Positions 1 to 64,000 of a DNA stretch of 64,000 nucleotides are shown one piece after another. A program made the position numbers and the translations under genes. The stretch is from Amphritea sp. (GTDB lineage Bacteria; Pseudomonadota; Gammaproteobacteria; Pseudomonadales; Balneatricaceae). Where the stretch lies: NCBI RefSeq assembly GCF_016744155.1, contig NZ_JADGEW010000025.1, positions 1 to 64,000 on the forward strand, in the 5' to 3' direction. Position 1 is the stretch's first letter. The number at the start of each line of letters is the position of its first letter. The notes below the pieces were generated by a model. It searched no databases. It worked only from the letters and a program-made list of their open reading frames with translations, and was not told where the DNA came from.

Positions 1-18
1 TAATCAGAGGATACAGCT

Positions 19-294
19 GTGCCACGTTCACTGAAGAAAGGTCCTTTTATCGACCTTCACCTGTTGAAAAAGGTAGAAGCTGCAGTTGAGGTCAAAGATC
101 GTCGTCCGATCAAAACTTGGTCTCGTCGTTCTACAGTTTTTCCAAACTTTGTAGGACTAACGATTGCAGTTCATAATGGCCGTCAGCACGTTCCGGTGTT
201 TATCACCGAAGATATGGTTGGTCATAAATTAGGCGAGTTTGCTGCTACCCGTACGTATAAGGGTCATGCAGCAGATAAGAAAGCTAAACGCTAA
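19..294 (+). CDS. rpsS: 30S ribosomal protein S19
   Basis: S19 sits on the head of the 30S subunit next to S13, near the A site. The 91-residue product opens with PRSLKKGPF, carries the conserved [11 protein letters not shown] core and ends in a basic KKAKR tail; the family is about 92 residues. The start is GTG at 19, with AGAGGA at 6-11 as ribosome binding site; no in-frame ATG would keep the conserved N-terminus. It is the first complete gene of the window and stands in S10-operon order before rplV. The TAA at 1-3 may be the end of rplB, but too little is present to tell. Confidence 0.97.
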
Positions 295-309
295 TCGGGA
301 GTTAGGAAA

Positions 310-642
310 ATGGAAGTAGCCGCTAAGCACAAAGGCGCCCATATCTCGGCTCAGAAAGCGCGTTTGGTTGCCGATCAAATCCGCGGAATGGCGGTGGGTG
401 AAGCCCTGAATATTCTGGCTTTCAGCCCTCAAAAAGGTGCGGTTCTTGTTAAGAAAGTACTCGAGTCTGCTATTGCTAACGCAGAGCATAACGAAGGTGC
501 TGATATTGATGAGCTGCGCGTTTCTGAAGTCTTCGTTGATGAAGGCATGACTATGAAGCGCATTAGACCGCGTGCGAAGGGTCGCGCTGACCGTATTTTG
601 AAGCGCACCTCCCACATCACCGTTAAGGTAGCTGACAGCTAG
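310..642 (+). CDS. rplV: 50S ribosomal protein L22
   Basis: L22 binds 23S rRNA and its long beta-hairpin lines the peptide exit tunnel. The 110-residue product has the N-terminal [13 protein letters not shown] block and, near residues 80-100, the basic hairpin ([15 protein letters not shown]) where macrolide-resistance changes occur in other species. Length equals the E. coli protein. It follows rpsS by 15 bp with a GGGAGTTAGGAAA ribosome binding region and precedes rpsC by 11 bp, so it is in the S10 operon. Confidence 0.97.
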
Positions 643-653
643 GAGATACCACG

Positions 654-1340
654 ATGGGTCAGAAGGTACATCCAACAGGTATTCGTCTTGGAATTGTTAA
701 AGATCACACTTCGGTGTGGTATGCAGACAAGAATGAATACGCTAATAAGCTGCTAAACGATCTTAAGGTGCGCGAGTACCTTGAAGGTCAGTTAAAAGCA
801 GCTTCTGTGAGCCGCATCGAAATCGAGCGTCCTGCACAGAATGCAAAAATCACCATTTACACTGCCCGTCCAGGCATCGTAATTGGTAAAAAAGGTGAAG
901 ATGTAGAAAAACTGCGTAACGCTATCTCTAAAATGATGGGTGTTCCGGTTCACATCAACATCGAAGAAATCCGTAAGCCAGATCTAGATGCTAAACTGGT
1001 TGCTCAAAGCGTAGCGAGTCAGCTGGAACGTCGAGTTATGTTCCGCCGTGCTATGAAGCGTTCTGTACAGAATGCTATGCGCCAGGGTGCTCAGGGTATC
1101 AAGATTCAGGTAGGTGGCCGTTTGGGTGGTGCAGAGATTGCACGTTCCGAATGGTACCGCGAAGGTCGTGTGCCATTGCACACCCTGCGTGCTGATATCG
1201 ATTACGGTACTTATGAGGCGCACACCACTTATGGTGTGCTTGGTATTAAAGTCTGGATCTTCAAAGGTGAGATTTTGGGTGGTATTGCAGAAGTGCGCGC
1301 TCAGAAGAATGCTCAACCTAAGAAGAAAGGTTCAAAGTAG
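654..1340 (+). CDS. rpsC: 30S ribosomal protein S3
   Basis: S3 forms part of the mRNA entry pore of the 30S subunit and contributes to mRNA unwinding there. The 228-residue product starts [13 protein letters not shown], contains a type II KH domain with the GKKG loop at about residues 78-81 ([13 protein letters not shown]), and a C-terminal domain with the [10 protein letters not shown] motif. It ends in a lysine-rich tail. Length is close to the 233 residues of E. coli. It lies 11 bp after rplV and 12 bp before rplP in the S10 operon. Confidence 0.97.
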
Positions 1341-1352
1341 GGGTAATTATCA

Positions 1353-1766
1353 ATGCTTCAACCTAAGAGACTTAAATTCCGTAAGGTTATGAAGGGCCGC
1401 AATCGCGGACTTGCAGAGCGCGGTAGTGCTGTTAGCTTCGGTGAAATTGCACTGAAAGCTACTGGGCGTGGCCGTATCACTGCTCGTCAGATCGAGGCTG
1501 CTCGTCGTACTATGACTCGTCACGTAAAGCGTGGTGGTAAAATTTGGATTCGCGTGTTCCCGGACAAGCCGATCACAGGTAAGCCACTCGAAGTACGTAT
1601 GGGTAAAGGTAAAGGTAGTGTTGAATACTGGGTTGCCCAGATCAAGCCAGGCAAAGTGCTGTTCGAAATGAGCGGTGTGCCTGATGAGCTGGCAATTGAG
1701 GCGTTCAACTTGGCATCGGCTAAATTGCCGGTTGCTACCACCATTGTTAAACGGACGGTGATGTGA
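1353..1766 (+). CDS. rplP: 50S ribosomal protein L16
   Basis: L16 organises the A-site tRNA-binding region of the 50S subunit. The 137-residue product has the [11 protein letters not shown] start, the [14 protein letters not shown] block and the [12 protein letters not shown] motif (residues about 80-95) characteristic of the family. Its TGA stop at 1764-1766 overlaps the ATG of rpmC, which indicates translational coupling within the S10 operon. Confidence 0.97.
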
Positions 1767-1957
1767 TGAATGCAACTGAACTGCGTGGACAGTCCGCTGA
1801 AGAACTACAGCAAGCGCTGCTAGGTCTTCTGAAGGATCAGTTCAATCTGCGTATGCAGAAAGCGACTGGTCAGCTGGCTCAGAACCACATGTTGGGTCAA
1901 GTGCGTCGCGATATCGCGCGTGTTAAGACCATACTGAATGAGAAAGCAGGTAACTAA
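1766..1957 (+). CDS. rpmC: 50S ribosomal protein L29
   Basis: L29 is a small two-helix protein near the exit tunnel, where signal recognition particle and trigger factor dock. I take the ATG at 1766, which overlaps the L16 stop by one base (TGATG), giving 63 residues, the E. coli length. A GTG at 1763 would add one residue only. The product has the family pattern: N-terminal [12 protein letters not shown] helix, [12 protein letters not shown], and the [13 protein letters not shown] helix. Its TAA overlaps the start of rpsQ. Confidence 0.95.
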
Positions 1958-2223
1958 TGATGGCTGCAGAAAAACGAACACGTACTGTGACCGGTAAGGT
2001 TGTCAGCAACAAAGCTGATAAGACCATTACTGTTCTGGTTGAGCGTAAAGAGAAGCACCCGATCTACGGGAAATTCGTAACTCGCTCCACCAAGCTGCAT
2101 GCGCATGACGAACAAAATGAATGTCAGATGGGTGATACGGTTATTATCGCTGAATCCCGTCCGCTTTCAAAAAGTAAGTCATGGACGCTAGTTAAGATTG
2201 AAGAACAGGCAGTAAAGGTGTAA
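1957..2223 (+). CDS. rpsQ: 30S ribosomal protein S17
   Basis: S17 is an OB-fold primary binder of 16S rRNA. The 88-residue product contains [17 protein letters not shown] and the HDE...GDTVII core typical of S17. Two adjacent ATG codons (1957 and 1960) are possible starts; both overlap or abut the rpmC stop. It is the last gene of the S10 operon; an 83-bp gap with a stem-loop follows before rplN. Confidence 0.96.
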
Positions 2224-2246
2224 TATAACGCACCTTTGCTTCTGGC

Positions 2247-2286
2247 AGGCTATTTTTTAGGCCCGAAAGAGCAAGAAAAATAGTCT
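2247..2286. other. Stem-loop between S10 and spc operons
   Basis: AGGCTATTTTT at 2247-2257 can pair with AAAAATAGTCT at 2276-2286 (11 base pairs, one G-U), closing an 18-base loop. There is no U-tract directly after the second arm, so it is not a classical terminator. It lies in the 83-bp gap between rpsQ and rplN, where E. coli has the spc promoter. I see no convincing -35/-10 pair here. It could be an mRNA-processing or attenuation element. Confidence 0.4.
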
Positions 2287-2306
2287 GAATTTTGGAGTAG
2301 AGACCC

Positions 2307-2675
2307 ATGATTCAAACAGAATCTATGCTTGATGTTGCTGATAACAGTGGCGCCAAGCGAGTACAGTGTATCAAGGTCCTGGGTGGCTCACACCGTCGTT
2401 ATGCCGGTGTAGGTGACATCATCAAAGTTACTGTGAAGGAAGCAATTCCTCGCGGTAAGGTGAAAAAAGGTCAGGTCCTAAACGCTGTTGTGGTACGTAC
2501 CCGTAAAGGTGTTCGTCGCCCGGATGGTTCAGTAATTCGCTTTGATACAAACTCAGCGGTATTATTGAACGCCAACGACGCTCCACTTGGAACACGTATC
2601 TTTGGCCCAGTAACTCGTGAACTTCGTAATGAGAAGTTTATGAAAATCATTTCCCTGGCGCCTGAAGTGCTATAA
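2307..2675 (+). CDS. rplN: 50S ribosomal protein L14
   Basis: L14 is at the subunit interface and forms inter-subunit bridges with 16S rRNA. The 122-residue product begins [17 protein letters not shown] and contains the family signature [16 protein letters not shown] at about residues 50-65. E. coli L14 has 123 residues. TTGGAGTAG upstream provides the ribosome binding site. It is the first gene of the spc operon and is separated from rplX by 102 bp containing a terminator-like hairpin, an unusually wide gap for this pair. Confidence 0.97.
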
Positions 2676-2707
2676 AAATCTCGACTTTCACAAGTCAGGA
2701 TTTATGC

Positions 2708-2741
2708 AAAAACGCTAAGCTCGAAAGGGCTTGGCGTTTTT
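2708..2741 (+). terminator. Terminator-like hairpin inside the spc operon
   Basis: AAAAACGCTAAGC at 2708-2720 pairs with GCTTGGCGTTTTT at 2729-2741 (13 pairs, one U-G), with an 8-base loop and a T-run inside the descending arm. This has the form of an intrinsic terminator or attenuator and lies between rplN and rplX. Whether it terminates a fraction of transcripts, or marks an mRNA end feeding a second promoter before rplX, cannot be told from sequence. Confidence 0.6.
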
Positions 2742-2777
2742 AAGCATGAGAGGGTAGTAGGAAAGGATGTATATATA

Positions 2778-3095
2778 ATGCGTAAAATTATTCGTGACGA
2801 CGAAGTTATCGTCATCGCAGGAAGAGACAAAGGTAAGCGCGGTAAAGTATTGCGCATACTGGCTGACGGTCGTCTGATCGTTTCTGGCATCAACATGGTT
2901 AAGAAACACACCAAGCCAAACCCTATGCAGGGTAAGGCTGGCGGTATCGTAGAGAAAGAAGCAACGATTGCAGTATCTAACGTTGCTATCTTCAACTCTG
3001 CTGCCGGTAAAGGTGATCGTGTTGGCTTCAAGGTTCTGGAAGATGGCAACAAAGTCCGGATCTTCAAATCCAACGGCGAAGTAATCGCTAAGTAA
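2778..3095 (+). CDS. rplX: 50S ribosomal protein L24
   Basis: L24 is an early 50S assembly initiator with a KOW motif. The 105-residue product contains the KOW region [17 protein letters not shown] at about residues 8-24 and [13 protein letters not shown], both diagnostic. Length matches E. coli (104). The start ATG at 2778 follows the hairpin at 2708-2741; the upstream AGGAAAGGATG offers a ribosome binding site. rplE follows after 14 bp. Confidence 0.96.
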
Positions 3096-3109
3096 TAGGA
3101 GTTGATGCC

Positions 3110-3649
3110 ATGTCTAGACTAAAAAGCCTTTATAATGAATCCGTTAAGCAGCAGCTGAAAGATACGCTGGAATGCCCTAACGTGATGGCTGTTCCACGCC
3201 TGACCAAAATTACCCTGAATATGGGTGTTGGTGAAGCGCTGGGTGATAAGAAGCAGCTTGATTATGCTGTTGCAGAGATGCAGCAGATTGCAGGTCAAAA
3301 GCCTGTCGTAACCCTGGCCCGCAAGTCAATTGCAGGTTTCAAGGTACGTGAAAACTGGCCTATCGGTTGTAAGGTTACCCTGCGCGGTGAGCGTATGTGG
3401 GAATTCCTTGACCGTTTGGTTGATATCTCTATTCCTCGTATTCGTGACTTCCGTGGTCTAAACCCTAAGTCTTTTGACGGTCGTGGGAACTACAGCATGG
3501 GCGTTAAAGAGCAGATTATCTTCCCTGAAATCGAATACGATAAGGTTGATAAGCTGCGTGGTATGGATATTACCATTACCACTACTGCTCGCACTAACGA
3601 CGAAGGTCGTGCTCTGCTGGCAGCCCTAAACTTCCCATTCAAAAAGTAA
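3110..3649 (+). CDS. rplE: 50S ribosomal protein L5
   Basis: L5 binds 5S rRNA and contacts the P-site tRNA and S13. The 179-residue product equals the E. coli length and has the family blocks [38 protein letters not shown] and the C-terminal [13 protein letters not shown]. It has a GGAGTTG ribosome binding site and lies between rplX and rpsN in the spc operon. Confidence 0.97.
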
Positions 3650-3659
3650 GGGTAGAATA

Positions 3660-3965
3660 ATGGCTAAGGAATGTATGAAAGCGCGCGAAGCAAAGCGCAC
3701 TAAGACTGTTGCTAAGTATGCTGTAAAGCGTGCTGCTCTTAAAGCAATCGTGAAAAGCCCTGCTTCTTCAGAAGATGAAGTTTGGGAAGCGCAGGTAGCT
3801 CTTCAGAAGCTGCCGCGTGACGCTAACCCGGTTCGCCAGGTGCGTCGTTGTCAAGTTACTGGTCGTCCACACGCTGTTTATCGCAAGTTCGGTCTGAGCC
3901 GAATTAAATTGCGTGAAGCAGCTATGCGTGGTGATGTTCCAGGCTTGAAAAAAGCAAGCTGGTAA
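3660..3965 (+). CDS. rpsN: 30S ribosomal protein S14 (zinc-independent type)
   Basis: S14 helps assemble the 30S head. The 101-residue product is the long, zinc-independent form: it lacks the two CxxC pairs of the short zinc form and has the C-terminal [19 protein letters not shown] block. That form is normal for gammaproteobacteria. Its start ATG at 3660 lies 10 bp after rplE. A compact hairpin (3980-4000) follows in the gap before rpsH. Confidence 0.96.
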
Positions 3966-3979
3966 GCATGATGGTCTGG

Positions 3980-4000
3980 GCAGGGTGATTCGCACCCTGC
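3980..4000. other. GC-rich hairpin between rpsN and rpsH
   Basis: GCAGGGTG at 3980-3987 pairs perfectly with CACCCTGC at 3993-4000 around an ATTCG loop. No T-run follows, so it is not an intrinsic terminator. It sits directly upstream of the gene for S8, the protein that autoregulates the spc operon in E. coli through an mRNA site near rplE; a link to S8 control here is only a guess. Confidence 0.45.
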
Positions 4001-4033
4001 TACCGCATTACGCTGCACAAAGGAAATTAAACC

Positions 4034-4426
4034 ATGAGTATGCAAGACACTCTTGCGGATATGCTTACGCGTATTCGTAATGGTCATATGGCTGAGAAAA
4101 CAGCTGTAACTATGCCTGCTTCCAAAATGAAAGCTTCTGTAGCTGCCGTTTTGAAAGAGGAAGGTTACATTGCTGACTTCGCTGTTGAAGGCGAAGGTAA
4201 GCCAGTAATGACTGTTGAATTGAAATACTTCGAAGGCAAGCCGGTTATTGAGTCTATCCAGCGTGTTAGCCGTCCATCCGTACGTGTATACCGAGGTGCT
4301 TCCGAGCTACCTAAAGTATCTGGCGGTTTGGGTGTTGCTATCATCTCCACCTCTAAAGGTGTGATGACTGACCGTGCTGCTCGTGCTGCCGGTATCGGCG
4401 GCGAAGTCATCTGTACGGTATTCTAG
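4034..4426 (+). CDS. rpsH: 30S ribosomal protein S8
   Basis: S8 binds helix 21 of 16S rRNA and, in E. coli, represses its own operon by binding spc mRNA. The 130-residue product equals the E. coli length, starts [17 protein letters not shown], and has the C-terminal [13 protein letters not shown] and GGEVICTVF motifs of the family. AAGGAAATTAAACC precedes the ATG. rplF follows after 11 bp. Confidence 0.97.
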
Positions 4427-4437
4427 GAGCTAGAACT

Positions 4438-4971
4438 ATGTCTCGAGTTGCTAAAAGTCCCGTTGTCCTACCGGCAGGTGTTGAAGCTAAAGTCGATGGT
4501 CAGCAGATCAATATTAAGGGTAAGAACGGTGCCCTTGATCTGTCTGTACACCAGTCAGTAGAAGTAACCAGTGAAGAGAATGTGCTGAAGTTCGCTCCGC
4601 GTGATGGCAGTAAGTCTGCTAATGCGTTGGCAGGTACTACCCGCTCTCTGGTTAATAATATGGTTGTAGGTGTGGAATCTGGTTTCGAAAAGAAACTGCT
4701 TCTTCAGGGTGTTGGTTATCGTGCTGCTGTTAAAGGCAATGCACTGAACCTAACTCTGGGTTTCTCTCACCCAATCGAATACGAACTGCCTGAAGGCGTT
4801 GCAGCAGCAATGGAAGGCCAGACTACTATCGTGCTGAAAGCAGCCGATAAGCAAGCGCTGGGCCAGGCTGCGGCAGAGATTCGCGCATTCCGTCCACCAG
4901 AGCCTTATAAAGGTAAGGGTGTACGTTACGCTGACGAGTATGTTCGCCGTAAAGAAGCTAAGAAGAAGTAA
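4438..4971 (+). CDS. rplF: 50S ribosomal protein L6
   Basis: L6 lies near the sarcin-ricin loop and factor-binding site. The 177-residue product (E. coli 177) starts [15 protein letters not shown] and ends with the family signature [15 protein letters not shown] at about residues 152-166. Two repeated L6 domains span residues about 10-82 and 90-165. It is in the spc operon between rpsH and rplR. Confidence 0.97.
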
Positions 4972-4980
4972 GGTAGGGTC

Positions 4981-5331
4981 ATGAACGATAAGAAAACATC
5001 TCGTATTCGCCGTGCCCGCCGTGCTCGTTTCAAGATGCGTGAGCTGGGTGCAGTCCGTCTGTGTGTAACCCGTACTCCTCGCCACATCTATGCGCAGGTT
5101 ATCTCCGCTGATGGTGGTCAGGTTCTTGCTGCAGCTTCGACTGTAGAGAAGGATCTGCGTAGTGATGCAACCGGTAATTCGGATGCGGCTACTAAGGTTG
5201 GCACATTGATCGCTGAGCGTGCAAAAGACGCTGGCGTGACTAAGGTTGCTTTCGACCGTTCCGGGTTTAGATACCATGGACGTGTTAAAGCATTGGCAGA
5301 TGCAGCCCGTGAAGGCGGCCTGGAATTCTAA
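4981..5331 (+). CDS. rplR: 50S ribosomal protein L18
   Basis: L18 binds 5S rRNA with L5. The 116-residue product has a very basic N-terminus ([14 protein letters not shown]), the [15 protein letters not shown] strand and the C-terminal [20 protein letters not shown] motif typical of L18. Length matches E. coli (117). It starts 10 bp after rplF and is followed 11 bp later by rpsE. Confidence 0.97.
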
Positions 5332-5342
5332 GGGGTTTGACA

Positions 5343-5843
5343 ATGGCAAATCACGAACAGAAAGACGGTGACCTACAAGAAAAACTTGTACAGGTTAACC
5401 GTGTTGCCAAAGTAGTTAAGGGTGGTCGTATTTTCGGTTTCACCGCTCTAACTGTTGTTGGCGATGGTAATGGTCGCGTAGGCTTCGGTCGTGGTAAAGC
5501 ACGTGAAGTACCTGTTGCGATTCAAAAAGCAATGGAGCAAGCGCGCCGTAACATGATCTCAGTTGAGCTTAACGGCACAACTCTGCAGTATCCTATTAAA
5601 GCCCGTCACGGTGCTTCTAAGGTGTACATGCAGCCAGCATCTGATGGTACTGGTGTTATCGCCGGTGGCGCGATGCGTGCTGTACTGGAACTTGCAGGTG
5701 TTCACAACGTACTGGCTAAGTGCTACGGCTCTACAAATCCAGTTAACGTTGTTCGCGCAACAATCAACGGTCTTGCTGGCATGACATCTCCTGAAGATGT
5801 TGCTGCTAAGCGTGGTAAGTCCGTTGAAGACATCCTGGGGTAA
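5343..5843 (+). CDS. rpsE: 30S ribosomal protein S5
   Basis: S5 contributes to the mRNA entry pore and translational accuracy. I choose ATG at 5343 because AGGGGT at 5331-5336 gives proper spacing; an upstream TTG at 5337 overlaps the ribosome binding site. The 166-residue product has the double-stranded RNA-binding fold with [18 protein letters not shown] and [14 protein letters not shown], then the C-terminal domain with [13 protein letters not shown]. Length matches E. coli (167). Confidence 0.97.
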
Positions 5844-5849
5844 ATAACG

Positions 5850-6032
5850 ATGGCATCTACTCTCAAGGTTACACTTGTACGCAGCACCATTGGTATCCTG
5901 CCTAAGCACAAACTGTGCGTTAAGGGTCTTGGTCTGCGTCGTATAGGACATTCCGTTGAAGTGGAAGATACACCTTCCGTTCGCGGTATGATTCACAAAG
6001 TAAACTACATGGTTCGTGTAGAAGGCGAATAA
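5850..6032 (+). CDS. rpmD: 50S ribosomal protein L30
   Basis: L30 is a small late-assembling 50S protein. The 60-residue product shows the family pattern [16 protein letters not shown] followed by [21 protein letters not shown]... and a short final strand. E. coli L30 has 59 residues. It begins 6 bp after the rpsE stop and precedes rplO by 10 bp, the usual spc-operon order. Confidence 0.96.
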
Positions 6033-6042
6033 GGAGTCCGTT

Positions 6043-6477
6043 ATGCGTCTGAATACACTGAGTCCTGCCGATGGTTCTAAACATGCTCCTAAGCGTGTAG
6101 GCCGCGGTATTGGGTCCGGCCTGGGTAAAACCTGTGGTCGTGGTCATAAGGGTCAGAAATCCCGCTCCGGCGGATCTGTGAGACCAGGTTTCGAAGGTGG
6201 TCAAATGCCACTGCAGCGTCGTCTGCCTAAGTTCGGCTTTACCTCTCGTCAGGCTGCGTTCGTTGCAGAAATACGCCTGAACGAGCTGACTAAAGTTGAC
6301 GGCGATGTCGTTGATCTGGAAGCACTGAAGAAAGCCGATATCATCAAAGACAGCATCAAGCGAGCTCGCGTGATCCTGTCTGGTGAGATCAACAAAGCAG
6401 TTACCGTTAAAGGTCTTAAAGTGACCAAAGGCGCGTTGGCTGCAATTGAAGCTGCAGGCGGAAAAGTCGAGGAATAA
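6043..6477 (+). CDS. rplO: 50S ribosomal protein L15
   Basis: L15 binds many 23S rRNA segments late in 50S assembly. The 144-residue product (E. coli 144) has the glycine- and arginine-rich N-terminus with [20 protein letters not shown] and [18 protein letters not shown], and the C-terminal [15 protein letters not shown]. Its TAA at 6475-6477 directly abuts the ATG of secY, so translation of the two is probably coupled. Confidence 0.97.
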
Positions 6478-7806
6478 ATGGCTAAGAAAGGACCAGTACC
6501 AGCAGGCAATCAGAACGGCTTAGGCGAGCTTAAGTCGCGCCTGCTGTTTGTTCTGATTGCGATCGTTGTATACCGTATCGGTGCACATATTCCGGTACCT
6601 GGTATCAATCCTGATCGTCTGGCTCAACTCTTTGACCAGAATCAGGGCACGATCCTGAGCATGTTTAACATGTTCTCAGGTGGTGCGTTGGAGCGGATGA
6701 GTATTCTCGCTCTGGGCATCATGCCGTATATCTCTGCATCTATTATTATGCAGTTGATGACGGTGGTTAGCCCGACTCTGGAACAGCTTAAGAAAGAGGG
6801 TGAAGCTGGTCGTCGTAAGATCAATCAGTATACCCGCTACGGTACTGTTATCCTGGCGACTATACAGTCGTTTGGTATGGCGGTCGGTCTGGCTAATCAG
6901 GGTATCGCGTTTACTCCTGGTCTTAACTTCTACTTTGTAGCGGTTGTGACTCTGGTTGCGGGTGCGGTCTTCCTGATGTGGTTAGGCGAGCAGGTAACTG
7001 AGAGAGGTATCGGTAACGGTATTTCGATCTTGATCTTCGCTGGTATCGTGGCCGGTCTGCCTGGTGCAGTCGGTCAGTCCTTTGAAGCGGCGCGTCAGGG
7101 TGATTTGAATATCCTGGCGTTGCTAGCCATTGCTGTGCTGGCGATTGCCACTGTGGGTTTTGTAGTGTTTATGGAGCGCGGCCAACGCCGTATCACCATC
7201 AACTATGCGAAGCGTCAACAGGGTCGTCGCATGTATGCTGCGCAGACGAGTCACTTGCCGTTGAAGGTCAACATGGCTGGGGTAATCCCGCCGATCTTCG
7301 CTTCAAGCATTCTGCTGTTCCCTGCTTCACTTGGCCAATGGTTTGGTCAAACTGAAGGTATGGAACTGCTTCAGGATATCGCACTTGCGCTGGGCCCGGG
7401 TCAGCCGTTGTATATCCTACTGTTTTCTGTATGTATCATCTTTTTCTGTTATTTCTATACCGCGATTGTTTTCAATCCAAAGGAAGTAGCTGATAACTTG
7501 AAAAAGTCTGGTGCATTCATCCCGGGTATTCGCCCAGGGGAGCAATCTGCTAAGTACATCGATAACGTACTGGGCCGCCTGACACTGTTTGGCGCTCTGT
7601 ACATCACTGCGGTATCTCTGATGCCTCAGTTCCTGGTTGTAGCCTGGAATGTACCTTTCTACTTCGGTGGAACGTCGTTGCTGATCGTAGTTGTTGTTGT
7701 GATGGATTTCATGGCACAAGTACAGTCGCACCTGATGTCCCATCAGTATGAATCCCTGATGAAGAAGTCGAATCTTAAAGGTGGTGGTGCTGGCCTGCTG
7801 CGCTAG
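6478..7806 (+). CDS. secY: Protein translocase subunit SecY
   Basis: SecY is the channel subunit of the Sec translocon in the inner membrane, working with SecE, SecG and SecA. The 442-residue product (E. coli 443) has ten predictable hydrophobic helices, beginning at [14 protein letters not shown], and the family signatures [14 protein letters not shown] and [14 protein letters not shown]. The cytoplasmic loop between helices 8 and 9 has [22 protein letters not shown]. It starts immediately after rplO and is followed by rpmJ, as in other gammaproteobacterial spc operons. Confidence 0.98.
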
Positions 7807-7828
7807 CCCCTGCTATTTGGAGTTGATC

Positions 7829-7945
7829 ATGAAAGTACGTGCATCTGTTAAGAAGATCTGCCGTAACTGCAAGATCGTACGTCGTAACGGTACTCTGCGG
7901 GTAATCTGCAAAGTTGAACCACGACACAAGCAGCGCCAGGGTTAA
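7829..7945 (+). CDS. rpmJ: 50S ribosomal protein L36 (zinc type)
   Basis: This is a 38-codon gene read directly from the sequence: [14 protein letters not shown] at the start and [15 protein letters not shown] at the end. Cys11, Cys14, Cys27 and His33 form the zinc-ribbon set of the zinc-binding form of L36. TTGGAGTTGATC before the ATG holds the ribosome binding site. It is the last gene of the spc operon; a promoter for the alpha operon follows. Confidence 0.95.
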
Positions 7946-7979
7946 TTAACGCCTGGTCTGGGGTGGAAGGTAAGAGTCC

Positions 7980-8008
7980 TTGATTTATTTTTGATCAAGG
8001 TGTAGAAT
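7980..8008 (+). promoter_or_regulatory. Sigma70 promoter of the alpha operon
   Basis: TTGATT at 7980-7985 and TAGAAT at 8003-8008 are separated by exactly 17 bp. The bases after the -10 element (CTCGCGCC) form a GC-rich discriminator, the feature of promoters repressed by ppGpp/DksA during starvation. The promoter lies 81 bp before the rpsM start, in the only long gap between rpmJ and rpsM. A nearly identical -10/discriminator stands before rplU. Confidence 0.75.
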
Positions 8009-8088
8009 CTCGCGCCTTCCATTAATAGAAGAATTTGCAGTACCTGTGACAAACACAGGCTACATGCTAATAAGTTGGAGTAAATTGA

Positions 8089-8445
8089 ATGGCCCGTATA
8101 GCTGGCGTCAATATTCCTGACAATAAGCATGCGGTAATTTCATTGACTTACATCTTCGGAATTGGCCGCACTACAGCGAAAGATCTCTGCGCTGCTTGTG
8201 GGATTACAGAATCCACTAAAATTGCAGAATTGTCAGAGAGTCAACTGGATAACGTACGTGGCGAAGTTGCCAAGTTAACAGTTGAGGGTGATCTTCGCCG
8301 TGAAGTATCCATGAACATCAAGCGCTTGATGGATCTGGGCTGTTATCGTGGTCTGCGGCATCGCCGTAGTTTACCTCTTCGAGGTCAGCGCACTAAGACT
8401 AATGCGCGTACCCGTAAAGGTCCACGAAAGCCAATCCGTAAGTAA
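8089..8445 (+). CDS. rpsM: 30S ribosomal protein S13
   Basis: S13 on the 30S head contacts P-site tRNA and forms bridges to L5. The 118-residue product (E. coli 118) starts [19 protein letters not shown], contains the helix-turn region [10 protein letters not shown] and ends with the basic [14 protein letters not shown] and RKPIRK segments. TTGGAGTAAATTGA precedes its ATG. It opens the alpha operon rpsM-rpsK-rpsD-rpoA-rplQ. Confidence 0.97.
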
Positions 8446-8469
8446 TGGTAAGCGATAGGAATTTCCAGT

Positions 8470-8859
8470 ATGGCTAAGCCAGGTAATCGCACACGTAAAA
8501 AGGTTAAGAAGCAGGTTGTTGACGGTTTCGCTCACATCCATGCTTCATTTAACAACACGATCATTACTATTACTGATCGTCAGGGCAATACCCTGAGTTG
8601 GGCAACCGCAGGCGGCTCCGGCTTCCGTGGTTCTCGTAAGAGTACACCCTTCGCGGCACAGGTTGCTGCGGAACGTGCAGGTGTAGCTGCTCAAGAGTAT
8701 GGTCTAAAGAATCTAGACGTTTTTGTTAAGGGCCCAGGCCCAGGCCGTGAATCCGCAGTGCGTGCATTAAACGCTTGTGGTTACAAGGTTAACAACATCA
8801 CGGACGTAACACCGATACCACACAATGGTTGTCGTCCACCGAAGAAACGTCGCGTTTAA
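8470..8859 (+). CDS. rpsK: 30S ribosomal protein S11
   Basis: S11 forms the platform of the 30S subunit near the mRNA exit. The 129-residue product (E. coli 129) contains [19 protein letters not shown], the glycine-rich [17 protein letters not shown] and the signature [18 protein letters not shown] at the C-terminus. It lies 24 bp after rpsM in the alpha operon. Confidence 0.97.
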
Positions 8860-8877
8860 TCCGGAGACAGTAATATT

Positions 8878-9498
8878 ATGGCTCGTTATTTAGGACCAAC
8901 ATGTAAGCTGTCTCGCCGTGAAGGTACTGACCTTTTCCTGAAGAGCGGTGTTCGTGCTCTGGACAGTAAGTGTAAAGCTGAAAATGTTCCAGGTGTACAT
9001 GGCGCTCGTCGTGGTCGGTTGTCTGATTACGGTTTACAGCTACGTGAGAAACAAAAAGTTCGTCGTACATACGGCGTTCTTGAAAAGCAATTCCGCAGCT
9101 ACTATAAAGAAGCTGCCCGTCGCTCTGGAGCGACCGGCACAAACCTTCTTCAGCTGCTGGAAGGGCGTTTAGACAATGTCGTCTATCGTATGGGCTTTGG
9201 ATCTACTCGTGCTGAAGCACGTCAGGTAGTTTCTCATCGTCAGATTACGGTTAATGGTCAGTCTGTAAACGTACCGTCTTTCCAAGTTAAGACGGGTGAC
9301 GTTGTTGCAGTACGTGAAAAGTCTAAGACCCAGTTGCGTATTAAACACGCACTGGAGCTGGCTTCCCAGCGTACCGCTATTGAGTGGGTAGATGTTGATG
9401 CTGCGAAAATGGAAGGTACTTTTAAGTCCCTACCAGAGCGTGGCGAACTGTCTGCTGACATCAATGAGCAGCTGATTGTCGAACTGTACTCTAAGTAA
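8878..9498 (+). CDS. rpsD: 30S ribosomal protein S4
   Basis: S4 is a primary 16S rRNA binder and in E. coli represses the alpha operon by binding a pseudoknot upstream of rpsM. The 206-residue product (E. coli 206) starts [16 protein letters not shown], lacks the zinc-binding cysteine cluster, and has the S4 RNA-binding domain at about residues 96-160 ([23 protein letters not shown] is split across its start). Whether the leader here (8009-8088) forms the S4 pseudoknot was not established. Confidence 0.97.
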
Positions 9499-9525
9499 AA
9501 TATTGACTTCTTAATTGGTGGAACT

Positions 9526-10530
9526 ATGCAGCGTTCAGTAAACGAGTTTCTAAGCCCACGTCATATTGACGTTCAGGAAATTAGCTCTACTCGTGCAAAA
9601 GTTACTTTAGAACCACTGGAGCGCGGTTTTGGCCATACGCTGGGCAATGCACTACGTCGTATCCTTCTTTCTTCAATGCCAGGCTGTGCCGTCACTGAAG
9701 TAGAGATCGAGGGCGTATTGCATGAGTACAGCACCATCGAAGGTGTGCAGGAGGACGTAATTGAAATCCTGCTTAACCTGAAAGGTGTTGCGGTTACTCT
9801 GCACAATGGCGACGAAGTAACCCTGACTCTGTCTAAGAGCGAAGCTGGTCCTGTTACGGCTGCTGATATTCAGCTGAACCAGGATGTAGAAATCGCTAAC
9901 CCAGAGCATGTCATCGCTCATTTGAGTGAAGGTGCAAACCTTAACATGCAACTGAAGATCGTTCGTGGTCGTGGCTATGTGCCAGCCGATACGCGCGTTT
10001 CTGAAGAAGACGAGTCTCGGACTATCGGTCGCTTGATGCTTGATGCTACTTACAGCCCAGTTCGTCTGGTGTCTTATGTAGTGGAAAGCGCGCGTGTAGA
10101 ACAGCGTACTGACCTAGACAAGCTGGTTATAGACATTGAATCCAATGGTACTATCGACCCAGAAGAATGCATTCGTCGTGCTGCTACTATTTTGCAGCAG
10201 CAACTGGCTGTATTCGTAGATCTGGAAGGTGGTAAGGATCAGGTTAACGATGAGCCGGAAGAGCCAGAGATCGATCCGATCCTGCTTCGTCCGGTAGATG
10301 ATCTGGAGCTGACTGTACGTTCCGCCAACTGTCTGAAGGCAGAGCAGATCTACTATATCGGTGACCTGATTCAGCGTACCGAAGTAGAACTGCTTAAGAC
10401 TCCGAACTTGGGTAAGAAATCGCTGACCGAGATCAAGGACGTACTTGCGTCCAAAGGTCTGTCGCTGGGTATGCGCCTTGAAAATTGGCCACCAGCGAGC
10501 ATCAGAAACGACGATAAAGTCGCTTCCTGA
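9526..10530 (+). CDS. rpoA: RNA polymerase alpha subunit
   Basis: Alpha dimerises to nucleate RNA polymerase and its C-terminal domain contacts UP elements and activators. The 334-residue product (E. coli 329) shows the N-terminal domain with [21 protein letters not shown] and the C-terminal domain at about residues 250-325 with [16 protein letters not shown] and [14 protein letters not shown]. It follows rpsD by 27 bp and precedes rplQ by 40 bp, the standard alpha-operon position. Confidence 0.98.
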
Positions 10531-10570
10531 TCCGCGGTTTTAAACCTAACAGTTTGGCAAGGATAAATAG

Positions 10571-10963
10571 ATGCGTCATCGTAAATCAGGTCGTCACTTT
10601 AATCGTACAAGTGCGCACCGTAAAGCAATGTTCAAGAACATGGCTGTAAGCCTGTTCGAACATGAGCTCATCAGAACCACGCTGCCTAAAGCTAAAGAGC
10701 TGCGTCGTGTTGCTGAGCCATTGATCACACTGGCAAAAGAAGATTCGGTTGCTAACCGTCGTCTGGCATTTGCCCGTACCCGCAGCAAAGAAGCTGTCGG
10801 TAAACTGTTTAACGAACTTGGTCCTCGCTACGAAGGTCGTCCAGGCGGATACATTCGCATTTTAAAATGTGGATTCCGTACTGGTGACAAAGCACCGATG
10901 GCTTACGTTGAATTAGTTGACCGTCCAGCTGACGCTGTAGCGGTAGAAGATTCTGAAGATTAA
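10571..10963 (+). CDS. rplQ: 50S ribosomal protein L17
   Basis: L17 lies near the exit tunnel of the 50S subunit. The 130-residue product (E. coli 127) starts [20 protein letters not shown] and contains the conserved [14 protein letters not shown] and [18 protein letters not shown]. An acidic tail (VAVEDSED) ends the protein. AAGGATAAATAG provides the ribosome binding site. It is the last alpha-operon gene and is followed at once by an intrinsic terminator. Confidence 0.97.
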
Positions 10964-10980
10964 ACTCTTCGATTCTCAAT

Positions 10981-11009
10981 AAAAACCCGGCTTCTGCCGG
11001 GTTTTTTTT
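10981..11009 (+). terminator. Terminator of the alpha operon
   Basis: AAAAACCCGGC and GCCGGGTTTTTTTT pair around a TTCT loop, followed by a T-run to 11009. It lies 17 bp after rplQ. The rest of the gap to 11226 holds only the terminator of the converging LysR gene and nothing else I can support. Confidence 0.9.
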
Positions 11010-11165
11010 CGCTTAAAATAATATTGGGCAGGTATCTGTATTGCTCATTAGAACGGCAGCTTGTTTCCTGCTAGTGGTTAGATGTGCCTTGGGCGCTGGC
11101 TAGTAAATAAACTGTCTTAGGTATGTACAACGTCTACATCGGGGCGTAACAGTTATCCACAGGCA

Positions 11166-11197
11166 ATAAAAAAGGCCGATGTTCAACACATGAGCCT
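11166..11197 (-). terminator. Terminator of the LysR-type gene
   Basis: Read on the minus strand, AGGC-TC-ATGT, loop GTTGA, ACAT-CG-GCCT is followed by TTTTTT (plus coordinates 11197 down to 11166). The stem has an internal two-base mismatch but the U-run is good. It lies about 30 bp beyond the stop of the LysR-type gene. Confidence 0.65.
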
Positions 11198-11226
11198 CCT
11201 GTTACTGAACTTTAGCTAGCCACTAA

Positions 11227-12126
11227 TCACTTCTTATCCAGCTCCTTTGTCACTTTCTCCCGCAGATAATCCCGCAGTAGTATCACGGCTGGGGTAACCT
11301 GCTTCCTGCTCGGGCAGATTAACCAGAGACTTAAAGGTTTGGACTGATATTCTGGTAGCAGTTTGACGAGTTTACCTGCCTGCAGGTCACTGTTTACATC
11401 TAATGCCGATTTGTAGCCTATGCCTTTCCCCGCGACAGCCCAGCGTCGGACTATCTCAGCATCGTCGCTTTCGCGATCTCCCTTTACGGCTACTTTATAG
11501 CGCTCTCCACGGCGAAATAGATCCCAGGTGTTGAAGGCCCTGCTACCAAGTCGGAACATCAGGCAATTATGGTTGCGCAGATCATTCGGGTGTTCAGGTT
11601 CTCCATATCTCGCTATGTAATTCGGCGACGCAATAATCAGCCGTTCCATTGTCGCAATTTGAAAGGCGATCATGTTTGAGTCTTCTGGCTCACCATAGCG
11701 TAGTGCGACATCTACTCGGTCGAGATAGAAGTTCGACAAGCTATCGCTAATGCTTAGTTTCAGTGAAAACTCGGGGTGCCCGTCCATCATCTCGTCGATC
11801 CAGGGAATGACGATGTTACGGCCCAGGTCTGAAGGCATCGACAAACGAAGTGCGCCTGATATCTTGCCCTTGATCGCATGGAGAGAGGCTTTTCCTTCCT
11901 CTAGGGAGGCTAATGCTTGCTGGCAATACAGTAGATAGTGCTCGCCTTCTGAGGTGAGACGCAGTTGGCGGGTTGAGCGGATAAACAGTTGGGTATCCAG
12001 TTGTTTTTCTAAGCGTTTCAAAGCAGCACTGGCGGTTGCCGGAGTTATGCCCAGTTGTTCCGCAGAAGCGGTGATGCTGCCACTGTCTGCGATTCTGGTA
12101 AATAGGTTTAAGTCTGATGTATTCAT
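11227..12126 (-). CDS. LysR-family transcriptional regulator
   Basis: The 299-residue product is a LysR-type DNA-binding regulator: an N-terminal winged helix-turn-helix (about residues 1-60, with SGSITASAEQLGITPATASAALK split around the recognition helix) and a periplasmic-binding-like effector domain after about residue 90. I take ATG at 12126; a TTG six bases upstream would add two residues. No strong ribosome binding site is seen. It is divergent from an oxidoreductase gene whose start is 95 bp away, the usual arrangement for a LysR regulator and its target. The effector is unknown; the neighbours suggest an electrophile or quinone, which is inference. Confidence 0.9.
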   Translation of the reverse strand: MNTSDLNLFTRIADSGSITASAEQLGITPATASAALKRLEKQLDTQLFIRSTRQLRLTSEGEHYLLYCQQALASLEEGKASLHAIKGKISGALRLSMPSDLGRNIVIPWIDEMMDGHPEFSLKLSISDSLSNFYLDRVDVALRYGEPEDSNMIAFQIATMERLIIASPNYIARYGEPEHPNDLRNHNCLMFRLGSRAFNTWDLFRRGERYKVAVKGDRESDDAEIVRRWAVAGKGIGYKSALDVNSDLQAGKLVKLLPEYQSKPLSLWLICPSRKQVTPAVILLRDYLREKVTKELDKK

Positions 12127-12221
12127 TATCAAAAATCTTTTGAAACTGATTAGTTAATTACCCTGTTTTAAGTTTAAGACTATCTGGTCACAATGTCTCT
12201 ATCAATTTAAGGAGAGATGTA

Positions 12222-13250
12222 ATGAAAGCTATAGGTTATCTAACACCGCAGGACGTTACCGGGCAGGATTCATTGGTTGATATTGAGCTGCCAATGCCTG
12301 TAGCTACGGGCCGCGATCTACTGGTTAAGGTTGATGCAATATCGGTTAATCCGGTTGATACCAAGATTCGCAAAAACGTACAGCCTGATAATGGAGACTA
12401 TAAAGTGTTGGGTTGGGATGCGGTGGGTGAGGTAGTTGCCGTTGGTGATCAAGTGGAATTTTATAGTAAAGGGGACAAGGTTTGGTATGCGGGTGATCTT
12501 ACCCGCCCAGGGACTAATGCTGAGTATCACCTGGTTGATGAGCGGATAGTGGGTCATAAGCCCTCGTCAATTTCTGATTCTGAAGCTGCGGCATTGCCGT
12601 TGACTACCATCACTGCATGGGAATTGCTCTTTGATCGTTTAGGGCTTTCGCAACGTGGATCTAATCTGTTGGCTGTTGAGCCCCAGCAGGTGCTGATTAT
12701 TGGTGCTGCAGGTGGTGTCGGTTCAATTATCGTGCAGCTTGCCGCTAAATTAACTGATGCGGTGGTTATTGGCACGGCTTCTCGTCCTGAAAGTCAGGAG
12801 TGGGTAACCGCATGCGGTGCGGATTTTGTCATTGACCATCGCAAGCCTCTCAATGATGAGTTACGCCGCATCGGTTTGGACTCAGTGTCTCATGTTGTTA
12901 GCTTAAACGGCACTGCTGAGCACTTCGATTCCATTGTTGAGGTTATAGCGCCGCAGGGAAAAATTGCGCTGATTGATGATCCTGAGCTACCACTGGATAT
13001 CATGAAGCTGAAAATGAAGTCTGTATCTCTGCACTGGGAATTTATGTACACCCGTTCGATGTTTAATACTCCAGATATAGCCAAACAGCGTGACCTGTTG
13101 AATGAGGTCGCCGGGCTAATTGACTCAGGTGATATTAAAACAACCCGGGGTGAACATTTTGGCCCTATCAATGCCGACAACCTTAAGCGAGCCCATACTG
13201 CTGTCGAAAGTGGCAAAGTGATAGGTAAGGTCGTACTCGAAGGGTTCTGA
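12222..13250 (+). CDS. Zinc-type alcohol dehydrogenase-like oxidoreductase (quinone-oxidoreductase type)
   Basis: This 342-residue MDR-superfamily protein resembles the zinc-binding dehydrogenase-like/quinone reductase group. The N-terminal GroES-like domain has VDAISVNPVDTKIRK and LGWDAVGEVVAVGDQV; the Rossmann domain has the nucleotide-binding motif IIGAAGGVGSIIVQLA at about residues 163-178. The catalytic zinc cysteine of true alcohol dehydrogenases is not evident in the DAISVNPVD segment, as in NADPH-quinone reductases. AAGGAGAGATGTA precedes the ATG. It is divergent from the LysR regulator and is followed 39 bp later by a small monooxygenase-like gene, probably in one transcript. The natural substrate is not known. 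Confidence 0.88.
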   Translation: MKAIGYLTPQDVTGQDSLVDIELPMPVATGRDLLVKVDAISVNPVDTKIRKNVQPDNGDYKVLGWDAVGEVVAVGDQVEFYSKGDKVWYAGDLTRPGTNAEYHLVDERIVGHKPSSISDSEAAALPLTTITAWELLFDRLGLSQRGSNLLAVEPQQVLIIGAAGGVGSIIVQLAAKLTDAVVIGTASRPESQEWVTACGADFVIDHRKPLNDELRRIGLDSVSHVVSLNGTAEHFDSIVEVIAPQGKIALIDDPELPLDIMKLKMKSVSLHWEFMYTRSMFNTPDIAKQRDLLNEVAGLIDSGDIKTTRGEHFGPINADNLKRAHTAVESGKVIGKVVLEGF

Positions 13251-13289
13251 CATTAACTGATTAATTTCTCAACTTATAAAGGGGGCTCT

Positions 13290-13583
13290 ATGAGCGCGCC
13301 ACTGACAATCGTTGCACGTATTGAGGCCAGATTAGAAGATGTTCAACGGGTCAAGGCCGAACTGATTAGTTTGATTGAGCCTACACGTGCCGAACAGGGA
13401 TGTATCCAGTATGACCTGCATCAGGATAATCAAACCCCGCAGGTCTTTGTCTTTTATGAAAACTGGGAATCCCGTGAGTTATGGTTGAGGCATATGGAAA
13501 GCGAACACCTGAAGCGATACTCGGTTGCCATTGAGGGTGCTGTCGCAAGCTTTACCGTGAATGAGATGAATTGTGTAAGATGA
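13290..13583 (+). CDS. Antibiotic biosynthesis monooxygenase (ABM/YgiN-like) family protein
   Basis: The 97-residue product has the ABM dimeric ferredoxin-like fold pattern: a first strand TIVARIEARLEDVQRVK, a helix ending in LIEPTRAEQGCIQYDLHQD, and the FVFYENWESRELWLRHMESEHLKR helix typical of YgiN-type quinol monooxygenases. AAAGGGGGCTCT precedes its ATG. Placed after a quinone-oxidoreductase-like gene and opposite a LysR regulator, it may take part in quinone or electrophile handling; that role is inference, since ABM proteins vary widely in substrate. Confidence 0.85.
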   Translation: MSAPLTIVARIEARLEDVQRVKAELISLIEPTRAEQGCIQYDLHQDNQTPQVFVFYENWESRELWLRHMESEHLKRYSVAIEGAVASFTVNEMNCVR

Positions 13584-13590
13584 CACAAAA

Positions 13591-13619
13591 AAAGGCTGAT
13601 GCACAAAGCATCAGCCTTT
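13591..13619. terminator. Bidirectional terminator between the ABM gene and uvrA
   Basis: AAAGGCTGATGC and GCATCAGCCTTT form a perfect 12-bp stem around ACAAA, flanked by A-run on one side and TTTC on the other. It can serve the plus-strand oxidoreductase unit and the minus-strand uvrA. A second small hairpin (GCGGC-GAA-GCCGC, 13659-13671) stands just beyond the uvrA stop. Confidence 0.88.
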
Positions 13620-13677
13620 CTAATTTTTACGCTTTTTCTAGTCATGAGTCACGAGCCTGCGGCGAAGCCGCGTCTAG

Positions 13678-16509
13678 CTACTTCTTAGCTTTTTCCAACA
13701 TTGGCTTCAAGAATTCCCCGGTATAGGAGCCTTTAACCTCAGCAACTGTTTCCGGCGTGCCGGTGGCGATAATTTCGCCCCCTCGGACGCCGCCTTCGGG
13801 GCCTAGATCGATGATCCAGTCGGCGGTCTTAATTACATCAAGATTATGTTCGATGACGACAATAGTGTTGCCGTGGTCGCGCAGACGGTAGAGTACGTTT
13901 AGCAATTGCTGAATATCGTAGAAGTGCAGACCGGTGGTCGGCTCATCGAGAATATATAGCGTCTTACCGGTATCTCGTTTACTCAGTTCTTTTGCCAGCT
14001 TAACCCGTTGTGCCTCGCCACCGGAGAGGGTGGTGGCGGCTTGTCCGAGACGAATATAGGACAGGCCCACATCGATCAGTGTTTGCAAGCGGCGGGAGAG
14101 GGCAGGGATAGCTTCAAAGAACTCGCGGCCATCTTCGACGGTCATCGCCAGTACGTCGTGGATGCTCTTGCCTTTATATTTAACTTCCAGCGTTTCGCGG
14201 TTGTAGCGCTTGCCCTTACACACATCGCAGGGCACGTAGATATCCGGTAGGAAGTGCATCTCTACCTTAATGACGCCATCACCCTGGCAGGCTTCACAGC
14301 GTCCGCCTTTGACGTTAAAGCTGAAACGTCCTGGCTTATAACCCCGGGAACGGGCTTCCTGAGTGCCAGCAAAGAGCTCCCGTATCGGTGTAAAAATACC
14401 CGTATAGGTCGCAGGGTTGGATCTTGGAGTACGGCCGATAGGGCTCTGATCGATATCAATTACCTTATCTAACTGGTCCATCCCTTTGAGTTTTTTGTAA
14501 GGCGCGGGAGTTAGGGTGGTAGCGTTGTTTAATTCGGTGGCCGCAATCGGATAAAGAGTACTGTTTATCAGGGTTGATTTGCCGGACCCTGATACGCCGG
14601 TTACACAGGTCAGCAGTCCTAGAGGGATGTCCAGATCTACATCATTGAGGTTGTTTCCCGACGCGCCATGCAGTTGTAACCAACGTCCATCTGGCTGATG
14701 ACGTGTGGTCGGGATCTCAATTCTGCGTCGGCCTGATAGGTAGTCAGCTGTGATTGAATCTTTTGATGCCATCAACTGCGCGGGAGTGCCCTGGGCAATA
14801 ATTTCACCGCCATGAACACCTGCACCGGGGCCAACATCGATAACATAGTCGGCTAAGCGTATCGCATCTTCATCGTGTTCGACGACTATCACGGTATTGC
14901 CCAGGTCACGTAGATGGATCAGGGTTTTTAGCAGACGGTCATTGTCTCGCTGATGCAGTCCGATAGAAGGCTCATCAAGGATGTACATAACGCCGACCAA
15001 ACCAGCACCGATCTGGCTAGCTAATCGAATCCGCTGCGCCTCACCGCCGGAGAGTGTTTCGGCACTGCGCTCCAGTGACAGATAATCAAGACCCACGTTG
15101 ACCAGGAACTCCAACCGTAGGCGGATCTCCTTAAGAATCTTGTCGGCAATCTCGCCCTGTTTACCGGTTAGTTTAAGGTTATCAAAATAGTCACAGCTAT
15201 CACCGATGGAGAGTTTTACGATTTCCGGCAGGGTCTGCTCATCAATATATACATGTCGTGCATCCCGACGCAGACGACTACCGTCACAGCCAGGACATTC
15301 CTGCATATTGATGTACTTTGACAGGTCCTCACGGACCATGTCGGATTCGGTTTCCCGATAGCGTCGGGATAGGTTGTTCAGTACGCCTTCAAAGGGGTGA
15401 GATTTGCTGATGACATCACCGCGATCGTTGAGGTAACGAAAAGCGATGTCCTCTTTGCCGCTGCCCTCAAGAATCATCTTCTGTTGCTTGTCATTAAGCT
15501 CTTTGAAAGGGGTGTCCATGTTAAAGCCGTAATGCTCGGATACGGCTTTGAGTTGCTGGAAGTAATACAGCGCCCGGCGGTCCCAGCCGCGAATGGCGCC
15601 TTCAGACAGGGTCAGGCTAGCGTCACTGACGACTTTACTTGGGTCAAAGAACTGTTTGACGCCCAGGCCATCACAGGATGAACAAGCCCCATGGGGGTTG
15701 TTGAACGAGAACATCCTGGGTTCCAGTTCCTGAATGCTATGGCCACATTTAGGGCAGGCAAAGCGGGCAGAGAATACCAACTCCTCACCGTCGTTATCCA
15801 TATAGCTGATAGTGGCAATGCCATCGGTCATGTTTAGGGCGGTTTCAAAGGATTCCGCTAGCCGGATTTGGAGGTCATCGCGTACTTTAAAACGGTCAAC
15901 CACCGCCTCAATATTGTGCTTTTTGTTTTTGTCCAGTTCTGGAATGCTATCAATATCACAGACGATTCCGTTCACGCGGGCACGGACAAAACCCTGAGAC
16001 TGCAGTTCATGAATAGTATGTAAGTGCTCACCTTTGCGGCCCTGGATGACCGGAGCCAGCAGCATCAGTTTAGTGCCTTCAGGGAGCGCCAGTACCTGGT
16101 CCACCATCTGGCTTACGGTCTGTGCCGCCAGCGGAAGATCGTGATCTGGGCAGCGGGGTTCACCTGCCCGGGCAAACAGTAGACGGAGATAATCATATAT
16201 CTCAGTAATGGTGCCGACGGTAGAGCGGGGGTTGTGTGATGTAGATTTCTGTTCAATCGAGATCGCCGGAGACAGGCCTTCAATGTGGTCAACATCGGGT
16301 TTTTCCATCATCGACAGAAACTGGCGGGCATAGGTTGAGAGGGATTCGACATAACGTCGCTGCCCTTCAGCATAGAGAGTATCGAACGCCAGTGAGGATT
16401 TACCGGAGCCGGACAAGCCTGTAATAACCACCAGTTTATCCCTTGGGATATCCAGGTCGATATTTTTTAGGTTGTGGGTTCTTGCACCCCGAACCAGTAT
16501 CTTGTCCAT
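13678..16509 (-). CDS. uvrA: Excinuclease ABC subunit A
   Basis: UvrA is the damage-recognising ATPase of nucleotide excision repair. The 943-residue product (E. coli 940) has two ABC ATPase halves: Walker [10 protein letters not shown] at about residues 31-39 and GVSGSGKST near residue 640, ABC signatures [13 protein letters not shown] and [13 protein letters not shown], and zinc modules CPKCGH...CSSC and CEACQGDG...CDVCKGK. It is divergent from ssb, as in E. coli, with a 181-bp gap. A candidate SOS box in that gap has the wrong spacing, so LexA control is unproven. Confidence 0.98.
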
Positions 16510-16584
16510 GCGGTTTCCGTATCTGAAGTAAAGGGGTCAAGTATAAAGAGTTATGCGCGTCGCCAACACCTGATCTGAAGATAT

Positions 16585-16613
16585 TTTACGCTGTCAGCCG
16601 TAATATTTATGAT
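16585..16613 (+). promoter_or_regulatory. Probable ssb promoter
   Basis: TTTACG at 16585-16590 and TATGAT at 16608-16613 are 17 bp apart, 78 bp before the ssb start, in the uvrA-ssb divergent gap. The match is fair, not perfect. Downstream, CTGTAATAAATATGCAG at 16636-16652 looks like a LexA box but is one base too long. Confidence 0.5.
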
Positions 16614-16690
16614 ATGCTTTAGCGCAATGCATTCGCTGTAATAAATATGCAGCTACCGTCGCAAAAAGTTAAAGAGAATTGGAGAGATCA

Positions 16691-17236
16691 ATGGCACGCG
16701 GTGTTAACAAAGTCATCCTGATTGGTAACCTAGGCAATGAGCCTGAAACTAAATATATGCCTAGTGGAAATGCGGTGACTAATATCACAATCGCGACCTC
16801 TGAGTCATGGAAGGATAAGCAAACCGGCCAGCAGCAGGAACGTACTGAATGGCACCGGGTAGTATTTTTTAATCGCCTGGCTGAGATTGCCGGTGAGTAC
16901 CTGAAAAAGGGCTCAAAGGTTTATATTGAAGGATCGTTGCGTACACGTAAGTGGCAGGATAAGCAGGGCCAGGATCGTTACACTACCGAGATTGTCGCCA
17001 GTGAAATGCAGATGCTGGACAGTCGTGGTGAAGGTGGCGGTGGTTATCAGCAGCCTCAGGCCGGTGGTTATCAGCAAGCGCCTCAGTCTGCACCTCAGCA
17101 GAATGCGCCGCAGCAAAACTATCAACAGCCGCAGCAGCAACAGCAACCACAGCAGTCATACCAGAAGCCTCAGCAGAACGCAGCACCACAGCCTGCGCCA
17201 GGCTTGGATGATTTCGATGATGATATCCCGTTCTAA
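16691..17236 (+). CDS. ssb: Single-stranded DNA-binding protein
   Basis: SSB coats single-stranded DNA during replication, repair and recombination. The 181-residue product has the OB-fold (residues about 5-110, [34 protein letters not shown]), then a glutamine- and proline-rich flexible linker (about residues 115-168), and the acidic tip DDFDDDIPF that recruits partner proteins. ATG at 16691 is chosen because GGAGAG at 16681-16686 precedes it; an upstream TTG at 16679 is unlikely. It is divergent from uvrA and followed by a terminator. Confidence 0.97.
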
Positions 17237-17270
17237 AACGAACTGATAATGTTACCCGGTAATAATTTCA

Positions 17271-17296
17271 AACCCGCTATTTAGCGGGTTTTTTAC
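17271..17296 (+). terminator. Terminator of ssb
   Basis: AACCCGCTA and TAGCGGGTT pair perfectly around TT, followed by TTTTTT. It is 34 bp after the ssb stop and lies before the converging TerB-like gene. Confidence 0.88.
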
Positions 17297-17334
17297 TTTC
17301 AGGGTGGGGGTAGTAAGCTTTGCTAAGTGGAGAG

Positions 17335-17790
17335 CTAGTTTGTATCTGCTACTCTGAGTTTTGCAGTGATGAAATCTCGATGTGAGACATGGATCAGATC
17401 TGCAATGCGACGTACAAGGTGCTCTTCGTAATGGTGTAGTTCGCCATCAGCGTAGGCAACACGCCATAGATTTTCGATCAGTGTCACTTTTTCTTGAGGC
17501 GTGCAGCTATCGTTAATCTGCGAGGTGAAGCGAAAATAATCAGTAGCATCCTGCTGGGCTTTCTCGGCCTGCTTAAGTACTTCATCTGCTGTGGCTTTAT
17601 CCAGTGAAAAGGTTTTTCTGATCACGTCCAATAGTGTTTTCTGTTCTTCTGGTTTGAGCTCATAGTCCGCTAGTAATACTTCTATCATCAGGGCTGCGGA
17701 CACCACAGAAAGCAGTATCTGTGGATCGCTGTTTGGCTTGCCGTCAGGGGACAGAAATGTCTCTACAAAAGACTTTAGTTTTGTCATCAT
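17335..17790 (-). CDS. TerB-like (tellurite-resistance TerB fold) protein
   Basis: The 151-residue product resembles the TerB/DjlA-N helical family: LLSVVSAALMIEVLLADYELKPEEQKTLL is a broken view of the first acidic helix pair, and the repeat LWRVAYADGELHHYEEHLVRRIADL has the metal-binding-like ADGELxxxE pattern. I choose ATG at 17790, preceded by GGAG with 8-base spacing; 17787 is also possible and a longer frame to 17820 lacks a ribosome binding site. Its biochemical role is unknown; single TerB proteins are common in gammaproteobacteria and do not by themselves mean tellurite resistance. Confidence 0.8.
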   Translation of the reverse strand: MMTKLKSFVETFLSPDGKPNSDPQILLSVVSAALMIEVLLADYELKPEEQKTLLDVIRKTFSLDKATADEVLKQAEKAQQDATDYFRFTSQINDSCTPQEKVTLIENLWRVAYADGELHHYEEHLVRRIADLIHVSHRDFITAKLRVADTN

Positions 17791-17930
17791 TTTAAGTTCT
17801 CCATCACAGCGAATAGACAAGTAGTTTCTTGTATTAGTTCACATCAGAGGTGTCGATTTCCCCTTGAAGTATCAGTCGGTACAGAAAATAGGGGAAATTA
17901 TCTTATTGTCTGAAACAGGAGAAGACCGCT

Positions 17931-18893
17931 TTAAGGGGTCTCTTCGCTTCGGTAGGCATAGGTGTTGTTAAAACAGTAGATCATCCAGTCGCCCGCTGAA
18001 ATAGGTTCATACTTAGGTGTTTCACCAGATGGACAGCAATTTTCGAGACAACTGACGTCAGTATCAAAATCGGGCTCGACAAAAAAAGGCATTGAGTAGC
18101 GTTCATCTCCGCTGGGGCTGAACACTCTATGAGGCGTTGATTTGTAACGGTCGTTACTCCAACGTGCCATCATGTTACCAATATTGATCACAAAAGCGTC
18201 TTCAATCGGAGGTGCATCGATCCATTGGCCGTTGGTATCCTGAACTTGCAAGCCGCCAATTTCATCCTGCCAGAGAATTGTGATGCAGCCATAATCGGTA
18301 TGGGCGCCAGCGCCAATATGCTTTTCACTACCTTTCTGCGGTACATCGGGATAGTGGATAAAACGCAGGACGCTCAAGGGATGTTGAAACTTATCGGCGA
18401 AAAATGTTTTGTTGATACCCAAGGCCATGGCCAGAGCGCTGAGTACAGTCTTACCCAGTTCAAGCATATCCCAGTAATGGCGTTCCATTTTTTGCTGAAA
18501 GTCAGCAGGTAATTGCGGGTATTGGTTGGGGCCGTATAGGGGGCGGTCCGGGCCGATCAGTGCGTGGTCCGGTGCCAGATTCAAACCCATATCAAAGGTC
18601 TCTTTAATATCCCCGGGACGTTCCGGGTCCAACTGTTCTGCCATCATCTTGCCATAGCCGCGATGATTGTTTGAGAGGGTAATATCAATCTTTACTTTCT
18701 CCGCTTCAGGAAGAGCGAAGAATGCTTTAGATAGCGCGCGCATCTCTTGAATGCGAGCTTTGCTAATGGGGTGTCCCTGAATATAGAAAAAGCCGCTTTT
18801 CTGACAAGCGCTATCTATAGCCTCGGAAACTTTCAATTTTTCCGGTTCATTATCGGTATATAAGCTGGCGATATTGATCAGAGGAATATTCAT
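17931..18893 (-). CDS. Isopenicillin-N-synthase-like 2-oxoglutarate/Fe(II) oxygenase
   Basis: The 320-residue product is a full-length member of the isopenicillin-N-synthase-like family: an N-terminal DIOX_N region (IPLINIASLY..., GFFYIQGHPI) and a C-terminal jelly-roll oxygenase domain. Iron ligands are His198 and Asp200 (GAHTDYG) and His255 (TPHRVFSP); Arg265-x-Ser267 is the expected 2-oxoglutarate-binding RxS. It follows the BMP binding-protein gene by 86 bp on the same strand, with a terminator-like hairpin between. The family includes fungal thymine 7-hydroxylase, so with a nucleobase importer and a RutR-like regulator nearby, oxidation of an imported base is a reasonable hypothesis. It is not a penicillin enzyme on present evidence. 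Confidence 0.85.
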   Translation of the reverse strand: MNIPLINIASLYTDNEPEKLKVSEAIDSACQKSGFFYIQGHPISKARIQEMRALSKAFFALPEAEKVKIDITLSNNHRGYGKMMAEQLDPERPGDIKETFDMGLNLAPDHALIGPDRPLYGPNQYPQLPADFQQKMERHYWDMLELGKTVLSALAMALGINKTFFADKFQHPLSVLRFIHYPDVPQKGSEKHIGAGAHTDYGCITILWQDEIGGLQVQDTNGQWIDAPPIEDAFVINIGNMMARWSNDRYKSTPHRVFSPSGDERYSMPFFVEPDFDTDVSCLENCCPSGETPKYEPISAGDWMIYCFNNTYAYRSEETP

Positions 18894-18916
18894 AATAGTC
18901 AGCGCTTTGAGAGTAA

Positions 18917-18943
18917 GAAAATCCCGCTTCGAAGGAAGCGGGA
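18917..18943 (-). terminator. Terminator-like hairpin between binding protein and dioxygenase genes
   Basis: TCCCGCTTC at 18922-18930 pairs perfectly with GAAGCGGGA at 18935-18943 around GAAG; read on the minus strand it is followed by TTTTCTT. It would limit read-through from the BMP gene into the dioxygenase gene. Confidence 0.6.
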
Positions 18944-18979
18944 ATATAAGCGGGAGAGTGTTAAATTGTACTCATGTCG

Positions 18980-20071
18980 TTATTTTGGGATATCAGAAGG
19001 GATACCTTCAACATACCAGCTCATCTTTTCCAGCTCGTCGTAAGCTAGGCGAGTCCCTTCAGGTACGATGACTTCACCCGCTTTGTTTTTGATCGGACCG
19101 GTGAAGGGATAAACGCTGCCATCTTTGAGACCGGCAATCAGTTCTTTTGCCTTGGCAACAACGTTAGCAGGGATGCTCTCATTGAAACTAGGGATTACGA
19201 TAGCGCCTTCTTTCATGCCTTCAACACTAGCCTTAGGCTTCCATGTTCCTGCCATCACCGAATTTACGGTATTGATGTAGTGAGGGCCCCACTCATCGAC
19301 TACAGACATTAGGTGGGCATTAGGGCCGAAAGAGGACATGTCGGAAGCCTGACCGACAGCGTATACTCCCCGGCGCTCAGCGGCCTGCATAGCAGCAGGA
19401 CTGTCGGTATGTTGCAAAATAACATCCACGCCTTGGTCCATCATCGCGTTGGCAGCATCCGCTTCCTTACCCGGGTCGAACCAGCTGTTCACCCAGATGA
19501 TCTTCAGCTCAGCTTCCGGGTTGTATTTGCTGAGGGCCAGTTGAGTCGCGTTGATATCGCGGATAACTTCAGGAATAGGAAACGATGCGATATAACCGAT
19601 CTTGTTGCTCTTAGTTACCTGAGAAGCAACGTAACCTGCTACATAGCGCCCTTCAAACGTAGTGGAAATATAGGTGCCCATGTTTTTGGCCATCTTATAG
19701 CCGGTGGCATGTTCGAAGGCTACTTTAGGGAACTGTTTAGCGACCTTGAGGGTGGGGTTCATAAACCCGAAAGAGGTGGTGAAAATCAGGTCGTGTCCAG
19801 TCTTAGCAAGGTTGTATATAACTCGCTGGGCGTCAGCGCCTTCAGCGACGTTTTCCACGTAGGTGGTTTTTACTTTATCCCCGAACTCTGCTTCAACAGA
19901 CAGACGCCCCTGGTCATGCTGATAAGACCAGCCGTGATCACCGATAGGGCCGACATAAACAAAACCTACTTTGAGAGGTTCAGCTGCCTGAACGGACAGA
20001 GTAGATAGTGCTGCCATGCATACACCGGCGGTGAGGCCAGTAACCAGCTTGCTAAATTGACGACGTTTCAT
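18980..20071 (-). CDS. BMP-family ABC transporter substrate-binding protein (nucleobase/nucleoside type)
   Basis: The 363-residue product is a periplasmic binding protein of the BMP/Med (PnrA-like) family. A signal peptide spans about residues 1-30, with a twin-arginine start (KRRQFSK) and a probable cut in VQA-AEP. The mature part begins PLKVGFVYVGPIGDHGWSY, the usual ligand-binding start of the family, and has GVDVILQHTDSPAAM. Its partners, two permeases and an ATPase, are encoded upstream on the same strand after a 249-bp gap holding a RutR-type operator. Members carry purine or pyrimidine nucleosides or bases; the exact ligand is not known. Confidence 0.9.
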   Translation of the reverse strand: MKRRQFSKLVTGLTAGVCMAALSTLSVQAAEPLKVGFVYVGPIGDHGWSYQHDQGRLSVEAEFGDKVKTTYVENVAEGADAQRVIYNLAKTGHDLIFTTSFGFMNPTLKVAKQFPKVAFEHATGYKMAKNMGTYISTTFEGRYVAGYVASQVTKSNKIGYIASFPIPEVIRDINATQLALSKYNPEAELKIIWVNSWFDPGKEADAANAMMDQGVDVILQHTDSPAAMQAAERRGVYAVGQASDMSSFGPNAHLMSVVDEWGPHYINTVNSVMAGTWKPKASVEGMKEGAIVIPSFNESIPANVVAKAKELIAGLKDGSVYPFTGPIKNKAGEVIVPEGTRLAYDELEKMSWYVEGIPSDIPK

Positions 20072-20118
20072 GCGTCCTTCTCCTGTTGAGTCGAATAGAT
20101 TGTGACAGGCTAAAAAAG

Positions 20119-20134
20119 TTGACCGTTGGGTCAG
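20119..20134. promoter_or_regulatory. RutR-type palindromic operator
   Basis: TTGACCGTTGGGTCAG reads TTGACC-N4-GGTCA(G), close to the E. coli RutR consensus TTGACCAnnTGGTCAA (13 of the 14 defined positions are not all met: the two inner bases A and T and the last A differ, the outer half-sites TTGACC/GGTCA are intact). It lies 48 bp before the BMP gene start, just downstream of a probable -10 element. A second half-site (CTGACC, 20158-20163) falls inside the promoter spacer. Confidence 0.6.
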
Positions 20135-20141
20135 TTGTTTA

Positions 20142-20170
20142 TTTATAAAGCAAAAAACTGACCAATTAAA
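20142..20170 (-). promoter_or_regulatory. Probable promoter of the BMP-dioxygenase unit
   Basis: On the minus strand TTTAAT (plus 20165-20170) and TATAAA (plus 20142-20147) are 17 bp apart. The -35 element is weak and the -10 element good. The RutR-type palindrome at 20119-20134 would overlap the transcription start, a normal repressor position. Confidence 0.45.
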
Positions 20171-20320
20171 CCTTTTCCTGCTAACTGGCCGAATCCAGGA
20201 CCATATCGATACCGGAATCTGATCAAGATGAACATCATGACTTTAGCTTGCCCCCCAATGGTGCGCAAGTTCAGTCATGGCTTCACCCGGTTGATAAAAC
20301 AGGGCGTAATTTATGCGAGC

Positions 20321-21247
20321 TTAACTCTTGGCGTAAAAAGGATTACCCAGCGACATCGGTGCCACCAGACGGCTGCGGGACTGGTTGCTCGAAAGAATCA
20401 CCAACACCACAATAGTTGCCAGATACGGGAGCATCGCCAATAGGTTGGGGGATACGGAAAAGCCAAGTCCCTGGAATACCAGATGAAGAATACTGGCCAG
20501 GCCAAAGAGCCATGCGCCCAGCAATACCCGTTCTACTTTCCAGCTGGCAAAGACCACGAGTGCCAGCGCGATCCAGCCTCGTCCGGCGGTCATGTTCTCT
20601 GCCCAAAGCGGCGTGTAAGCTAATGACAGATAACCACCTGCTAGCCCTGCCATAGCACCACCGAAGATGATTGCCAGATAACGGGTTCTCATTACGGGTA
20701 GGCCTATAGCGTTGGCTGCGTGAGGGTTCTCACCCACCGCCTTGAGTACCAGCCCCGGGCGGGAATAGTTGATAAACCAGTAAACGGCAGCAAACAATAG
20801 GAATGATAGGTAGACGACCAGATCCTGACCAAACAACATTCGTCCTATGATCGGCAGGTCTGTCAGTACTGGGATATGGATTGGGTCCAGGCCTGCAATC
20901 GGTTTGCCAACAAAGTCACTGCCAACAAAGGCGGAGAGCCCGGTACCGAAAATGGTCAGCGCTAATCCGGTTGCGACCTGGTTAGCGCTTAGCTCCATGG
21001 TAATAAGACCAAAAATTAGAGACATTAGCACGCCCGCGACCATGGCCAGTAAGAAGCCCAGCAGTAAGCTGCCTGAGAGCAGTGTGACGATAAAGCCGAC
21101 AACGGCACCCATCAGCATCATGCCTTCTTGTCCGAGATTGAGCACGCCGCTCTTTTCACAGATCAGTTCGCCCATAGCAACAATTAGCAGCGGTGTGCCG
21201 GTGCGGATCATGGCGTAGAGTATATTGGTAATCAGATCAATATCCAC
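20321..21247 (-). CDS. ABC transporter permease, nucleobase/nucleoside type (second permease)
   Basis: The 308-residue product is an integral membrane permease of the branched-chain/ribose-type superfamily (BPD_transp_2). About eight to ten hydrophobic helices are visible, and the cytoplasmic loop has KAVGENPHAANAIGLPV, the coupling motif of the YufQ/NupC-like second permease. It starts 7 bp after the end of the first permease gene and closes the ATPase-permease-permease set. It would form the channel with the neighbouring permease. Confidence 0.9.
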   Translation of the reverse strand: MDIDLITNILYAMIRTGTPLLIVAMGELICEKSGVLNLGQEGMMLMGAVVGFIVTLLSGSLLLGFLLAMVAGVLMSLIFGLITMELSANQVATGLALTIFGTGLSAFVGSDFVGKPIAGLDPIHIPVLTDLPIIGRMLFGQDLVVYLSFLLFAAVYWFINYSRPGLVLKAVGENPHAANAIGLPVMRTRYLAIIFGGAMAGLAGGYLSLAYTPLWAENMTAGRGWIALALVVFASWKVERVLLGAWLFGLASILHLVFQGLGFSVSPNLLAMLPYLATIVVLVILSSNQSRSRLVAPMSLGNPFYAKS

Positions 21248-21254
21248 GGTGTCG

Positions 21255-22355
21255 TTATCCCTGTGTCTCTGTCGCTAATGGTTGCAAGGTTTTTGCTTTT
21301 TTGGGCTTGAGGCGGATACGGAATGCGATAAGTACATCACAGGCCAGTAGGTAGAATAGCAGCATGCCCTGAAACAGCCCGGTCAGCGCTAAAGGCAGGC
21401 CAAGACTTATCTGTGCCATCTCTCCGCCCATATATAGCAGGGCCATTAATAAGCTGGCGAACAGTATTCCCACCGGGTGCAGGCGGCCCAGAAACGCTAC
21501 GATGATCGCCGCATAGCCGTAGCCGGGGGATATCTGTGGAATCAGCTGTCCAATGGGGCCGGTGACTTCGCCCACTCCAGCTAAGCCAGCCAAACCACCG
21601 CTGAGTAGCAGTGCAAAGTAAGTGAGTCGCTTCTCTTTGAAACCGGACAGTCTGGCGGCACCGGCATCCATTCCCATCACTTTAATCTGGAAGCCGTAGA
21701 AGCTGCGGCTCATCAGTACCCAGACCGCAACGACAGCCAATAATGCCAGAGCTATGCCAAAGTTTACGCGGGTACCTTCAATCAATATCGGTAACAGTGA
21801 GGCGTCGCCAAAGAGTGCAGACTCAGGGAAGTTGTAACCTTCAGGGTCTTTAAGCGGGCCATGTACCGCCCAGAGCAGAATATTCAGGGCGATATAGTTC
21901 ATCATGATAGTGGTTAATATTTCATTGGTGTTGAAGCGGACTTTCAGAATGGCTGCAATACCAGCCCAGAACATTCCGCCTATTACCCCGGCGATCAGTA
22001 CCAGAGGGAGCACCCAAAATCCTTCAGCTTCAATCAGTTGCAACGCTATGAAGCTGCCAAATAGTCCACCCATCAGCAGTTGGCCTTCGGCGCCTATGTT
22101 CCATATTTTTGCTTTGAATACCACGGACAGGCCTATGGCGCAGAGCAGGATGGGCGCTGTTTTTACACAGAGTTCTGCGATTCCGTGGGTATCAGATATA
22201 GGGACGTAGAGAATTGTGATCAGCGCATCAACGGGATCAATACCTAGTACGGTAAAAAGTATTGCGCCGGTTAGCATCGTCAGAAATGCGGCTAACAGGG
22301 GTGAAAGATAAGCCATTGTGGTGGAGCGTTCACCGCGCGGTTCCAGTTTGATCAT
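21255..22355 (-). CDS. ABC transporter permease, nucleobase/nucleoside type (first permease)
   Basis: The 366-residue product is the larger permease of a BMP-type importer, with a short cytoplasmic N-terminus, roughly eight to ten hydrophobic helices, GAEGQLLMGGLFGSF and the coupling-loop motif KVMGMDAGAARLSGFKEKR. Its ATG overlaps the TGA of the ATPase gene (ATGA), which shows tight operon coupling. A start further in (MAYLSPLL) is possible but the overlap favours the longer form. Confidence 0.9.
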   Translation of the reverse strand: MIKLEPRGERSTTMAYLSPLLAAFLTMLTGAILFTVLGIDPVDALITILYVPISDTHGIAELCVKTAPILLCAIGLSVVFKAKIWNIGAEGQLLMGGLFGSFIALQLIEAEGFWVLPLVLIAGVIGGMFWAGIAAILKVRFNTNEILTTIMMNYIALNILLWAVHGPLKDPEGYNFPESALFGDASLLPILIEGTRVNFGIALALLAVVAVWVLMSRSFYGFQIKVMGMDAGAARLSGFKEKRLTYFALLLSGGLAGLAGVGEVTGPIGQLIPQISPGYGYAAIIVAFLGRLHPVGILFASLLMALLYMGGEMAQISLGLPLALTGLFQGMLLFYLLACDVLIAFRIRLKPKKAKTLQPLATETQG

Positions 22356-23908
22356 TGGCTTGCACTCCCTTCGCTGGTGGACTGACTAAAGTCGCCGGCC
22401 ATCATGCGTCCGAGTTCTTGTATCGATGACTCTGGAGTTGGTTTGAACGGTGAAAGAGCGCCGTCGCAGATTGCGCCAATTCGATCGGATATTAGAAATA
22501 GTTCGTCGATATCTTCAGAGACCACCAGAATGGCGGCACCCTGATCTCTTAGTTGAATTAAGGCTTTGTGGATTGCGGTCGCAGCGCCGATGTCGACGCC
22601 CCAGGTGGGATGGGCGGCAATCAGAATTTTAGGGTTCTGCATGATCTCCCGGCCAATAATAAACTTCTGTAGATTGCCGCCGGACAAGCTATCGGCTTGG
22701 GCGTTGCGGCCGGCTGCTTTGACTTTATATTGTTGGATAATATCATCGGCAAAGGCTTCAGCCTTATTCCAGGCAACCATTCCTTTACTCACCATGCCTG
22801 TCAGATATCCCGTCAGCAGTGCGTTTTCGGTTAAACTCATTTCCGGGACGGCTCCCCGTCCAAGGCGCTCTTCAGGAACGAAGGCCAGGCCCCATTGCCG
22901 CCGTTTATCCGGCGGTAGTTTACCGACCTCTGTCTCTGCAAAACGGATGGTTTTGCCATCCCGGCAGAGATGTTCTCCGCTCAGACTGGCTAGTAGTTCT
23001 TCCTGCCCATTACCGGCAACGCCCGCGATACCAACGATTTCTCCCGCATTCACTGTCAGGTTGATGTTTCTCAGGTGTACGCCAAAAGGATCGTCGCTAG
23101 GCAGGTCCAGCGCGGTGATCGTCAGCAAGGGTGAGCTGCCTAGCTTTTTAGGATAGGTAGTGCTGACAGGCGTGTCATCACCCACCATGAGCTTGGCCAT
23201 GCTGGTAGTGTCTTCCTCGGCGGGGATGCACTCTCCGGAGACTTTACCCGCCCGTAAGACGGTCGCTTTATGGCAAAGTGCTTTTACTTCGTTTAGTTTA
23301 TGGCTGATAAAAAGGATAGAGCAGCCTTCCTCTGCCAGTTGTCTTAGGGTGACGAAGAGAGTCTCTACTTCCTGTGGTGTGAGCACGGAAGTGGGTTCAT
23401 CAAGAATCAACAGTTTGATGTTTTGTACCAGACAACGGACGATCTCAACCCGCTGTCGTTCACCGACAGAGAGCGTATGTATCTCTCTGTCAGGGTTAAT
23501 CGCCATACCGTACCTCTCAGACACAGTGCGAATTTTTGTTGCCAGCGCCTCCAGTTCACCAGCATCGTCCCCCAGAGCCAGTGCAATATTTTCGGTAACG
23601 GTCAGTGTTTCAAATAGAGAGAAGTGCTGGAAAACCATACCGATACCCATTTTACGGGCATGTGCCGGGTCTTTAACTTCGATTGGCAGTCCATCCCAAA
23701 GCAGCTCACCACTATCCGGCTTTACCAAACCATAGATGACTTTCATCAGAGTGCTTTTCCCGGCACCATTTTCACCGAGTAGCGCGTGAATTTCTGCTGG
23801 GGCGATATCCAAATGGATATCGTCGTTAGCCAGGCAGCCGGGGTATTGCTTGCTGATGCCACGTAGGGTGAGCCGCGGGAGTGATAGGGTCTGCGTCAAA
23901 AGGGTCAT
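22352..23908 (-). CDS. ABC transporter ATP-binding protein, two nucleotide-binding domains
   Basis: The 518-residue product energises the importer and has two ABC domains in one chain. Domain 1 has Walker A GENGAGKST at residues 45-53, signature LSVGERQR and Walker B LLILDEPTS. Domain 2 has a degenerate Walker A (GVAGNGQEELL, no lysine), signature LSGGNLQK and a Walker B variant ILIAAHPTWGVD. This asymmetry is typical of ribose/nucleoside-type ATPases, so domain 2 is not necessarily damaged. It is the first gene of the three-gene set; no clear promoter was recognised in the 293-bp gap upstream. Confidence 0.93.
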   Translation of the reverse strand: MTLLTQTLSLPRLTLRGISKQYPGCLANDDIHLDIAPAEIHALLGENGAGKSTLMKVIYGLVKPDSGELLWDGLPIEVKDPAHARKMGIGMVFQHFSLFETLTVTENIALALGDDAGELEALATKIRTVSERYGMAINPDREIHTLSVGERQRVEIVRCLVQNIKLLILDEPTSVLTPQEVETLFVTLRQLAEEGCSILFISHKLNEVKALCHKATVLRAGKVSGECIPAEEDTTSMAKLMVGDDTPVSTTYPKKLGSSPLLTITALDLPSDDPFGVHLRNINLTVNAGEIVGIAGVAGNGQEELLASLSGEHLCRDGKTIRFAETEVGKLPPDKRRQWGLAFVPEERLGRGAVPEMSLTENALLTGYLTGMVSKGMVAWNKAEAFADDIIQQYKVKAAGRNAQADSLSGGNLQKFIIGREIMQNPKILIAAHPTWGVDIGAATAIHKALIQLRDQGAAILVVSEDIDELFLISDRIGAICDGALSPFKPTPESSIQELGRMMAGDFSQSTSEGSASQ

Positions 23909-24201
23909 CTCGCTAAAGTAAATAAAGCTAATAGAATCTGCAGCTATAAGATAACTATGCTTAAAGAGGTTAGTAAAGTCTTATATGTTGTGAATAACTA
24001 AGCAAAAAGTTAGACACTGGATAAATTTGTTTCGAGATAGGAGGTTTTATAGTCTGTTTGGGTTGGTAAAAGTCACCTTCTAAAAAGGCTGGCCAGTTGT
24101 TGCGCTAACCAATAGTTGAAATAGAGCCTATCGCATCGTTTGTGAATGTTGAGCTCAGTCAGCTCTATTTAATTGCGCTGGATAATGGATTATCTGTCTG
24201 G
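23909..24201. other. Gap between the transporter ATPase gene and the TetR-family gene
   Basis: These 293 bp carry no gene that I can support. They should contain the promoter of the ATPase-permease-permease set on the minus strand, but no clear -35/-10 pair and no copy of the RutR-type palindrome were found. GAGCT-N5-AGCTC at about 24151-24165 is a weak hairpin without a T-run. Confidence 0.4.
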
Positions 24202-24858
24202 TTAATCTTCCAGGGAGATACCGCAGCCCTTCAGAATGATGTGAGTGAGCGTTGTGATGGCCTGCTCATAGTCCTCTTCATCTAGTGTTTCCTTGCCCAG
24301 CGCAGAAGATGCTTGCAGGGCAAAGTCCGCGTAGTGCTGAGTACTGGACCAGAGTAAAAATATCAGATGGCTTGGGGTGATATTGGGATCAAGCTTGCCC
24401 TGTTGTTGCCATTGTTCGAAGACAGCGGTTCTGGATCGAAACCATGCCTCATAGCCTTCAGTAAAATAGCTGCCTAAATTTGGGCCGCCGCTGATAACCT
24501 CGCTAGCAAAGATACGCGAGGCTAACGGGTGGTCGCGGGAAAACTCGATCTTTTTACATAGATACTGAGCCAGGCTTTTTGCCGCGTCATCGTCTGCGGT
24601 CAGATTACTAAGTGTGCCATCCCACAGGTCAATAATATCGCTGAGTACCGCAAGATAAAGTCCCAGCTTATTTTTAAAATAATAGTGGATGTTGGCTTTA
24701 GGCAAGTTTGCACGAGCGGCTATCTCTCGCATACTTGCTCCTTTAAATCCGCAGGCCGCAAATTCCTTCTCAGCCGCCGCCAGAATCAGTTTTTCGTTTT
24801 GTTTGCGAATACGCCCAGCAGGTTTATCGCCTGTGTGGGAGCTGATATCTAACGGCAT
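24202..24858 (-). CDS. TetR-family regulator, RutR-like
   Basis: The 218-residue product has a TetR helix-turn-helix at about residues 22-68 (ASMREIAARANLPKANIHYYF is split there) and a C-terminal domain close to E. coli RutR: IIDLWDGTL, SRDHPLASRIFASE, and HLIFLLWSSTQHYADFA correspond to the RutR segments SRDYPQASRLF and HLIFMIWASTQHYADF. RutR senses uracil and controls pyrimidine and purine use. Here the gene lies upstream of a nucleobase-type importer whose binding-protein gene carries a RutR-type palindrome, so it probably regulates that importer. The ligand is inference. Confidence 0.85.
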   Translation of the reverse strand: MPLDISSHTGDKPAGRIRKQNEKLILAAAEKEFAACGFKGASMREIAARANLPKANIHYYFKNKLGLYLAVLSDIIDLWDGTLSNLTADDDAAKSLAQYLCKKIEFSRDHPLASRIFASEVISGGPNLGSYFTEGYEAWFRSRTAVFEQWQQQGKLDPNITPSHLIFLLWSSTQHYADFALQASSALGKETLDEEDYEQAITTLTHIILKGCGISLED

Positions 24859-24898
24859 GAGTAGATTCCGTGTCTCATTATTTAGCGCGAATTATAGC

Positions 24899-24931
24899 GT
24901 AAAAAAAGCCACCATCAGGCGGGGTTTTTTT
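24899..24931. other. Imperfect A/T-flanked hairpin upstream of the RutR-like gene
   Basis: AAAAAAAGCCACC and GGCGGGGTTTTTTT can pair around ATCA with two mismatches or bulges. It resembles a terminator but lies between two divergent genes, about 40 bp outside the TetR start, so its role is unclear. Confidence 0.3.
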
Positions 24932-25064
24932 GAAATCTGTATGTTTTATACGGGACGGTTGTTATATCCCGGTAATCTTTTAGTCTTCCATGCGCTTTTT
25001 AGTTTCGCTATCGGCTTGATATGGTATCGTTGATTTAGCAGTGTACAGTTGGAGTTTTAAGTTA

Positions 25065-25997
25065 ATGACACAGGATTTTTTGACCACCCCGGCAAAGATA
25101 TTAATTACCGGTGCTGATGGTCAGATAGGCTATTTTTTAAACCAGGTGACCCGGAGTGATCCATTCTTTTCTGTGGTGGCTTTCACCGATGCGGAACTCG
25201 ATATCAGTAGCCGGGAGCAGGTCCAGAAACAACTGGATCAACATCTACCCGATTATGTTATCAATACTACTGGGTTTAACGCAGTCGATCGGGTTGAGGT
25301 TGAATCAGAGCGTTGTCTTGCATTGAATAGAGATGCGGTTGAAAGCCTAGCGATGGCGTGTGGCGATCTGGCCATTCCGCTGCTTCACCTCTCTTCTGAC
25401 TATGTGTTTGACGGGCATTATGAAAGTGGTTATACCGAGGCTGATCAAGCCAGTCCCTTGGGCTTATATGGTGAAAGTAAGTGGCAGGGGGAGGAGTTAT
25501 TACGCGCGGCTCTTCCGCAGCATGTAATTCTCAGGGTTAGTTGGGTATTCAGTACAATTGGCGACAACTTTATGCGGCGGGCCCTGATACAGGCCAGGGA
25601 GCAGGAAGAGATTTTTGCGGCTGATGATCGTCGCGGTTGTCCTACCTCTGCCGGTGATATTGCCCGGGTAGTTGTGGCTATTCTTAAGCAGATTCACAAT
25701 GGCGCGGACAACTGGGGAACTTATCACTACTGTTGTGCAGAGATTACGACCCGTTACGGCTTTACCGAAGCGGTTCTGGCTGCTGCCGGTCAGTATGAAA
25801 AACTTAAAGCAGAAAAACTGGTACCGATCAGCTCTTCTGAACTGGGCAGTGATGCCGAACGTCCCGCTTCTTCGGTGCTGGTCTGCAATAAATTATTGAA
25901 TGACTTTGGTATACGCCAATTACCTTGGCGAAGTCAGCTCGTCGGGATGATACGTGATCACTATCAGAACGAAGAGCTGAGTGACGCCCAGGCTTAA
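25065..25997 (+). CDS. RmlD-like sugar-nucleotide reductase (dTDP-4-dehydrorhamnose reductase family)
   Basis: The 310-residue product is an extended SDR of the RmlD substrate-binding family: Rossmann motif ILITGADGQIG at about residues 13-23, LLHLSSDYVFDG, and catalytic Tyr-x3-Lys in YGESKWQGE. I choose ATG at 25065 (GGAG ten bases upstream) over a GTG at 25041. RmlD makes dTDP-rhamnose, but no rmlA, B or C is nearby, so this may be a stand-alone paralogue with another sugar or a different role. Its stop lies 2 bp from the stop of the converging SirB2-like gene, with no terminator between. Confidence 0.82.
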   Translation: MTQDFLTTPAKILITGADGQIGYFLNQVTRSDPFFSVVAFTDAELDISSREQVQKQLDQHLPDYVINTTGFNAVDRVEVESERCLALNRDAVESLAMACGDLAIPLLHLSSDYVFDGHYESGYTEADQASPLGLYGESKWQGEELLRAALPQHVILRVSWVFSTIGDNFMRRALIQAREQEEIFAADDRRGCPTSAGDIARVVVAILKQIHNGADNWGTYHYCCAEITTRYGFTEAVLAAAGQYEKLKAEKLVPISSSELGSDAERPASSVLVCNKLLNDFGIRQLPWRSQLVGMIRDHYQNEELSDAQA

Positions 25998-25999
25998 TA

Positions 26000-26380
26000 T
26001 CAGAGTAACCAGGGTAAGGGGTTATGACTCAGCGCGACCCAGACAATATATCCAACACAGAGCAGCGCCATGATCAGGGCCAGCGTACGAATGGCTTTGC
26101 TTTTTCCTCTTTTCAGAGCGACTGTTCCTAGAACAATGTAAGCAATTAACGCTATCAATTTTGCGGTTAGCCAGCCCTCGCTAAAAGGATACTGGTTAAT
26201 GGTGAAGGTAAGCGCGATAGCGCTGGCTAGAAGCAATGTGTCGATGATATGTGGTGCAATTCTGACCCAGCGTTGTTGTAACTTCTCAGGTGTGGTGAGC
26301 ATCCAGAATCCCCGCACCGTAAAAAACAGAATGCTTAAAACGGCAAAAGTGATATGTGTATGTTTGAGTGCTAAATACAT
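26000..26380 (-). CDS. SirB2-family inner-membrane protein
   Basis: The 126-residue product has four hydrophobic helices and the SirB2 pattern: an N-terminal LKHTHITFAVLSILFFTVRG, then RIAPHIIDTLLLASAIAL and WLTAKLIALIAYIVLGTVALKRG (shown in pieces). SirB2 proteins are small membrane proteins of unknown biochemical role. It converges with the RmlD-like gene. Confidence 0.8.
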   Translation of the reverse strand: MYLALKHTHITFAVLSILFFTVRGFWMLTTPEKLQQRWVRIAPHIIDTLLLASAIALTFTINQYPFSEGWLTAKLIALIAYIVLGTVALKRGKSKAIRTLALIMALLCVGYIVWVALSHNPLPWLL

Positions 26381-26471
26381 GCGTTGTGAGCTCGCTTAAA
26401 ATTGAGTTAATAACTGATTAAAATAGTCGGGTATATTTTTGCCTATAAGATCGTGAGATACTAGTCCTGAT

Positions 26472-27485
26472 ATGACAACAAAACAGAATAACAGCATAGA
26501 AAATCAACTAGTCGACCGGTTTGGTCGCCGGGTTGAGTATGTGCGCCTGTCCGTTACGGATCGCTGTGATTTTCGCTGTGTTTATTGTATGGCTGAAGAG
26601 ATGCAGTTTTTGCCGCGCAGTGAAGTGTTGTCGTTGGAAGAGATATATAGCGTTGCCCGGGCTTTTGTCGAATTAGGTGTGAATAAGATTCGCCTTACCG
26701 GTGGTGAGCCGTTAGTCAGAAAGGGAATCTTAACGCTGGTAGAGCAGTTAGGGCAGTTACCTGTTGAATTGCTGATTACAACGAATGGCTCGCAACTCCC
26801 TGGCATGGCTACCGAGCTTAAGCGGCTAGGTGTTGACCGGTTAAATATTAGTCTCGACAGTCTACAGGAAGATAAATTTAAGCGGCTGACACGGACGGGA
26901 CGGCTGTCGCAAGTGTTAGAAGGCATTGATGCTGCGATTGAGGCGGGTTTCGAACGAATCAAGTTGAACGCTGTAGTATTAAAAGGCCGCAATGACGATG
27001 AGGTTCTTGATTTGATTGCCTTTGCCCGCAACAAAGGCTTAGATATTACCTTTATTGAGGAGATGCCATTAGGTGCCATTACCGAGCATGACCGGGCAGA
27101 GATGTATTGTTCCAGTGATGAGCTGTTCGAAAAGATCAGCCCGGTTTATCCCTTGCTGGAATCCGTAGATAAAACCGGAGGTCCCTCCCGTTATTATCGG
27201 ATGGCTGACAGTCATAGTAAGATCGGCTTTATTTCGCCCCACAGTCATAACTTTTGTAGTGAGTGTAACCGGGTAAGAATGACCGTCGAAGGGCGCTTGC
27301 TACTTTGTTTGGGTAATGAGCATTCGATGGATCTGCGGCAAGTGTTACGTGATCATCCCGGCGAGACTGAAGTGTTGAAACAGCACCTTATTAAGGCGAT
27401 GGACCTGAAACCTGAAGAACATCATTTCGATCTTAATGATGAAACACCTCAGGTCGTTAGGTTTATGAATATGACCGGCGGTTAA
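26472..27485 (+). CDS. moaA: GTP 3',8-cyclase MoaA
   Basis: MoaA is a radical-SAM enzyme that, with MoaC, converts GTP to cyclic pyranopterin monophosphate, the first step of molybdenum cofactor synthesis. The 337-residue product has the radical-SAM cluster Cys32-x3-Cys36-x2-Cys39 ([10 protein letters not shown]), a C-terminal iron-sulfur set in FCSECNRVR...CLGNEH, and the double-glycine end (MTGG) that the activity of the family needs. moaC lies downstream, separated by an acyltransferase gene. Confidence 0.96.
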
Positions 27486-27620
27486 TATTGGGGGGCTGAG
27501 AGTAAGTCTTTTGTGCTTTTGCATGCCCCAGAGTATTGATCGCGCTCTTGTTTACATACTCTAGATTAGACCTGTTGTACCCTCCTAAGCCTGTTAAATC
27601 CAAAGAACGGGCAATCTACG

Positions 27621-27649
27621 CTGAAATTATTCCCATCTCCCTGTAAAAT
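27621..27649 (+). promoter_or_regulatory. Probable promoter before the acyltransferase-moaC unit
   Basis: CTGAAA at 27621-27626 and TAAAAT at 27644-27649 are 17 bp apart, 38 bp before the acyltransferase start, in the 201-bp gap after moaA. The match to sigma70 elements is fair. Confidence 0.4.
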
Positions 27650-27686
27650 ACCCGGCTTAAATATTCGCAGTGCCTCAGGAGGCAGA

Positions 27687-28811
27687 ATGGCAGCCAGTCC
27701 GTCAAACGATCCATTTCAGAACATCCGTCCTTATCATGATAATGAAGTAAGCGATGTGCTGAATCGGCTGATCCATGATGATGAGTTTATTACTGCAATT
27801 ACCCAATATCAGTTTCCCCGTATGGCAGGTGCTTTCGGCTGGTTATTGAAACCTGCGGTGCGGATCTTTCTGGCACAGAAGGCGGATGATATTGAGAGTA
27901 TCCTGGATTTCCAGAATTTCGTTGGTCGTTATATGACCAAGATGGTTGCCCGTACAACAACTCGGTTGAGCTGTACCGGATTTGAAAATCTTGAGGAGGG
28001 TGAGGCTTATCTGTTTGTCTCGAATCATCGGGATATCGCCATGGACCCGGCATTTATAAACTGGGTTTTGTTTCAGAATGATTTCGATACACTGCGGATC
28101 GCTATTGGCGATAACCTGTTGCGTAAGTCTTATGTGTCCGATCTGATGCGGTTAAATAAAAGCTTTATCGTCAATCGTTCAGCGAAGGGGCGTGAAGTCT
28201 TAACTGCGCTGGGTCAGCTTTCCTCCTACATTGACCACTCATTGGTACATGACGAAGCAAGTGTCTGGATAGCTCAGCGAGAGGGGCGTGCGAAAGATGG
28301 TAATGATTTTACCGATCCTGCTATTTTGAAAATGTTTTATATGTCGCACCGTAAACAGCGCAGTTTCATGGAGTTCCTGGATAGGGTCAAAATAGTCCCT
28401 GTCTCAATTTCCTATGAGTACGACCCTTGCGACCGAGCAAAAGCTGAAGAGCTGGACGCCAAGCTGCAGGGTGGTGAATATCAGAAATCTCAGTTTGAAG
28501 ATATTGAAAGTATTGTGGCGGGTATTACCGGTAACAAAGGACATGTTCATGTGTCTTTTGGTAATGTAATTACCGGTATTGATAATCCGGATGAACTGGC
28601 TGCAGAGATTGATCGGCAGATTATTGAAAACTACTATATTCACCCCTCTAACCTGCTGGCGGCAGGAGATGAGAGCGATCAGATTGATGACGCATCACGG
28701 GCTCTGTTTTCCGCGCGTACCGATGGGATGAGTCCGTCTGCAGCTGAAATATTGAAGCAGATGTATGCCAACCCGGTAAACAATAAAAAGAAGCAGGAGG
28801 AGACTGTATGA
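27687..28811 (+). CDS. Glycerol-phosphate-type acyltransferase (LPLAT superfamily)
   Basis: The 374-residue product belongs to the lysophospholipid/glycerol-phosphate acyltransferase superfamily. The catalytic block reads [14 protein letters not shown]; between His and the second Asp there are five residues rather than the usual four of the HX4D motif, although Asp also stands at His+2. The region [11 protein letters not shown] and [11 protein letters not shown] fit the later acyltransferase motifs. CAGGAGGCAGA precedes its ATG and its TGA overlaps the moaC start, so it is translated with moaC. The acyl acceptor is not known. Confidence 0.8.
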
Positions 28812-29287
28812 GTCGTCTGACCCACTTAGATGAAAATGGCCACGCCAATATGGTGGATGTTTCAGAAAAGGCAGTGACCAGCAGGGAGGCAACGGCTCAG
28901 GCGGTTGTGACGATGACACCTGAGACCTTGAATATGATCACTGCGGGTGATCATAAAAAGGGGGATGTATTAGCCGTGGCGCGCATAGCGGGAATACAGG
29001 CCGCTAAACGCTGCTCAGATCTAATTCCTCTGTGTCATCCGTTGATGTTGAGTAAAGTTTCTGTTGAACTGTTACCGCAGCCGGAATCTGATTCGGTTAT
29101 GATTCTGGCCACTTGTAAGTTGGCGGGTCAGACCGGCGTTGAGATGGAAGCCCTCACTGCTGCTTCTGTTGCTGCGTTAGCTATCTATGATATGTGCAAA
29201 GCGGTTGATAAGGGCATGGTGATCTCAGAGATTAAGGTGTTGGAAAAGAAAGGTGGTAAGAGTGGTCACTGGAAGGTGAGTCCTTGA
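28808..29287 (+). CDS. moaC: Cyclic pyranopterin monophosphate synthase MoaC
   Basis: MoaC rearranges the MoaA product to cyclic pyranopterin monophosphate. The 159-residue product (E. coli 161) contains the family blocks [23 protein letters not shown] (seen in pieces), [13 protein letters not shown] with the catalytic-site histidine, and [11 protein letters not shown]. The ATG overlaps the upstream acyltransferase stop and AGGAGGAGA gives a strong ribosome binding site. Its own TGA overlaps the next start. Confidence 0.96.
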
Positions 29288-30081
29288 AGCCATCTGTAGA
29301 AATCGATGTTAATGCTGAAAAGGATGGCGATCAGCCGATGACCAGAAAACCTTCTCTGTTTTTATATCTGCGAGCAACGCTCTTCTACATCGGTTTTTAT
29401 CCGGTGACTTTGGTGTTCGCTGCTTTCTGTTTGCTGGTGGGGTGGATGTTGCCATTTCGCCCGCGTTTTAAGCTGTTTACTCTGATGAACTATTTCTCGA
29501 TGTTTTGGTTGCGCCTCTGTTGTGGTGTTAAATATCGAGTAGAAGGTCGGGAAAATCTACCGCAGGATAGTGCTTATGTGGTCGTCGCTAACCACTCTAG
29601 TGAATGGGAAACGTTATTCCTGCAAACTTTGATACGTCCACAGAGTGCGGTGTTGAAACAAGAGTTGTTGAAGATTCCGTTCTTTGGCTGGGCATTGGGC
29701 ATGCTGAAGCCTATCGCATTGGATCGCAGCAAGCGCCGCGGTGCATTAAAGCAGTTGCTGATACAGGGTAAAGATCGTCTGGGAGATGGAATTAATGTTG
29801 TTATTTTCCCCCAGGGAACTCGGGTAGAAACCGGTAAGCTGGGTAAGTTTAACAAAGGTGGAGCGATGCTGGCGGCCAGTGGTCAGGTACCTGTTGTGCC
29901 TCTGGCTCATGATGCCGGGTTGTTCTGGCCAGGTAAAAGCTATGTGAAGTACCCCGGCACTGTGACCGTGCGTATTGGCTCTCCGGTGGAGGCTGTCGAT
30001 CGAAGTGTTGATGATATCCATAAAGACTCAATCGGATGGCTGGAAGCGCAGATGCGAGATCTGAAAGTGGTAGACGAATAG
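29284..30081 (+). CDS. 1-acylglycerol-3-phosphate acyltransferase (PlsC-like)
   Basis: The 265-residue product has an N-terminal hydrophobic helix ([18 protein letters not shown]) and the PlsC domain with [11 protein letters not shown] (His-x4-Glu, glutamate in place of the usual aspartate, as in some gammaproteobacterial relatives) and the FPQGTRVE motif that binds the phosphate. It would add the second acyl chain in phosphatidic acid synthesis. The start is uncertain: TTG at 29284 overlaps the moaC stop and has GAAGG upstream, while ATG at 29338 lacks a well-spaced site. A terminator follows. Confidence 0.85.
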
Positions 30082-30110
30082 CAGCTGCTCAGAAATAGAT
30101 TTTGCACATA

Positions 30111-30137
30111 AAAAAACCCGCCATCAGCGGGTTTTTT
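30111..30137. terminator. Bidirectional terminator between plsC-like gene and fabB
   Basis: AAAAAACCCGC and GCGGGTTTTTT form a perfect 11-bp stem around CATCA, with T-runs available on both strands. It serves the converging acyltransferase and fabB transcripts. Confidence 0.92.
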
Positions 30138-30160
30138 ATGTGCCAGAAGGTATCTGGTAA

Positions 30161-31378
30161 CTAGCCTTCGAACTTCTGGAAGACCAGCGTCGAGTTGGTG
30201 CCACCGAAACCGAAGCTGTTAGACATCACTCGCTGCAGATCGACATTGTCTTTACGTTCTGTGACAACTGGCAGGCCAACAGCTGCCGGATCAAGCTCAT
30301 CAATATTAGCGGAAGCGCAGATGAAGTTGTTTTCCATCATCAGCAAGCTATAGATTGCTTCCTGAACGCCGGTCGCGCCTAGAGAGTGACCGGTTAGTGA
30401 TTTGGTTGAGCTGACCGCTGGCATCTCGGCGCCGAAGGTCTCTTTCATCGCCTTCAGTTCCTGGATATCACCTGCAGGTGTTGAGGTGCCGTGAGAGTTG
30501 ATGTAGTCGATACTGCCATCAACGGTGCTCATTGCCTGCTTCATGCAGCGCATTGCGCCTTCACCAGAAGGTGCAACCATGTCATAACCGTCAGAGGTTG
30601 CGCCATAGCCAACCAACTCACCGTAGATTTTCGCGCCACGTGCTTTGGCGTGTTCAAGTTCTTCCAGAACCAGCATGCCGCCGCCACCTGCGATAACAAA
30701 ACCGTCGCGGTTTGCATCGTATGCGCGTGACGCTTTTTCAGGCGTATCATTGTACTTACTGGACAGGGCGCCCATCGCATCAAACATCATGCTCAGAGAC
30801 CAGTGAAGCTCTTCACCGCCGCCGGCAAATACGATGTCTTGCTTGTCCAGCTGAATCTGTTCCATCGCGTTGCCGATACAGTGGGCGCTGGTCGCGCAGG
30901 CAGAAGTGATGGAATAATTAACGCCTTTGATTTTAAACGGAGTGGCCAGACAAGCCGATACGGTTGAACCCATGGTGCGGGTTACCCGATATGGACCGAC
31001 ACGGCGAACGCCTTTAGTACGCAGGATGTCAGCGGCTTCTACGATATCAGCAGAAGATGCACCACCAGAGCCTGCAACTAGGCCGGTACGCACATTAGAT
31101 ACCTGGTCTTCACTTAGGTTGGCATCCTTAACAGCCTGTTCCATAGAGAGGTAAGCGTAGGCCGCAGCATCGCCCATAAAGCGGACCAGTTTGCGATCGA
31201 TTAGATCTGTATAGTCCAGATCGATACTGCCTGCTACATGGCTGCGAAAGCCCATCTCTTTGTACTCTTCCTGAAACTTGATGCCTGAACGGCCTTCTTT
31301 CAGTGAGTCAAGGACGGCTTCTTTATCAGTACCTAGGCAAGATACGATACCCATTCCGGTAACAACGACACGTCTCAT
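30161..31378 (-). CDS. fabB: Beta-ketoacyl-ACP synthase I
   Basis: FabB elongates unsaturated acyl chains in type II fatty acid synthesis. The 405-residue product (E. coli 406) has the catalytic cysteine in [13 protein letters not shown] at about residue 163 and the two histidines in [11 protein letters not shown] and [10 protein letters not shown]. It starts 83 bp after fabA on the same strand, the fabA-fabB pair also seen in Pseudomonas and required together for unsaturated fatty acids; a hairpin lies between them. Confidence 0.97.
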
Positions 31379-31434
31379 AGGATGCCTCTTTAAATTCAGT
31401 AAAAACGTTGTGATTATAGATCTACAGCTGAACT

Positions 31435-31455
31435 AAAGCCCGCGTTGCGGGCTTT
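31435..31455 (-). terminator. Hairpin between fabA and fabB
   Basis: AAAGCCCGC and GCGGGCTTT form a perfect 9-bp stem around GTT; on the minus strand only TTT-AGTT follows, so it is a weak terminator or attenuator. It could set a lower fabB than fabA transcript level. Confidence 0.55.
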
Positions 31456-31461
31456 GTAATA

Positions 31462-31977
31462 TCAGAAACTATCAGTAGATACGAACAGACCAACACGTAG
31501 ATCTTTAGCGGTGTAAATCTCGCGACCATCAACGGAAACGGAGCCATCAGCGATGCCCATAACCAGTTTACGTTCGATAACCCGTGACAGGTCGATGCGG
31601 TAAGTAACTTTCTTTGCGGTTGGTAGAATCTGGCCAGTGAACTTTACTTCACCTGATCCCAGTGCGCGTCCACGACCTTTATTGCCACGCCAGCCCAGAA
31701 AGAAGCCAACGATTTGCCACATAGCGTCAAGACCCAGGCAGCCAGGCATAACTGGATCGGTTGGGAAATGGCAGTCAAAGAACCAAAGATCAGGATGAAT
31801 ATCCAGCTCTGCTTCTATGTAGCCTTTACCATATTTACCACCTTCACCAGTGATCATAGTAACGCGGTCCATCATCAGCATGTTGCCTATAGGCAAGCGT
31901 GCATTGCCCTCGCCGAACATAATGCCGTTACCGCACTGAAGAAGTTCTTCTCGATTAAATGAGGATGGGTTTGTCAT
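31462..31977 (-). CDS. fabA: 3-hydroxydecanoyl-ACP dehydratase/isomerase
   Basis: FabA dehydrates 3-hydroxydecanoyl-ACP and isomerises the product to the cis-3 form, creating the unsaturated branch. The 171-residue product (E. coli 172) has the active-site His and Asp region in [23 protein letters not shown] (seen in pieces) and the family start [14 protein letters not shown]. On the minus strand a TATAAT box lies at plus 32021-32026, about 45 bp upstream, with no good -35 partner. Confidence 0.97.
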
Positions 31978-32115
31978 ATGTGCTGAGTATCCACTTTTAT
32001 TTTAGCCAAAATATCGGGGAATTATACCGGGTTAGTGGATCGGGAGCACGGTCTGTATCATTAAAAAAGGAAAATTCAGGCAGATAATGGTCTTTTTGAG
32101 GGGATTTAAAGGGAA

Positions 32116-32745
32116 ATGAAGAGCGAGTTTTGGCATGAGCGCTGGCAGTCTGGGCGAATAGGTTTTCATCAGACTCAGGTTAATTGTTTTTTGCAGCGCT
32201 ACTGGTCTGTGCTGATGGCTACTGGTGAAGGTCGGGTTTTGGTGCCGTTGTGCGGTAAAAGTCGGGATATGCTCTGGTTGAGAGAGCAGGGGCATGAGGT
32301 GACTGGAGTTGAATTGAGTGATCTGGCTTGTCAGGCCTTTATGTCGGAGCTGGGTGCTGATGCCCCGGCCCGGCAGGAGGCTGGATTTGCCGTTCGAGAG
32401 CATGAGGGGTTGCAGTTACTTTGCGGTGATTTTTTTGTGTTACCTGAAGCTAGCTATGCAGAGGTTCGTTGGGTTTATGATCGGGCTGCACTGATTGCTT
32501 TTCCTGCTGATATGCGACGAGCGTACGCGCAGAGCCTGATACATAATCTACCAGAGGGTGTTGCGATGCTATTGATAACGCTGGAGTTTGATGATCAGCA
32601 GGGGCCTCCGTTTTCAGTATCTGAGCCAGAAGTACGCGAGCTCTATAGTGAAAGATTCGAGGTGGAAAAGCTTGTGACAGAGCGAAGTGTCGGTTGTGGT
32701 GGGCGTGCGGAAGCGGAGTCGGTTTATGTTTTGAGGGATAAGTAA
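32116..32745 (+). CDS. tpm: Thiopurine S-methyltransferase
   Basis: The 209-residue product is a SAM-dependent methyltransferase of the TPMT family, which in Pseudomonas methylates thiols, selenium and tellurium compounds. It begins FWHERWQSGRIGFHQ, has the SAM-binding LVPLCGKSRDMLWLREQGHEV (in pieces) and the motif VYDRAALIAFPADMR. GGGAAATG gives the start. It stands alone, divergent from fabA and convergent with ispB. Confidence 0.93.
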   Translation: MKSEFWHERWQSGRIGFHQTQVNCFLQRYWSVLMATGEGRVLVPLCGKSRDMLWLREQGHEVTGVELSDLACQAFMSELGADAPARQEAGFAVREHEGLQLLCGDFFVLPEASYAEVRWVYDRAALIAFPADMRRAYAQSLIHNLPEGVAMLLITLEFDDQQGPPFSVSEPEVRELYSERFEVEKLVTERSVGCGGRAEAESVYVLRDK

Positions 32746-32891
32746 GAGCCGTCGTTCGTGGCTCGAACGTCACAAAGAACGTGACTTGCACGTCGCTCGA
32801 TAAAGCCTGCTATGCTAGGTGTGGAAGGCTTTTTGAGTTAAGCGCTTTGTAAGAAAGTTGTTGTGTTGGTTGGGCAGAAATTGATGATTCT

Positions 32892-32940
32892 GAGCAACGA
32901 GCAACGAGCAACGAGCAACGAGCAACGAGCAACGAGCAAC
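32892..32940. repeat. Seven perfect tandem copies of a 7-bp repeat (GAGCAAC)
   Basis: GAGCAAC is repeated exactly seven times (49 bp) with no mismatch, ending 8 bp before the ispB stop position. It lies in the convergent gap between tpm and ispB and is not in a recognised coding frame. Because seven bases is not a multiple of three, a change in copy number would shift any frame through it, and a short frame from ATG at 32884 does run through it. Confidence 0.95.
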
Positions 32941-32947
32941 GGCGTAT

Positions 32948-33916
32948 TCAGCTGCTGCGTTTAACAGCTAAGTCAGCCAGTTGAATCATGGTGTCTTTGA
33001 AAGAGCTGTCAGGTAGCGCGTCCAGTGCTTTGATCGCTTTGTCTGCTTCAGCGCAGGCAGTCTCGCGGGAGTAATCGATGGAGCCGGTGGCGTGAACGAT
33101 ATCCATGACAGGCTGAAGATCATCCAGGCCGCCTTTGCGGATCGCCTGGCGAATCAGTTGGCGTTGCTCATCAGTGCCTTCGCGCATGGCGTGGATTAGG
33201 GGTAGTGTTGCTTTGCCCTCCGCCAGATCATCACCTACATTCTTGCCCATCTCTTCAGCGCTGCTGAGGTAGTCCATTACGTCATCAATAATCTGGAAGG
33301 CGATGCCGATATGACGGCCATAAAGGCGCAGCGCTTCCTGTTGGGCCTTGTCTGCGCCTGCCAGTAACGCGCCGGACTCGGTCGCCGCTTCAAATAACAT
33401 AGCGGTCTTGCCCAGGATTACCTGCATATATGAATCTTCGGAGGTGTCAGGGTTGCGGGCGTTAAGCAGTTGCAGGACTTCGCCTTCGGCGATGATGTTG
33501 GTGGCGTTGGATATGACTTCCATGATCTCCATATTGCGGATCTCTACCATTACCTGGAAGGACCTGGAGTAAAGGAAGTCGCCAACCAATACGCTGGGGG
33601 CGTTACCCCATTTAGCGTTGGCGGTGTCGTTACCGCGGCGTAGTTCTGAGTTATCAACCACGTCATCGTGGAGCAATGTGGCGGTATGGATGAACTCTAT
33701 TACTGCAGCCAGAGGGATATGGTTATCACCTTTATAACCCGCCGCATTAGCAGCAAGCAGGACCAGCAAAGGTCTGATGCGTTTGCCGCCACTTTCTACA
33801 ATGTAGTGTCCGATTTTCTCAACCAGTGGAACACCTGAGTGTAAGTGGTTGATAATATAGTCGTTTACCGCTTCGAATTGCGGTTCAATAACTGGATTTA
33901 ACTGATGTGGCAGCAT
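32948..33916 (-). CDS. ispB: Octaprenyl (polyprenyl) diphosphate synthase
   Basis: IspB makes the polyprenyl side chain of ubiquinone and menaquinone. The 322-residue product (E. coli 323) has the two aspartate-rich motifs LLHDDVVDNSELRRG and IAFQIIDDVMDYL, with the GGKRIRPLLV block before the first. It is divergent from rplU, the arrangement common in gammaproteobacteria; the promoter of rplU lies in the gap. Confidence 0.96.
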   Translation of the reverse strand: MLPHQLNPVIEPQFEAVNDYIINHLHSGVPLVEKIGHYIVESGGKRIRPLLVLLAANAAGYKGDNHIPLAAVIEFIHTATLLHDDVVDNSELRRGNDTANAKWGNAPSVLVGDFLYSRSFQVMVEIRNMEIMEVISNATNIIAEGEVLQLLNARNPDTSEDSYMQVILGKTAMLFEAATESGALLAGADKAQQEALRLYGRHIGIAFQIIDDVMDYLSSAEEMGKNVGDDLAEGKATLPLIHAMREGTDEQRQLIRQAIRKGGLDDLQPVMDIVHATGSIDYSRETACAEADKAIKALDALPDSSFKDTMIQLADLAVKRSS

Positions 33917-34010
33917 AGGAACGGATAGTAAGCTCTTAAAATGTATGGGCGCATGCTAGGGGGTGCGTATCCGGGTGTCAAGAAAGTCAGACTAATATCT
34001 ATATTTATGC

Positions 34011-34039
34011 TTGAGTCCTGAGAGGTGTTTATATATAAT
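34011..34039 (+). promoter_or_regulatory. Sigma70 promoter of rplU-rpmA
   Basis: TTGAGT at 34011-34016 and TATAAT at 34034-34039 are exactly 17 bp apart. The discriminator CTCGCGCC is identical to that of the rpsM promoter. A leader of about 95 bases runs to the rplU start. Confidence 0.8.
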
Positions 34040-34142
34040 CTCGCGCCCTAACCTATCCAAATTCGCTCCCTACCATATGGTTCAACCATTTAAAGTAGGC
34101 GTCTTATTTAGTAGCAGGATGGGTTTTAAACTGGAGATTAAA

Positions 34143-34454
34143 ATGTACGCAGTAATTGTGAGCGGCGGTAAGCAGTACCGAGTTCAGGAAGGTCATACTC
34201 TGAAACTGGAAAAATTGGCTGTAGAAGCGGGTTCAAATGTTGAATTTGATCGTGTTCTTCTAGTAGCTAACGGCGACGATGTTAAAATCGGCGCGCCAGT
34301 TGTTGAAGGTGCTAAGGTTACAGCTGAGGTTGTTAGCCACGGTCGCGCTAAGAAAGTTCATATCATGAAGTTCAAGCGTCGTAAGCACCACATGAAGCAG
34401 ATGGGTCACCGTCAGCACTTCACAGAAGTAAAAATCACTGGCATCAATGCCTAA
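34143..34454 (+). CDS. rplU: 50S ribosomal protein L21
   Basis: L21 binds 23S rRNA. I choose ATG at 34143 (CTGGAGATTAAA upstream), giving 103 residues, the E. coli length, and the family start [17 protein letters not shown]; an upstream frame to 34011 runs through the promoter and is not coding. The C-terminus has [19 protein letters not shown] and the final TEVKITGI. rpmA follows 24 bp later. Confidence 0.97.
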
Positions 34455-34478
34455 GACTGTTTGGTAGGAGAGTGACAA

Positions 34479-34736
34479 ATGGCTCATAAGAAAGCAGCAG
34501 GTAGTACGCGTAACGGTCGCGATTCCGAGTCAAAACGCTTAGGTGTTAAGCGTTTTGGTGGTCAGGTAGTTGTTGCAGGTAATATCCTGGTTCGTCAGCG
34601 CGGTACTAAGTTCCACGCTGGCCCAAATGTAGGTATCGGCAAAGATCACACCCTGTTTGCTAAGGCAGACGGTGTTGTTAAATTTGTTGTTAAAGGCCCG
34701 CAAAAGCGTAAATATATCACTGTAGAAACCGCTTAA
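34479..34736 (+). CDS. rpmA: 50S ribosomal protein L27
   Basis: L27 reaches toward the peptidyl-transferase centre through its N-terminus. The 85-residue product (E. coli 85) starts [22 protein letters not shown] and has the [20 protein letters not shown] signature. It follows rplU in one transcript and is ended by an intrinsic terminator. Confidence 0.97.
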
Positions 34737-34752
34737 TACGGCTTTTATGCTT

Positions 34753-34783
34753 AAAAAAGCTCCGCGGTTGCGGGGCTTTTTTT
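34753..34783 (+). terminator. Terminator of rplU-rpmA
   Basis: AAAAAAGCTCCGC pairs with GCGGGGCTTTTTTT around GGTT with one wobble, giving a stem with a T-run. It lies 17 bp after rpmA and before obgE. Confidence 0.85.
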
Positions 34784-34903
34784 GTTTCTGGTAGCTGATT
34801 GAGCTTGTTGTTGAAAGTCTATCCTGTTTGGTAAGGTATGCTTTCAACAGCCGGTTTGAGTGGCATTATGTTTAGCGCCTGGATCCAGTGTGTCTGGAGG
34901 TGA

Positions 34904-36109
<1,206 letters not shown>

Positions 36110-36232
36110 GGGCTGTTAACTCTACCGGAGCGGTATTTGGCGAGGCTTAGGTTTTGTTTCCTGTTATAGGTCAGTTTTTTCAGTAAGGGTTGCTCAGGTA
36201 GTGTGGGCGATTTTTTGAGAGAGTAATTACCA

Positions 36233-37357
36233 GTGAGTCAGGCGCGTAATAAGCTGAAAACTTCCCGTCGCTGGGTTGTGAAGATTGGTAGTGCATTACT
36301 TACAGATGATGGTAAGGGGTTGGATCTGGCGGCTATCGGTCGCTGGGTGGATCAGCTGGCTCAGCTGCGCCGGGATGGTGTGGAAGTTGTGCTGGTTTCC
36401 TCTGGTTCCATTGCTGAGGGAATTGTACGGTTAGGCTGGTCTAAGCGCCCTCACGAGGTTTATAAATTGCAAGCTGCCGCGGCAGTTGGGCAGATGGGAT
36501 TGGTGCAGGCCTATGAGACCAATTTCAAACGACATGACACCCATACAGCACAGATTCTGCTGACCCACGAAGATCACTCTGATCGAAAACGTTATCTCAA
36601 TGCCCAGGCAACTCTGAAGACTTTGTTGTCTGTTGGTGTAGTGCCGGTTGTGAATGAAAACGACACCGTGGTGACCAAAGAGATCCGTTTTGGTGATAAC
36701 GATACTCTGGGCGCGCTGGTAGCGAACCTTGTTGAGGCGGATGCGCTGATTTTGCTGACAGACCAGAATGGTTTATATACAGCAGATCCCCGTTCTAACC
36801 CTGATGCAACTCTGATCTCTGAAGCGATGGCGGGTGATAGTTCGCTAGAGGCGATGGCTGGCGGCGGTGGTCTTCTGGGTCAGGGTGGTATGGCAACTAA
36901 GGTGCGTGCTGCGAAACTAGCTGCGCGCTCCGGTGCGGTGACGCTGATTGCCAGTGGTAGGGAAGATAATGTGTTGCTGAAGCTGCGGGATGGGGCTGAG
37001 CTGGGAACGATGCTGGTGCCGGAGCAGTCGCCTATGGCGGCGCGGAAACAGTGGATTGCCGGACATTTGCAGGCTCGTGGTACTTTGACTTTGGATGCTG
37101 GTGCTGTAACGGCGTTGGTTGAACGGGGTAAGAGTTTACTGCCAACGGGTGTGCGAGCGGTCACCGGGTCATTTTCCCGTGGTGAGATGGTTGTTCTTTC
37201 TGATGAGCATGGCAAGGTGATAGGTCGTGGTTTAGTTAACTACGGGATTCGGGATGCGCAAAAGATTATCGGTCAGCCTAGTTCTCGTATTGAAGCTTTG
37301 CTGGGATTTGTGGGTGAGGAAGAGTTAGTGCATCGGGATAATTTGGTGTTGGCGTAA
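36233..37357 (+). CDS. proB: Glutamate 5-kinase
   Basis: ProB phosphorylates glutamate at the start of proline synthesis. The 374-residue product (E. coli 367) has the kinase domain with [32 protein letters not shown] and [11 protein letters not shown], and a C-terminal PUA domain (about residues 285-370). The start is GTG at 36233 with GAGAGAG upstream. proA is not adjacent. Confidence 0.96.
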
Positions 37358-37390
37358 AGTTCTCTTTTTTAGTTCTCTTTTTCCAGGCAT

Positions 37391-37418
37391 AAAAAAACCG
37401 GCATAGCCGGTTTTTTTT
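37391..37418. terminator. Bidirectional terminator between proB and rpsT
   Basis: AAAAAAACCGGC and GCCGGTTTTTTTT pair perfectly around ATA, with T-runs on both strands. It serves proB and the converging rpsT. Confidence 0.92.
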
Positions 37419-37442
37419 ATTGCAGGTTGCGTCTCAGAGAGA

Positions 37443-37709
37443 TTATGCAGCCAGCTTTTTGATAGCAGCATTCATGCGGCTCTTCTTGCGAGCAACCTGA
37501 TTCTTGTTGTAAATGCCTTTAGTTACTGCACCATCCATTAAAGGCTGTGCTGCAACGAAAGCTGCTGTAGCAGCTGCGTGGTCGCCAGACTCAATAGCAG
37601 TAACTACTTTTTTAACGTAAGTACGAACCATGGAACGCAGGCTCGCGTTATTCTGACGGCGCGTCTCGGCTTGGCGAGCGCGTTTACGGGATCCTGCGGA
37701 ATTAGCCAC
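37443..37709 (-). CDS. rpsT: 30S ribosomal protein S20
   Basis: S20 binds the 5' domain of 16S rRNA. The 88-residue product (E. coli 87) is alanine- and lysine-rich with MANSAGSRKRARQAETRRQNN (in pieces) and the C-terminal NQVARKKSRMNAAIKK. The start is GTG at 37709 with GAGGAG well spaced upstream. E. coli rpsT also uses a non-ATG start (UUG), important for its autoregulation; the same logic may hold here. Confidence 0.96.
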   Translation of the reverse strand: MANSAGSRKRARQAETRRQNNASLRSMVRTYVKKVVTAIESGDHAAATAAFVAAQPLMDGAVTKGIYNKNQVARKKSRMNAAIKKLAA

Positions 37710-37977
37710 AATCCGACTCCTCTAAACTATTTAAAAGTTAATCGACAAAAGTTAGTCGATATAGAGATGCTTAAATGTTTTTTGTTAAACATCTGAGCAT
37801 CGAAAATTAAGACGCGAGATTATTCATGTTTGCGGTCTGAGTGTCAATAGGTAATTGAGAATAAGTCAATATATAACGCCCGGGTTTATTGGTGTTAAGC
37901 GTGGTTTGAACAAGCATTTTAATAGCTTAATGGGTATCATCATCTGCAAACCATCTGGGTGGCAGGAAAGTAAGGCA

Positions 37978-39585
37978 TTGAGCAGAAAAGAATCGCAGCC
38001 GGACGGCTCTCAAAAAGAGGGGGTTGAAGCGTCGGAACATAAGGTTACAAAGTCACGTAGTTTGTTACGCTCCAGTGCGCTGGTTGGCATGATGACGATG
38101 CTTTCACGAGTCCTGGGGCTGGTGCGTGATGTGGTGGTAGCTAACTATTTTGGTGCAGGTAGTAGTGCCGATGCCTTTTTTGTCGCCTTTAAAATTCCTA
38201 ACTTCTTGCGTCGTCTGTTTGCCGAAGGGGCCTTTTCCCAAGCGTTCGTACCGGTGTTGTCGGAATATCGCAGCCTGAAGGATATTTCTGCTGTCAAAGA
38301 GTTGGTTGATAGGGTGGCGGGTAGTCTCGGGTTGGTGTTGATGTTTATTACCGCCCTGGGGGTGTTGGGTGCTCCCGTACTCGCGGCTGTTTTTGCGCCC
38401 GGTTTCTATATAAACGATCCATTGCGATATGGATTGGCCGTTGAGATGCTGCGTTTTACCTTTCCTTATCTGTTACTAATCTCCCTGACCGCATTTGCCG
38501 GTAGTATTCTGAATAGTTACGAGCGCTTTGCTGTACCTGCGTTTACGCCCGTATTGCTGAATCTATCGTTGATCGGTGCAGCAATCTGGATGCAGCCACT
38601 GTTTGATCAGCCCGTGATGGCGCTGGCGCTGGGTGTGCTTATTGCCGGTTCAGTGCAGTTGCTGTTTCAGATTCCGTTCCTCTGGCGACTTCAATTGCTG
38701 CCCTCGCCAAAACTGGGTTTTGATCATGAGGGCGTCAAACGTATCCTGACATTGATGGTCCCTGCGCTATTTGGTGTCTCGGTTAGCCAGATAAATCTGC
38801 TGCTGGATACTTTGCTGGCGTCTTTTCTACAGACTGGCAGTGTCTCCTGGCTTTATTATTCAGATCGGTTAGCTGAACTGCCGCTGGGTGTTTTTGGTAT
38901 CGCCATCGCAACCGTTATCCTGCCGAGCTTATCCCGTAAGCATGCGAAGAGAAGTACCGACCATTTTTCCCGAACGCTGAACTGGGCAATGCGCATGGTA
39001 TTACTTATCGGTATGCCTGCCGCGATGGCTCTGTTGGTGTTGGCTGAGCCTCTGATTGCAACGTTGTTCCATTACGGAGAGATGACTGACCGGGATGTGA
39101 TGATGGCGGCGATGAGCTTGCGGGCTTACGCCTGTGGCTTAATGGCCTTTATGCTGATTAAAGTATTGGCTCCGGGTTATTTCTCGCGACAGGATACTAA
39201 AACGCCGGTCAAGATCGGTATTTATGCAATGGTCGTCAATATGGCGCTGAACCTGCTCTTGATCGGCCCGCTTGACCATGTGGGTCTGGCGCTGGCGACG
39301 ACGCTTGCTGCTTTCTTGAATGCCGGGTTGTTGTTGCGTGGGTTGATAAAAGAAGGCGTGTTTAGCTGGCAGCCTGGCTGGTTAAAATGGTTGTTACGCA
39401 TGGCAGCTGCGAACGCTGCGATGATAGGTTTTCTGTTGTTGCTTGTAGATAGTCCGGAGCAGTGGCTGGCGTTTGATATGTGGCAACGGATCTCGCAGAT
39501 GGCGATGCTGGTTACTGGTGGAGGGCTGATCTATCTGATGGTATTGCTGTTGCTGGGGATGCGCCTCCGGGATCTGCGCCATTAA
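37978..39585 (+). CDS. murJ: Lipid II flippase MurJ
   Basis: MurJ flips the cell-wall precursor lipid II across the inner membrane. The product has about fourteen helices in the MVF fold, with SALVGMMTMLSRVLGLVRDVV, PNFLRRLFAEGAFSQAFVPV (in pieces) and conserved charged residues in the cavity. Length by my start is 535. The start is uncertain: TTG at 37978 has AGGAAAGTAAGG in front, ATG at 37930 has no clear site and the frame extends to 37855. It is divergent from rpsT. Confidence 0.93.
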   Translation: MSRKESQPDGSQKEGVEASEHKVTKSRSLLRSSALVGMMTMLSRVLGLVRDVVVANYFGAGSSADAFFVAFKIPNFLRRLFAEGAFSQAFVPVLSEYRSLKDISAVKELVDRVAGSLGLVLMFITALGVLGAPVLAAVFAPGFYINDPLRYGLAVEMLRFTFPYLLLISLTAFAGSILNSYERFAVPAFTPVLLNLSLIGAAIWMQPLFDQPVMALALGVLIAGSVQLLFQIPFLWRLQLLPSPKLGFDHEGVKRILTLMVPALFGVSVSQINLLLDTLLASFLQTGSVSWLYYSDRLAELPLGVFGIAIATVILPSLSRKHAKRSTDHFSRTLNWAMRMVLLIGMPAAMALLVLAEPLIATLFHYGEMTDRDVMMAAMSLRAYACGLMAFMLIKVLAPGYFSRQDTKTPVKIGIYAMVVNMALNLLLIGPLDHVGLALATTLAAFLNAGLLLRGLIKEGVFSWQPGWLKWLLRMAAANAAMIGFLLLLVDSPEQWLAFDMWQRISQMAMLVTGGGLIYLMVLLLLGMRLRDLRH

Positions 39586-39633
39586 TCGGCCTATATCCCC
39601 GTTGATTGATAGCGAATATTGGTCTAACTGGGG

Positions 39634-39639
39634 TATAAT
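39634..39639 (+). promoter_or_regulatory. Minus-10 box before ribF
   Basis: TATAAT with a TTTCGCGC discriminator lies 40 bp before ribF. No good -35 element is visible at 16-18 bp. The discriminator resembles those of the rpsM and rplU promoters. Confidence 0.4.
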
Positions 39640-39678
39640 TTCGCGCTTATTTTTATTTGCTGATGAGATTGGGGTGAC

Positions 39679-40611
39679 ATGGAGTTAATTCGGGGTTTGC
39701 ATAATCTGCGTGACAAGCATAAAGGCTGTGTTGCAACGATCGGCAACTTTGATGGTGTGCATCTGGGTCATCAGCAAGTGTTGGCACAAGTTCTTCGTAA
39801 AGGAGAGGAGCTCGGTTTGCCAGCGGTGGTGATTATTTTTGAGCCCCAACCCAGAGAGTTTTTTTCGGGTAGTCAGGCTCCACCCCGGCTTACACGCTTT
39901 GATGAGAAGGTGCGTTTACTCAAAGCTCAGGGTGTCGACAGAGTGTTGTGTCTCACCTTTAATGAACGGCTGCGCACAATGAGTGCTGATCAGTTTGTCG
40001 ACGAGTTGTTGCTAAAAGGCCTGGCGGTTCAGCATTTCGTGGTGGGAGATGATTTCCGCTTTGGTTGTGATCGAAGCGGAGACTACAACATGCTGCGCCA
40101 GAGCGGTGAGCGTTATGGTTTCAGGGTGGTAAATACTGAGACCTTTGATGTCGATGGCGAGCGGGTTAGTAGCACTCGAATCAGGACAGCACTGCAGCAC
40201 AACGACTTAGCCCTGGCTGAAACGCTGTTGGGTCGTCCTTACTGTGTTACCGGCCGGGTTATGCATGGTCAGAAGTTAGGCCGGACGATCGGTGTACCTA
40301 CTGCCAATGTACGGATGCACCGATTTCACTGTCCTCTTGAAGGTGTTTATGCGGTAACGGTTACCGGGAAAGGGCTATCGGCAGAGGGTGTGGCTAATGT
40401 AGGAATGCGGCCGACGGTAAATGGCCAGCATCCAGTACTGGAAGCACACCTGTTTGACCTTGATAGTGATTTGTACGGCCAATTACTGACAGTGGAATTT
40501 AAAGCTTTTATTCGTCCAGAGAAAAAGTTTGATGGACTGGATAGCTTGAAGCAACAGATAGATAACGATATTAAACAGGTCAGGAACTATTTTCTGACAG
40601 GCGCCTTATAA
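39679..40611 (+). CDS. ribF: Bifunctional riboflavin kinase/FAD synthetase
   Basis: RibF converts riboflavin to FMN and FAD. The 310-residue product (E. coli 313) has the FAD synthetase domain with TIGNFDGVHLGHQ at about residues 20-32 and ERVSSTRIR, then the riboflavin kinase domain (about 185-305) with GRTIGVPTANV. It opens the ribF-ileS-lspA-fkpB run. Confidence 0.96.
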   Translation: MELIRGLHNLRDKHKGCVATIGNFDGVHLGHQQVLAQVLRKGEELGLPAVVIIFEPQPREFFSGSQAPPRLTRFDEKVRLLKAQGVDRVLCLTFNERLRTMSADQFVDELLLKGLAVQHFVVGDDFRFGCDRSGDYNMLRQSGERYGFRVVNTETFDVDGERVSSTRIRTALQHNDLALAETLLGRPYCVTGRVMHGQKLGRTIGVPTANVRMHRFHCPLEGVYAVTVTGKGLSAEGVANVGMRPTVNGQHPVLEAHLFDLDSDLYGQLLTVEFKAFIRPEKKFDGLDSLKQQIDNDIKQVRNYFLTGAL

Positions 40612-40644
40612 GGCCAAATTAGACGATCCAGAAGCGATACGACA

Positions 40645-43449
40645 ATGACCGATTATAAACCGACCCTGAACTTACCTAATACTAAGTTCCCGATGCGCGG
40701 CAATCTGGCTCAGAAAGAGCCTCAGATGCTGAAACAGTGGCAGAAGATGGATCTGTACCAGAAGATTCGTGAAGTCGGCGCGGGTCGCGAAAAGTTTATT
40801 TTGCACGATGGCCCTCCCTATGCGAACGGTGATATTCATATCGGCCACGCGGTTAATAAAATTCTGAAAGATATTATCGTTAAGTCTCGTACACTGGCGG
40901 GCTTCGATGCCCCTTATGTTCCGGGTTGGGATTGCCATGGTCTGCCGATCGAACACAATGTTGAGAAGAAGTTTGGTAAGGCTGGCGTTAAGCTCTCTTA
41001 CGGTGATTTCCGTGAGAAATGCCGTGCATATGCCGCACGCCAGGTAGAGGGTCAGAAGAAAGACTTTATCCGTCTGGGTGTTCTCGGTGACTGGGAAAAT
41101 CCATACCTGACTATGAACTTCGACACCGAAGCCAATATTATCCGGGCGCTGGGCCGTATCGCTGAAAATGGCCACCTGGTTAAAGGTTATAAGCCGGTTT
41201 ACTGGAGTGTCGTCGGTGGTTCTGCACTGGCTGAAGCGGAAGTTGAATACCAGGATAAATTTTCCCTGGCGATTGACGTGCGCTTCGCGCCGGTGGATCA
41301 AACCGCTTTCCTGAACTGCTTTGAAGAGTTGTCCGGTGAAGGTGACGCTTCGGTGGTTATCTGGACTACCACCCCTTGGACGTTGCCTGCTAACCAGGCT
41401 GTTTCTCTGAACGCTGAGCTGGACTATGTACTGGTTCAGGCAGGTGGTGAGCGGCTGTTGGTGGTTGAAGAATTGGTTGAAGATGCGATGCAGCGTTACG
41501 GCATCGATGATTATGCGGTTGTTGGTCGTTGTCAGGGCGCTGCTCTGGAAAATCAGCAACTACACCACCCGTTCTACGATAAGCAGGTGCCGGTGATCCT
41601 GGGTGATCATGTGACAACTGATGCGGGTACCGGTGCGGTACATACCGCGCCTGATCACGGCGTGGAAGACTTTAACGTCGGCCGCGCTTATGGCATTGGT
41701 ACGCTGAATCTGGTCGGTGCTAATGGTGTATTTACTGAAAACGCCGGTGAGTTTGCCGGACAACATGTTTATAAAGTTGAAGATGCAATCGTTGCTGCGC
41801 TGGAAGCCAATGATCGTCTGATTCTGAAGAATAAATTCAGCCACAGTTATCCACACTGCTGGCGAACCAAAACCCCACTGATCTACCGTGCCACTCCTCA
41901 GTGGTTTATCAGCATGGAAGAGAAAGGCCTGAAGAAGGATGCGCTGGAAGCGATCAAGCAGGTTGAGTGGTTCCCAGGCTGGGGTCAAAACCGGATCGAG
42001 TCGATGGTCGAGCAGAGCCCTGACTGGTGTGTTTCCCGTCAGCGTACCTGGGGCGTACCTATCGCGTTATTTGTCAATAAAACGACCGCCGAATTGCACC
42101 CGGATACTGCTAACCTGATTGAACAGGTGGCGTTGAAGGTTGAACAGTCGGGTATCGATGCCTGGTTTGATCTGGATGCTGCCGAGCTGTTGGGTGATGA
42201 TGCCGATCAGTACGAGAAAGTGCTGGACACACTGGATGTCTGGTTTGATTCCGGTGTGACTCATTACTCTGTACTTGATCAGACAGAGGGTCTGCAGTTC
42301 CCTGCGGACTTGTATCTGGAAGGCTCTGACCAACATCGTGGTTGGTTCCAGTCCTCGCTGAAGACCAGTATAGCTATTAAAGGTTGCGCGCCTTACAAAC
42401 AGGTGCTGACCCATGGTTTCACCGTCGATGGTGATGGCCGGAAGATGTCTAAGTCTGTGGGCAATGTTGTCTCGCCTCAGGAAGTGATGAATAAGTATGG
42501 TGCGGATATCCTGCGTTTGTGGGTGGCTTCGACTGACTTCAGTTCTGAGATGACGGTTTCTGATGAAATTCTGAAACGTACCGCCGACGCGTATCGCCGT
42601 ATTCGTAATACTGCACGTTTCTTACTGTCTAATCTCGAAGGCTTTAATCCTGAAACCGATATGGTTGCACCCGAGGAGATGGTCGCGCTGGATCGCTGGG
42701 CGGTAGATCGTGCGGCTTGTCTGCAGGATGAACTGGAAGGTCATTATGATCAGTACCAGATGCTGCAGGTATATCAGAAAATATCGCACTTCTGTTCGCT
42801 GGATCTGGGTGGTTTCTATCTGGATATCATCAAGGATCGACAGTATACCGCTAAGTCCGATTCAGTGGCGCGTCGCTCCTGTCAGACCGCTCTGTATCAT
42901 ATCGTTGAAGCGATGGTGCGCTGGGTGGCTCCGATACTTAGCTTTACTGCCGATGAAATCTGGAATGAGCTTCCGGGTGATCGGGCTGAATCCGTTCAGC
43001 TGGCTACCTGGTATACCGGCCTGACTAAGATGGATGATGGTGCAGAACTGGGGCGTGATTACTGGCAGCAGGTTCTGGCGGTTAAAACTGCGGTAAACAA
43101 AGAGCTGGAAAATCAGCGTAACGCTGGCAATATTGGCGGCAGTCTTGAGGCGGAAGTGACTCTGTTCTGTGTGCCTGATTTACAGGAACAGCTGGAAAAG
43201 CTGGCGGATGAGCTGCGTTTCGTGCTGATTACCTCGCAGGCGGCTGTACGTCCGATTGCAGAAGCCGTTGATGCTGTTGCCACTGAACTGGAAGGGTTGA
43301 GTGTAAACGTTGTTAAAACCGAGCAGGCGAAGTGTGGTCGTTGTTGGCACCATCGTGAAGATGTGGGTAGCAGTGCTGAGCATGAAGAGCTCTGTGAACG
43401 TTGCGTTGATAACGTTGCCGGTGACGGCGAACAGCGAAGCTTTGCATAA
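40645..43449 (+). CDS. ileS: Isoleucyl-tRNA synthetase
   Basis: IleRS charges tRNA-Ile. The 934-residue class I enzyme (E. coli 938) has the HIGH motif (HIGH at residues 65-68, after PPYANGDI), the editing domain with [13 protein letters not shown], the KMSKS loop in [11 protein letters not shown], and a C-terminal zinc ribbon [11 protein letters not shown]...CERCV. It is followed 10 bp later by lspA. Confidence 0.98.
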
Positions 43450-43459
43450 GGTCTGAAGT

Positions 43460-43954
43460 ATGACTATTCAGCGAACAGCGCTTGGCTGGCTCTGGCTGGT
43501 GGCAGTGGTTTTAGTACTGGATCTATTTACTAAATATCAAGCTACTAGCCTGCTTCCCTATGGTGTTGCGCATCCCCAGTTGCCCGTATTTGATCTGACT
43601 CTGTTGCATAACACCGGGGCAGCGTTTAGCTTTCTGGCTAAAGCGGGAGGCTGGCAGCGCTGGTTCTTTGCCGCTATAGCGGTAGGCGTCAGCATTGTAT
43701 TGCTGGTGTGGATGGCGCGTACTCCGCGTCACCAACGTTGGTTGGGTGCAGGGCTGGCTCTGCTATTAGGCGGAGCACTGGGAAATCTTTACGACCGAAT
43801 AGTGCAGGGGTATGTAATCGACTTCATTTCGTTGCACTACAAAGGTTATTATTTCCCTGCATTTAACCTTGCTGATACGGCGATTACTATCGGTGCAGCT
43901 ATGCTGATTATCGATATGATATGGTTTTCTGATACTAAGAATAATTCAAACTAA
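43460..43954 (+). CDS. lspA: Lipoprotein signal peptidase (signal peptidase II)
   Basis: LspA cleaves signal peptides from prolipoproteins in the inner membrane. The 164-residue product has four hydrophobic helices and the two catalytic aspartates in GNLYDRIVQGYVIDF and FNLADTAI. E. coli has 164 residues. It lies between ileS and fkpB, a standard order. Confidence 0.97.
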   Translation: MTIQRTALGWLWLVAVVLVLDLFTKYQATSLLPYGVAHPQLPVFDLTLLHNTGAAFSFLAKAGGWQRWFFAAIAVGVSIVLLVWMARTPRHQRWLGAGLALLLGGALGNLYDRIVQGYVIDFISLHYKGYYFPAFNLADTAITIGAAMLIIDMIWFSDTKNNSN

Positions 43955-43965
43955 AGGTCTGTGTT

Positions 43966-44409
43966 ATGTCACAAAATACGCCACAACTGACAATCACTTC
44001 GGATGCTAAAGTAACGCTGCACTTTGCTATCAAGCTGGAAGACGGGCAGGTAATTGATTCCAATTTTGAAGGCAAACCGGCTACTTTTACGGTAGGCGAT
44101 GGTCAATTGCTGGAAGGCTTTGAGAAAACCCTGATGGGAATGCAATCCGGTGATGAGGCGGTGATTGATATTCTGCCTGAGCAGGGTTTTGGCATGTCTA
44201 ATCCAAGTAATATGCAGCGGCTTCCTCGGAAACAGTTTGGTGATATGGTGCTGGAATCTGGCTTGGTTGTCTCTTTTGCCGATGCCTCTGATGGTGAGTT
44301 GCCAGGGGTTGTTGCTGAGTTTGATGATAAGATGGTGACAATCGATTTTAACCATCCTCTGGCGGGTAAAAACCTTAAGTTTGAAGTTAAAATACTCTCA
44401 GTTGAGTAA
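43966..44409 (+). CDS. fkpB: FKBP-type peptidyl-prolyl isomerase (FkpB/SlpA)
   Basis: The 147-residue product is a SlyD-like FKBP with an inserted chaperone flap: VTLHFAIKLEDGQVIDSN, LEGFEKTLMGMQSGDEA and LPEQGFG. E. coli FkpB has 149 residues. In many gammaproteobacteria ispH follows directly; here no ispH is present and the pilus genes begin after 171 bp. Confidence 0.93.
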   Translation: MSQNTPQLTITSDAKVTLHFAIKLEDGQVIDSNFEGKPATFTVGDGQLLEGFEKTLMGMQSGDEAVIDILPEQGFGMSNPSNMQRLPRKQFGDMVLESGLVVSFADASDGELPGVVAEFDDKMVTIDFNHPLAGKNLKFEVKILSVE

Positions 44410-44457
44410 GCTCGTAATTCTGTAGCTGAACCGGTTTATAAACTTTTTATTGAGTCA

Positions 44458-44481
44458 GGTCAGTATTTTACGGTACTGACC
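44458..44481. promoter_or_regulatory. Perfect inverted repeat upstream of pilus cassette A
   Basis: GGTCAGTA and TACTGACC (44458-44465 and 44474-44481) form a perfect 8-bp inverted repeat around TTTTACGG. No T-run follows, so it is more like an operator or processing hairpin than a terminator. A second short hairpin, AGCGCC-GTA-GGCGCT, lies at 44536-44550, after a TATAAT at 44523-44528 region of uncertain promoter value. Confidence 0.4.
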
Positions 44482-44580
44482 GTGTCGAATACGTTTGGCA
44501 AAAAGTAACAGTCCTGTCTAATATAATACCTGTTGAGCGCCGTAGGCGCTTCTATAGACAAAAACAACAAGGATGTTGTG

Positions 44581-45114
44581 ATGTGTATACAGGGTTTGTT
44601 TTCTCCTCATTTTCCGTTCGTCACTGATCAGCTGGTCTCTCGACGTTTCTCGCGCTTTGACTCCTCTGCAAAAAAGACCTCTCAACAGGGTGTTAGCCTG
44701 ATTGAAGTGCTGGTGACTCTGGTGCTTGTGGCTATCGGGCTGTCTGGCATGATGATTATGCAGGTCCGTGGTTTAGAACAGAATCAAAGTGCTTACCTGC
44801 AAACGCAGGCGATAGCGATGGCGGGTGATTTGGCTGATCGGATGCGCCTGAATAAGACAGCTGCATTGAACGACTTCTATCGCCTCGCGGAAAATGACAC
44901 CGCCGCTAATTTTGCTAACCCCGCGTCTACCCCCATTGAAAAGAAACTGGCCTATAACGATCTGAATACCTGGTTAGGCTGGATTGAAACCAGCCTTCCC
45001 CTAGGTAATGCAGTGATAACCCGTAATAACCAGATCATTCAGATCATGCTCAGTTGGGGCGGTGAGGGTGGTAAGCCGACCGGAAGTTATACCTATGAGA
45101 TAGACCTATTATGA
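44581..45114 (+). CDS. pilV: Type IV pilus minor pilin PilV, cassette A
   Basis: PilV is a minor pilin that primes pilus assembly and anchors PilY1. The 177-residue product has a long cytoplasmic leader and the prepilin cleavage site QQG-VSLIEVLVTLVLVAIGLSG, with Glu at +5 and a hydrophobic helix. ATG at 44581 is chosen because AAGGA lies 8 bases upstream; the frame extends further back without support. The leader of about 37 residues before the site is long for PilV. Its TGA overlaps the pilW start. Confidence 0.88.
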   Translation: MCIQGLFSPHFPFVTDQLVSRRFSRFDSSAKKTSQQGVSLIEVLVTLVLVAIGLSGMMIMQVRGLEQNQSAYLQTQAIAMAGDLADRMRLNKTAALNDFYRLAENDTAANFANPASTPIEKKLAYNDLNTWLGWIETSLPLGNAVITRNNQIIQIMLSWGGEGGKPTGSYTYEIDLL

Positions 45115-45866
45115 GCCCTGATATGAGCCCTGATATGAGACCGGATATGGGGTCTGCCTCCCTTACTGGCAACTATCAGTCCGGCTTAACGCTGATCGAA
45201 TTGATGATTGCTTCTGTGATTGGTTTGCTACTGACCTCTGCAATGCTGACTGCTTATGTGGCTTCAGCGCGGACTTATCAGCTTCAGGATGCGATGTCTG
45301 AAGTCCAGGAAAGTGGGCGCTTTGCTATGCATGCTTTGTTAAAAGACCTGCGTCAAACTGGTGTCGGAGTCTCTGGTGATCTGATTATCGAGGGGGTGTT
45401 CAATACCGCAGATGATGTTGCTGCTTTTGAATCAACCCACTCTGATTTGATCATTGTTCAGAAAAATGTACGTAGTGAAATAGTCTATCTGCCGGGTCTG
45501 GAGGCTGATGGTATTGCTTACTATATCGGCGCTACCGGTGTTGGGCGTATCGCACTTTATAAAAATGGCGATGCCCTGGTTGAAGGCGTTTCAGAGCTGA
45601 TAATCGAATACGGAGTCGACGCTGACGCCGATAAGCTTGTGGATAATTATAAAAAACTAGCCAGCATGTCCGCAGCCGATAAGGATAACATCATCAGTGC
45701 CCGTTTTTATCTGTTACTGAGTAGTTCCGCAACGGGGGTTACAGGTAAGACGCAGCAGCTGGCAGCCCCCTTTGCTGCTGTGGATACATCTGACCGGCGT
45801 CTTTATCAGATATTTACAGCGACGGCGTTACTTAGAAATGCACTGGTAGTGAAGGAGGGCAGCTAA
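45111..45866 (+). CDS. pilW: Type IV pilus minor pilin PilW, cassette A
   Basis: PilW is a minor pilin of the priming complex. The 251-residue product has the prepilin site SG-LTLIELMIASVIGLLL and the typical ESGRFAMHALLKDLRQTG after the helix. Its first codons are three direct 12-bp copies (ATGAGCCCTGAT twice, then a variant), giving MSPDMSPDMRPDM and four in-frame ATGs at 45111, 45123, 45135 and 45147, so the true start is uncertain. Its ATG overlaps the pilV stop (ATGA). Confidence 0.87.
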   Translation: MSPDMSPDMRPDMGSASLTGNYQSGLTLIELMIASVIGLLLTSAMLTAYVASARTYQLQDAMSEVQESGRFAMHALLKDLRQTGVGVSGDLIIEGVFNTADDVAAFESTHSDLIIVQKNVRSEIVYLPGLEADGIAYYIGATGVGRIALYKNGDALVEGVSELIIEYGVDADADKLVDNYKKLASMSAADKDNIISARFYLLLSSSATGVTGKTQQLAAPFAAVDTSDRRLYQIFTATALLRNALVVKEGS

Positions 45867-46450
45867 TGACCATTAGAGCTCAGTATTTTTGCAATGCTCA
45901 ACGTGGAGCTACATTAGTGGTTGCGCTGATTTTGCTGCTGGTTATGGCGTTGATGGCCTCTACCTCTCTGCAGAGTAACGTATTGCAGCTGCGGATGGCG
46001 GCTAATATGCAGGATGAAACTGTCGCCTTTGAAGCAGCAGAAACGGCGTTGCTCTATTCAGAAAAGTGGTTATCTGAGCAGGGAGAGATGCCCGACCTGA
46101 TTCACTATGATGACTGGCATACAACTAGCAGAGAGTTTGTTTTTGATAGTTCAAAGAGCTCTTTGCTGAAAGAGAAGCTGGCCCAGCTTGACTCGGTCAG
46201 TGACTGGGAGAATAAAGCCCAGTTGGTCACCCTGTTCGATGTTAATGCCGCTAAACCGGGCAGGGTCGATGAGCCGTCTCGAGTGACTCTTGAATTCAGG
46301 CAGTATGATGCGGATAACAAGACAGTCAAAGGCGCCTATCTAGGTGAGTCAGGCTCTGGATTGTTTCGCCAGTTGAGTAGAAATACGGGAGTGACAGGTA
46401 ACAGTGAAGTGATTCTCGTCAGTGAATATCGTAAGCGATTTGAGTATTGA
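45866..46450 (+). CDS. pilX: Type IV pilus minor pilin PilX, cassette A
   Basis: PilX is a minor pilin that lacks the usual Glu at +5. The 194-residue product has QRG-ATLVVALILLLVMALMA, the PilX N-terminal signature, and AANMQDETVAFEAAETALL after it. The ATG overlaps the pilW stop. The last 100 residues are variable, as expected for PilX. Confidence 0.86.
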   Translation: MTIRAQYFCNAQRGATLVVALILLLVMALMASTSLQSNVLQLRMAANMQDETVAFEAAETALLYSEKWLSEQGEMPDLIHYDDWHTTSREFVFDSSKSSLLKEKLAQLDSVSDWENKAQLVTLFDVNAAKPGRVDEPSRVTLEFRQYDADNKTVKGAYLGESGSGLFRQLSRNTGVTGNSEVILVSEYRKRFEY

Positions 46451-46452
46451 TA

Positions 46453-49224
46453 ATGAGTAAAACAGGGAGGTTTAAAGCATTACTACTGACGGCGCTATTA
46501 GCCTGGCAGGCAGATGCGGCTGAATATAATCTGAGTCAGATTCCCATTGGTGTCATTGAGACGGCTGAGCCGAACGTGATGCTTCTGCTGGATACCTCGG
46601 GAAGTATGGGGAGTGCTCCCGGCAGTGGAGGAGCGTCAAAGATGGAACAGGCTAAATCTGCAGCTGAAGCGGTGATTAAGTCGGGACAGGGGATGAAAAT
46701 CGGGTTGGCACGGCTGAATGGAAATGATGGTGGGCAGATAGATGAAGCCTGTGGTACGAGTCAGACCGATCTTTTAGCAACATTACAGGGCTACAGCGAA
46801 GGCGGTAATGCCCCGGTTGCAGAAGCGCATTACGAGGTTACTCGTTACTTCAGGGGGATGCGAGGCCACTTTACACATACCAGTAGTAACTACCAATCTC
46901 CGATAACCAGTCAGTGCCAGAAAAATTTCACTATCGTGCTTTCAGATGGCCAGCCGACTGAGGATGGGGATTTCCTTGGTATTAATGACGCTGATGCGGG
47001 ACGTAACTTACCCAACTGGGATAAGTCCGATGATGATTCATCCCTCGATGGGGGAAGCGCACCCGCAGACCCTAGATACTTCCTGGATGACCTGGCAAAG
47101 TTTGCCTGGGAAACAGACCTGAGTAGTCAAGATGGCGTGCAGAATATGCACACTTACACGATCGGCTTTGATATTAATTTCCCTATGTTGAATAGTGCGG
47201 CAACCAAAGGGCATGGTGAGTATTTTCTAGCGGGTAATGAATCTGAACTGCTTGCCTCGTTAAATAGCATCTTTGCTGATATTAGTAAAAAATCATTCAC
47301 AGAAACCCGTTTGAGCGCGAACAGTGGTTATCTAAACACAGGACTCAACCTCTACCAGGCTAGTTACAATACGGCTAGCTGGTCTGGGGAACTGAGTGCT
47401 TATAGTGCTGTCATTGATTCAATATCCGGTGACCTTGGCTTTGACTCTGTCCCAGTCTGGCGCTCGTCGGCATCTATTCCCGCAGAGACAGCCCGGGTGG
47501 TTATCACTAACAGGGGGGCTGCTGCGCTCCCCTTTCGCTCGAATAGGTTGAGTGCTGTTGAGCAGCTAGCATTAGGTTACCCCTCGGTTGACGAGTTGGT
47601 CAGGTATATCCGTGGTGAAGAGATTGCGGGTCTTCGTGTCCGAAGTCATGTGCTTGGCGATATTATTCATTCTAATCCTATCTATATTGGGGCATCCCGG
47701 GGCTTTAATAGCAGTGCCTCATATCGGACTTTTAAAACAAGCACCAAAGCCCGCGAGCCGATGGTCTATGTGGGCGCCAATGATGGCATGCTTCATGGCT
47801 TTAGGGCGTCAGACGGTAAAGAGCTCCTCGCCTATATCCCTTCGGTATTATTGCCCAAACTTAAACATCTGGCCGATGAGGAGTATGGGCATCATTACTA
47901 TGTTGATGGTTCACCCATGGTGAATGATGCGATGATCGATGATGTCTGGCGAACGATGCTTGCCGGAGGTTTGAATGCTGGTGGGCAGGGAATCTATGTG
48001 CTCGATATAACGGACCCTGGCCATTTTACTGAGGCAGCGGCTAATCAGATTTTTGCTTGGGAGTTTACCGATAGTAACGACGCAGATATGGGTTATAGCT
48101 ATGCTCAGCCTGCGATCGTTAAGCTTCAGGATGGTCATTGGTATGTGGCTTTCGGTAACGGTTATAACAACACTGAACCGGATGGGCATGCCAGTACTAG
48201 CGGAGACGCAGTTATTTATCTGGTTGATCTGGCCACCGGGCAGCAGATGATTAAATTATCCACCAATACTGGTATAGATGAGGCTCCGGTCGGGCTTGAT
48301 CGACCAAACGGTATGTCGACCCTATCACCGGTGAGTGATGACGGGGAAACGGTCACTGTTATTTACGGGGGTGATCTTTATGGCAATGTGTGGAAATTTG
48401 ATCTGAGCGGCCCGGATTCCTCTGCGTGGAAACTGGCATACAAACTCTTTCAGGCTTGTCGTAGCTCAACACAGAGCAATCCCTGTAGTACCGATGATAT
48501 CCAGCCTATTACTTCAGGTATTGCAGTGTCTGAAGATAAAAAAGGGCATAACTTTCTCTTTTTCGGTACGGGTAAGGATTTCGAACTTTCCGATAAAGCA
48601 GATGACAGCCTGCAAACCTTTTATGGGGTTCTGGATAAAAATACAGCTGTTATCGGAGGGCGGTCGGCTTTGTTAGAGCAGTCTGTCTATCAGCAAGGTT
48701 TCTTTGATATTGGCGGTGTCACCCGCGAGCTTCGGCTAACGACAAATAACAGATTGCAAAGCGTTCAGGCGGGCTGGTTTATGGATCTTCAGGCTCCTGA
48801 TGGCAAGGGTAACTGGATAGCCTCGGGAGAGCGAATGCTGGCTGAGCCACAACTTACAGGCCTTAACGTTACTTTTGCTACAAAACGCTATACCTCTGAC
48901 CCCTGCCAAACCGGTGGGGAGAGTTTTGAGACAATACTAGATAAATACTCAGGTAGTCGGCTGAGTTATGTCGGCACTGATAATAACCGGGATGGTCAGT
49001 TTGATGACAAGGATAAAGTAATCGATACCCATGGTGATGAGGTGGCTGCATCAGGTGAAAAGCTGGGTAATGGAATGGGGGCTACTATAATTGCTGGCGA
49101 TGATTTCAATTATCGGGTGGCAGTCGGTGATCAATCTGACTCGGATAAAAGTCCACCTGACAAAGTGCAGCAAGATCCAGGCTCTAATGGCCGTACAAGC
49201 TGGCGTTATCTGGAGCGTGATTGA
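46453..49224 (+). CDS. pilY1: PilY1-type pilus-tip adhesin with von Willebrand A domain, cassette A
   Basis: PilY1 is a secreted tip protein that, with the minor pilins, drives extension and adhesion. The 923-residue product has a signal peptide (ALLLTALLAWQADA), a von Willebrand A domain with the MIDAS motif Asp47-x-Ser49-x-Ser51 (LLDTSGSMG) and later FTIVLSDGQPTEDG, and a C-terminal PilC beta-propeller (VGANDGMLHGF, DLYGNVWKFDL). An EF-hand-like DNNRDGQFDDKD occurs near the end. The ATG at 46453 is preceded by a weak site; a TTG at 46447 is possible. The pilE start overlaps the stop. Confidence 0.88.
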   Translation: MSKTGRFKALLLTALLAWQADAAEYNLSQIPIGVIETAEPNVMLLLDTSGSMGSAPGSGGASKMEQAKSAAEAVIKSGQGMKIGLARLNGNDGGQIDEACGTSQTDLLATLQGYSEGGNAPVAEAHYEVTRYFRGMRGHFTHTSSNYQSPITSQCQKNFTIVLSDGQPTEDGDFLGINDADAGRNLPNWDKSDDDSSLDGGSAPADPRYFLDDLAKFAWETDLSSQDGVQNMHTYTIGFDINFPMLNSAATKGHGEYFLAGNESELLASLNSIFADISKKSFTETRLSANSGYLNTGLNLYQASYNTASWSGELSAYSAVIDSISGDLGFDSVPVWRSSASIPAETARVVITNRGAAALPFRSNRLSAVEQLALGYPSVDELVRYIRGEEIAGLRVRSHVLGDIIHSNPIYIGASRGFNSSASYRTFKTSTKAREPMVYVGANDGMLHGFRASDGKELLAYIPSVLLPKLKHLADEEYGHHYYVDGSPMVNDAMIDDVWRTMLAGGLNAGGQGIYVLDITDPGHFTEAAANQIFAWEFTDSNDADMGYSYAQPAIVKLQDGHWYVAFGNGYNNTEPDGHASTSGDAVIYLVDLATGQQMIKLSTNTGIDEAPVGLDRPNGMSTLSPVSDDGETVTVIYGGDLYGNVWKFDLSGPDSSAWKLAYKLFQACRSSTQSNPCSTDDIQPITSGIAVSEDKKGHNFLFFGTGKDFELSDKADDSLQTFYGVLDKNTAVIGGRSALLEQSVYQQGFFDIGGVTRELRLTTNNRLQSVQAGWFMDLQAPDGKGNWIASGERMLAEPQLTGLNVTFATKRYTSDPCQTGGESFETILDKYSGSRLSYVGTDNNRDGQFDDKDKVIDTHGDEVAASGEKLGNGMGATIIAGDDFNYRVAVGDQSDSDKSPPDKVQQDPGSNGRTSWRYLERD

Positions 49225-49658
49225 TGCTACGAAAACCTGAACCTAAGTCGGGTGGCTTTACCATAATAGAGTTGATGATTGCAGTTGCCATCGTAGGTTT
49301 GCTAGCGGCGCTTGCTTACCCCTCATATTTGCAATACATACAGCGAAGCTGGCGAGCATCTGCCCGACTTTGTTTACTGGATATGAGCCAACAGATGGAG
49401 CGTCGGTATGCTTCTGACTTGAGTTATGGGCCGATCTTAGATACCGCTGGTAACGATACCGTCTTTACTTCTGCCTGCGTGACTAATGGTGATATGGATA
49501 GTCGCTATGGGTTTCATGGTGTTGTTAATGGCGGGTTTGTTTTACTAGCTGCGCCTATAGGTGGGCAGAGTAATGATGCATGTGGGCAGCTAGGAATAGA
49601 CCAGTCGGGTACTAAATCGGTTGCTGGTGGTACCGCAGCACTGGCTGAATGTTGGTAA
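49224..49658 (+). CDS. pilE: Type IV pilus minor pilin PilE, cassette A
   Basis: The 144-residue product has the PilE-like prepilin site SGG-FTIIELMIAVAIVGLLAALAYPSY (in pieces), then a helix and a disulfide-type C-terminal region with several cysteines (RLCLLDM, SACVT, DACGQ, ECW). The ATG at 49224 overlaps the pilY1 stop and is preceded by GGAG. A fimT-type gene follows 22 bp later. Confidence 0.87.
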   Translation: MLRKPEPKSGGFTIIELMIAVAIVGLLAALAYPSYLQYIQRSWRASARLCLLDMSQQMERRYASDLSYGPILDTAGNDTVFTSACVTNGDMDSRYGFHGVVNGGFVLLAAPIGGQSNDACGQLGIDQSGTKSVAGGTAALAECW

Positions 49659-49680
49659 TAGGTTTGATGGAGCAATGGCT

Positions 49681-50166
49681 ATGGATGGTCGCACAGAAAA
49701 AGGCGTTACTCTGATAGAGTTGTTGGTGGCCTTAAGTGTATTAGCAATCTTGCTGACGGTAGGAGTGCCATCATTGGCGGGCTTTGTCAGCTCGCAGAAA
49801 CTTGATTCCACCGTACAGCTATTAAAAGACAGTTATAGCCAAGCTCGTTACGAAGCGGTTACCCGCCAGCAACCCGTTACTCTCTGTCCTCTGGATGTTG
49901 CTAGTGGCAGCTGTGGCAGTAGTTGGAGTGAAGGGGTGTTCAGTTATCTCGATCTCAATGGCGATAATAGTTATGACTATCTTCAGGATACTCTGTTGCG
50001 TCAGAATGAATTCCCCAGCGGTGTGTTGGTTGATTATAAAAAGCGCCTAAAGATCAAGCTAAGTCCTAGAGGAACGACAGGGGATACAGGAACCTTCACT
50101 GTGAAAGTCTCAGGAGATGAAAAAGCCTTAGTGGTTTCCAGTATGGGACGCATTAGAAGAGGCTGA
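49681..50166 (+). CDS. fimT: FimT/GspH-type minor pilin
   Basis: The 161-residue product has the prepilin site KG-VTLIELLVALSVLAILL and the GspH/FimT domain with SQARYEAVTRQQPVTLCP and the end ALVVSSMGRIRRG. Start ATG at 49681 is chosen because GGAG at 49669-49672 is properly spaced; ATG at 49675 is too close to it. In P. aeruginosa a FimT gene precedes fimU-pilV-W-X-Y1, so this could equally be read as the first gene of cassette B. Confidence 0.85.
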   Translation: MDGRTEKGVTLIELLVALSVLAILLTVGVPSLAGFVSSQKLDSTVQLLKDSYSQARYEAVTRQQPVTLCPLDVASGSCGSSWSEGVFSYLDLNGDNSYDYLQDTLLRQNEFPSGVLVDYKKRLKIKLSPRGTTGDTGTFTVKVSGDEKALVVSSMGRIRRG

Positions 50167-50353
50167 TATATTCCTTAATTCATCACAAAATAAGATTTAA
50201 ATCAGTTACATAGCGGTTTTATTAGATTTAGTCTTACTTCTTTCGTACAGCTGTTTAGTTTCTTTGAAAAATTTATCATACTCTTTTTGAGGACTATAGA
50301 CTGGGAGCTTATTTATTGAGCAGCTAGACTGTATGATGCTATGAGTCGTTTAA

Positions 50354-50369
50354 TGGCCTTATAATTGTT
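50354..50369 (+). promoter_or_regulatory. Sigma54-like sequence (overlapping a TATAAT) before fimU
   Basis: TGGCCTTATAATTGTT aligns with the sigma54 pattern TGGC-N7-TTGCW at the key GG and TG positions, but two conserved bases differ. A TATAAT box at 50360-50365 overlaps it, with no good -35. Either reading makes this a plausible start region for cassette B, 26 bp before fimU. Sigma54 control of pilus genes is known in other bacteria. Confidence 0.35.
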
Positions 50370-50395
50370 AGCTAGATTTACGGAGGAGCATCCCA

Positions 50396-50899
50396 TTGCG
50401 AAAGCAGCTTAAACAGGTTCAGGGTTTTTCATTATTAGAGCTAATGATTGCCCTTGTTGTACTAGGTGTTCTACTTGGGATAGGTATCCCTAGTTTTAAC
50501 TCTATAACCGAGTCAACTCAGCTTAGAGCTGTTACTCATAGTTTAAATTCAGCAACTCAGCTCGCTCGCTCAGAGGCTCTTGATACCCGGGATGATACCG
50601 CTGTGTGCCGTGCAAGTGTTAATTTTGATGCATGTGATTTTGCTACAGATTGGAGTACGGGCTGGGTTGTGGTGACGCTGACAGGTGCAGATTTAGAAAC
50701 TCCGGCCGATGTTACTGTAGTGAGAGTTTGGGAGCCTGTGGATATCGTTGTTTCTGGTGCGGCTAATGGATTTGTGTTTAATAGCTCTGGCCGTGCGACT
50801 ACGAATGGAGATATACAGATTCAAAGTAACGCAGAAAGTCGTTTCATATGTGTAAATGGAAGCGGCCGAGTGGCTGTTCTAGAGGTCAATTGCCCATAA
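50396..50899 (+). CDS. fimU: FimU/GspH-type minor pilin, cassette B
   Basis: The 167-residue product has the prepilin site QG-FSLLELMIALVVLGVLLG and the GspH domain with SATQLARSEALDTRDDTAVCR and a closing FVFNSSGRATTNGD...ICVNGSGR. The start is TTG at 50396 with GGAGGAG in front at good spacing. This gene and its neighbours are noticeably AT-rich (22 of 60 G/C in 50401-50460 by hand count). Its TAA overlaps the pilV start. Confidence 0.86.
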   Translation: MRKQLKQVQGFSLLELMIALVVLGVLLGIGIPSFNSITESTQLRAVTHSLNSATQLARSEALDTRDDTAVCRASVNFDACDFATDWSTGWVVVTLTGADLETPADVTVVRVWEPVDIVVSGAANGFVFNSSGRATTNGDIQIQSNAESRFICVNGSGRVAVLEVNCP

Positions 50900-51333
50900 T
50901 GTCTACTCATACAATAAAAAGATGCTTCAATGAACGAGGCTCATCGCTGATAGAGGTGTTGATAGCTGTTGTAATTATTTCTATAGGGCTGCTTTCGGTT
51001 GCTGCTCTACAAACAGTCGCCTTAAAAAGCAATCATGGCTCTTATAATAGGTCTCAGGCAACCTTTCTAGCCTATGACCTTGCTGACAGGATGAGGGCTG
51101 CCCCGGCGTCCGCTCTCAATGGCGATTATGATGATGGTGCAGGAGGGGATCGTGCTGAATGGGATGCGAGAGTTCTTGCGCAACTAAATACAGGAGCAGT
51201 TGGGCTGGTCACGAGGAATAACCGAGTCGTAACTATTAGAATTCGTTGGAATGATAATCGTGCGAGAATTCGAGCAGAGAATGATGTGAATGATGCAGCT
51301 TTAATCGATTTTATTTATAGGATGGAGTTTTAA
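50899..51333 (+). CDS. pilV: Type IV pilus minor pilin PilV, cassette B
   Basis: The 144-residue product has the prepilin site RG-SSLIEVLIAVVIISIGLLSVAALQ (in pieces), with Glu at +5. It shares the PilV architecture with cassette A but its body is different and shorter. ATG at 50899 overlaps the fimU stop. It ends directly before the pilW start. Confidence 0.85.
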   Translation: MSTHTIKRCFNERGSSLIEVLIAVVIISIGLLSVAALQTVALKSNHGSYNRSQATFLAYDLADRMRAAPASALNGDYDDGAGGDRAEWDARVLAQLNTGAVGLVTRNNRVVTIRIRWNDNRARIRAENDVNDAALIDFIYRMEF

Positions 51334-51336
51334 TTG

Positions 51337-52296
51337 ATGCCTGCCCAATTACTGAACCAGCGACAGAAAGGTTTTAGTTTAATCGAGTTGATGATCGCTC
51401 TGGTCTTAGGGCTGTTTATTGTGGGAGGGGTTTTGGCCGTTTTTATTGGTAGTTCTGCAAGTTTTAGCAGTAATGAGGCGCTCTCCCGTGTTCAGGAAAA
51501 TGGTCGCTTTGCGCTGGAGATTATTGCGGAGGATCTACGCAATACAGGAAATAAAGGCAGCTGCTGGGGTCAAGTGACAGATGTTATCAATACCGGCGAT
51601 GCTGACTACGAGGCAGATGCATACGATTTGAATGATCCTATAAAAGGATGGGTTGCAGCTGCAGGGGAGTTTTTTGTGGCTGATTTAAATACTTATAATG
51701 CTAACACCGATATTGTATTAATTAAGCATGCTGCGGACACTGTAAACGCGACACTTTCAGCCAATGTTGGCTCTACTGCTGCCAGCTTTCCTATTGCCGG
51801 AGGGGTAATTCCAGGGGCTATTCTTCTTCTGTCTGATGCTGCAGGCTGTGACCTGTTTCAAAACACAGCGGCTCTTAATTCCTCAACTCTTCAACGGGGA
51901 ACGGGGGGGGTTACTATTGGAAATGAAACCGTACTATCTCAACCACTGAGTCATTCGTATTTGGGTTCTGGAAGTACGGAAATTTCGTCGCTTTCCAGTA
52001 CGCTTTATTATGTCGGTTCAGGCACGTCGACAGCATCAGCATTACGTAGTGTGAATTATGATAATGGTGTTGCCGCGGATCAGGAGCTAGTTGAGGGTGT
52101 AGTCGATCTTACCTTGGTTTATGCAGTCGTGTCTGGCGCGGGTCCTGCTTTAGATTATACCAATACGGCGGCTGATATTACCGCCGCTAATGAATGGGAT
52201 GATGTTGTAGCGGTAAGAGTCACTGTGGACATAGAAGGTGAACAGAATATCTCTCATCAGTTTACGACGACTGTTGCCCTTAGGAATCGACTGTAA
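51337..52296 (+). CDS. pilW: Type IV pilus minor pilin PilW, cassette B
   Basis: The 319-residue product has KG-FSLIELMIALVLGLFIVG and the PilW signature ENGRFALEIIAEDLRNTGNKG. It is larger than the cassette A PilW (251), mostly through a longer middle region with AAASFPIAGGV and other loops. ATG at 51337 is preceded by GGAG at 51324-51327; TTG at 51334 is also possible. Its TAA overlaps the pilX start. Confidence 0.86.
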   Translation: MPAQLLNQRQKGFSLIELMIALVLGLFIVGGVLAVFIGSSASFSSNEALSRVQENGRFALEIIAEDLRNTGNKGSCWGQVTDVINTGDADYEADAYDLNDPIKGWVAAAGEFFVADLNTYNANTDIVLIKHAADTVNATLSANVGSTAASFPIAGGVIPGAILLLSDAAGCDLFQNTAALNSSTLQRGTGGVTIGNETVLSQPLSHSYLGSGSTEISSLSSTLYYVGSGTSTASALRSVNYDNGVAADQELVEGVVDLTLVYAVVSGAGPALDYTNTAADITAANEWDDVVAVRVTVDIEGEQNISHQFTTTVALRNRL

Positions 52297-52745
52297 TGAT
52301 GATTGAACGGAAAATGGCAGCTAAAGATAAAGAGCGTGGCGCGGTATTAATTATCGCGCTTATCTTCATGCTTATACTCTCTTTTATCGCCGTGAGTTCC
52401 ATGCAGGGGACCACAATGCAGGAGAAAATGTCTGGGAATCTTCGTGACCGGTATTCTGCGTTTAATGCGGCGGAGGCTGCATTGCTGGAAGGCGAGCGAC
52501 AAGCGAGTATTAATTACTTTAATAATAGTTTAGATGTTGATACGCCAAGTACTGGCACTTATGCAGGTTCATTTTCAAGCAATGCTGAGCCTTCTTGGAA
52601 TGCTGAGCTGATGGCTGATATTTATGTGAGTACGTCTATTGATGCGGAGCCTTCAGGTGCTGTCATAAAAGTAACGGCCTCTTCAGATGGGCGTTCTGGA
52701 CAATCAGATGTCTTACTTGAATCAATTTATGTAGTGGAAGAATAG
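52296..52745 (+). CDS. pilX: Type IV pilus minor pilin PilX, cassette B
   Basis: The 149-residue product has RG-AVLIIALIFMLILSFIAVSSMQ, the PilX-type N-terminus without Glu at +5, and SAFNAAEAALLEGERQA after it. Two ATGs (52296, 52299) are possible. It is shorter than PilX of cassette A (194). pilY1 follows after 31 bp. Confidence 0.84.
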   Translation: MMIERKMAAKDKERGAVLIIALIFMLILSFIAVSSMQGTTMQEKMSGNLRDRYSAFNAAEAALLEGERQASINYFNNSLDVDTPSTGTYAGSFSSNAEPSWNAELMADIYVSTSIDAEPSGAVIKVTASSDGRSGQSDVLLESIYVVEE

Positions 52746-52776
52746 GTTTGCCTACTCTGCTATGGGGGACTTTTCA

Positions 52777-55700
52777 ATGAAACACTTTGAATCTACACGC
52801 CGATGTTGGGTAGTCTCTGCGTTTATGGTTATGTTTAGCTCTTTGTCGTCGCAAAGTATAGCTTCGACGGTTGCACAAACTCCGCTGTTTTTGGGACAGG
52901 GTAATGTCCCCGGTAACCTATCACTAGTGCCGTCTGTCGAGTGGCCAACAGTATTAAGTGCCGCAAATATTGGTAGTTATAATGAAGACAGCGAGAGTAT
53001 AGGTTATTTTGATTCGGGAAAATGTTATCGCTATCAATATGATGCAGCCGAACCAGATCGGCATTTTTATCCAGTAACCTCGACAGCGAACTATAAATGT
53101 CCTGGTAATTATTGGAGCGGTAATTTTTTAAACTGGGCGACCACGCAAACGATAGACCCGTTTCGCTGGGCATTAACGGGAGGCTATCGGGTTAAAGATA
53201 CAACAACGGAAACCTGGATTGAGAAAGCGAGGCATAGCGGTCAAAATAACAGCTTTGATGATCGCTACCTCAATGGAGCTGCCGTTGTTAATAATGCGAC
53301 ACCCTTCTCCACAGCTACCTTTCGGACTGATATCGGCGGGCTGGGGAATCAGATGCATTTTACCCTGCCTTCAGGGCATGGTTTTATGAACTTAACAGGA
53401 CCGATTTCATATAGTACTGTGCTTAATGATACGGACTTTAGCTCAGGTTGGACGGATTACTCCAGCGGGGCAGTTGTTCAAAGCTCTACTGAATCTGTTG
53501 AGTCAGGGGGTAACTCACTTAAAAAAATTAACAATAACGACCCTGATGGTGGTTACAAAAGCCTTTCAGCAGCGGTAGATTACGACGGTTTTGTGTTTGA
53601 AGGCTGGATCTATCGGCCAACGGTTGGAACTCAATCGGGTGCGTCTGATCGTTTAGCGTTGTCGGATAACAGTGCTAACGGTTATGGCTTTAGTATTTCT
53701 GGCAGTAACTTCAAAATTGAAAAGCGAAATGGCGGTTCTGCCAGCTCTATCAGTAGTGATGTTTCATGGACTAGACTGACTGATCAGTGGTACCGCTTTG
53801 TGTTTGAAAGTGTACCGGGCGATAAATTCAAGCTGACTATTTACAACAGTGCGGGCACTCAACAGGCTACAGTAACCAGTAATACGGATACCAGTTATAA
53901 CAATTTCAGTCGCTTATATGTTCACGGGGGCCATGAGTATTACGTAGATAAAGTTTCGGTTGTTTCTTATTCAGGATCTGGAACGCTGGCCTATGACCCT
54001 ATTTCGGTTGATATATTTGGTACCACTGTACGAGTAGCGGTGTGTGATTCCAGTATAGGGGTCGAATCAAACTGTAAACAGTATGGTAGTAACTGGAAGC
54101 CGGAAGGGCTGATTCAGCGTTATTCCGAGGAGATCAGGTACAGTATTTTTGGTTACCTGAATGACTCAAATATCAGGCGTGATGGGGGCGTTCTTCGGGC
54201 ACGTAAAAAGTTTGTGGGCCCTATGAAGTTGGATCCAACAGCAGGAGAGGTTACAAATCCTAATGCTGAATGGGATGCGACGACTGGAATTATGGTTCGC
54301 AACCCTGATACGAGTGATGCATCAGGTGCCGCAGCCTATTATGGAACGACGATATCTGACAGTGGTGTGCTGAACTATTTGAATAAGTTCGGCCAGCTGA
54401 ATAATAATTCGCTCAAAAGTTATGATCCCGTCAGTGAGCTGTATTACACCGCGCTTCGCTACTATAAACATCAAAGTAGTATCGATGAGTATTATACGAA
54501 GTCCCCTGCACATAACTCTTCTCCTGGAAGTACTGAAATTGCTAAATGGGTAGATGGTTTTCCTGTTATTCGCACTTGGGACGATCCCATTCAGTACGCC
54601 TGTCAGAAGAATGTAATCTTAGGTATCGGGGATGTTAATACCCATAGAGACAAAAACCTTCCAGGAAATACCAGCGGGACAGATGAGCCGACCAAGCCAA
54701 CAGAGGTAACCTCTGACAGTACGGTTAATGTGAGAACCGCTACTAACAAGATAGCCGCACTGGAAGGCATTAGCATTGATACTGGGGCTGCCAGCTATTC
54801 TGGCCGAAACAACTCTGCATTTATGGCAGGTCTCGCTTATGATGCCAACACTATGGATATTCGCCCAGTTGATTTTGCAGGTACACAAACTGTACAAACT
54901 TATTGGGTTGATGTGCTTGAAAACCAATATCTTCGAAACACAAGAAACAATCAGTTTTGGCTGACCGCCAAATATGGTGGCTTTGTGGTTCGTAAACATC
55001 CTAGTTGTTCCTCGGCCACTTATACTCCTACAGGAACCGAGTGTAATGAACAGAGCTTAGGTGATCCCTATCTGCGAACTGCGCCGTTACCTGAGTGGTG
55101 GTGGTATACCAATACGGATATGTTGAATCCTGATGAGTCGGGCGCTGATTATAGAAGAACTGATAACTTTTATACTGCTGGTGATGCCCGTAAAATGGTT
55201 GATGGTCTAACGGACGCCTTTGCATCAATTACCGCTTCAGTTCGAGGTGCAGCGTCTGCGTTAACTGCGAATACGTCTCGCCTAGGTACAAACTCAGCAC
55301 TGTTTAATGCACTGATGGACTCAAATCTATGGTCTGGCGATCTGGTTGCAAGAGGGATTAGTTCGTCAGGAGTATTAGCGTCGGCAGACACATGGAGTGC
55401 TGCCACCGTTATGGATGCTCTTGCAGAGTCTAATTTGATAAATCGGAAGATTTTCACTAGTACCTATGCGACAGAAAATTCTATTACCGGTATTACCCTT
55501 AATGCGAGTGGTGTTGACTTTAAATGGGCGGACCTGTCTGCAGAACAGAAACTGATGCTGCGGACAACGCCAGCAAGCGGGACGCCAACGACGGAAGCTG
55601 TAGCACAGCAGCGATTGGATTTTTTAAGAGGTAGTCGCACCCTTGAGCAAACATTAACTAATACTTCTAATCCTTTCAGGGAGCGTGGTAGTCGTCTTGG

Positions 55701-57312
55701 AGATATCGTTAACTCATCTCCTCAATATGTAGCCCAGAAGAATTATGGGTTTAGCAGCTTGGGTAGCCCGTTTTCAGTCTCGACTCGCGCGGCATATCTG
55801 ACCTATCGTACATCGACTACTTATGTTGATAAGCCACCTATTTTGTTAGTAGGCGCTAACGATGGAATGTTGCATGCCTTTGATGCAACGTTAGGCACGA
55901 ACGGCGGTAAAGAGTTATTTGCCTACGTGCCTTCCGGTGTGTTCAGTAACCTGTTTGAGTTGGTTTATCCTGACTACGGTCATAAATACTTTGTTGATGG
56001 TGTTCCTCGGGCATTTGATGCCTGGTTTGCGCCAGCAGATGTGCCAATAGGGGTCACTTCAGGGTGGAAAACAGTTGTTGCTGTAACGCCTGGTGGTGGT
56101 GGCGCTGGGGTTTCGTTGCTAGATGTTAGCGACCCTGAAAATATGACTAAAGATGATGTACTTTGGGAATTTTCACATCAGGATATGGGGGCTTTAGTAC
56201 AGCAGCCATTCATCGCGCCTCTTCCGAATGGAAAGTTTGGCGTCATTGTATCAAGTGGTTTTTCCCATGGTGCGGCTCAGGGGCATATATGGATTTTGAA
56301 TGTAGCTGATGGCTCAATCATAAGAGATATTGTTGTACCGACGACTGGTGGTTTAGGGCAACCTTCAGTTATCGATCTTAACCGGGATAAAATTGTAGAT
56401 CGTATCATTGCCGGTGATACCCTTGGTAATGTTTGGCGGTTTGATATTACAGGGGCTGTTTCGAGTAATTGGGCGCCCCCATTGTCCCTGCTGAGCGGGA
56501 CTACTCCACTACCGTTTTATGTGGCTAAGGATGCCTCAGCTGTGCGTCAGCCAATAACCGGGCCAATAAATACCGCTTTTGATAGCAAAGGAAATCATAT
56601 GGTGCTGTTTGGCACCGGCAGCTATCATCTGAGTGGAGATAATGAAGTAGGTCTCAACCCTCAAGTGCAAACGCTTTATGGAGTGTTGGATACAGGTGTG
56701 GTTGTCAGTGACCGATCACAACTGTTGAAGCAAGAGATTCTATTCGAAGGTTCAATAGGTAGTAATGGAATACGGGTAACAAGTAATAATCACCTTCAGT
56801 CTTCGGATAAAGGTTGGTATCTAGATCTCGAATGGTCAACCACTAGAGGTGGGCTAGGGGGAGAGGGTGAGCTTATTGATACTCGGCCTGTGCTGAGAAT
56901 AGGCCAGGTGCTTGTGTCGACGAAAATTCCGTCTTCAGACCCTTGCAAAGGTGGCGGCAGTAGCTGGGTTTTGGCGTTAGATTATGAATCTGGTTCTCGC
57001 CTCAGTAATACAACCTTTGATTATAACGATGACGGGACCTTTACTGCCGATGATTTAGCGGATGTTCCTACGACAGATGCCAGTGGTAATCCTATAACGG
57101 TATCTACAGATGGTTCTGGAATAATGTTCGATAAAGATACTGGAGGATTTGTGAATCTAGGCGATGGGTCTCTGGTAAAAGGAGTTGACGCTTCCACTGG
57201 TGCAGGGAAAACCTGGGCATGTCTGAGCAACAGCAGTAGCGCAACGATTAGCTGTCCTGAGTTTAATGGTTCGTTTAGCGAAGGACGTAAGAGCTGGAGA
57301 GAGATTAGATGA
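52777..57312 (+). CDS. pilY1: Large PilY1-type pilus-tip protein with lectin-like insertion, cassette B
   Basis: The 1511-residue product has a signal peptide (about 1-30), the PilY1 N-terminal region with [26 protein letters not shown] and [21 protein letters not shown], and a C-terminal PilC propeller ([27 protein letters not shown]) with an EF-hand-like DLNRDKIVD at about 1200-1208. Between residues about 217 and 398 lies a beta-rich, Ser/Gly/Tyr-rich stretch ([36 protein letters not shown]) that looks like a LamG/carbohydrate-binding jelly roll. No DxSxS MIDAS is seen. ATG at 52777 has GGGGGA seven bases upstream. Its stop overlaps pilE. Confidence 0.87.
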   Translation: [1511 protein letters not shown]

Positions 57313-57710
57313 CTCAGATGAAACATGAGCGAGGTTTTACGTTGTTAGAGCTGCTGATCGTAGTAGCCATTGTCGGAATCTTGTCAGCGATTGCTTATCC
57401 CAGTTACCAGGAAAGTGTCGCTGATGGCCGGCGGGTTGATGCTCAGGCAAACCTGCTTTCTTTGGCTCAGTACATGGAACGAGAGTATACTGAGAACGGT
57501 GCCTATGACGATGCAGGGACGGCGTTACCCTACAATGAAGCGCCTAAAGATGGCACGCCTAAATTTTATGATTTAGCATTAACAGTTCAGTCAGGGGCTG
57601 TATTTACGATTAGGGCAAGACCTAAAAACGGCATGTTAGGTGATCGTTGTGGAGATATGACGCTCACTCATACAGGGCAAAAAAACGCTGTAGATCCCGA
57701 TTGTTGGTAA
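57309..57710 (+). CDS. pilE: Type IV pilus minor pilin PilE, cassette B
   Basis: The 133-residue product has RG-FTLLELLIVVAIVGILSAIAYPSYQ (in pieces) and a PilE-type body with two cysteines near the end (GDRCGDM, DPDCW). The ATG at 57309 overlaps the pilY1 stop and GGAGAGAG is just upstream; ATG at 57318 is an alternative. An intrinsic terminator ends the cassette. Confidence 0.88.
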   Translation: MTQMKHERGFTLLELLIVVAIVGILSAIAYPSYQESVADGRRVDAQANLLSLAQYMEREYTENGAYDDAGTALPYNEAPKDGTPKFYDLALTVQSGAVFTIRARPKNGMLGDRCGDMTLTHTGQKNAVDPDCW

Positions 57711-57749
57711 CTCGCTGTTTTATTGAAATAAATCATGCTTAAATGAAAT

Positions 57750-57774
57750 AAAACGCGTCTTCTGCGCGTTTTTT
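57750..57774 (+). terminator. Terminator after pilus cassette B
   Basis: AAAACGCG and CGCGTTTT pair around TCTTCTG, followed by TT. It lies about 40 bp after pilE and before thiO. Confidence 0.75.
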
Positions 57775-57814
57775 ATATACTCATTCCTCTTTGTACAAAC
57801 CATAAGGCTCATCT

Positions 57815-58906
57815 ATGTCTGACTACCTGATTATTGGTGCAGGTGTTATCGGTATGCTGACGGCCAGAGAGCTGGCGCAGTCGGGTGCTGAAGTTACCCT
57901 GGTGGATATGAATAATTGCGCCCAGGAAGCATCCTGGGCCGGTGGTGGTATTGTCTCACCCCTTTATCCCTGGCGTTATTCCGATCCAGTGACAGCTCTG
58001 GCGACTTGGTCGCAAACCAGTTATATCCATCTGGCTCAACAGCTATTAGAAGAGACCGGTTTGGATCCTGAGCTTCGCCAAAAAGGCATGTTTATGGTCG
58101 GTGTTGAGGATGCTGAGGAAGCTTTGGCCTGGGGGCGTCAGTATCAGAAGCCGATGGAGCGGGTTAGTAGCGATTTCTTGTATCAGAAAGAGCCTGGTTT
58201 AGCGTCAGGTTGTGACTCTGCTTTATGGATGCCTGAGGTTGCCAGTATCCGTAATCCTCGTTTGGGACGCTCTCTGCGACGCAGTATGGAGATTACTGCG
58301 AATATCAACCTGATAGAACAGAGCAAGGTAGAGGGTCTCATTGCTAAGGATGGATCGGTAACCGGCGTACGATTGGCTGATCAGACGCTATCCGGGAATA
58401 AAGTTATTCTCGCGGCGGGAGCCTGGAGTGGTGAGTTGCTAGCCCCGCTGGGGATTGAGTTGCCAGTTGAGCCGGTTAAAGGTCAGATGATGGTGTTTAA
58501 GGCACCGGTAGGTTTGATTAATCGTGTGGTGTTGATGGAGGGACGCTATCTGATTCCCCGTAATGATGGCCGGATACTGGTGGGGAGTACTCTGGAACGG
58601 GTTGGCTTTGATAAACAAACGACGGAAGAAGCGAAGGCGTCTCTTTATCAAACGGCTATTAATATCTGTCCAGCCCTGGAAGGCTATGAAATTGAGCATC
58701 ATTGGGCAGGTTTAAGACCCGGGTCTCCTGAAGGAATTCCCTATATCGGTGGGGTACCGGGTTATGACAACCTATATATCAATGCGGGACACTATCGTAA
58801 CGGATTGGTCCTGGCGCCTGCATCGACACGGTTACTGGCCGATCTGTTGCTGAGTCGTCAACCGGTGATCGCCCCTGCACCTTATCAACTGGAAGGGCGG
58901 GTATAG
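57815..58906 (+). CDS. thiO: FAD-dependent glycine oxidase ThiO
   Basis: ThiO oxidises glycine to the imine used in thiazole synthesis for thiamine. The 363-residue product has the FAD-binding Rossmann motif IIGAGVIGMLTARELAQ at about residues 5-21 and the DAO-family motif EVNCAQEASWAGGGIVSP-like NCAQEASWAGGGIVSP. The C-terminal block HWAGLRPGSPEGIPYIG fits the family. It is next to the pilus genes in P. aeruginosa as well. No thiS or thiG is adjacent, so the exact substrate is less certain. Confidence 0.88.
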   Translation: MSDYLIIGAGVIGMLTARELAQSGAEVTLVDMNNCAQEASWAGGGIVSPLYPWRYSDPVTALATWSQTSYIHLAQQLLEETGLDPELRQKGMFMVGVEDAEEALAWGRQYQKPMERVSSDFLYQKEPGLASGCDSALWMPEVASIRNPRLGRSLRRSMEITANINLIEQSKVEGLIAKDGSVTGVRLADQTLSGNKVILAAGAWSGELLAPLGIELPVEPVKGQMMVFKAPVGLINRVVLMEGRYLIPRNDGRILVGSTLERVGFDKQTTEEAKASLYQTAINICPALEGYEIEHHWAGLRPGSPEGIPYIGGVPGYDNLYINAGHYRNGLVLAPASTRLLADLLLSRQPVIAPAPYQLEGRV

Positions 58907-58948
58907 CTCATCAGGTTTCGCACATTAGATGAGATGTGAGCATCAGAT

Positions 58949-58976
58949 AAAAAAGGCCTCTCATGAGGCCTTTTTT
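58949..58976. terminator. Bidirectional terminator between thiO and nadE
   Basis: AAAAAAGGCCTC and GAGGCCTTTTTT form a perfect 12-bp stem around TCAT, with T-runs on both strands. It serves the converging thiO and nadE genes. Confidence 0.92.
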
Positions 58977-59808
58977 AATTGTAGATCGTCGGTATCGGTT
59001 GGCGTTTATGTTCAGTCCACTTATAGATAGCTATGAGTTTATCTTCCACTTCTGGGCTGACGGCCTTGCCTTCTAAAAAGTCATCAATCTGATCGTAGCT
59101 GAGCCCCAGTGCGGCTTCATCAGTCTTTTGGGGTTCATCACACTCAAGGTCTGCAGTGGGAGTTTTGTGAATGAGTTGTTCCGGTGCGCCCAGGGCTTCA
59201 GCCACTGCCCGAACCTGTCGTTTGCTTAGGCCGAACAGTGGTGCCAGATCGCAGGCGCCATCACCATGTTTGGTATAAAAACCGGTGATGTTCTCTGCGG
59301 AATGATCGGTGCCTAAGACCAATCCACCGAGTAAACCGGCGATCTCATATTGAATGGTCATGCGGATACGGGCTTTTACATTGCCCTTGGAAAAATCGAT
59401 ATGTGCAGGGCTGCCAGCATCCACACCGGCGACATTTAAGGCCTCCAGAGTTGCCGAATGTACTCCATCGGCACCGGGCTGAACGTTTGCAGTCACGCAT
59501 TTAGTTGGCGATATAAAAGAAACTGCGGCCTGTGCATCGTCCTCGTCCTGCTGGGCGTTATAGGGTAAACGGACAGCGATAAAACGAAAGTGATCAGTGC
59601 TCTCTTCGATATTGAGCTGTTCTATTGCCAATTGAGCCAGCCGTCCGCAGGTCGTTGAATCAACCCCCCCACTGATACCAAGCACAAGATGTTTACAGCC
59701 ACTGGCCAGTAGAGTTGTCTTAATAAAGTTTACCCGACACTCAATCTCGGTTGAGGTATTGATCTCGGGTTTAACTTGCATTGCTGCAACAATTGAAGCT
59801 CTGTCCAT
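58975..59808 (-). CDS. nadE: Ammonia-dependent NAD+ synthetase
   Basis: NadE makes NAD from nicotinate adenine dinucleotide and ammonia. The 277-residue product (E. coli 275) has the ATP pyrophosphatase P-loop [12 protein letters not shown], and [25 protein letters not shown] for the deamido-NAD and ammonia site (in pieces). It lacks a glutaminase domain, so it uses free ammonia. Its stop overlaps the bidirectional terminator. Confidence 0.95.
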
Positions 59809-59915
59809 TATCTACTCTCGTGATTTGTGGCTTGATCTGTTGGTTATTCTAAGGGAAAGCTGCAGAGGCTGTGAAGTGGTTTTCTGCTGGCACATAAAGG
59901 GCGTTAAAAATTCAA

Positions 59916-59943
59916 TAATAAAAAAGGCGCCGAAGGGCGCCTT
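59916..59943 (-). terminator. Terminator of bamD
   Basis: On the minus strand AAGGCGCC and GGCGCCTT pair around CTTC, followed by TTTTTATT. It lies about 50 bp beyond the bamD stop. Confidence 0.82.
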
Positions 59944-59989
59944 GTATCAATGTGATGCGTAAATCCAGACGTGTAGTTTACTTCTGCGC

Positions 59990-60922
59990 TTATTGTTTCT
60001 GTTCTTTGTCTTCGCTATCAAAAATGCCGAATGTCAGTCGGCTAAACCAAGAACGTTCTTGCTCTGGTTGTGCTGCCTGAGTCGTTCTAACAACCGGGCG
60101 TGCTTTTTCGTTGCTGCCTAGCAGTCCGAAAGTGGCGGTGCTTAACAGAGACTCTTTTTTGGCGAGACTGATATTGGATTGATAGCCGGGGAAGTTAGCA
60201 TCCAATACGGCTTGTGAATCATCTGCCAGGTCCGCCATGCCCAATTCAGAATATGCCAGCACCATGACTGAGAGAGCATCGGGGACCGCAGGGGTTTCCT
60301 GGAAATTTTCCACTACATAGCGGCCTCGGTTTGCTGCAGCGACCCAGGCTTCACGTTTTACATAATAACGGGCAACATGCACTTCGTAAGTGGCCAGTCG
60401 GTTTTTCAGATAGGTCATCCGCTTCTGCGCATCGGGTGCGTATTGGCTATTCGGGAACCGCGAAATCAGTTGTTGGAAGCTTTGGAATGATTCCAGAGCG
60501 TTGCCTGGATCACGTTGGGTCTCATCGATTGGTAGATACTTTTCGAAGAAGGTTCTGTCTTGCTCAAAGGAGGTCAGGCCTTTCAGGTAAAGAGCGTAAT
60601 CTAAATTCGCATGGTTTGGATTCAGGCGAATAAAGCGGTCCGCAGTAGCCCTTGCTGCTTCTGGCTCGAAATTCTTGTGATAGGAAAAGATTAACTCAAG
60701 TTGAGCCTGATCTGAGAAGCGCCCAAAGGGATAACGCGCTTCAAGTAGCTGTAACTTTTCAATAGCAAGCGGGTAGTTTTCCCCTTCAAGAAATCCCAGG
60801 GCGTCGTCATACAGCTCCTGTTCGGGAACATCAGGTGTTTCTTTTTCATCACCGCCAAACCATGAACAGCCAGAGGCCATCAGAGTGATAGAAACAATTG
60901 CAAGCAGCTTTGCCAGGCGCAT
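59990..60922 (-). CDS. bamD: Outer-membrane assembly lipoprotein BamD
   Basis: BamD is an essential lipoprotein of the BAM complex that inserts outer-membrane proteins with BamA. The 310-residue product has a lipoprotein signal with lipobox LMASGC (lipid-modified Cys19), then TPR-like repeats ([25 protein letters not shown]..., [16 protein letters not shown]). It is longer than E. coli BamD (245) mainly at the C-terminus ([18 protein letters not shown]). It is divergent from rluD. Confidence 0.94.
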
Positions 60923-61109
60923 AAAGATATATCCTGCTGTAAGTGAGAGTTTACCCTTGGATAACAGCGGCTACTGTTAGTTTCAGGTATACTGTGCAAA
61001 ATTAATTCGGCCTATTTAAACATAACCTAAAGGCAAGCCAAAGCATCTCTGTGTTTTCCTTGCTATAAAGCCGATATTTTCTTCATTTTTTCCGAGACTT
61101 AGATAAATC

Positions 61110-62078
61110 ATGACTGAGCAGGTTCAACTTAGTACGACGGTATCCGATGATCTTATCGGTAAACGACTGGATCAGGCCGTAGCCGAGCTTTATCCCGAGT
61201 ACTCCCGATCCCGGCTACAGGGCTGGATTAAGGATGGTTGCGTCACCGTAGATGGTAAGGTGAAGCGACAGCGGGATAAGCTAATGGGCGGTGAGCTGTT
61301 GGTGATCGATGCAGAGCTGGAGGTTATCGACCAGTTTAAAGCGATCGAGATGCCGTTGGATATCATCTATGAAGACGATGATATTATGATTATCAACAAA
61401 CCTGCTAACTTAGTTGTACATCCGGCAGCGGGTCATTGGGACGATACGTTGCTCAACGGCTTGTTGCACTACTGTCCTGACATTGCTCAGGTGCCACGGG
61501 CGGGTATCGTTCATCGACTGGATATGGATACTACGGGCCTGATGGTCATAGCGAAAACGATACAGGCGCAGACTGAATTGGTGGCGCAGCTTCAGGACCG
61601 CTCAATGGGGCGTGAGTATGAAGCGATTGTCAACGGTGTTATGACCGGTGGTGGCACGGTCGATGAAACTTTGGGAAGGCATTCCCGAAACCGGCAGAAA
61701 ATGGCGGTTGTTGGTGTGGGTAAAGAAGCCGTGACACATTATCGGGTACTGAATAAATTTCGTGCCCATACCCATATACGGCTGAAATTGGAAACCGGAC
61801 GTACCCATCAGATTCGGGTGCATATGTCTTATATTAATTATCCGGTGGTGGGTGATCAGCTATATGGCGGACGTTTCCGTTTACCCAAGGGTATTAGTCC
61901 TCTGTTGCAGGGGCGTTTAAAGCGCTTTACTCGTCAGGCGCTCCATGCAAAACGTTTAGAGCTCTTTCATCCGGTGACCGGTGAGTTAATGGCCTGGGAA
62001 ATTGATCTTCCTGATGATCTACAAAATTTGGTCAATAGCTTGAAAAAAGATGCCGATTATCACGAAGTTGATCAGTGA
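61110..62078 (+). CDS. rluD: 23S rRNA pseudouridine synthase RluD
   Basis: RluD modifies 23S rRNA uridines 1911, 1915 and 1917 in E. coli. The 322-residue product (E. coli 326) has an N-terminal S4 domain (KRLDQAVAELYPEYSRSRLQGWI in pieces), the catalytic Asp in VHRLDMDTTG, and the family block GRTHQIRVHM. Its TGA overlaps the pgeF start. Confidence 0.95.
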   Translation: MTEQVQLSTTVSDDLIGKRLDQAVAELYPEYSRSRLQGWIKDGCVTVDGKVKRQRDKLMGGELLVIDAELEVIDQFKAIEMPLDIIYEDDDIMIINKPANLVVHPAAGHWDDTLLNGLLHYCPDIAQVPRAGIVHRLDMDTTGLMVIAKTIQAQTELVAQLQDRSMGREYEAIVNGVMTGGGTVDETLGRHSRNRQKMAVVGVGKEAVTHYRVLNKFRAHTHIRLKLETGRTHQIRVHMSYINYPVVGDQLYGGRFRLPKGISPLLQGRLKRFTRQALHAKRLELFHPVTGELMAWEIDLPDDLQNLVNSLKKDADYHEVDQ

Positions 62079-62803
62079 AACTAATCTCTGCCGATTGGTC
62101 TGCAGCGGATAATATCCGGGCTGTAACGACCACTCGGTTGGGTGGTACTAGCCTAGGGCCTTACGCCGGGCTTAATCTGGGTGATCATGTTGATGATGCT
62201 CCGGATGCAGTGATTAAGAATAGAAGGCTGCTGGTACAAAAGCTGGGGCTGCTTAAACAGCCGCAGTGGCTGAATCAGGTGCATGGTACTACTGTGATCA
62301 AGGCATCAGATGCGGGTACAGTAGAACAAGCTGATGCATGCTGGAGCGATGAAACTGGTCAGGCCTGTATTGTTATGACGGCGGATTGTTTACCAGTATT
62401 TTTTACAGATCTAAAAGGTACTCGTGTCGCGGTAGCGCACGCCGGTTGGCGTGGTCTGGCTGATGGCGTACTGGAACAGACTTTGAGCGTTTTTTCTGAT
62501 CCATCGGCAGTAATTGCTTGGATGGGGCCGGCGATCGGTCAACAGGCTTTTGAAGTGGGTGGGGAGGTCAGAGAGCAATTCTGTGATCTGCTTGAGGCTT
62601 CAGTCGAGGCTTTTATTCCTTCAATGAATCAAGGTAAGTGGCTGGCAGATATCTATCAGCTTGCCAGACTTCGGCTTAACCGGGCTGGAGTGCCGGAGAT
62701 TGGTGGTGGTAATTATTGCACCGCCAGTCAACCGGAGCTTTTCTACTCCTATCGACGTGAGGGCGTTACGGGTCGAATGGCCAGCGTTATCTGGATAGAC
62801 TGA
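62075..62803 (+). CDS. pgeF: YfiH-family laccase-domain protein (PgeF)
   Basis: The 242-residue product belongs to the YfiH/PgeF family, linked to purine nucleoside phosphorolysis and removal of a wrong amino acid from peptidoglycan precursors. The conserved cysteine and histidines appear in TADCLPVFF, AVAHAGWRGLADG and MGPAIGQQAFEVG. It overlaps rluD by 4 bp (ATGA), a common pairing. The next gene is feoA, not clpB. Confidence 0.92.
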   Translation: MKLISADWSAADNIRAVTTTRLGGTSLGPYAGLNLGDHVDDAPDAVIKNRRLLVQKLGLLKQPQWLNQVHGTTVIKASDAGTVEQADACWSDETGQACIVMTADCLPVFFTDLKGTRVAVAHAGWRGLADGVLEQTLSVFSDPSAVIAWMGPAIGQQAFEVGGEVREQFCDLLEASVEAFIPSMNQGKWLADIYQLARLRLNRAGVPEIGGGNYCTASQPELFYSYRREGVTGRMASVIWID

Positions 62804-62854
62804 TCTGAGTCAATAAACCAGCGCTCATTTCTTGATTGCTTTTGATTATCATAT

Positions 62855-62873
62855 AATAATGATTCTCATTAAC
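62855..62873 (+). promoter_or_regulatory. Fur box before feoAB
   Basis: AATAATGATTCTCATTAAC matches the 19-bp Fur consensus GATAATGATAATCATTATC at 15 positions. It lies 16 bp before the feoA start, a good position to repress feoAB when iron is plentiful. Confidence 0.75.
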
Positions 62874-62888
62874 TTTTGAGATGCGCTG

Positions 62889-63116
62889 ATGACCCTGACT
62901 AAATTGAGCTGCAAACAGAAAGCAAAAATTATAGCGTTAACCGGCCCTGAACCATTGCGTCAGCGGTTGGTTGCTTTAGGTGTTTTACGCGGCTTTCCGG
63001 TTTCAGTTGCAGCCACCTCTTTGCTGGGAAATCCTCGTACCTATTTTATCGGTAAGCAGCAGATCTGCCTGCGTAACAAAGAAGCGGGTTACATTGAGGT
63101 GGAGTTGCAGCTCTGA
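62889..63116 (+). CDS. feoA: Ferrous iron transport protein FeoA
   Basis: FeoA is a small SH3-fold protein that supports FeoB. The 75-residue product has LTKLSCKQKAKIIAL, RQRLVALGVLRGFPVSV and ending VELQL, as in the family (E. coli 75). It is preceded by a Fur box and overlaps feoB by one base. Confidence 0.93.
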   Translation: MTLTKLSCKQKAKIIALTGPEPLRQRLVALGVLRGFPVSVAATSLLGNPRTYFIGKQQICLRNKEAGYIEVELQL

Positions 63117-64000
63117 TGCTAGAGACTACTCGCTCCTACACCATCGCCCTGATAGGTAATCCTAACTGCGGCAAAACTTCTCTGTTTAATCAGCTTACCG
63201 GTGCACGACAGCGCACCGGTAATATGGCCGGTGTGACCGTTACCAGTAGAGAGGGGCAAAGGGAATGGAAAGGAGTCGACTTTCACTTTGTGGATCTACC
63301 GGGCATCTATTCGCTGGCAAACAGTCGGGTTGAAGAAACCGTAGCGCGTGATTACCTGAGTGATACCCCTCCAGACCTTATTCTCAATGTGTTGGATGCC
63401 AATAACCTTGCGAGAAACTTTGCGCTGACGACTCAATTGATGGAACAGGGGTTGCCGGTTGTCATCGCGTTAAATATGTTGGATGAGTTAGAAAAGCAAG
63501 GACATGCTGTTGATCTGGATGAATTGAGTCGGGGCTTAATTAAACCTGTTATTGGCAGTGATGGTAGAAGTAATACCCATATCCCGGCACTTCTGGATCT
63601 GTTGTTGGAGAATATACCCCAGCAGATTGATGCTTTGTTGATCTCCTATGAGCCCCATCTCGAAGAGGCGGTTGCCTCACTTGAAGCTACCGGACTAGAA
63701 CGCTGGCAAGCATTGCGTTGGCTTGAGTCCGCCGGTGAAGGTGTCGCACTGCAGAGCGACGAGCAGGCTCGAATAAGTAATCAGGCGCTGAAGTTACTCT
63801 TTAGTCGTCATGATGAATCACCGGCTGAGATGGTGGCGGAAGGTCGCTATGGTTACATTCATGGATTACTACATAAAAGCAGCAGTGAACATCAGGATCA
63901 GTCGGCTGCGGATCACTGGCTAGATCGTATTACCTTGAATCGCTGGCTGGGAATGCCGGTGTTTGTCATGCTGTTGTGGTTGATGTTTGAGGCGACCTTT
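63116..64000 (+). CDS. feoB: Ferrous iron transporter FeoB (partial, runs off window)
   Basis: FeoB is the inner-membrane Fe(II) importer with a cytoplasmic GTPase. The visible 295 codons cover the G domain: GNPNCGKTS Walker A, switch 2 DLPGIYSL, and base-recognition NMLD, then the spacer helices and the start of the first membrane helix (GMPVFVMLLWLM). ATG at 63116 overlaps the feoA stop. The rest lies beyond the window. Confidence 0.95.
   Translation, partial: MLETTRSYTIALIGNPNCGKTSLFNQLTGARQRTGNMAGVTVTSREGQREWKGVDFHFVDLPGIYSLANSRVEETVARDYLSDTPPDLILNVLDANNLARNFALTTQLMEQGLPVVIALNMLDELEKQGHAVDLDELSRGLIKPVIGSDGRSNTHIPALLDLLLENIPQQIDALLISYEPHLEEAVASLEATGLERWQALRWLESAGEGVALQSDEQARISNQALKLLFSRHDESPAEMVAEGRYGYIHGLLHKSSSEHQDQSAADHWLDRITLNRWLGMPVFVMLLWLMFEATF

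Follow-up and report, generated by a model that had tools for sequence, protein, structure and literature searches.

The closest described systems are known to us from parts of the published reports. In Myxococcus xanthus, clusters 1–3 each encode a PilY1 together with FimU, PilV, PilW and PilX and serve one machine with one major pilin; cluster 1 or 3 alone suffices, and HsfBA switches the expression of pilY1.1 and pilY1.3 (PMC7541494, PMC9109919). The PilY1 N-termini of this species differ (DUF4114 or vWA), and the authors of the same reports propose that these N-termini set tip binding. In Acinetobacter baumannii, the available part of the source describes at least two exchanges of the block fimU-pilV-comB-pilX-comC-comE-comF, with the flanks outside the recombination block, and PilY1 variants that differ in the vWA part (PMC10374093). 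Xylella fastidiosa, as far as the excerpt used here goes, has two paralogous pilE/V/W/X/Y1/fimT operons as well as additional pilY1 and fimT genes, and the phenotypes diverge (PMC9956873). On the adhesive side, the minor pilins of Streptococcus sanguinis bind glycans, according to the portions available (PMC9934059, PMC8179133).

Here we describe a locus of the marine bacterium Amphritea sp. in which two such sets stand in tandem. From sequence comparison, we propose that it is a two-slot T4aP tip locus, with a resident slot 1 and an exchange slot 2, either set being able to prime one machine; we give this reading a probability of about 0.7.

Results

Two minor-pilin/PilY1 cassettes in tandem

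Throughout, the window is the whole stretch of DNA that was analysed (64 kb). Its ORFs and their Pfam/NCBIfam matches define two minor-pilin/PilY1 cassettes, both intact, that are bordered by ileS-lspA-fkpB on one side and by thiO-nadE-bamD on the other (Table 1); beyond thiO, nadE and bamD run on the opposite strand. The original prediction, made from the sequence, had described two complete sets in the same order with fimT and fimU between them. The two intact sets were recovered, whereas their common order had to be amended: fimT and fimU, each with a GspH domain and both located between the two pilV-to-pilE sets, belong to the sets themselves. Because of gene overlap and the comparison with sister genomes, fimT is assigned to cassette A (pilV-W-X-Y1-E-fimT) and fimU to cassette B (fimU-pilV-W-X-Y1-E), leaving A without a fimU. 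A T4aP tip-priming set consists of six genes (FimU-PilV-PilW-PilX-PilE-PilY1) in one operon-like block; cassette B contains all of it, and cassette A, with no fimU and with fimT at the other end, only a part.

As predicted, the genes are tightly packed, with neighbours from pilV to pilE abutting or overlapping by 1–4 bp in each cassette, the one exception being pilX-B and pilY1-B, which lie 16 bp apart. The strong size differences that had been noted between the two PilW, PilX and PilY1 proteins were reproduced within start-codon choice. All pilins of both cassettes begin with a prepilin or PilX N-terminus and match the family expected for them, and both PilY1 proteins score above the curated PF05567 cut-off of 28.1 bits. 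Mobile-element cargo was rejected on the evidence of the plus strand, where every ORF of at least 90 aa from fkpB to thiO is a pilus gene, bar one 111-aa frame within pilY1-A; the minus-strand ORFs of this interval lie inside pilus genes.

Table 1. Features of the tip locus, in window coordinates.
Feature	Position	Strand	Evidence and remarks
Predicted CsrA/RsmA-type hairpin ACAACAAGGATGTTGT	44564..44579	+	AGGA (ribosome site) in loop, directly before pilV-A ATG
pilV-A (slot 1)	44581 (ATG)..45114	+	TIGR02523, 76.1 bits (cut-off 52.2)
pilW-A	45111..45866	+	PF16074, E 5e-13; 251 aa
pilX-A	45866..46450	+	PF14341, E 1.5e-13; 194 aa
pilY1-A	46447..49224	+	PF05567, E 7e-49, 167.2 bits; 925 aa
pilE-A	49221..49658	+	ComP_DUS PF16732, E 6e-15
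fimT	49621..50166	+	PF12019, E 1e-13; C-terminus GRIR; true start probably downstream of the listed ORF start
Left exchange junction	50257..50258		Homology to sister G004 stops, 91 bp past fimT stop
fimU (slot 2)	50396..50899	+	PF12019, E 9e-14
pilV-B	50848..51333	+	TIGR02523, 74.1 bits, over cut-off; further ATG at 50899
pilW-B	51334..52296	+	PF16074, E 1e-9; 320 aa
pilX-B	52296..52745	+	PF14341, E 1e-17; 149 aa
pilY1-B	52762..57312	+	PF05567, E 2e-31, 110 bits; 1516 aa
Concanavalin-A-like lectin/CBM66-fold domain (predicted)	53404..54000	+	aa 215-413, insert in PilY1-B N-terminal half
pilE-B	57309..57710	+	ComP_DUS PF16732, E 8e-22
Right exchange junction and conserved terminator before thiO	57746..57792	+	GCGC hairpin, T run, TATATACTC; homology to G004 and G015 restarts at 57746

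FimT shows the characters of a DNA-uptake pilin, namely the GspH family domain PF12019 and a C-terminal GRxR (here GRIR), which is the FimT DNA-binding motif according to the part of the source available (PMC8897410). GRxR is present in 12 of the 14 slot-1 FimT proteins scored, that of A. pacifica among them, and the genome also has ComEC alongside this GRxR-type FimT.

The 4.15-Mb genome contains only two PF05567 matches, both in this locus. With assignments of machine genes (PilB/PilQ/PilT/PilU-like, T2SS, MSHA-like) made by size and neighbourhood, it encodes a single PilB-like ATPase adjoining a pilin of 182 aa, a single secretin of 707 aa, and a pair of neighbouring PilT/PilU-like ATPases; its other pilus-type matches can be attributed to a T2SS and an MSHA-like system. 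Both tip sets would thus probably serve one T4aP machine.

Slot 1 and slot 2 across the genus

The original prediction had named, as evidence that would count against it, relatives with one set only together with a cassette that is a broken remnant. This does not hold. In a PilY1 search over 115 relatives (78 positive), 13 of the 17 genus genomes, the window's included, carry two PilY1 genes on the same contig, at most about 15 kb apart. G006 and G010 have one PilY1 plus a pilin set without PilY1, and the loci of G004 and G013 are cut by contig ends (the G013 contig measures 3 kb). The frames are intact, and where dS can be estimated it greatly exceeds dN. This applies to every A gene (window/G004) and to pilV, pilW, pilY1 and pilE of cassette B (window/G009), though dS is near saturation in the latter comparison.

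Slot types were read from the best match of the relatives' loci to the window's proteins, several of the genomes being drafts. On this basis, an A-type slot 1 is present in 13 of 17 genus genomes (in G013 as a fragment) and also in A. pacifica; G001, G002, G003 and G012 have two cassettes and no A-type slot 1. The window, G009, G016 and A. pacifica have a B-type slot 2. In G005, G007, G008, G011, G014 and G015, slot 2 is occupied by other PilY1 kinds (1097–1700 aa), a fragment of a non-B kind is seen in G004, and G006 and G010 have an E-U-W-large-V set with no PilY1. Taken together, a second pilin cassette exists in every genus genome seen across both slots, and the slot-2 PilY1 kinds fall to about 22–35% identity with PilY1-B of the window.

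A tree was built from the C-terminal parts of 70 PilY1 rows, after omission of 28 of 98 (fragments, G013, distant members of the order and some members of the family); the copies of G001, G002, G003 and G012 count in it neither as slot 1 nor as slot 2. The slot-1 proteins (n=12) form one clade with an SH-aLRT of 95.9. A single clade for the slot-2 proteins (n=10) is rejected with an AU p of 7.84e-06 and a log-likelihood loss of 1581, the p value coming from a test that was not blind, since an earlier tree had already shown the slot-2 grouping. PilY1-A and PilY1-B lie in separate clades, which excludes a fresh tandem duplication. The separate origin of cassettes A and B, proposed originally as diverged or separately acquired modules, is well supported by this topology and by sister genomes that differ in their slot-2 cassette.

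Using a tree of flanking housekeeping proteins as species frame (21 rows, 15 of 18 inner branches starred), the slot-2 type changes at least 7 times over 13 genomes and six labels. These labels were taken from the earlier PilY1 tree with G013, G001–G003 and G012 excluded, and the count sets slot 2 of G007 as a type of its own; merging it with C by hand gives 6.

Cassette replacement between sister genomes

Comparison of closely related genomes locates these changes at the DNA level. The window and G004, its nearest sister genome, are 92.8% identical in DNA over 40001–50257, have no match from there to 57745, and are again 92.4% identical over 57746–59544, so that the right junction falls 36 bp past pilE-B. 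The G004 locus is split over two contigs with other cassette sequence at both contig ends, the left one 84.7% identical to the G015 locus (C cassette) over 413 bp and the right one 88.6% identical to it over 3972 bp, thiO included. From G004, G015 and G008, it is most likely that B replaced a C-type cassette in the window's lineage. Just inside the left junction, the stretch 50258–50400 found no convincing match in any relative's locus compared. Upstream of it, fimT is itself a mosaic: the window's copy is 73–77% identical to those of G006, G010 and G016 but 52–54% to those of G013 and G015, and the DNA homology to the latter two ends inside fimT.

A second pair, G011 and G014, each with the locus whole on one contig, gives a similar picture. 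Their DNA is 83% identical up to 81 bp past fimT and 91% identical from 24 bp (13 bp in G014) past pilE, with nothing collinear between. In the third pair, G016 and A. pacifica, both genomes have B in slot 2 and are 90% identical through slot 1. Their dS is about 0.2 in slot-1 pilY1 and pilW and in slot-2 pilE (bamD 0.1, thiO 0.4), whereas it rises to 0.9–2.4 in slot-2 fimU, pilV, pilW and pilY1 and is saturated in pilX; therefore, the block from fimU to pilY1 was replaced and pilE was spared. The fourth pair, G006 and G010, is collinear throughout at 85.9%, with no swap. Slot 2 thus contains an exchanged block of the A. baumannii type, which spans pilus genes and spares the flanks.

Short PilY1 branches had raised the idea of a recent sweep of C through the genus, which was rejected: between G015 and G008, both of C type here, cassette C with the right flank is as diverged (72% DNA identity) as the left flank (74%).

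Cassette B in other genera

A genome scan for cassette-B relatives was read from the best 77 of 220 loci, and the named records among them point to Amphritea/Aliamphritea as the genus of the window. Four Neptuniibacter loci (L082, L086, L087 and L089) contain cassette B alone, in the canonical place. In Neptuniibacter UBA6509 (L082), PilY1 is 77% identical to that of the window, compared with 61–70% for lspA, fkpB, thiO, nadE and bamD and 78% for ileS. The concatenated cassette distance between the window and UBA6509 is 0.39, inside the range found within Amphritea (0.37–0.46), whereas in the flank tree the two are about 0.87 apart vs 0.2 within Amphritea (branch lengths summed by hand). The simplest reading of these distances would be a horizontal movement of cassette B between genera.

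An ancient tandem array, from which lineages kept different cassettes with no recent exchange, would be another way to explain the variety of slot 2. The additional pilin genes between slot 1 and the C cassette of G008 and the three PilY1 genes inside about 12 kb in G052 agree with it, and differential loss from an older array keeps some room because, in the concatenated cassette tree, the window's B cassette clusters with those of other Amphritea (100/100). However, such an array does not anticipate junctions at similar places in two sister pairs that are independent of each other and show no matching remnant between the junctions, nor a replacement within one type, as in G016 and A. pacifica, nor a cassette B whose divergence between genera is lower than that of most flanking genes. 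We consider such an array improbable.

Head domains of the two PilY1 proteins

PilY1-A presents a vWA region (aa 43–175) with the MIDAS motif DTSGS at aa 49, followed by a propeller (aa 403–733). Its VWA matches fall under the Pfam cut-offs (26.2 vs 27 and 20.4 vs 23.8 bits), and residues 384–923 match the solved P. aeruginosa PilY1 structure 3hx6 with an E of 1e-62. DxSxS is found at aa 47–58 in 13 of 14 slot-1 PilY1 rows, the remaining one (G013) being a fragment. In PilY1-B, the propeller spans aa 979–1311 and the first 140 residues of the N-terminal half have no vWA/MIDAS motif; across the B type, none of 16 PilY1 rows (10 distinct proteins) has DxSxS within that stretch. As for the other kinds, C-type PilY1 gives a marginal H_lectin match and one D-type PilY1 a VWA_2 match above cut-off.

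The N-terminal half of PilY1-B contains an insert whose predicted structure matches the concanavalin-A-like lectin/CBM66 fold over most of the domain. The model reaches a pLDDT of 86.7 when folded within PilY1-B and 68 when folded alone, and both versions match lectin folds. The domain may bind sugar. Its fold is a common one, shared by further Foldseek matches such as calreticulin, plant lectins and clostridial toxin binding domains. Among the open-access titles listed, none describes a PilY1 that carries a lectin domain.

Leader, promoter-like and terminator elements

CsrA/RsmA sites have GGA in a loop, and their consensus is longer than the ANGGA core. The pilV-A leader contains a predicted site of this kind, with the ANGGA core reported in the available part of PMC11882435 and a hairpin over the ribosome site whose loop contains GGA. 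The hairpin forms in an RNA fold of the leader, and it is conserved: all 13 slot-1 leaders have a 6-bp stem and a 4-base loop with GGA over the pilV ribosome site, with at most 2 mismatches to ACAACAAGGATGTTGT and 6 of 6 pairs kept, stem changes preserving the pairing. The 14 slot-2 leaders all differ from it at 4 positions or more, and the leaders after fkpB in other genera, outside A-type slot 1, have no such hairpin in common. Genome-wide, the 16-mer has a single exact copy; allowing 2 mismatches adds 10 sites, vs 5 for a reversed control. Two CsrA-family genes are present in the genome, and CsrA may control slot 1. Among the Rsm target papers examined, PMC11882435 included, the available main text names neither fimU nor pilV nor pilY1, and among the open-access titles and abstract openings listed, none reports CsrA/RsmA control of minor pilins.

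Slot 2 has a leader element of its own. The promoter-like AACTGTTTTGGGTA is present with at most 2 mismatches in 11 of 14 slot-2 regions (the exceptions being the window, G011 and G013), and in all 11 it lies 44–45 bp, start to start, before CTAAAATATA, regardless of the cassette type. At the other end, the terminator with TATATACTC before thiO can be recognised by eye in 10 of the 12 genomes aligned, the window included and G006 and G010 not, and as an exact 21-mer in 8 of 12. Both AACTGTTTTGGGTA and the terminator were counted on the very alignment from which they were drawn; in the control for AACTGTTTTGGGTA, at most 1% of shuffles per genome contained it with 2 mismatches or fewer. A Sigma-70 scan was uninformative, with 13 sites vs 22.4 expected. 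In slot 2 of the window, the best fit to AACTGTTTTGGGTA has 5 mismatches; the left junction is upstream of that element, which the window lost. Its cassette B may depend on read-through or on an unrecognised promoter.

That loss would suit a redundant spare, with B (or A) as unexpressed cargo kept by chance and one set making the pili, and so would pilY1.2 of Myxococcus, near the detection limit and dispensable in the parts of the reports available. Yet the open frames are full, dN is far below dS in the A genes and in the B genes with estimable dS, and no genus genome seen across both slots is without a second pilin cassette. We regard the spare as very unlikely, and both cassettes would be expressed.

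Discussion

Taken globally, our analysis leads to the hypothesis of a locus in which slot 1 (cassette A) would be the resident tip-priming set of the genus, with a vWA/MIDAS PilY1, and slot 2 would hold whole fimU-pilV-W-X-Y1-E cassettes, or a PilY1-less large-pilin set, replaced between lineages. Homologous recombination in the shared sequence past fimT and on the terminator/thiO side would be the simplest route of replacement, and the swapped DNA was perhaps taken up by the pilus itself, which is plausible with ComEC and a GRxR FimT present. Mechanistically, each set would prime the single T4aP machine, yielding pili with one of two tips: by analogy with Myxococcus, A would give a vWA tip and, in this strain, B a concanavalin-like lectin tip. 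Translation of slot 1 would be gated by CsrA, and slot 2 would be driven separately.

The original prediction had further suggested two alternative tips on one machine, chosen by condition. Two alternative tips fit the single PilB/PilQ/PilT/PilU-like set and the Myxococcus precedent, from which we also infer that each cassette primes pili. For a choice by condition the indication is indirect: across the genus, the two slots differ in their conserved leader elements, and the window is without the usual one of slot 2.

The tips of A and B may also be mixed rather than alternative, as A has no fimU and could need the FimU of slot 2. In its strict form, there would be one obligate composite tip, slot 1 having lost fimU and depending entirely on slot 2 for FimU and perhaps for further subunits. 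The gene order is in keeping with such a loss, as the first pilus gene after fkpB is pilV and not fimU in 13 of 13 slot-1 A-type leaders and the nearest single-cassette kin of A (genus g13) reads U-V-W-X-Y-E-T; besides, every wholly seen slot 2 of the A-type genomes has at least one GspH-type gene. However, the non-B slot-2 FimU-like proteins are only 26–40% identical to that of the window (6 ORFs, 5 genomes), so that A would have to accept many partners, and fimT may stand in for fimU. In the available parts of the Myxococcus reports, moreover, cluster 1 or 3 alone suffices and a fimU3 mutant without PilT still extends somewhat. We find the obligate composite tip unlikely, and retain two sets that can each prime the machine.

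A more specific extension, on which we are evenly divided, is that slot 2 has evolved as a docking site for interchangeable tips beside a translationally gated resident tip. The promoter-like AACTGTTTTGGGTA and the terminator would stay in place in most genus genomes as the cassette between them changes kind, from lectin PilY1 to H-lectin-like PilY1, vWA PilY1 or a PilY1-less large-pilin set, and the cell would retain a working pilus while the adhesive specificity of its second tip is traded.

Such a swappable second tip could let cells alter what their pili adhere to, and points to type IV pili being able to exchange adhesive heads, cassette by cassette, with no risk of losing the pilus. Sister species with the same resident tip and different second tips constitute a natural experiment on the keeping of several PilY1 sets, and a defined tip with a predicted lectin fold is now at hand for a ligand search.

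Comparison with known systems, for which we rely on the accessible portions of the cited reports, shows what is shared and what is particular to Amphritea. Pseudomonas has the same neighbours (thiO and fkpB-lspA-ileS) and a PilY1 of the B kind (41–47% identity), but in the loci seen it has a single fimU-to-pilE operon, in opposite orientation to fkpB-lspA-ileS and with no lectin insert. Adhesive or glycan-binding modules on type IV pilus tip subunits are also found in Streptococcus sanguinis, where the module belongs to pilins of a Gram-positive pilus, whereas the predicted one of Amphritea is inserted in PilY1. Xylella fastidiosa also has two tip sets in one genome, located in two genome regions rather than in tandem and with no exchange slot described. 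Myxococcus xanthus combines several full tip sets for one machine with differing PilY1 N-termini, but its three clusters are not described as a tandem of fixed and exchanged sets, such as the Amphritea sisters show; among the open-access titles listed, none describes such a locus. Finally, A. baumannii exchanges a whole minor-pilin/PilY1 block with the flanks spared, as seen here, but it is described with one cassette at the locus, so exchange replaces that tip set, whereas Amphritea keeps a fixed second set alongside. Cassette exchange (Acinetobacter) and multiple sets (Myxococcus, Xylella) are known already, and what appears to be new is the tandem of one fixed and one exchanged set.

PilY1 and large pilins in relatives

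At least three PilY1 matches lie close together on one contig in each of three relatives' genomes (G052, G077 and G088), and tandem arrays therefore extend outside the genus of the window. In Aliamphritea spongicola (loci L004 / L090), represented by a single-contig assembly, each of the two PilY1 genes is spread over several frames, reflecting either sequencing error or real decay. An H-type lectin match falls inside residues 368–426 of two C-type slot-2 PilY1 proteins, above the 24-bit cut-off in L011 and below it in L020.

PilY1-less or neighbouring pilin sets at six relatives' loci each include one very large pilin (499–664 aa), for which Pfam matched the pilin N-terminus and nothing elsewhere. 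These proteins could possibly be modular tip adhesins that substitute for PilY1.

Coordinates of pilus-related genes (relatives' loci, L; own-genome contig, C18)
Feature	Location	Length (aa)	H-type lectin match (bits)
C-type slot-2 PilY1	L011:8146-13221	1692	24.3
C-type slot-2 PilY1	L020:4602-9701	1700	22.5
Very large pilin	L009:3443-5143		
Very large pilin	L015:3826-5589		
Very large pilin	L012:3144-5135		
Very large pilin	L033:695-2635		
Very large pilin	L034:14349-15845		
Very large pilin	L053:15310-16863		
Third T4F-type ATPase	C18:32442-34152	693	

Features of the own genome

Ahead of fimU, window positions 50258-50400 hold sequence peculiar to this genome, standing where relatives have the promoter-like element and lacking a convincing match among all fetched loci. 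Elsewhere, the third T4F-type ATPase adjoins a 431-aa pilin, and the two are perhaps MSHA-like.
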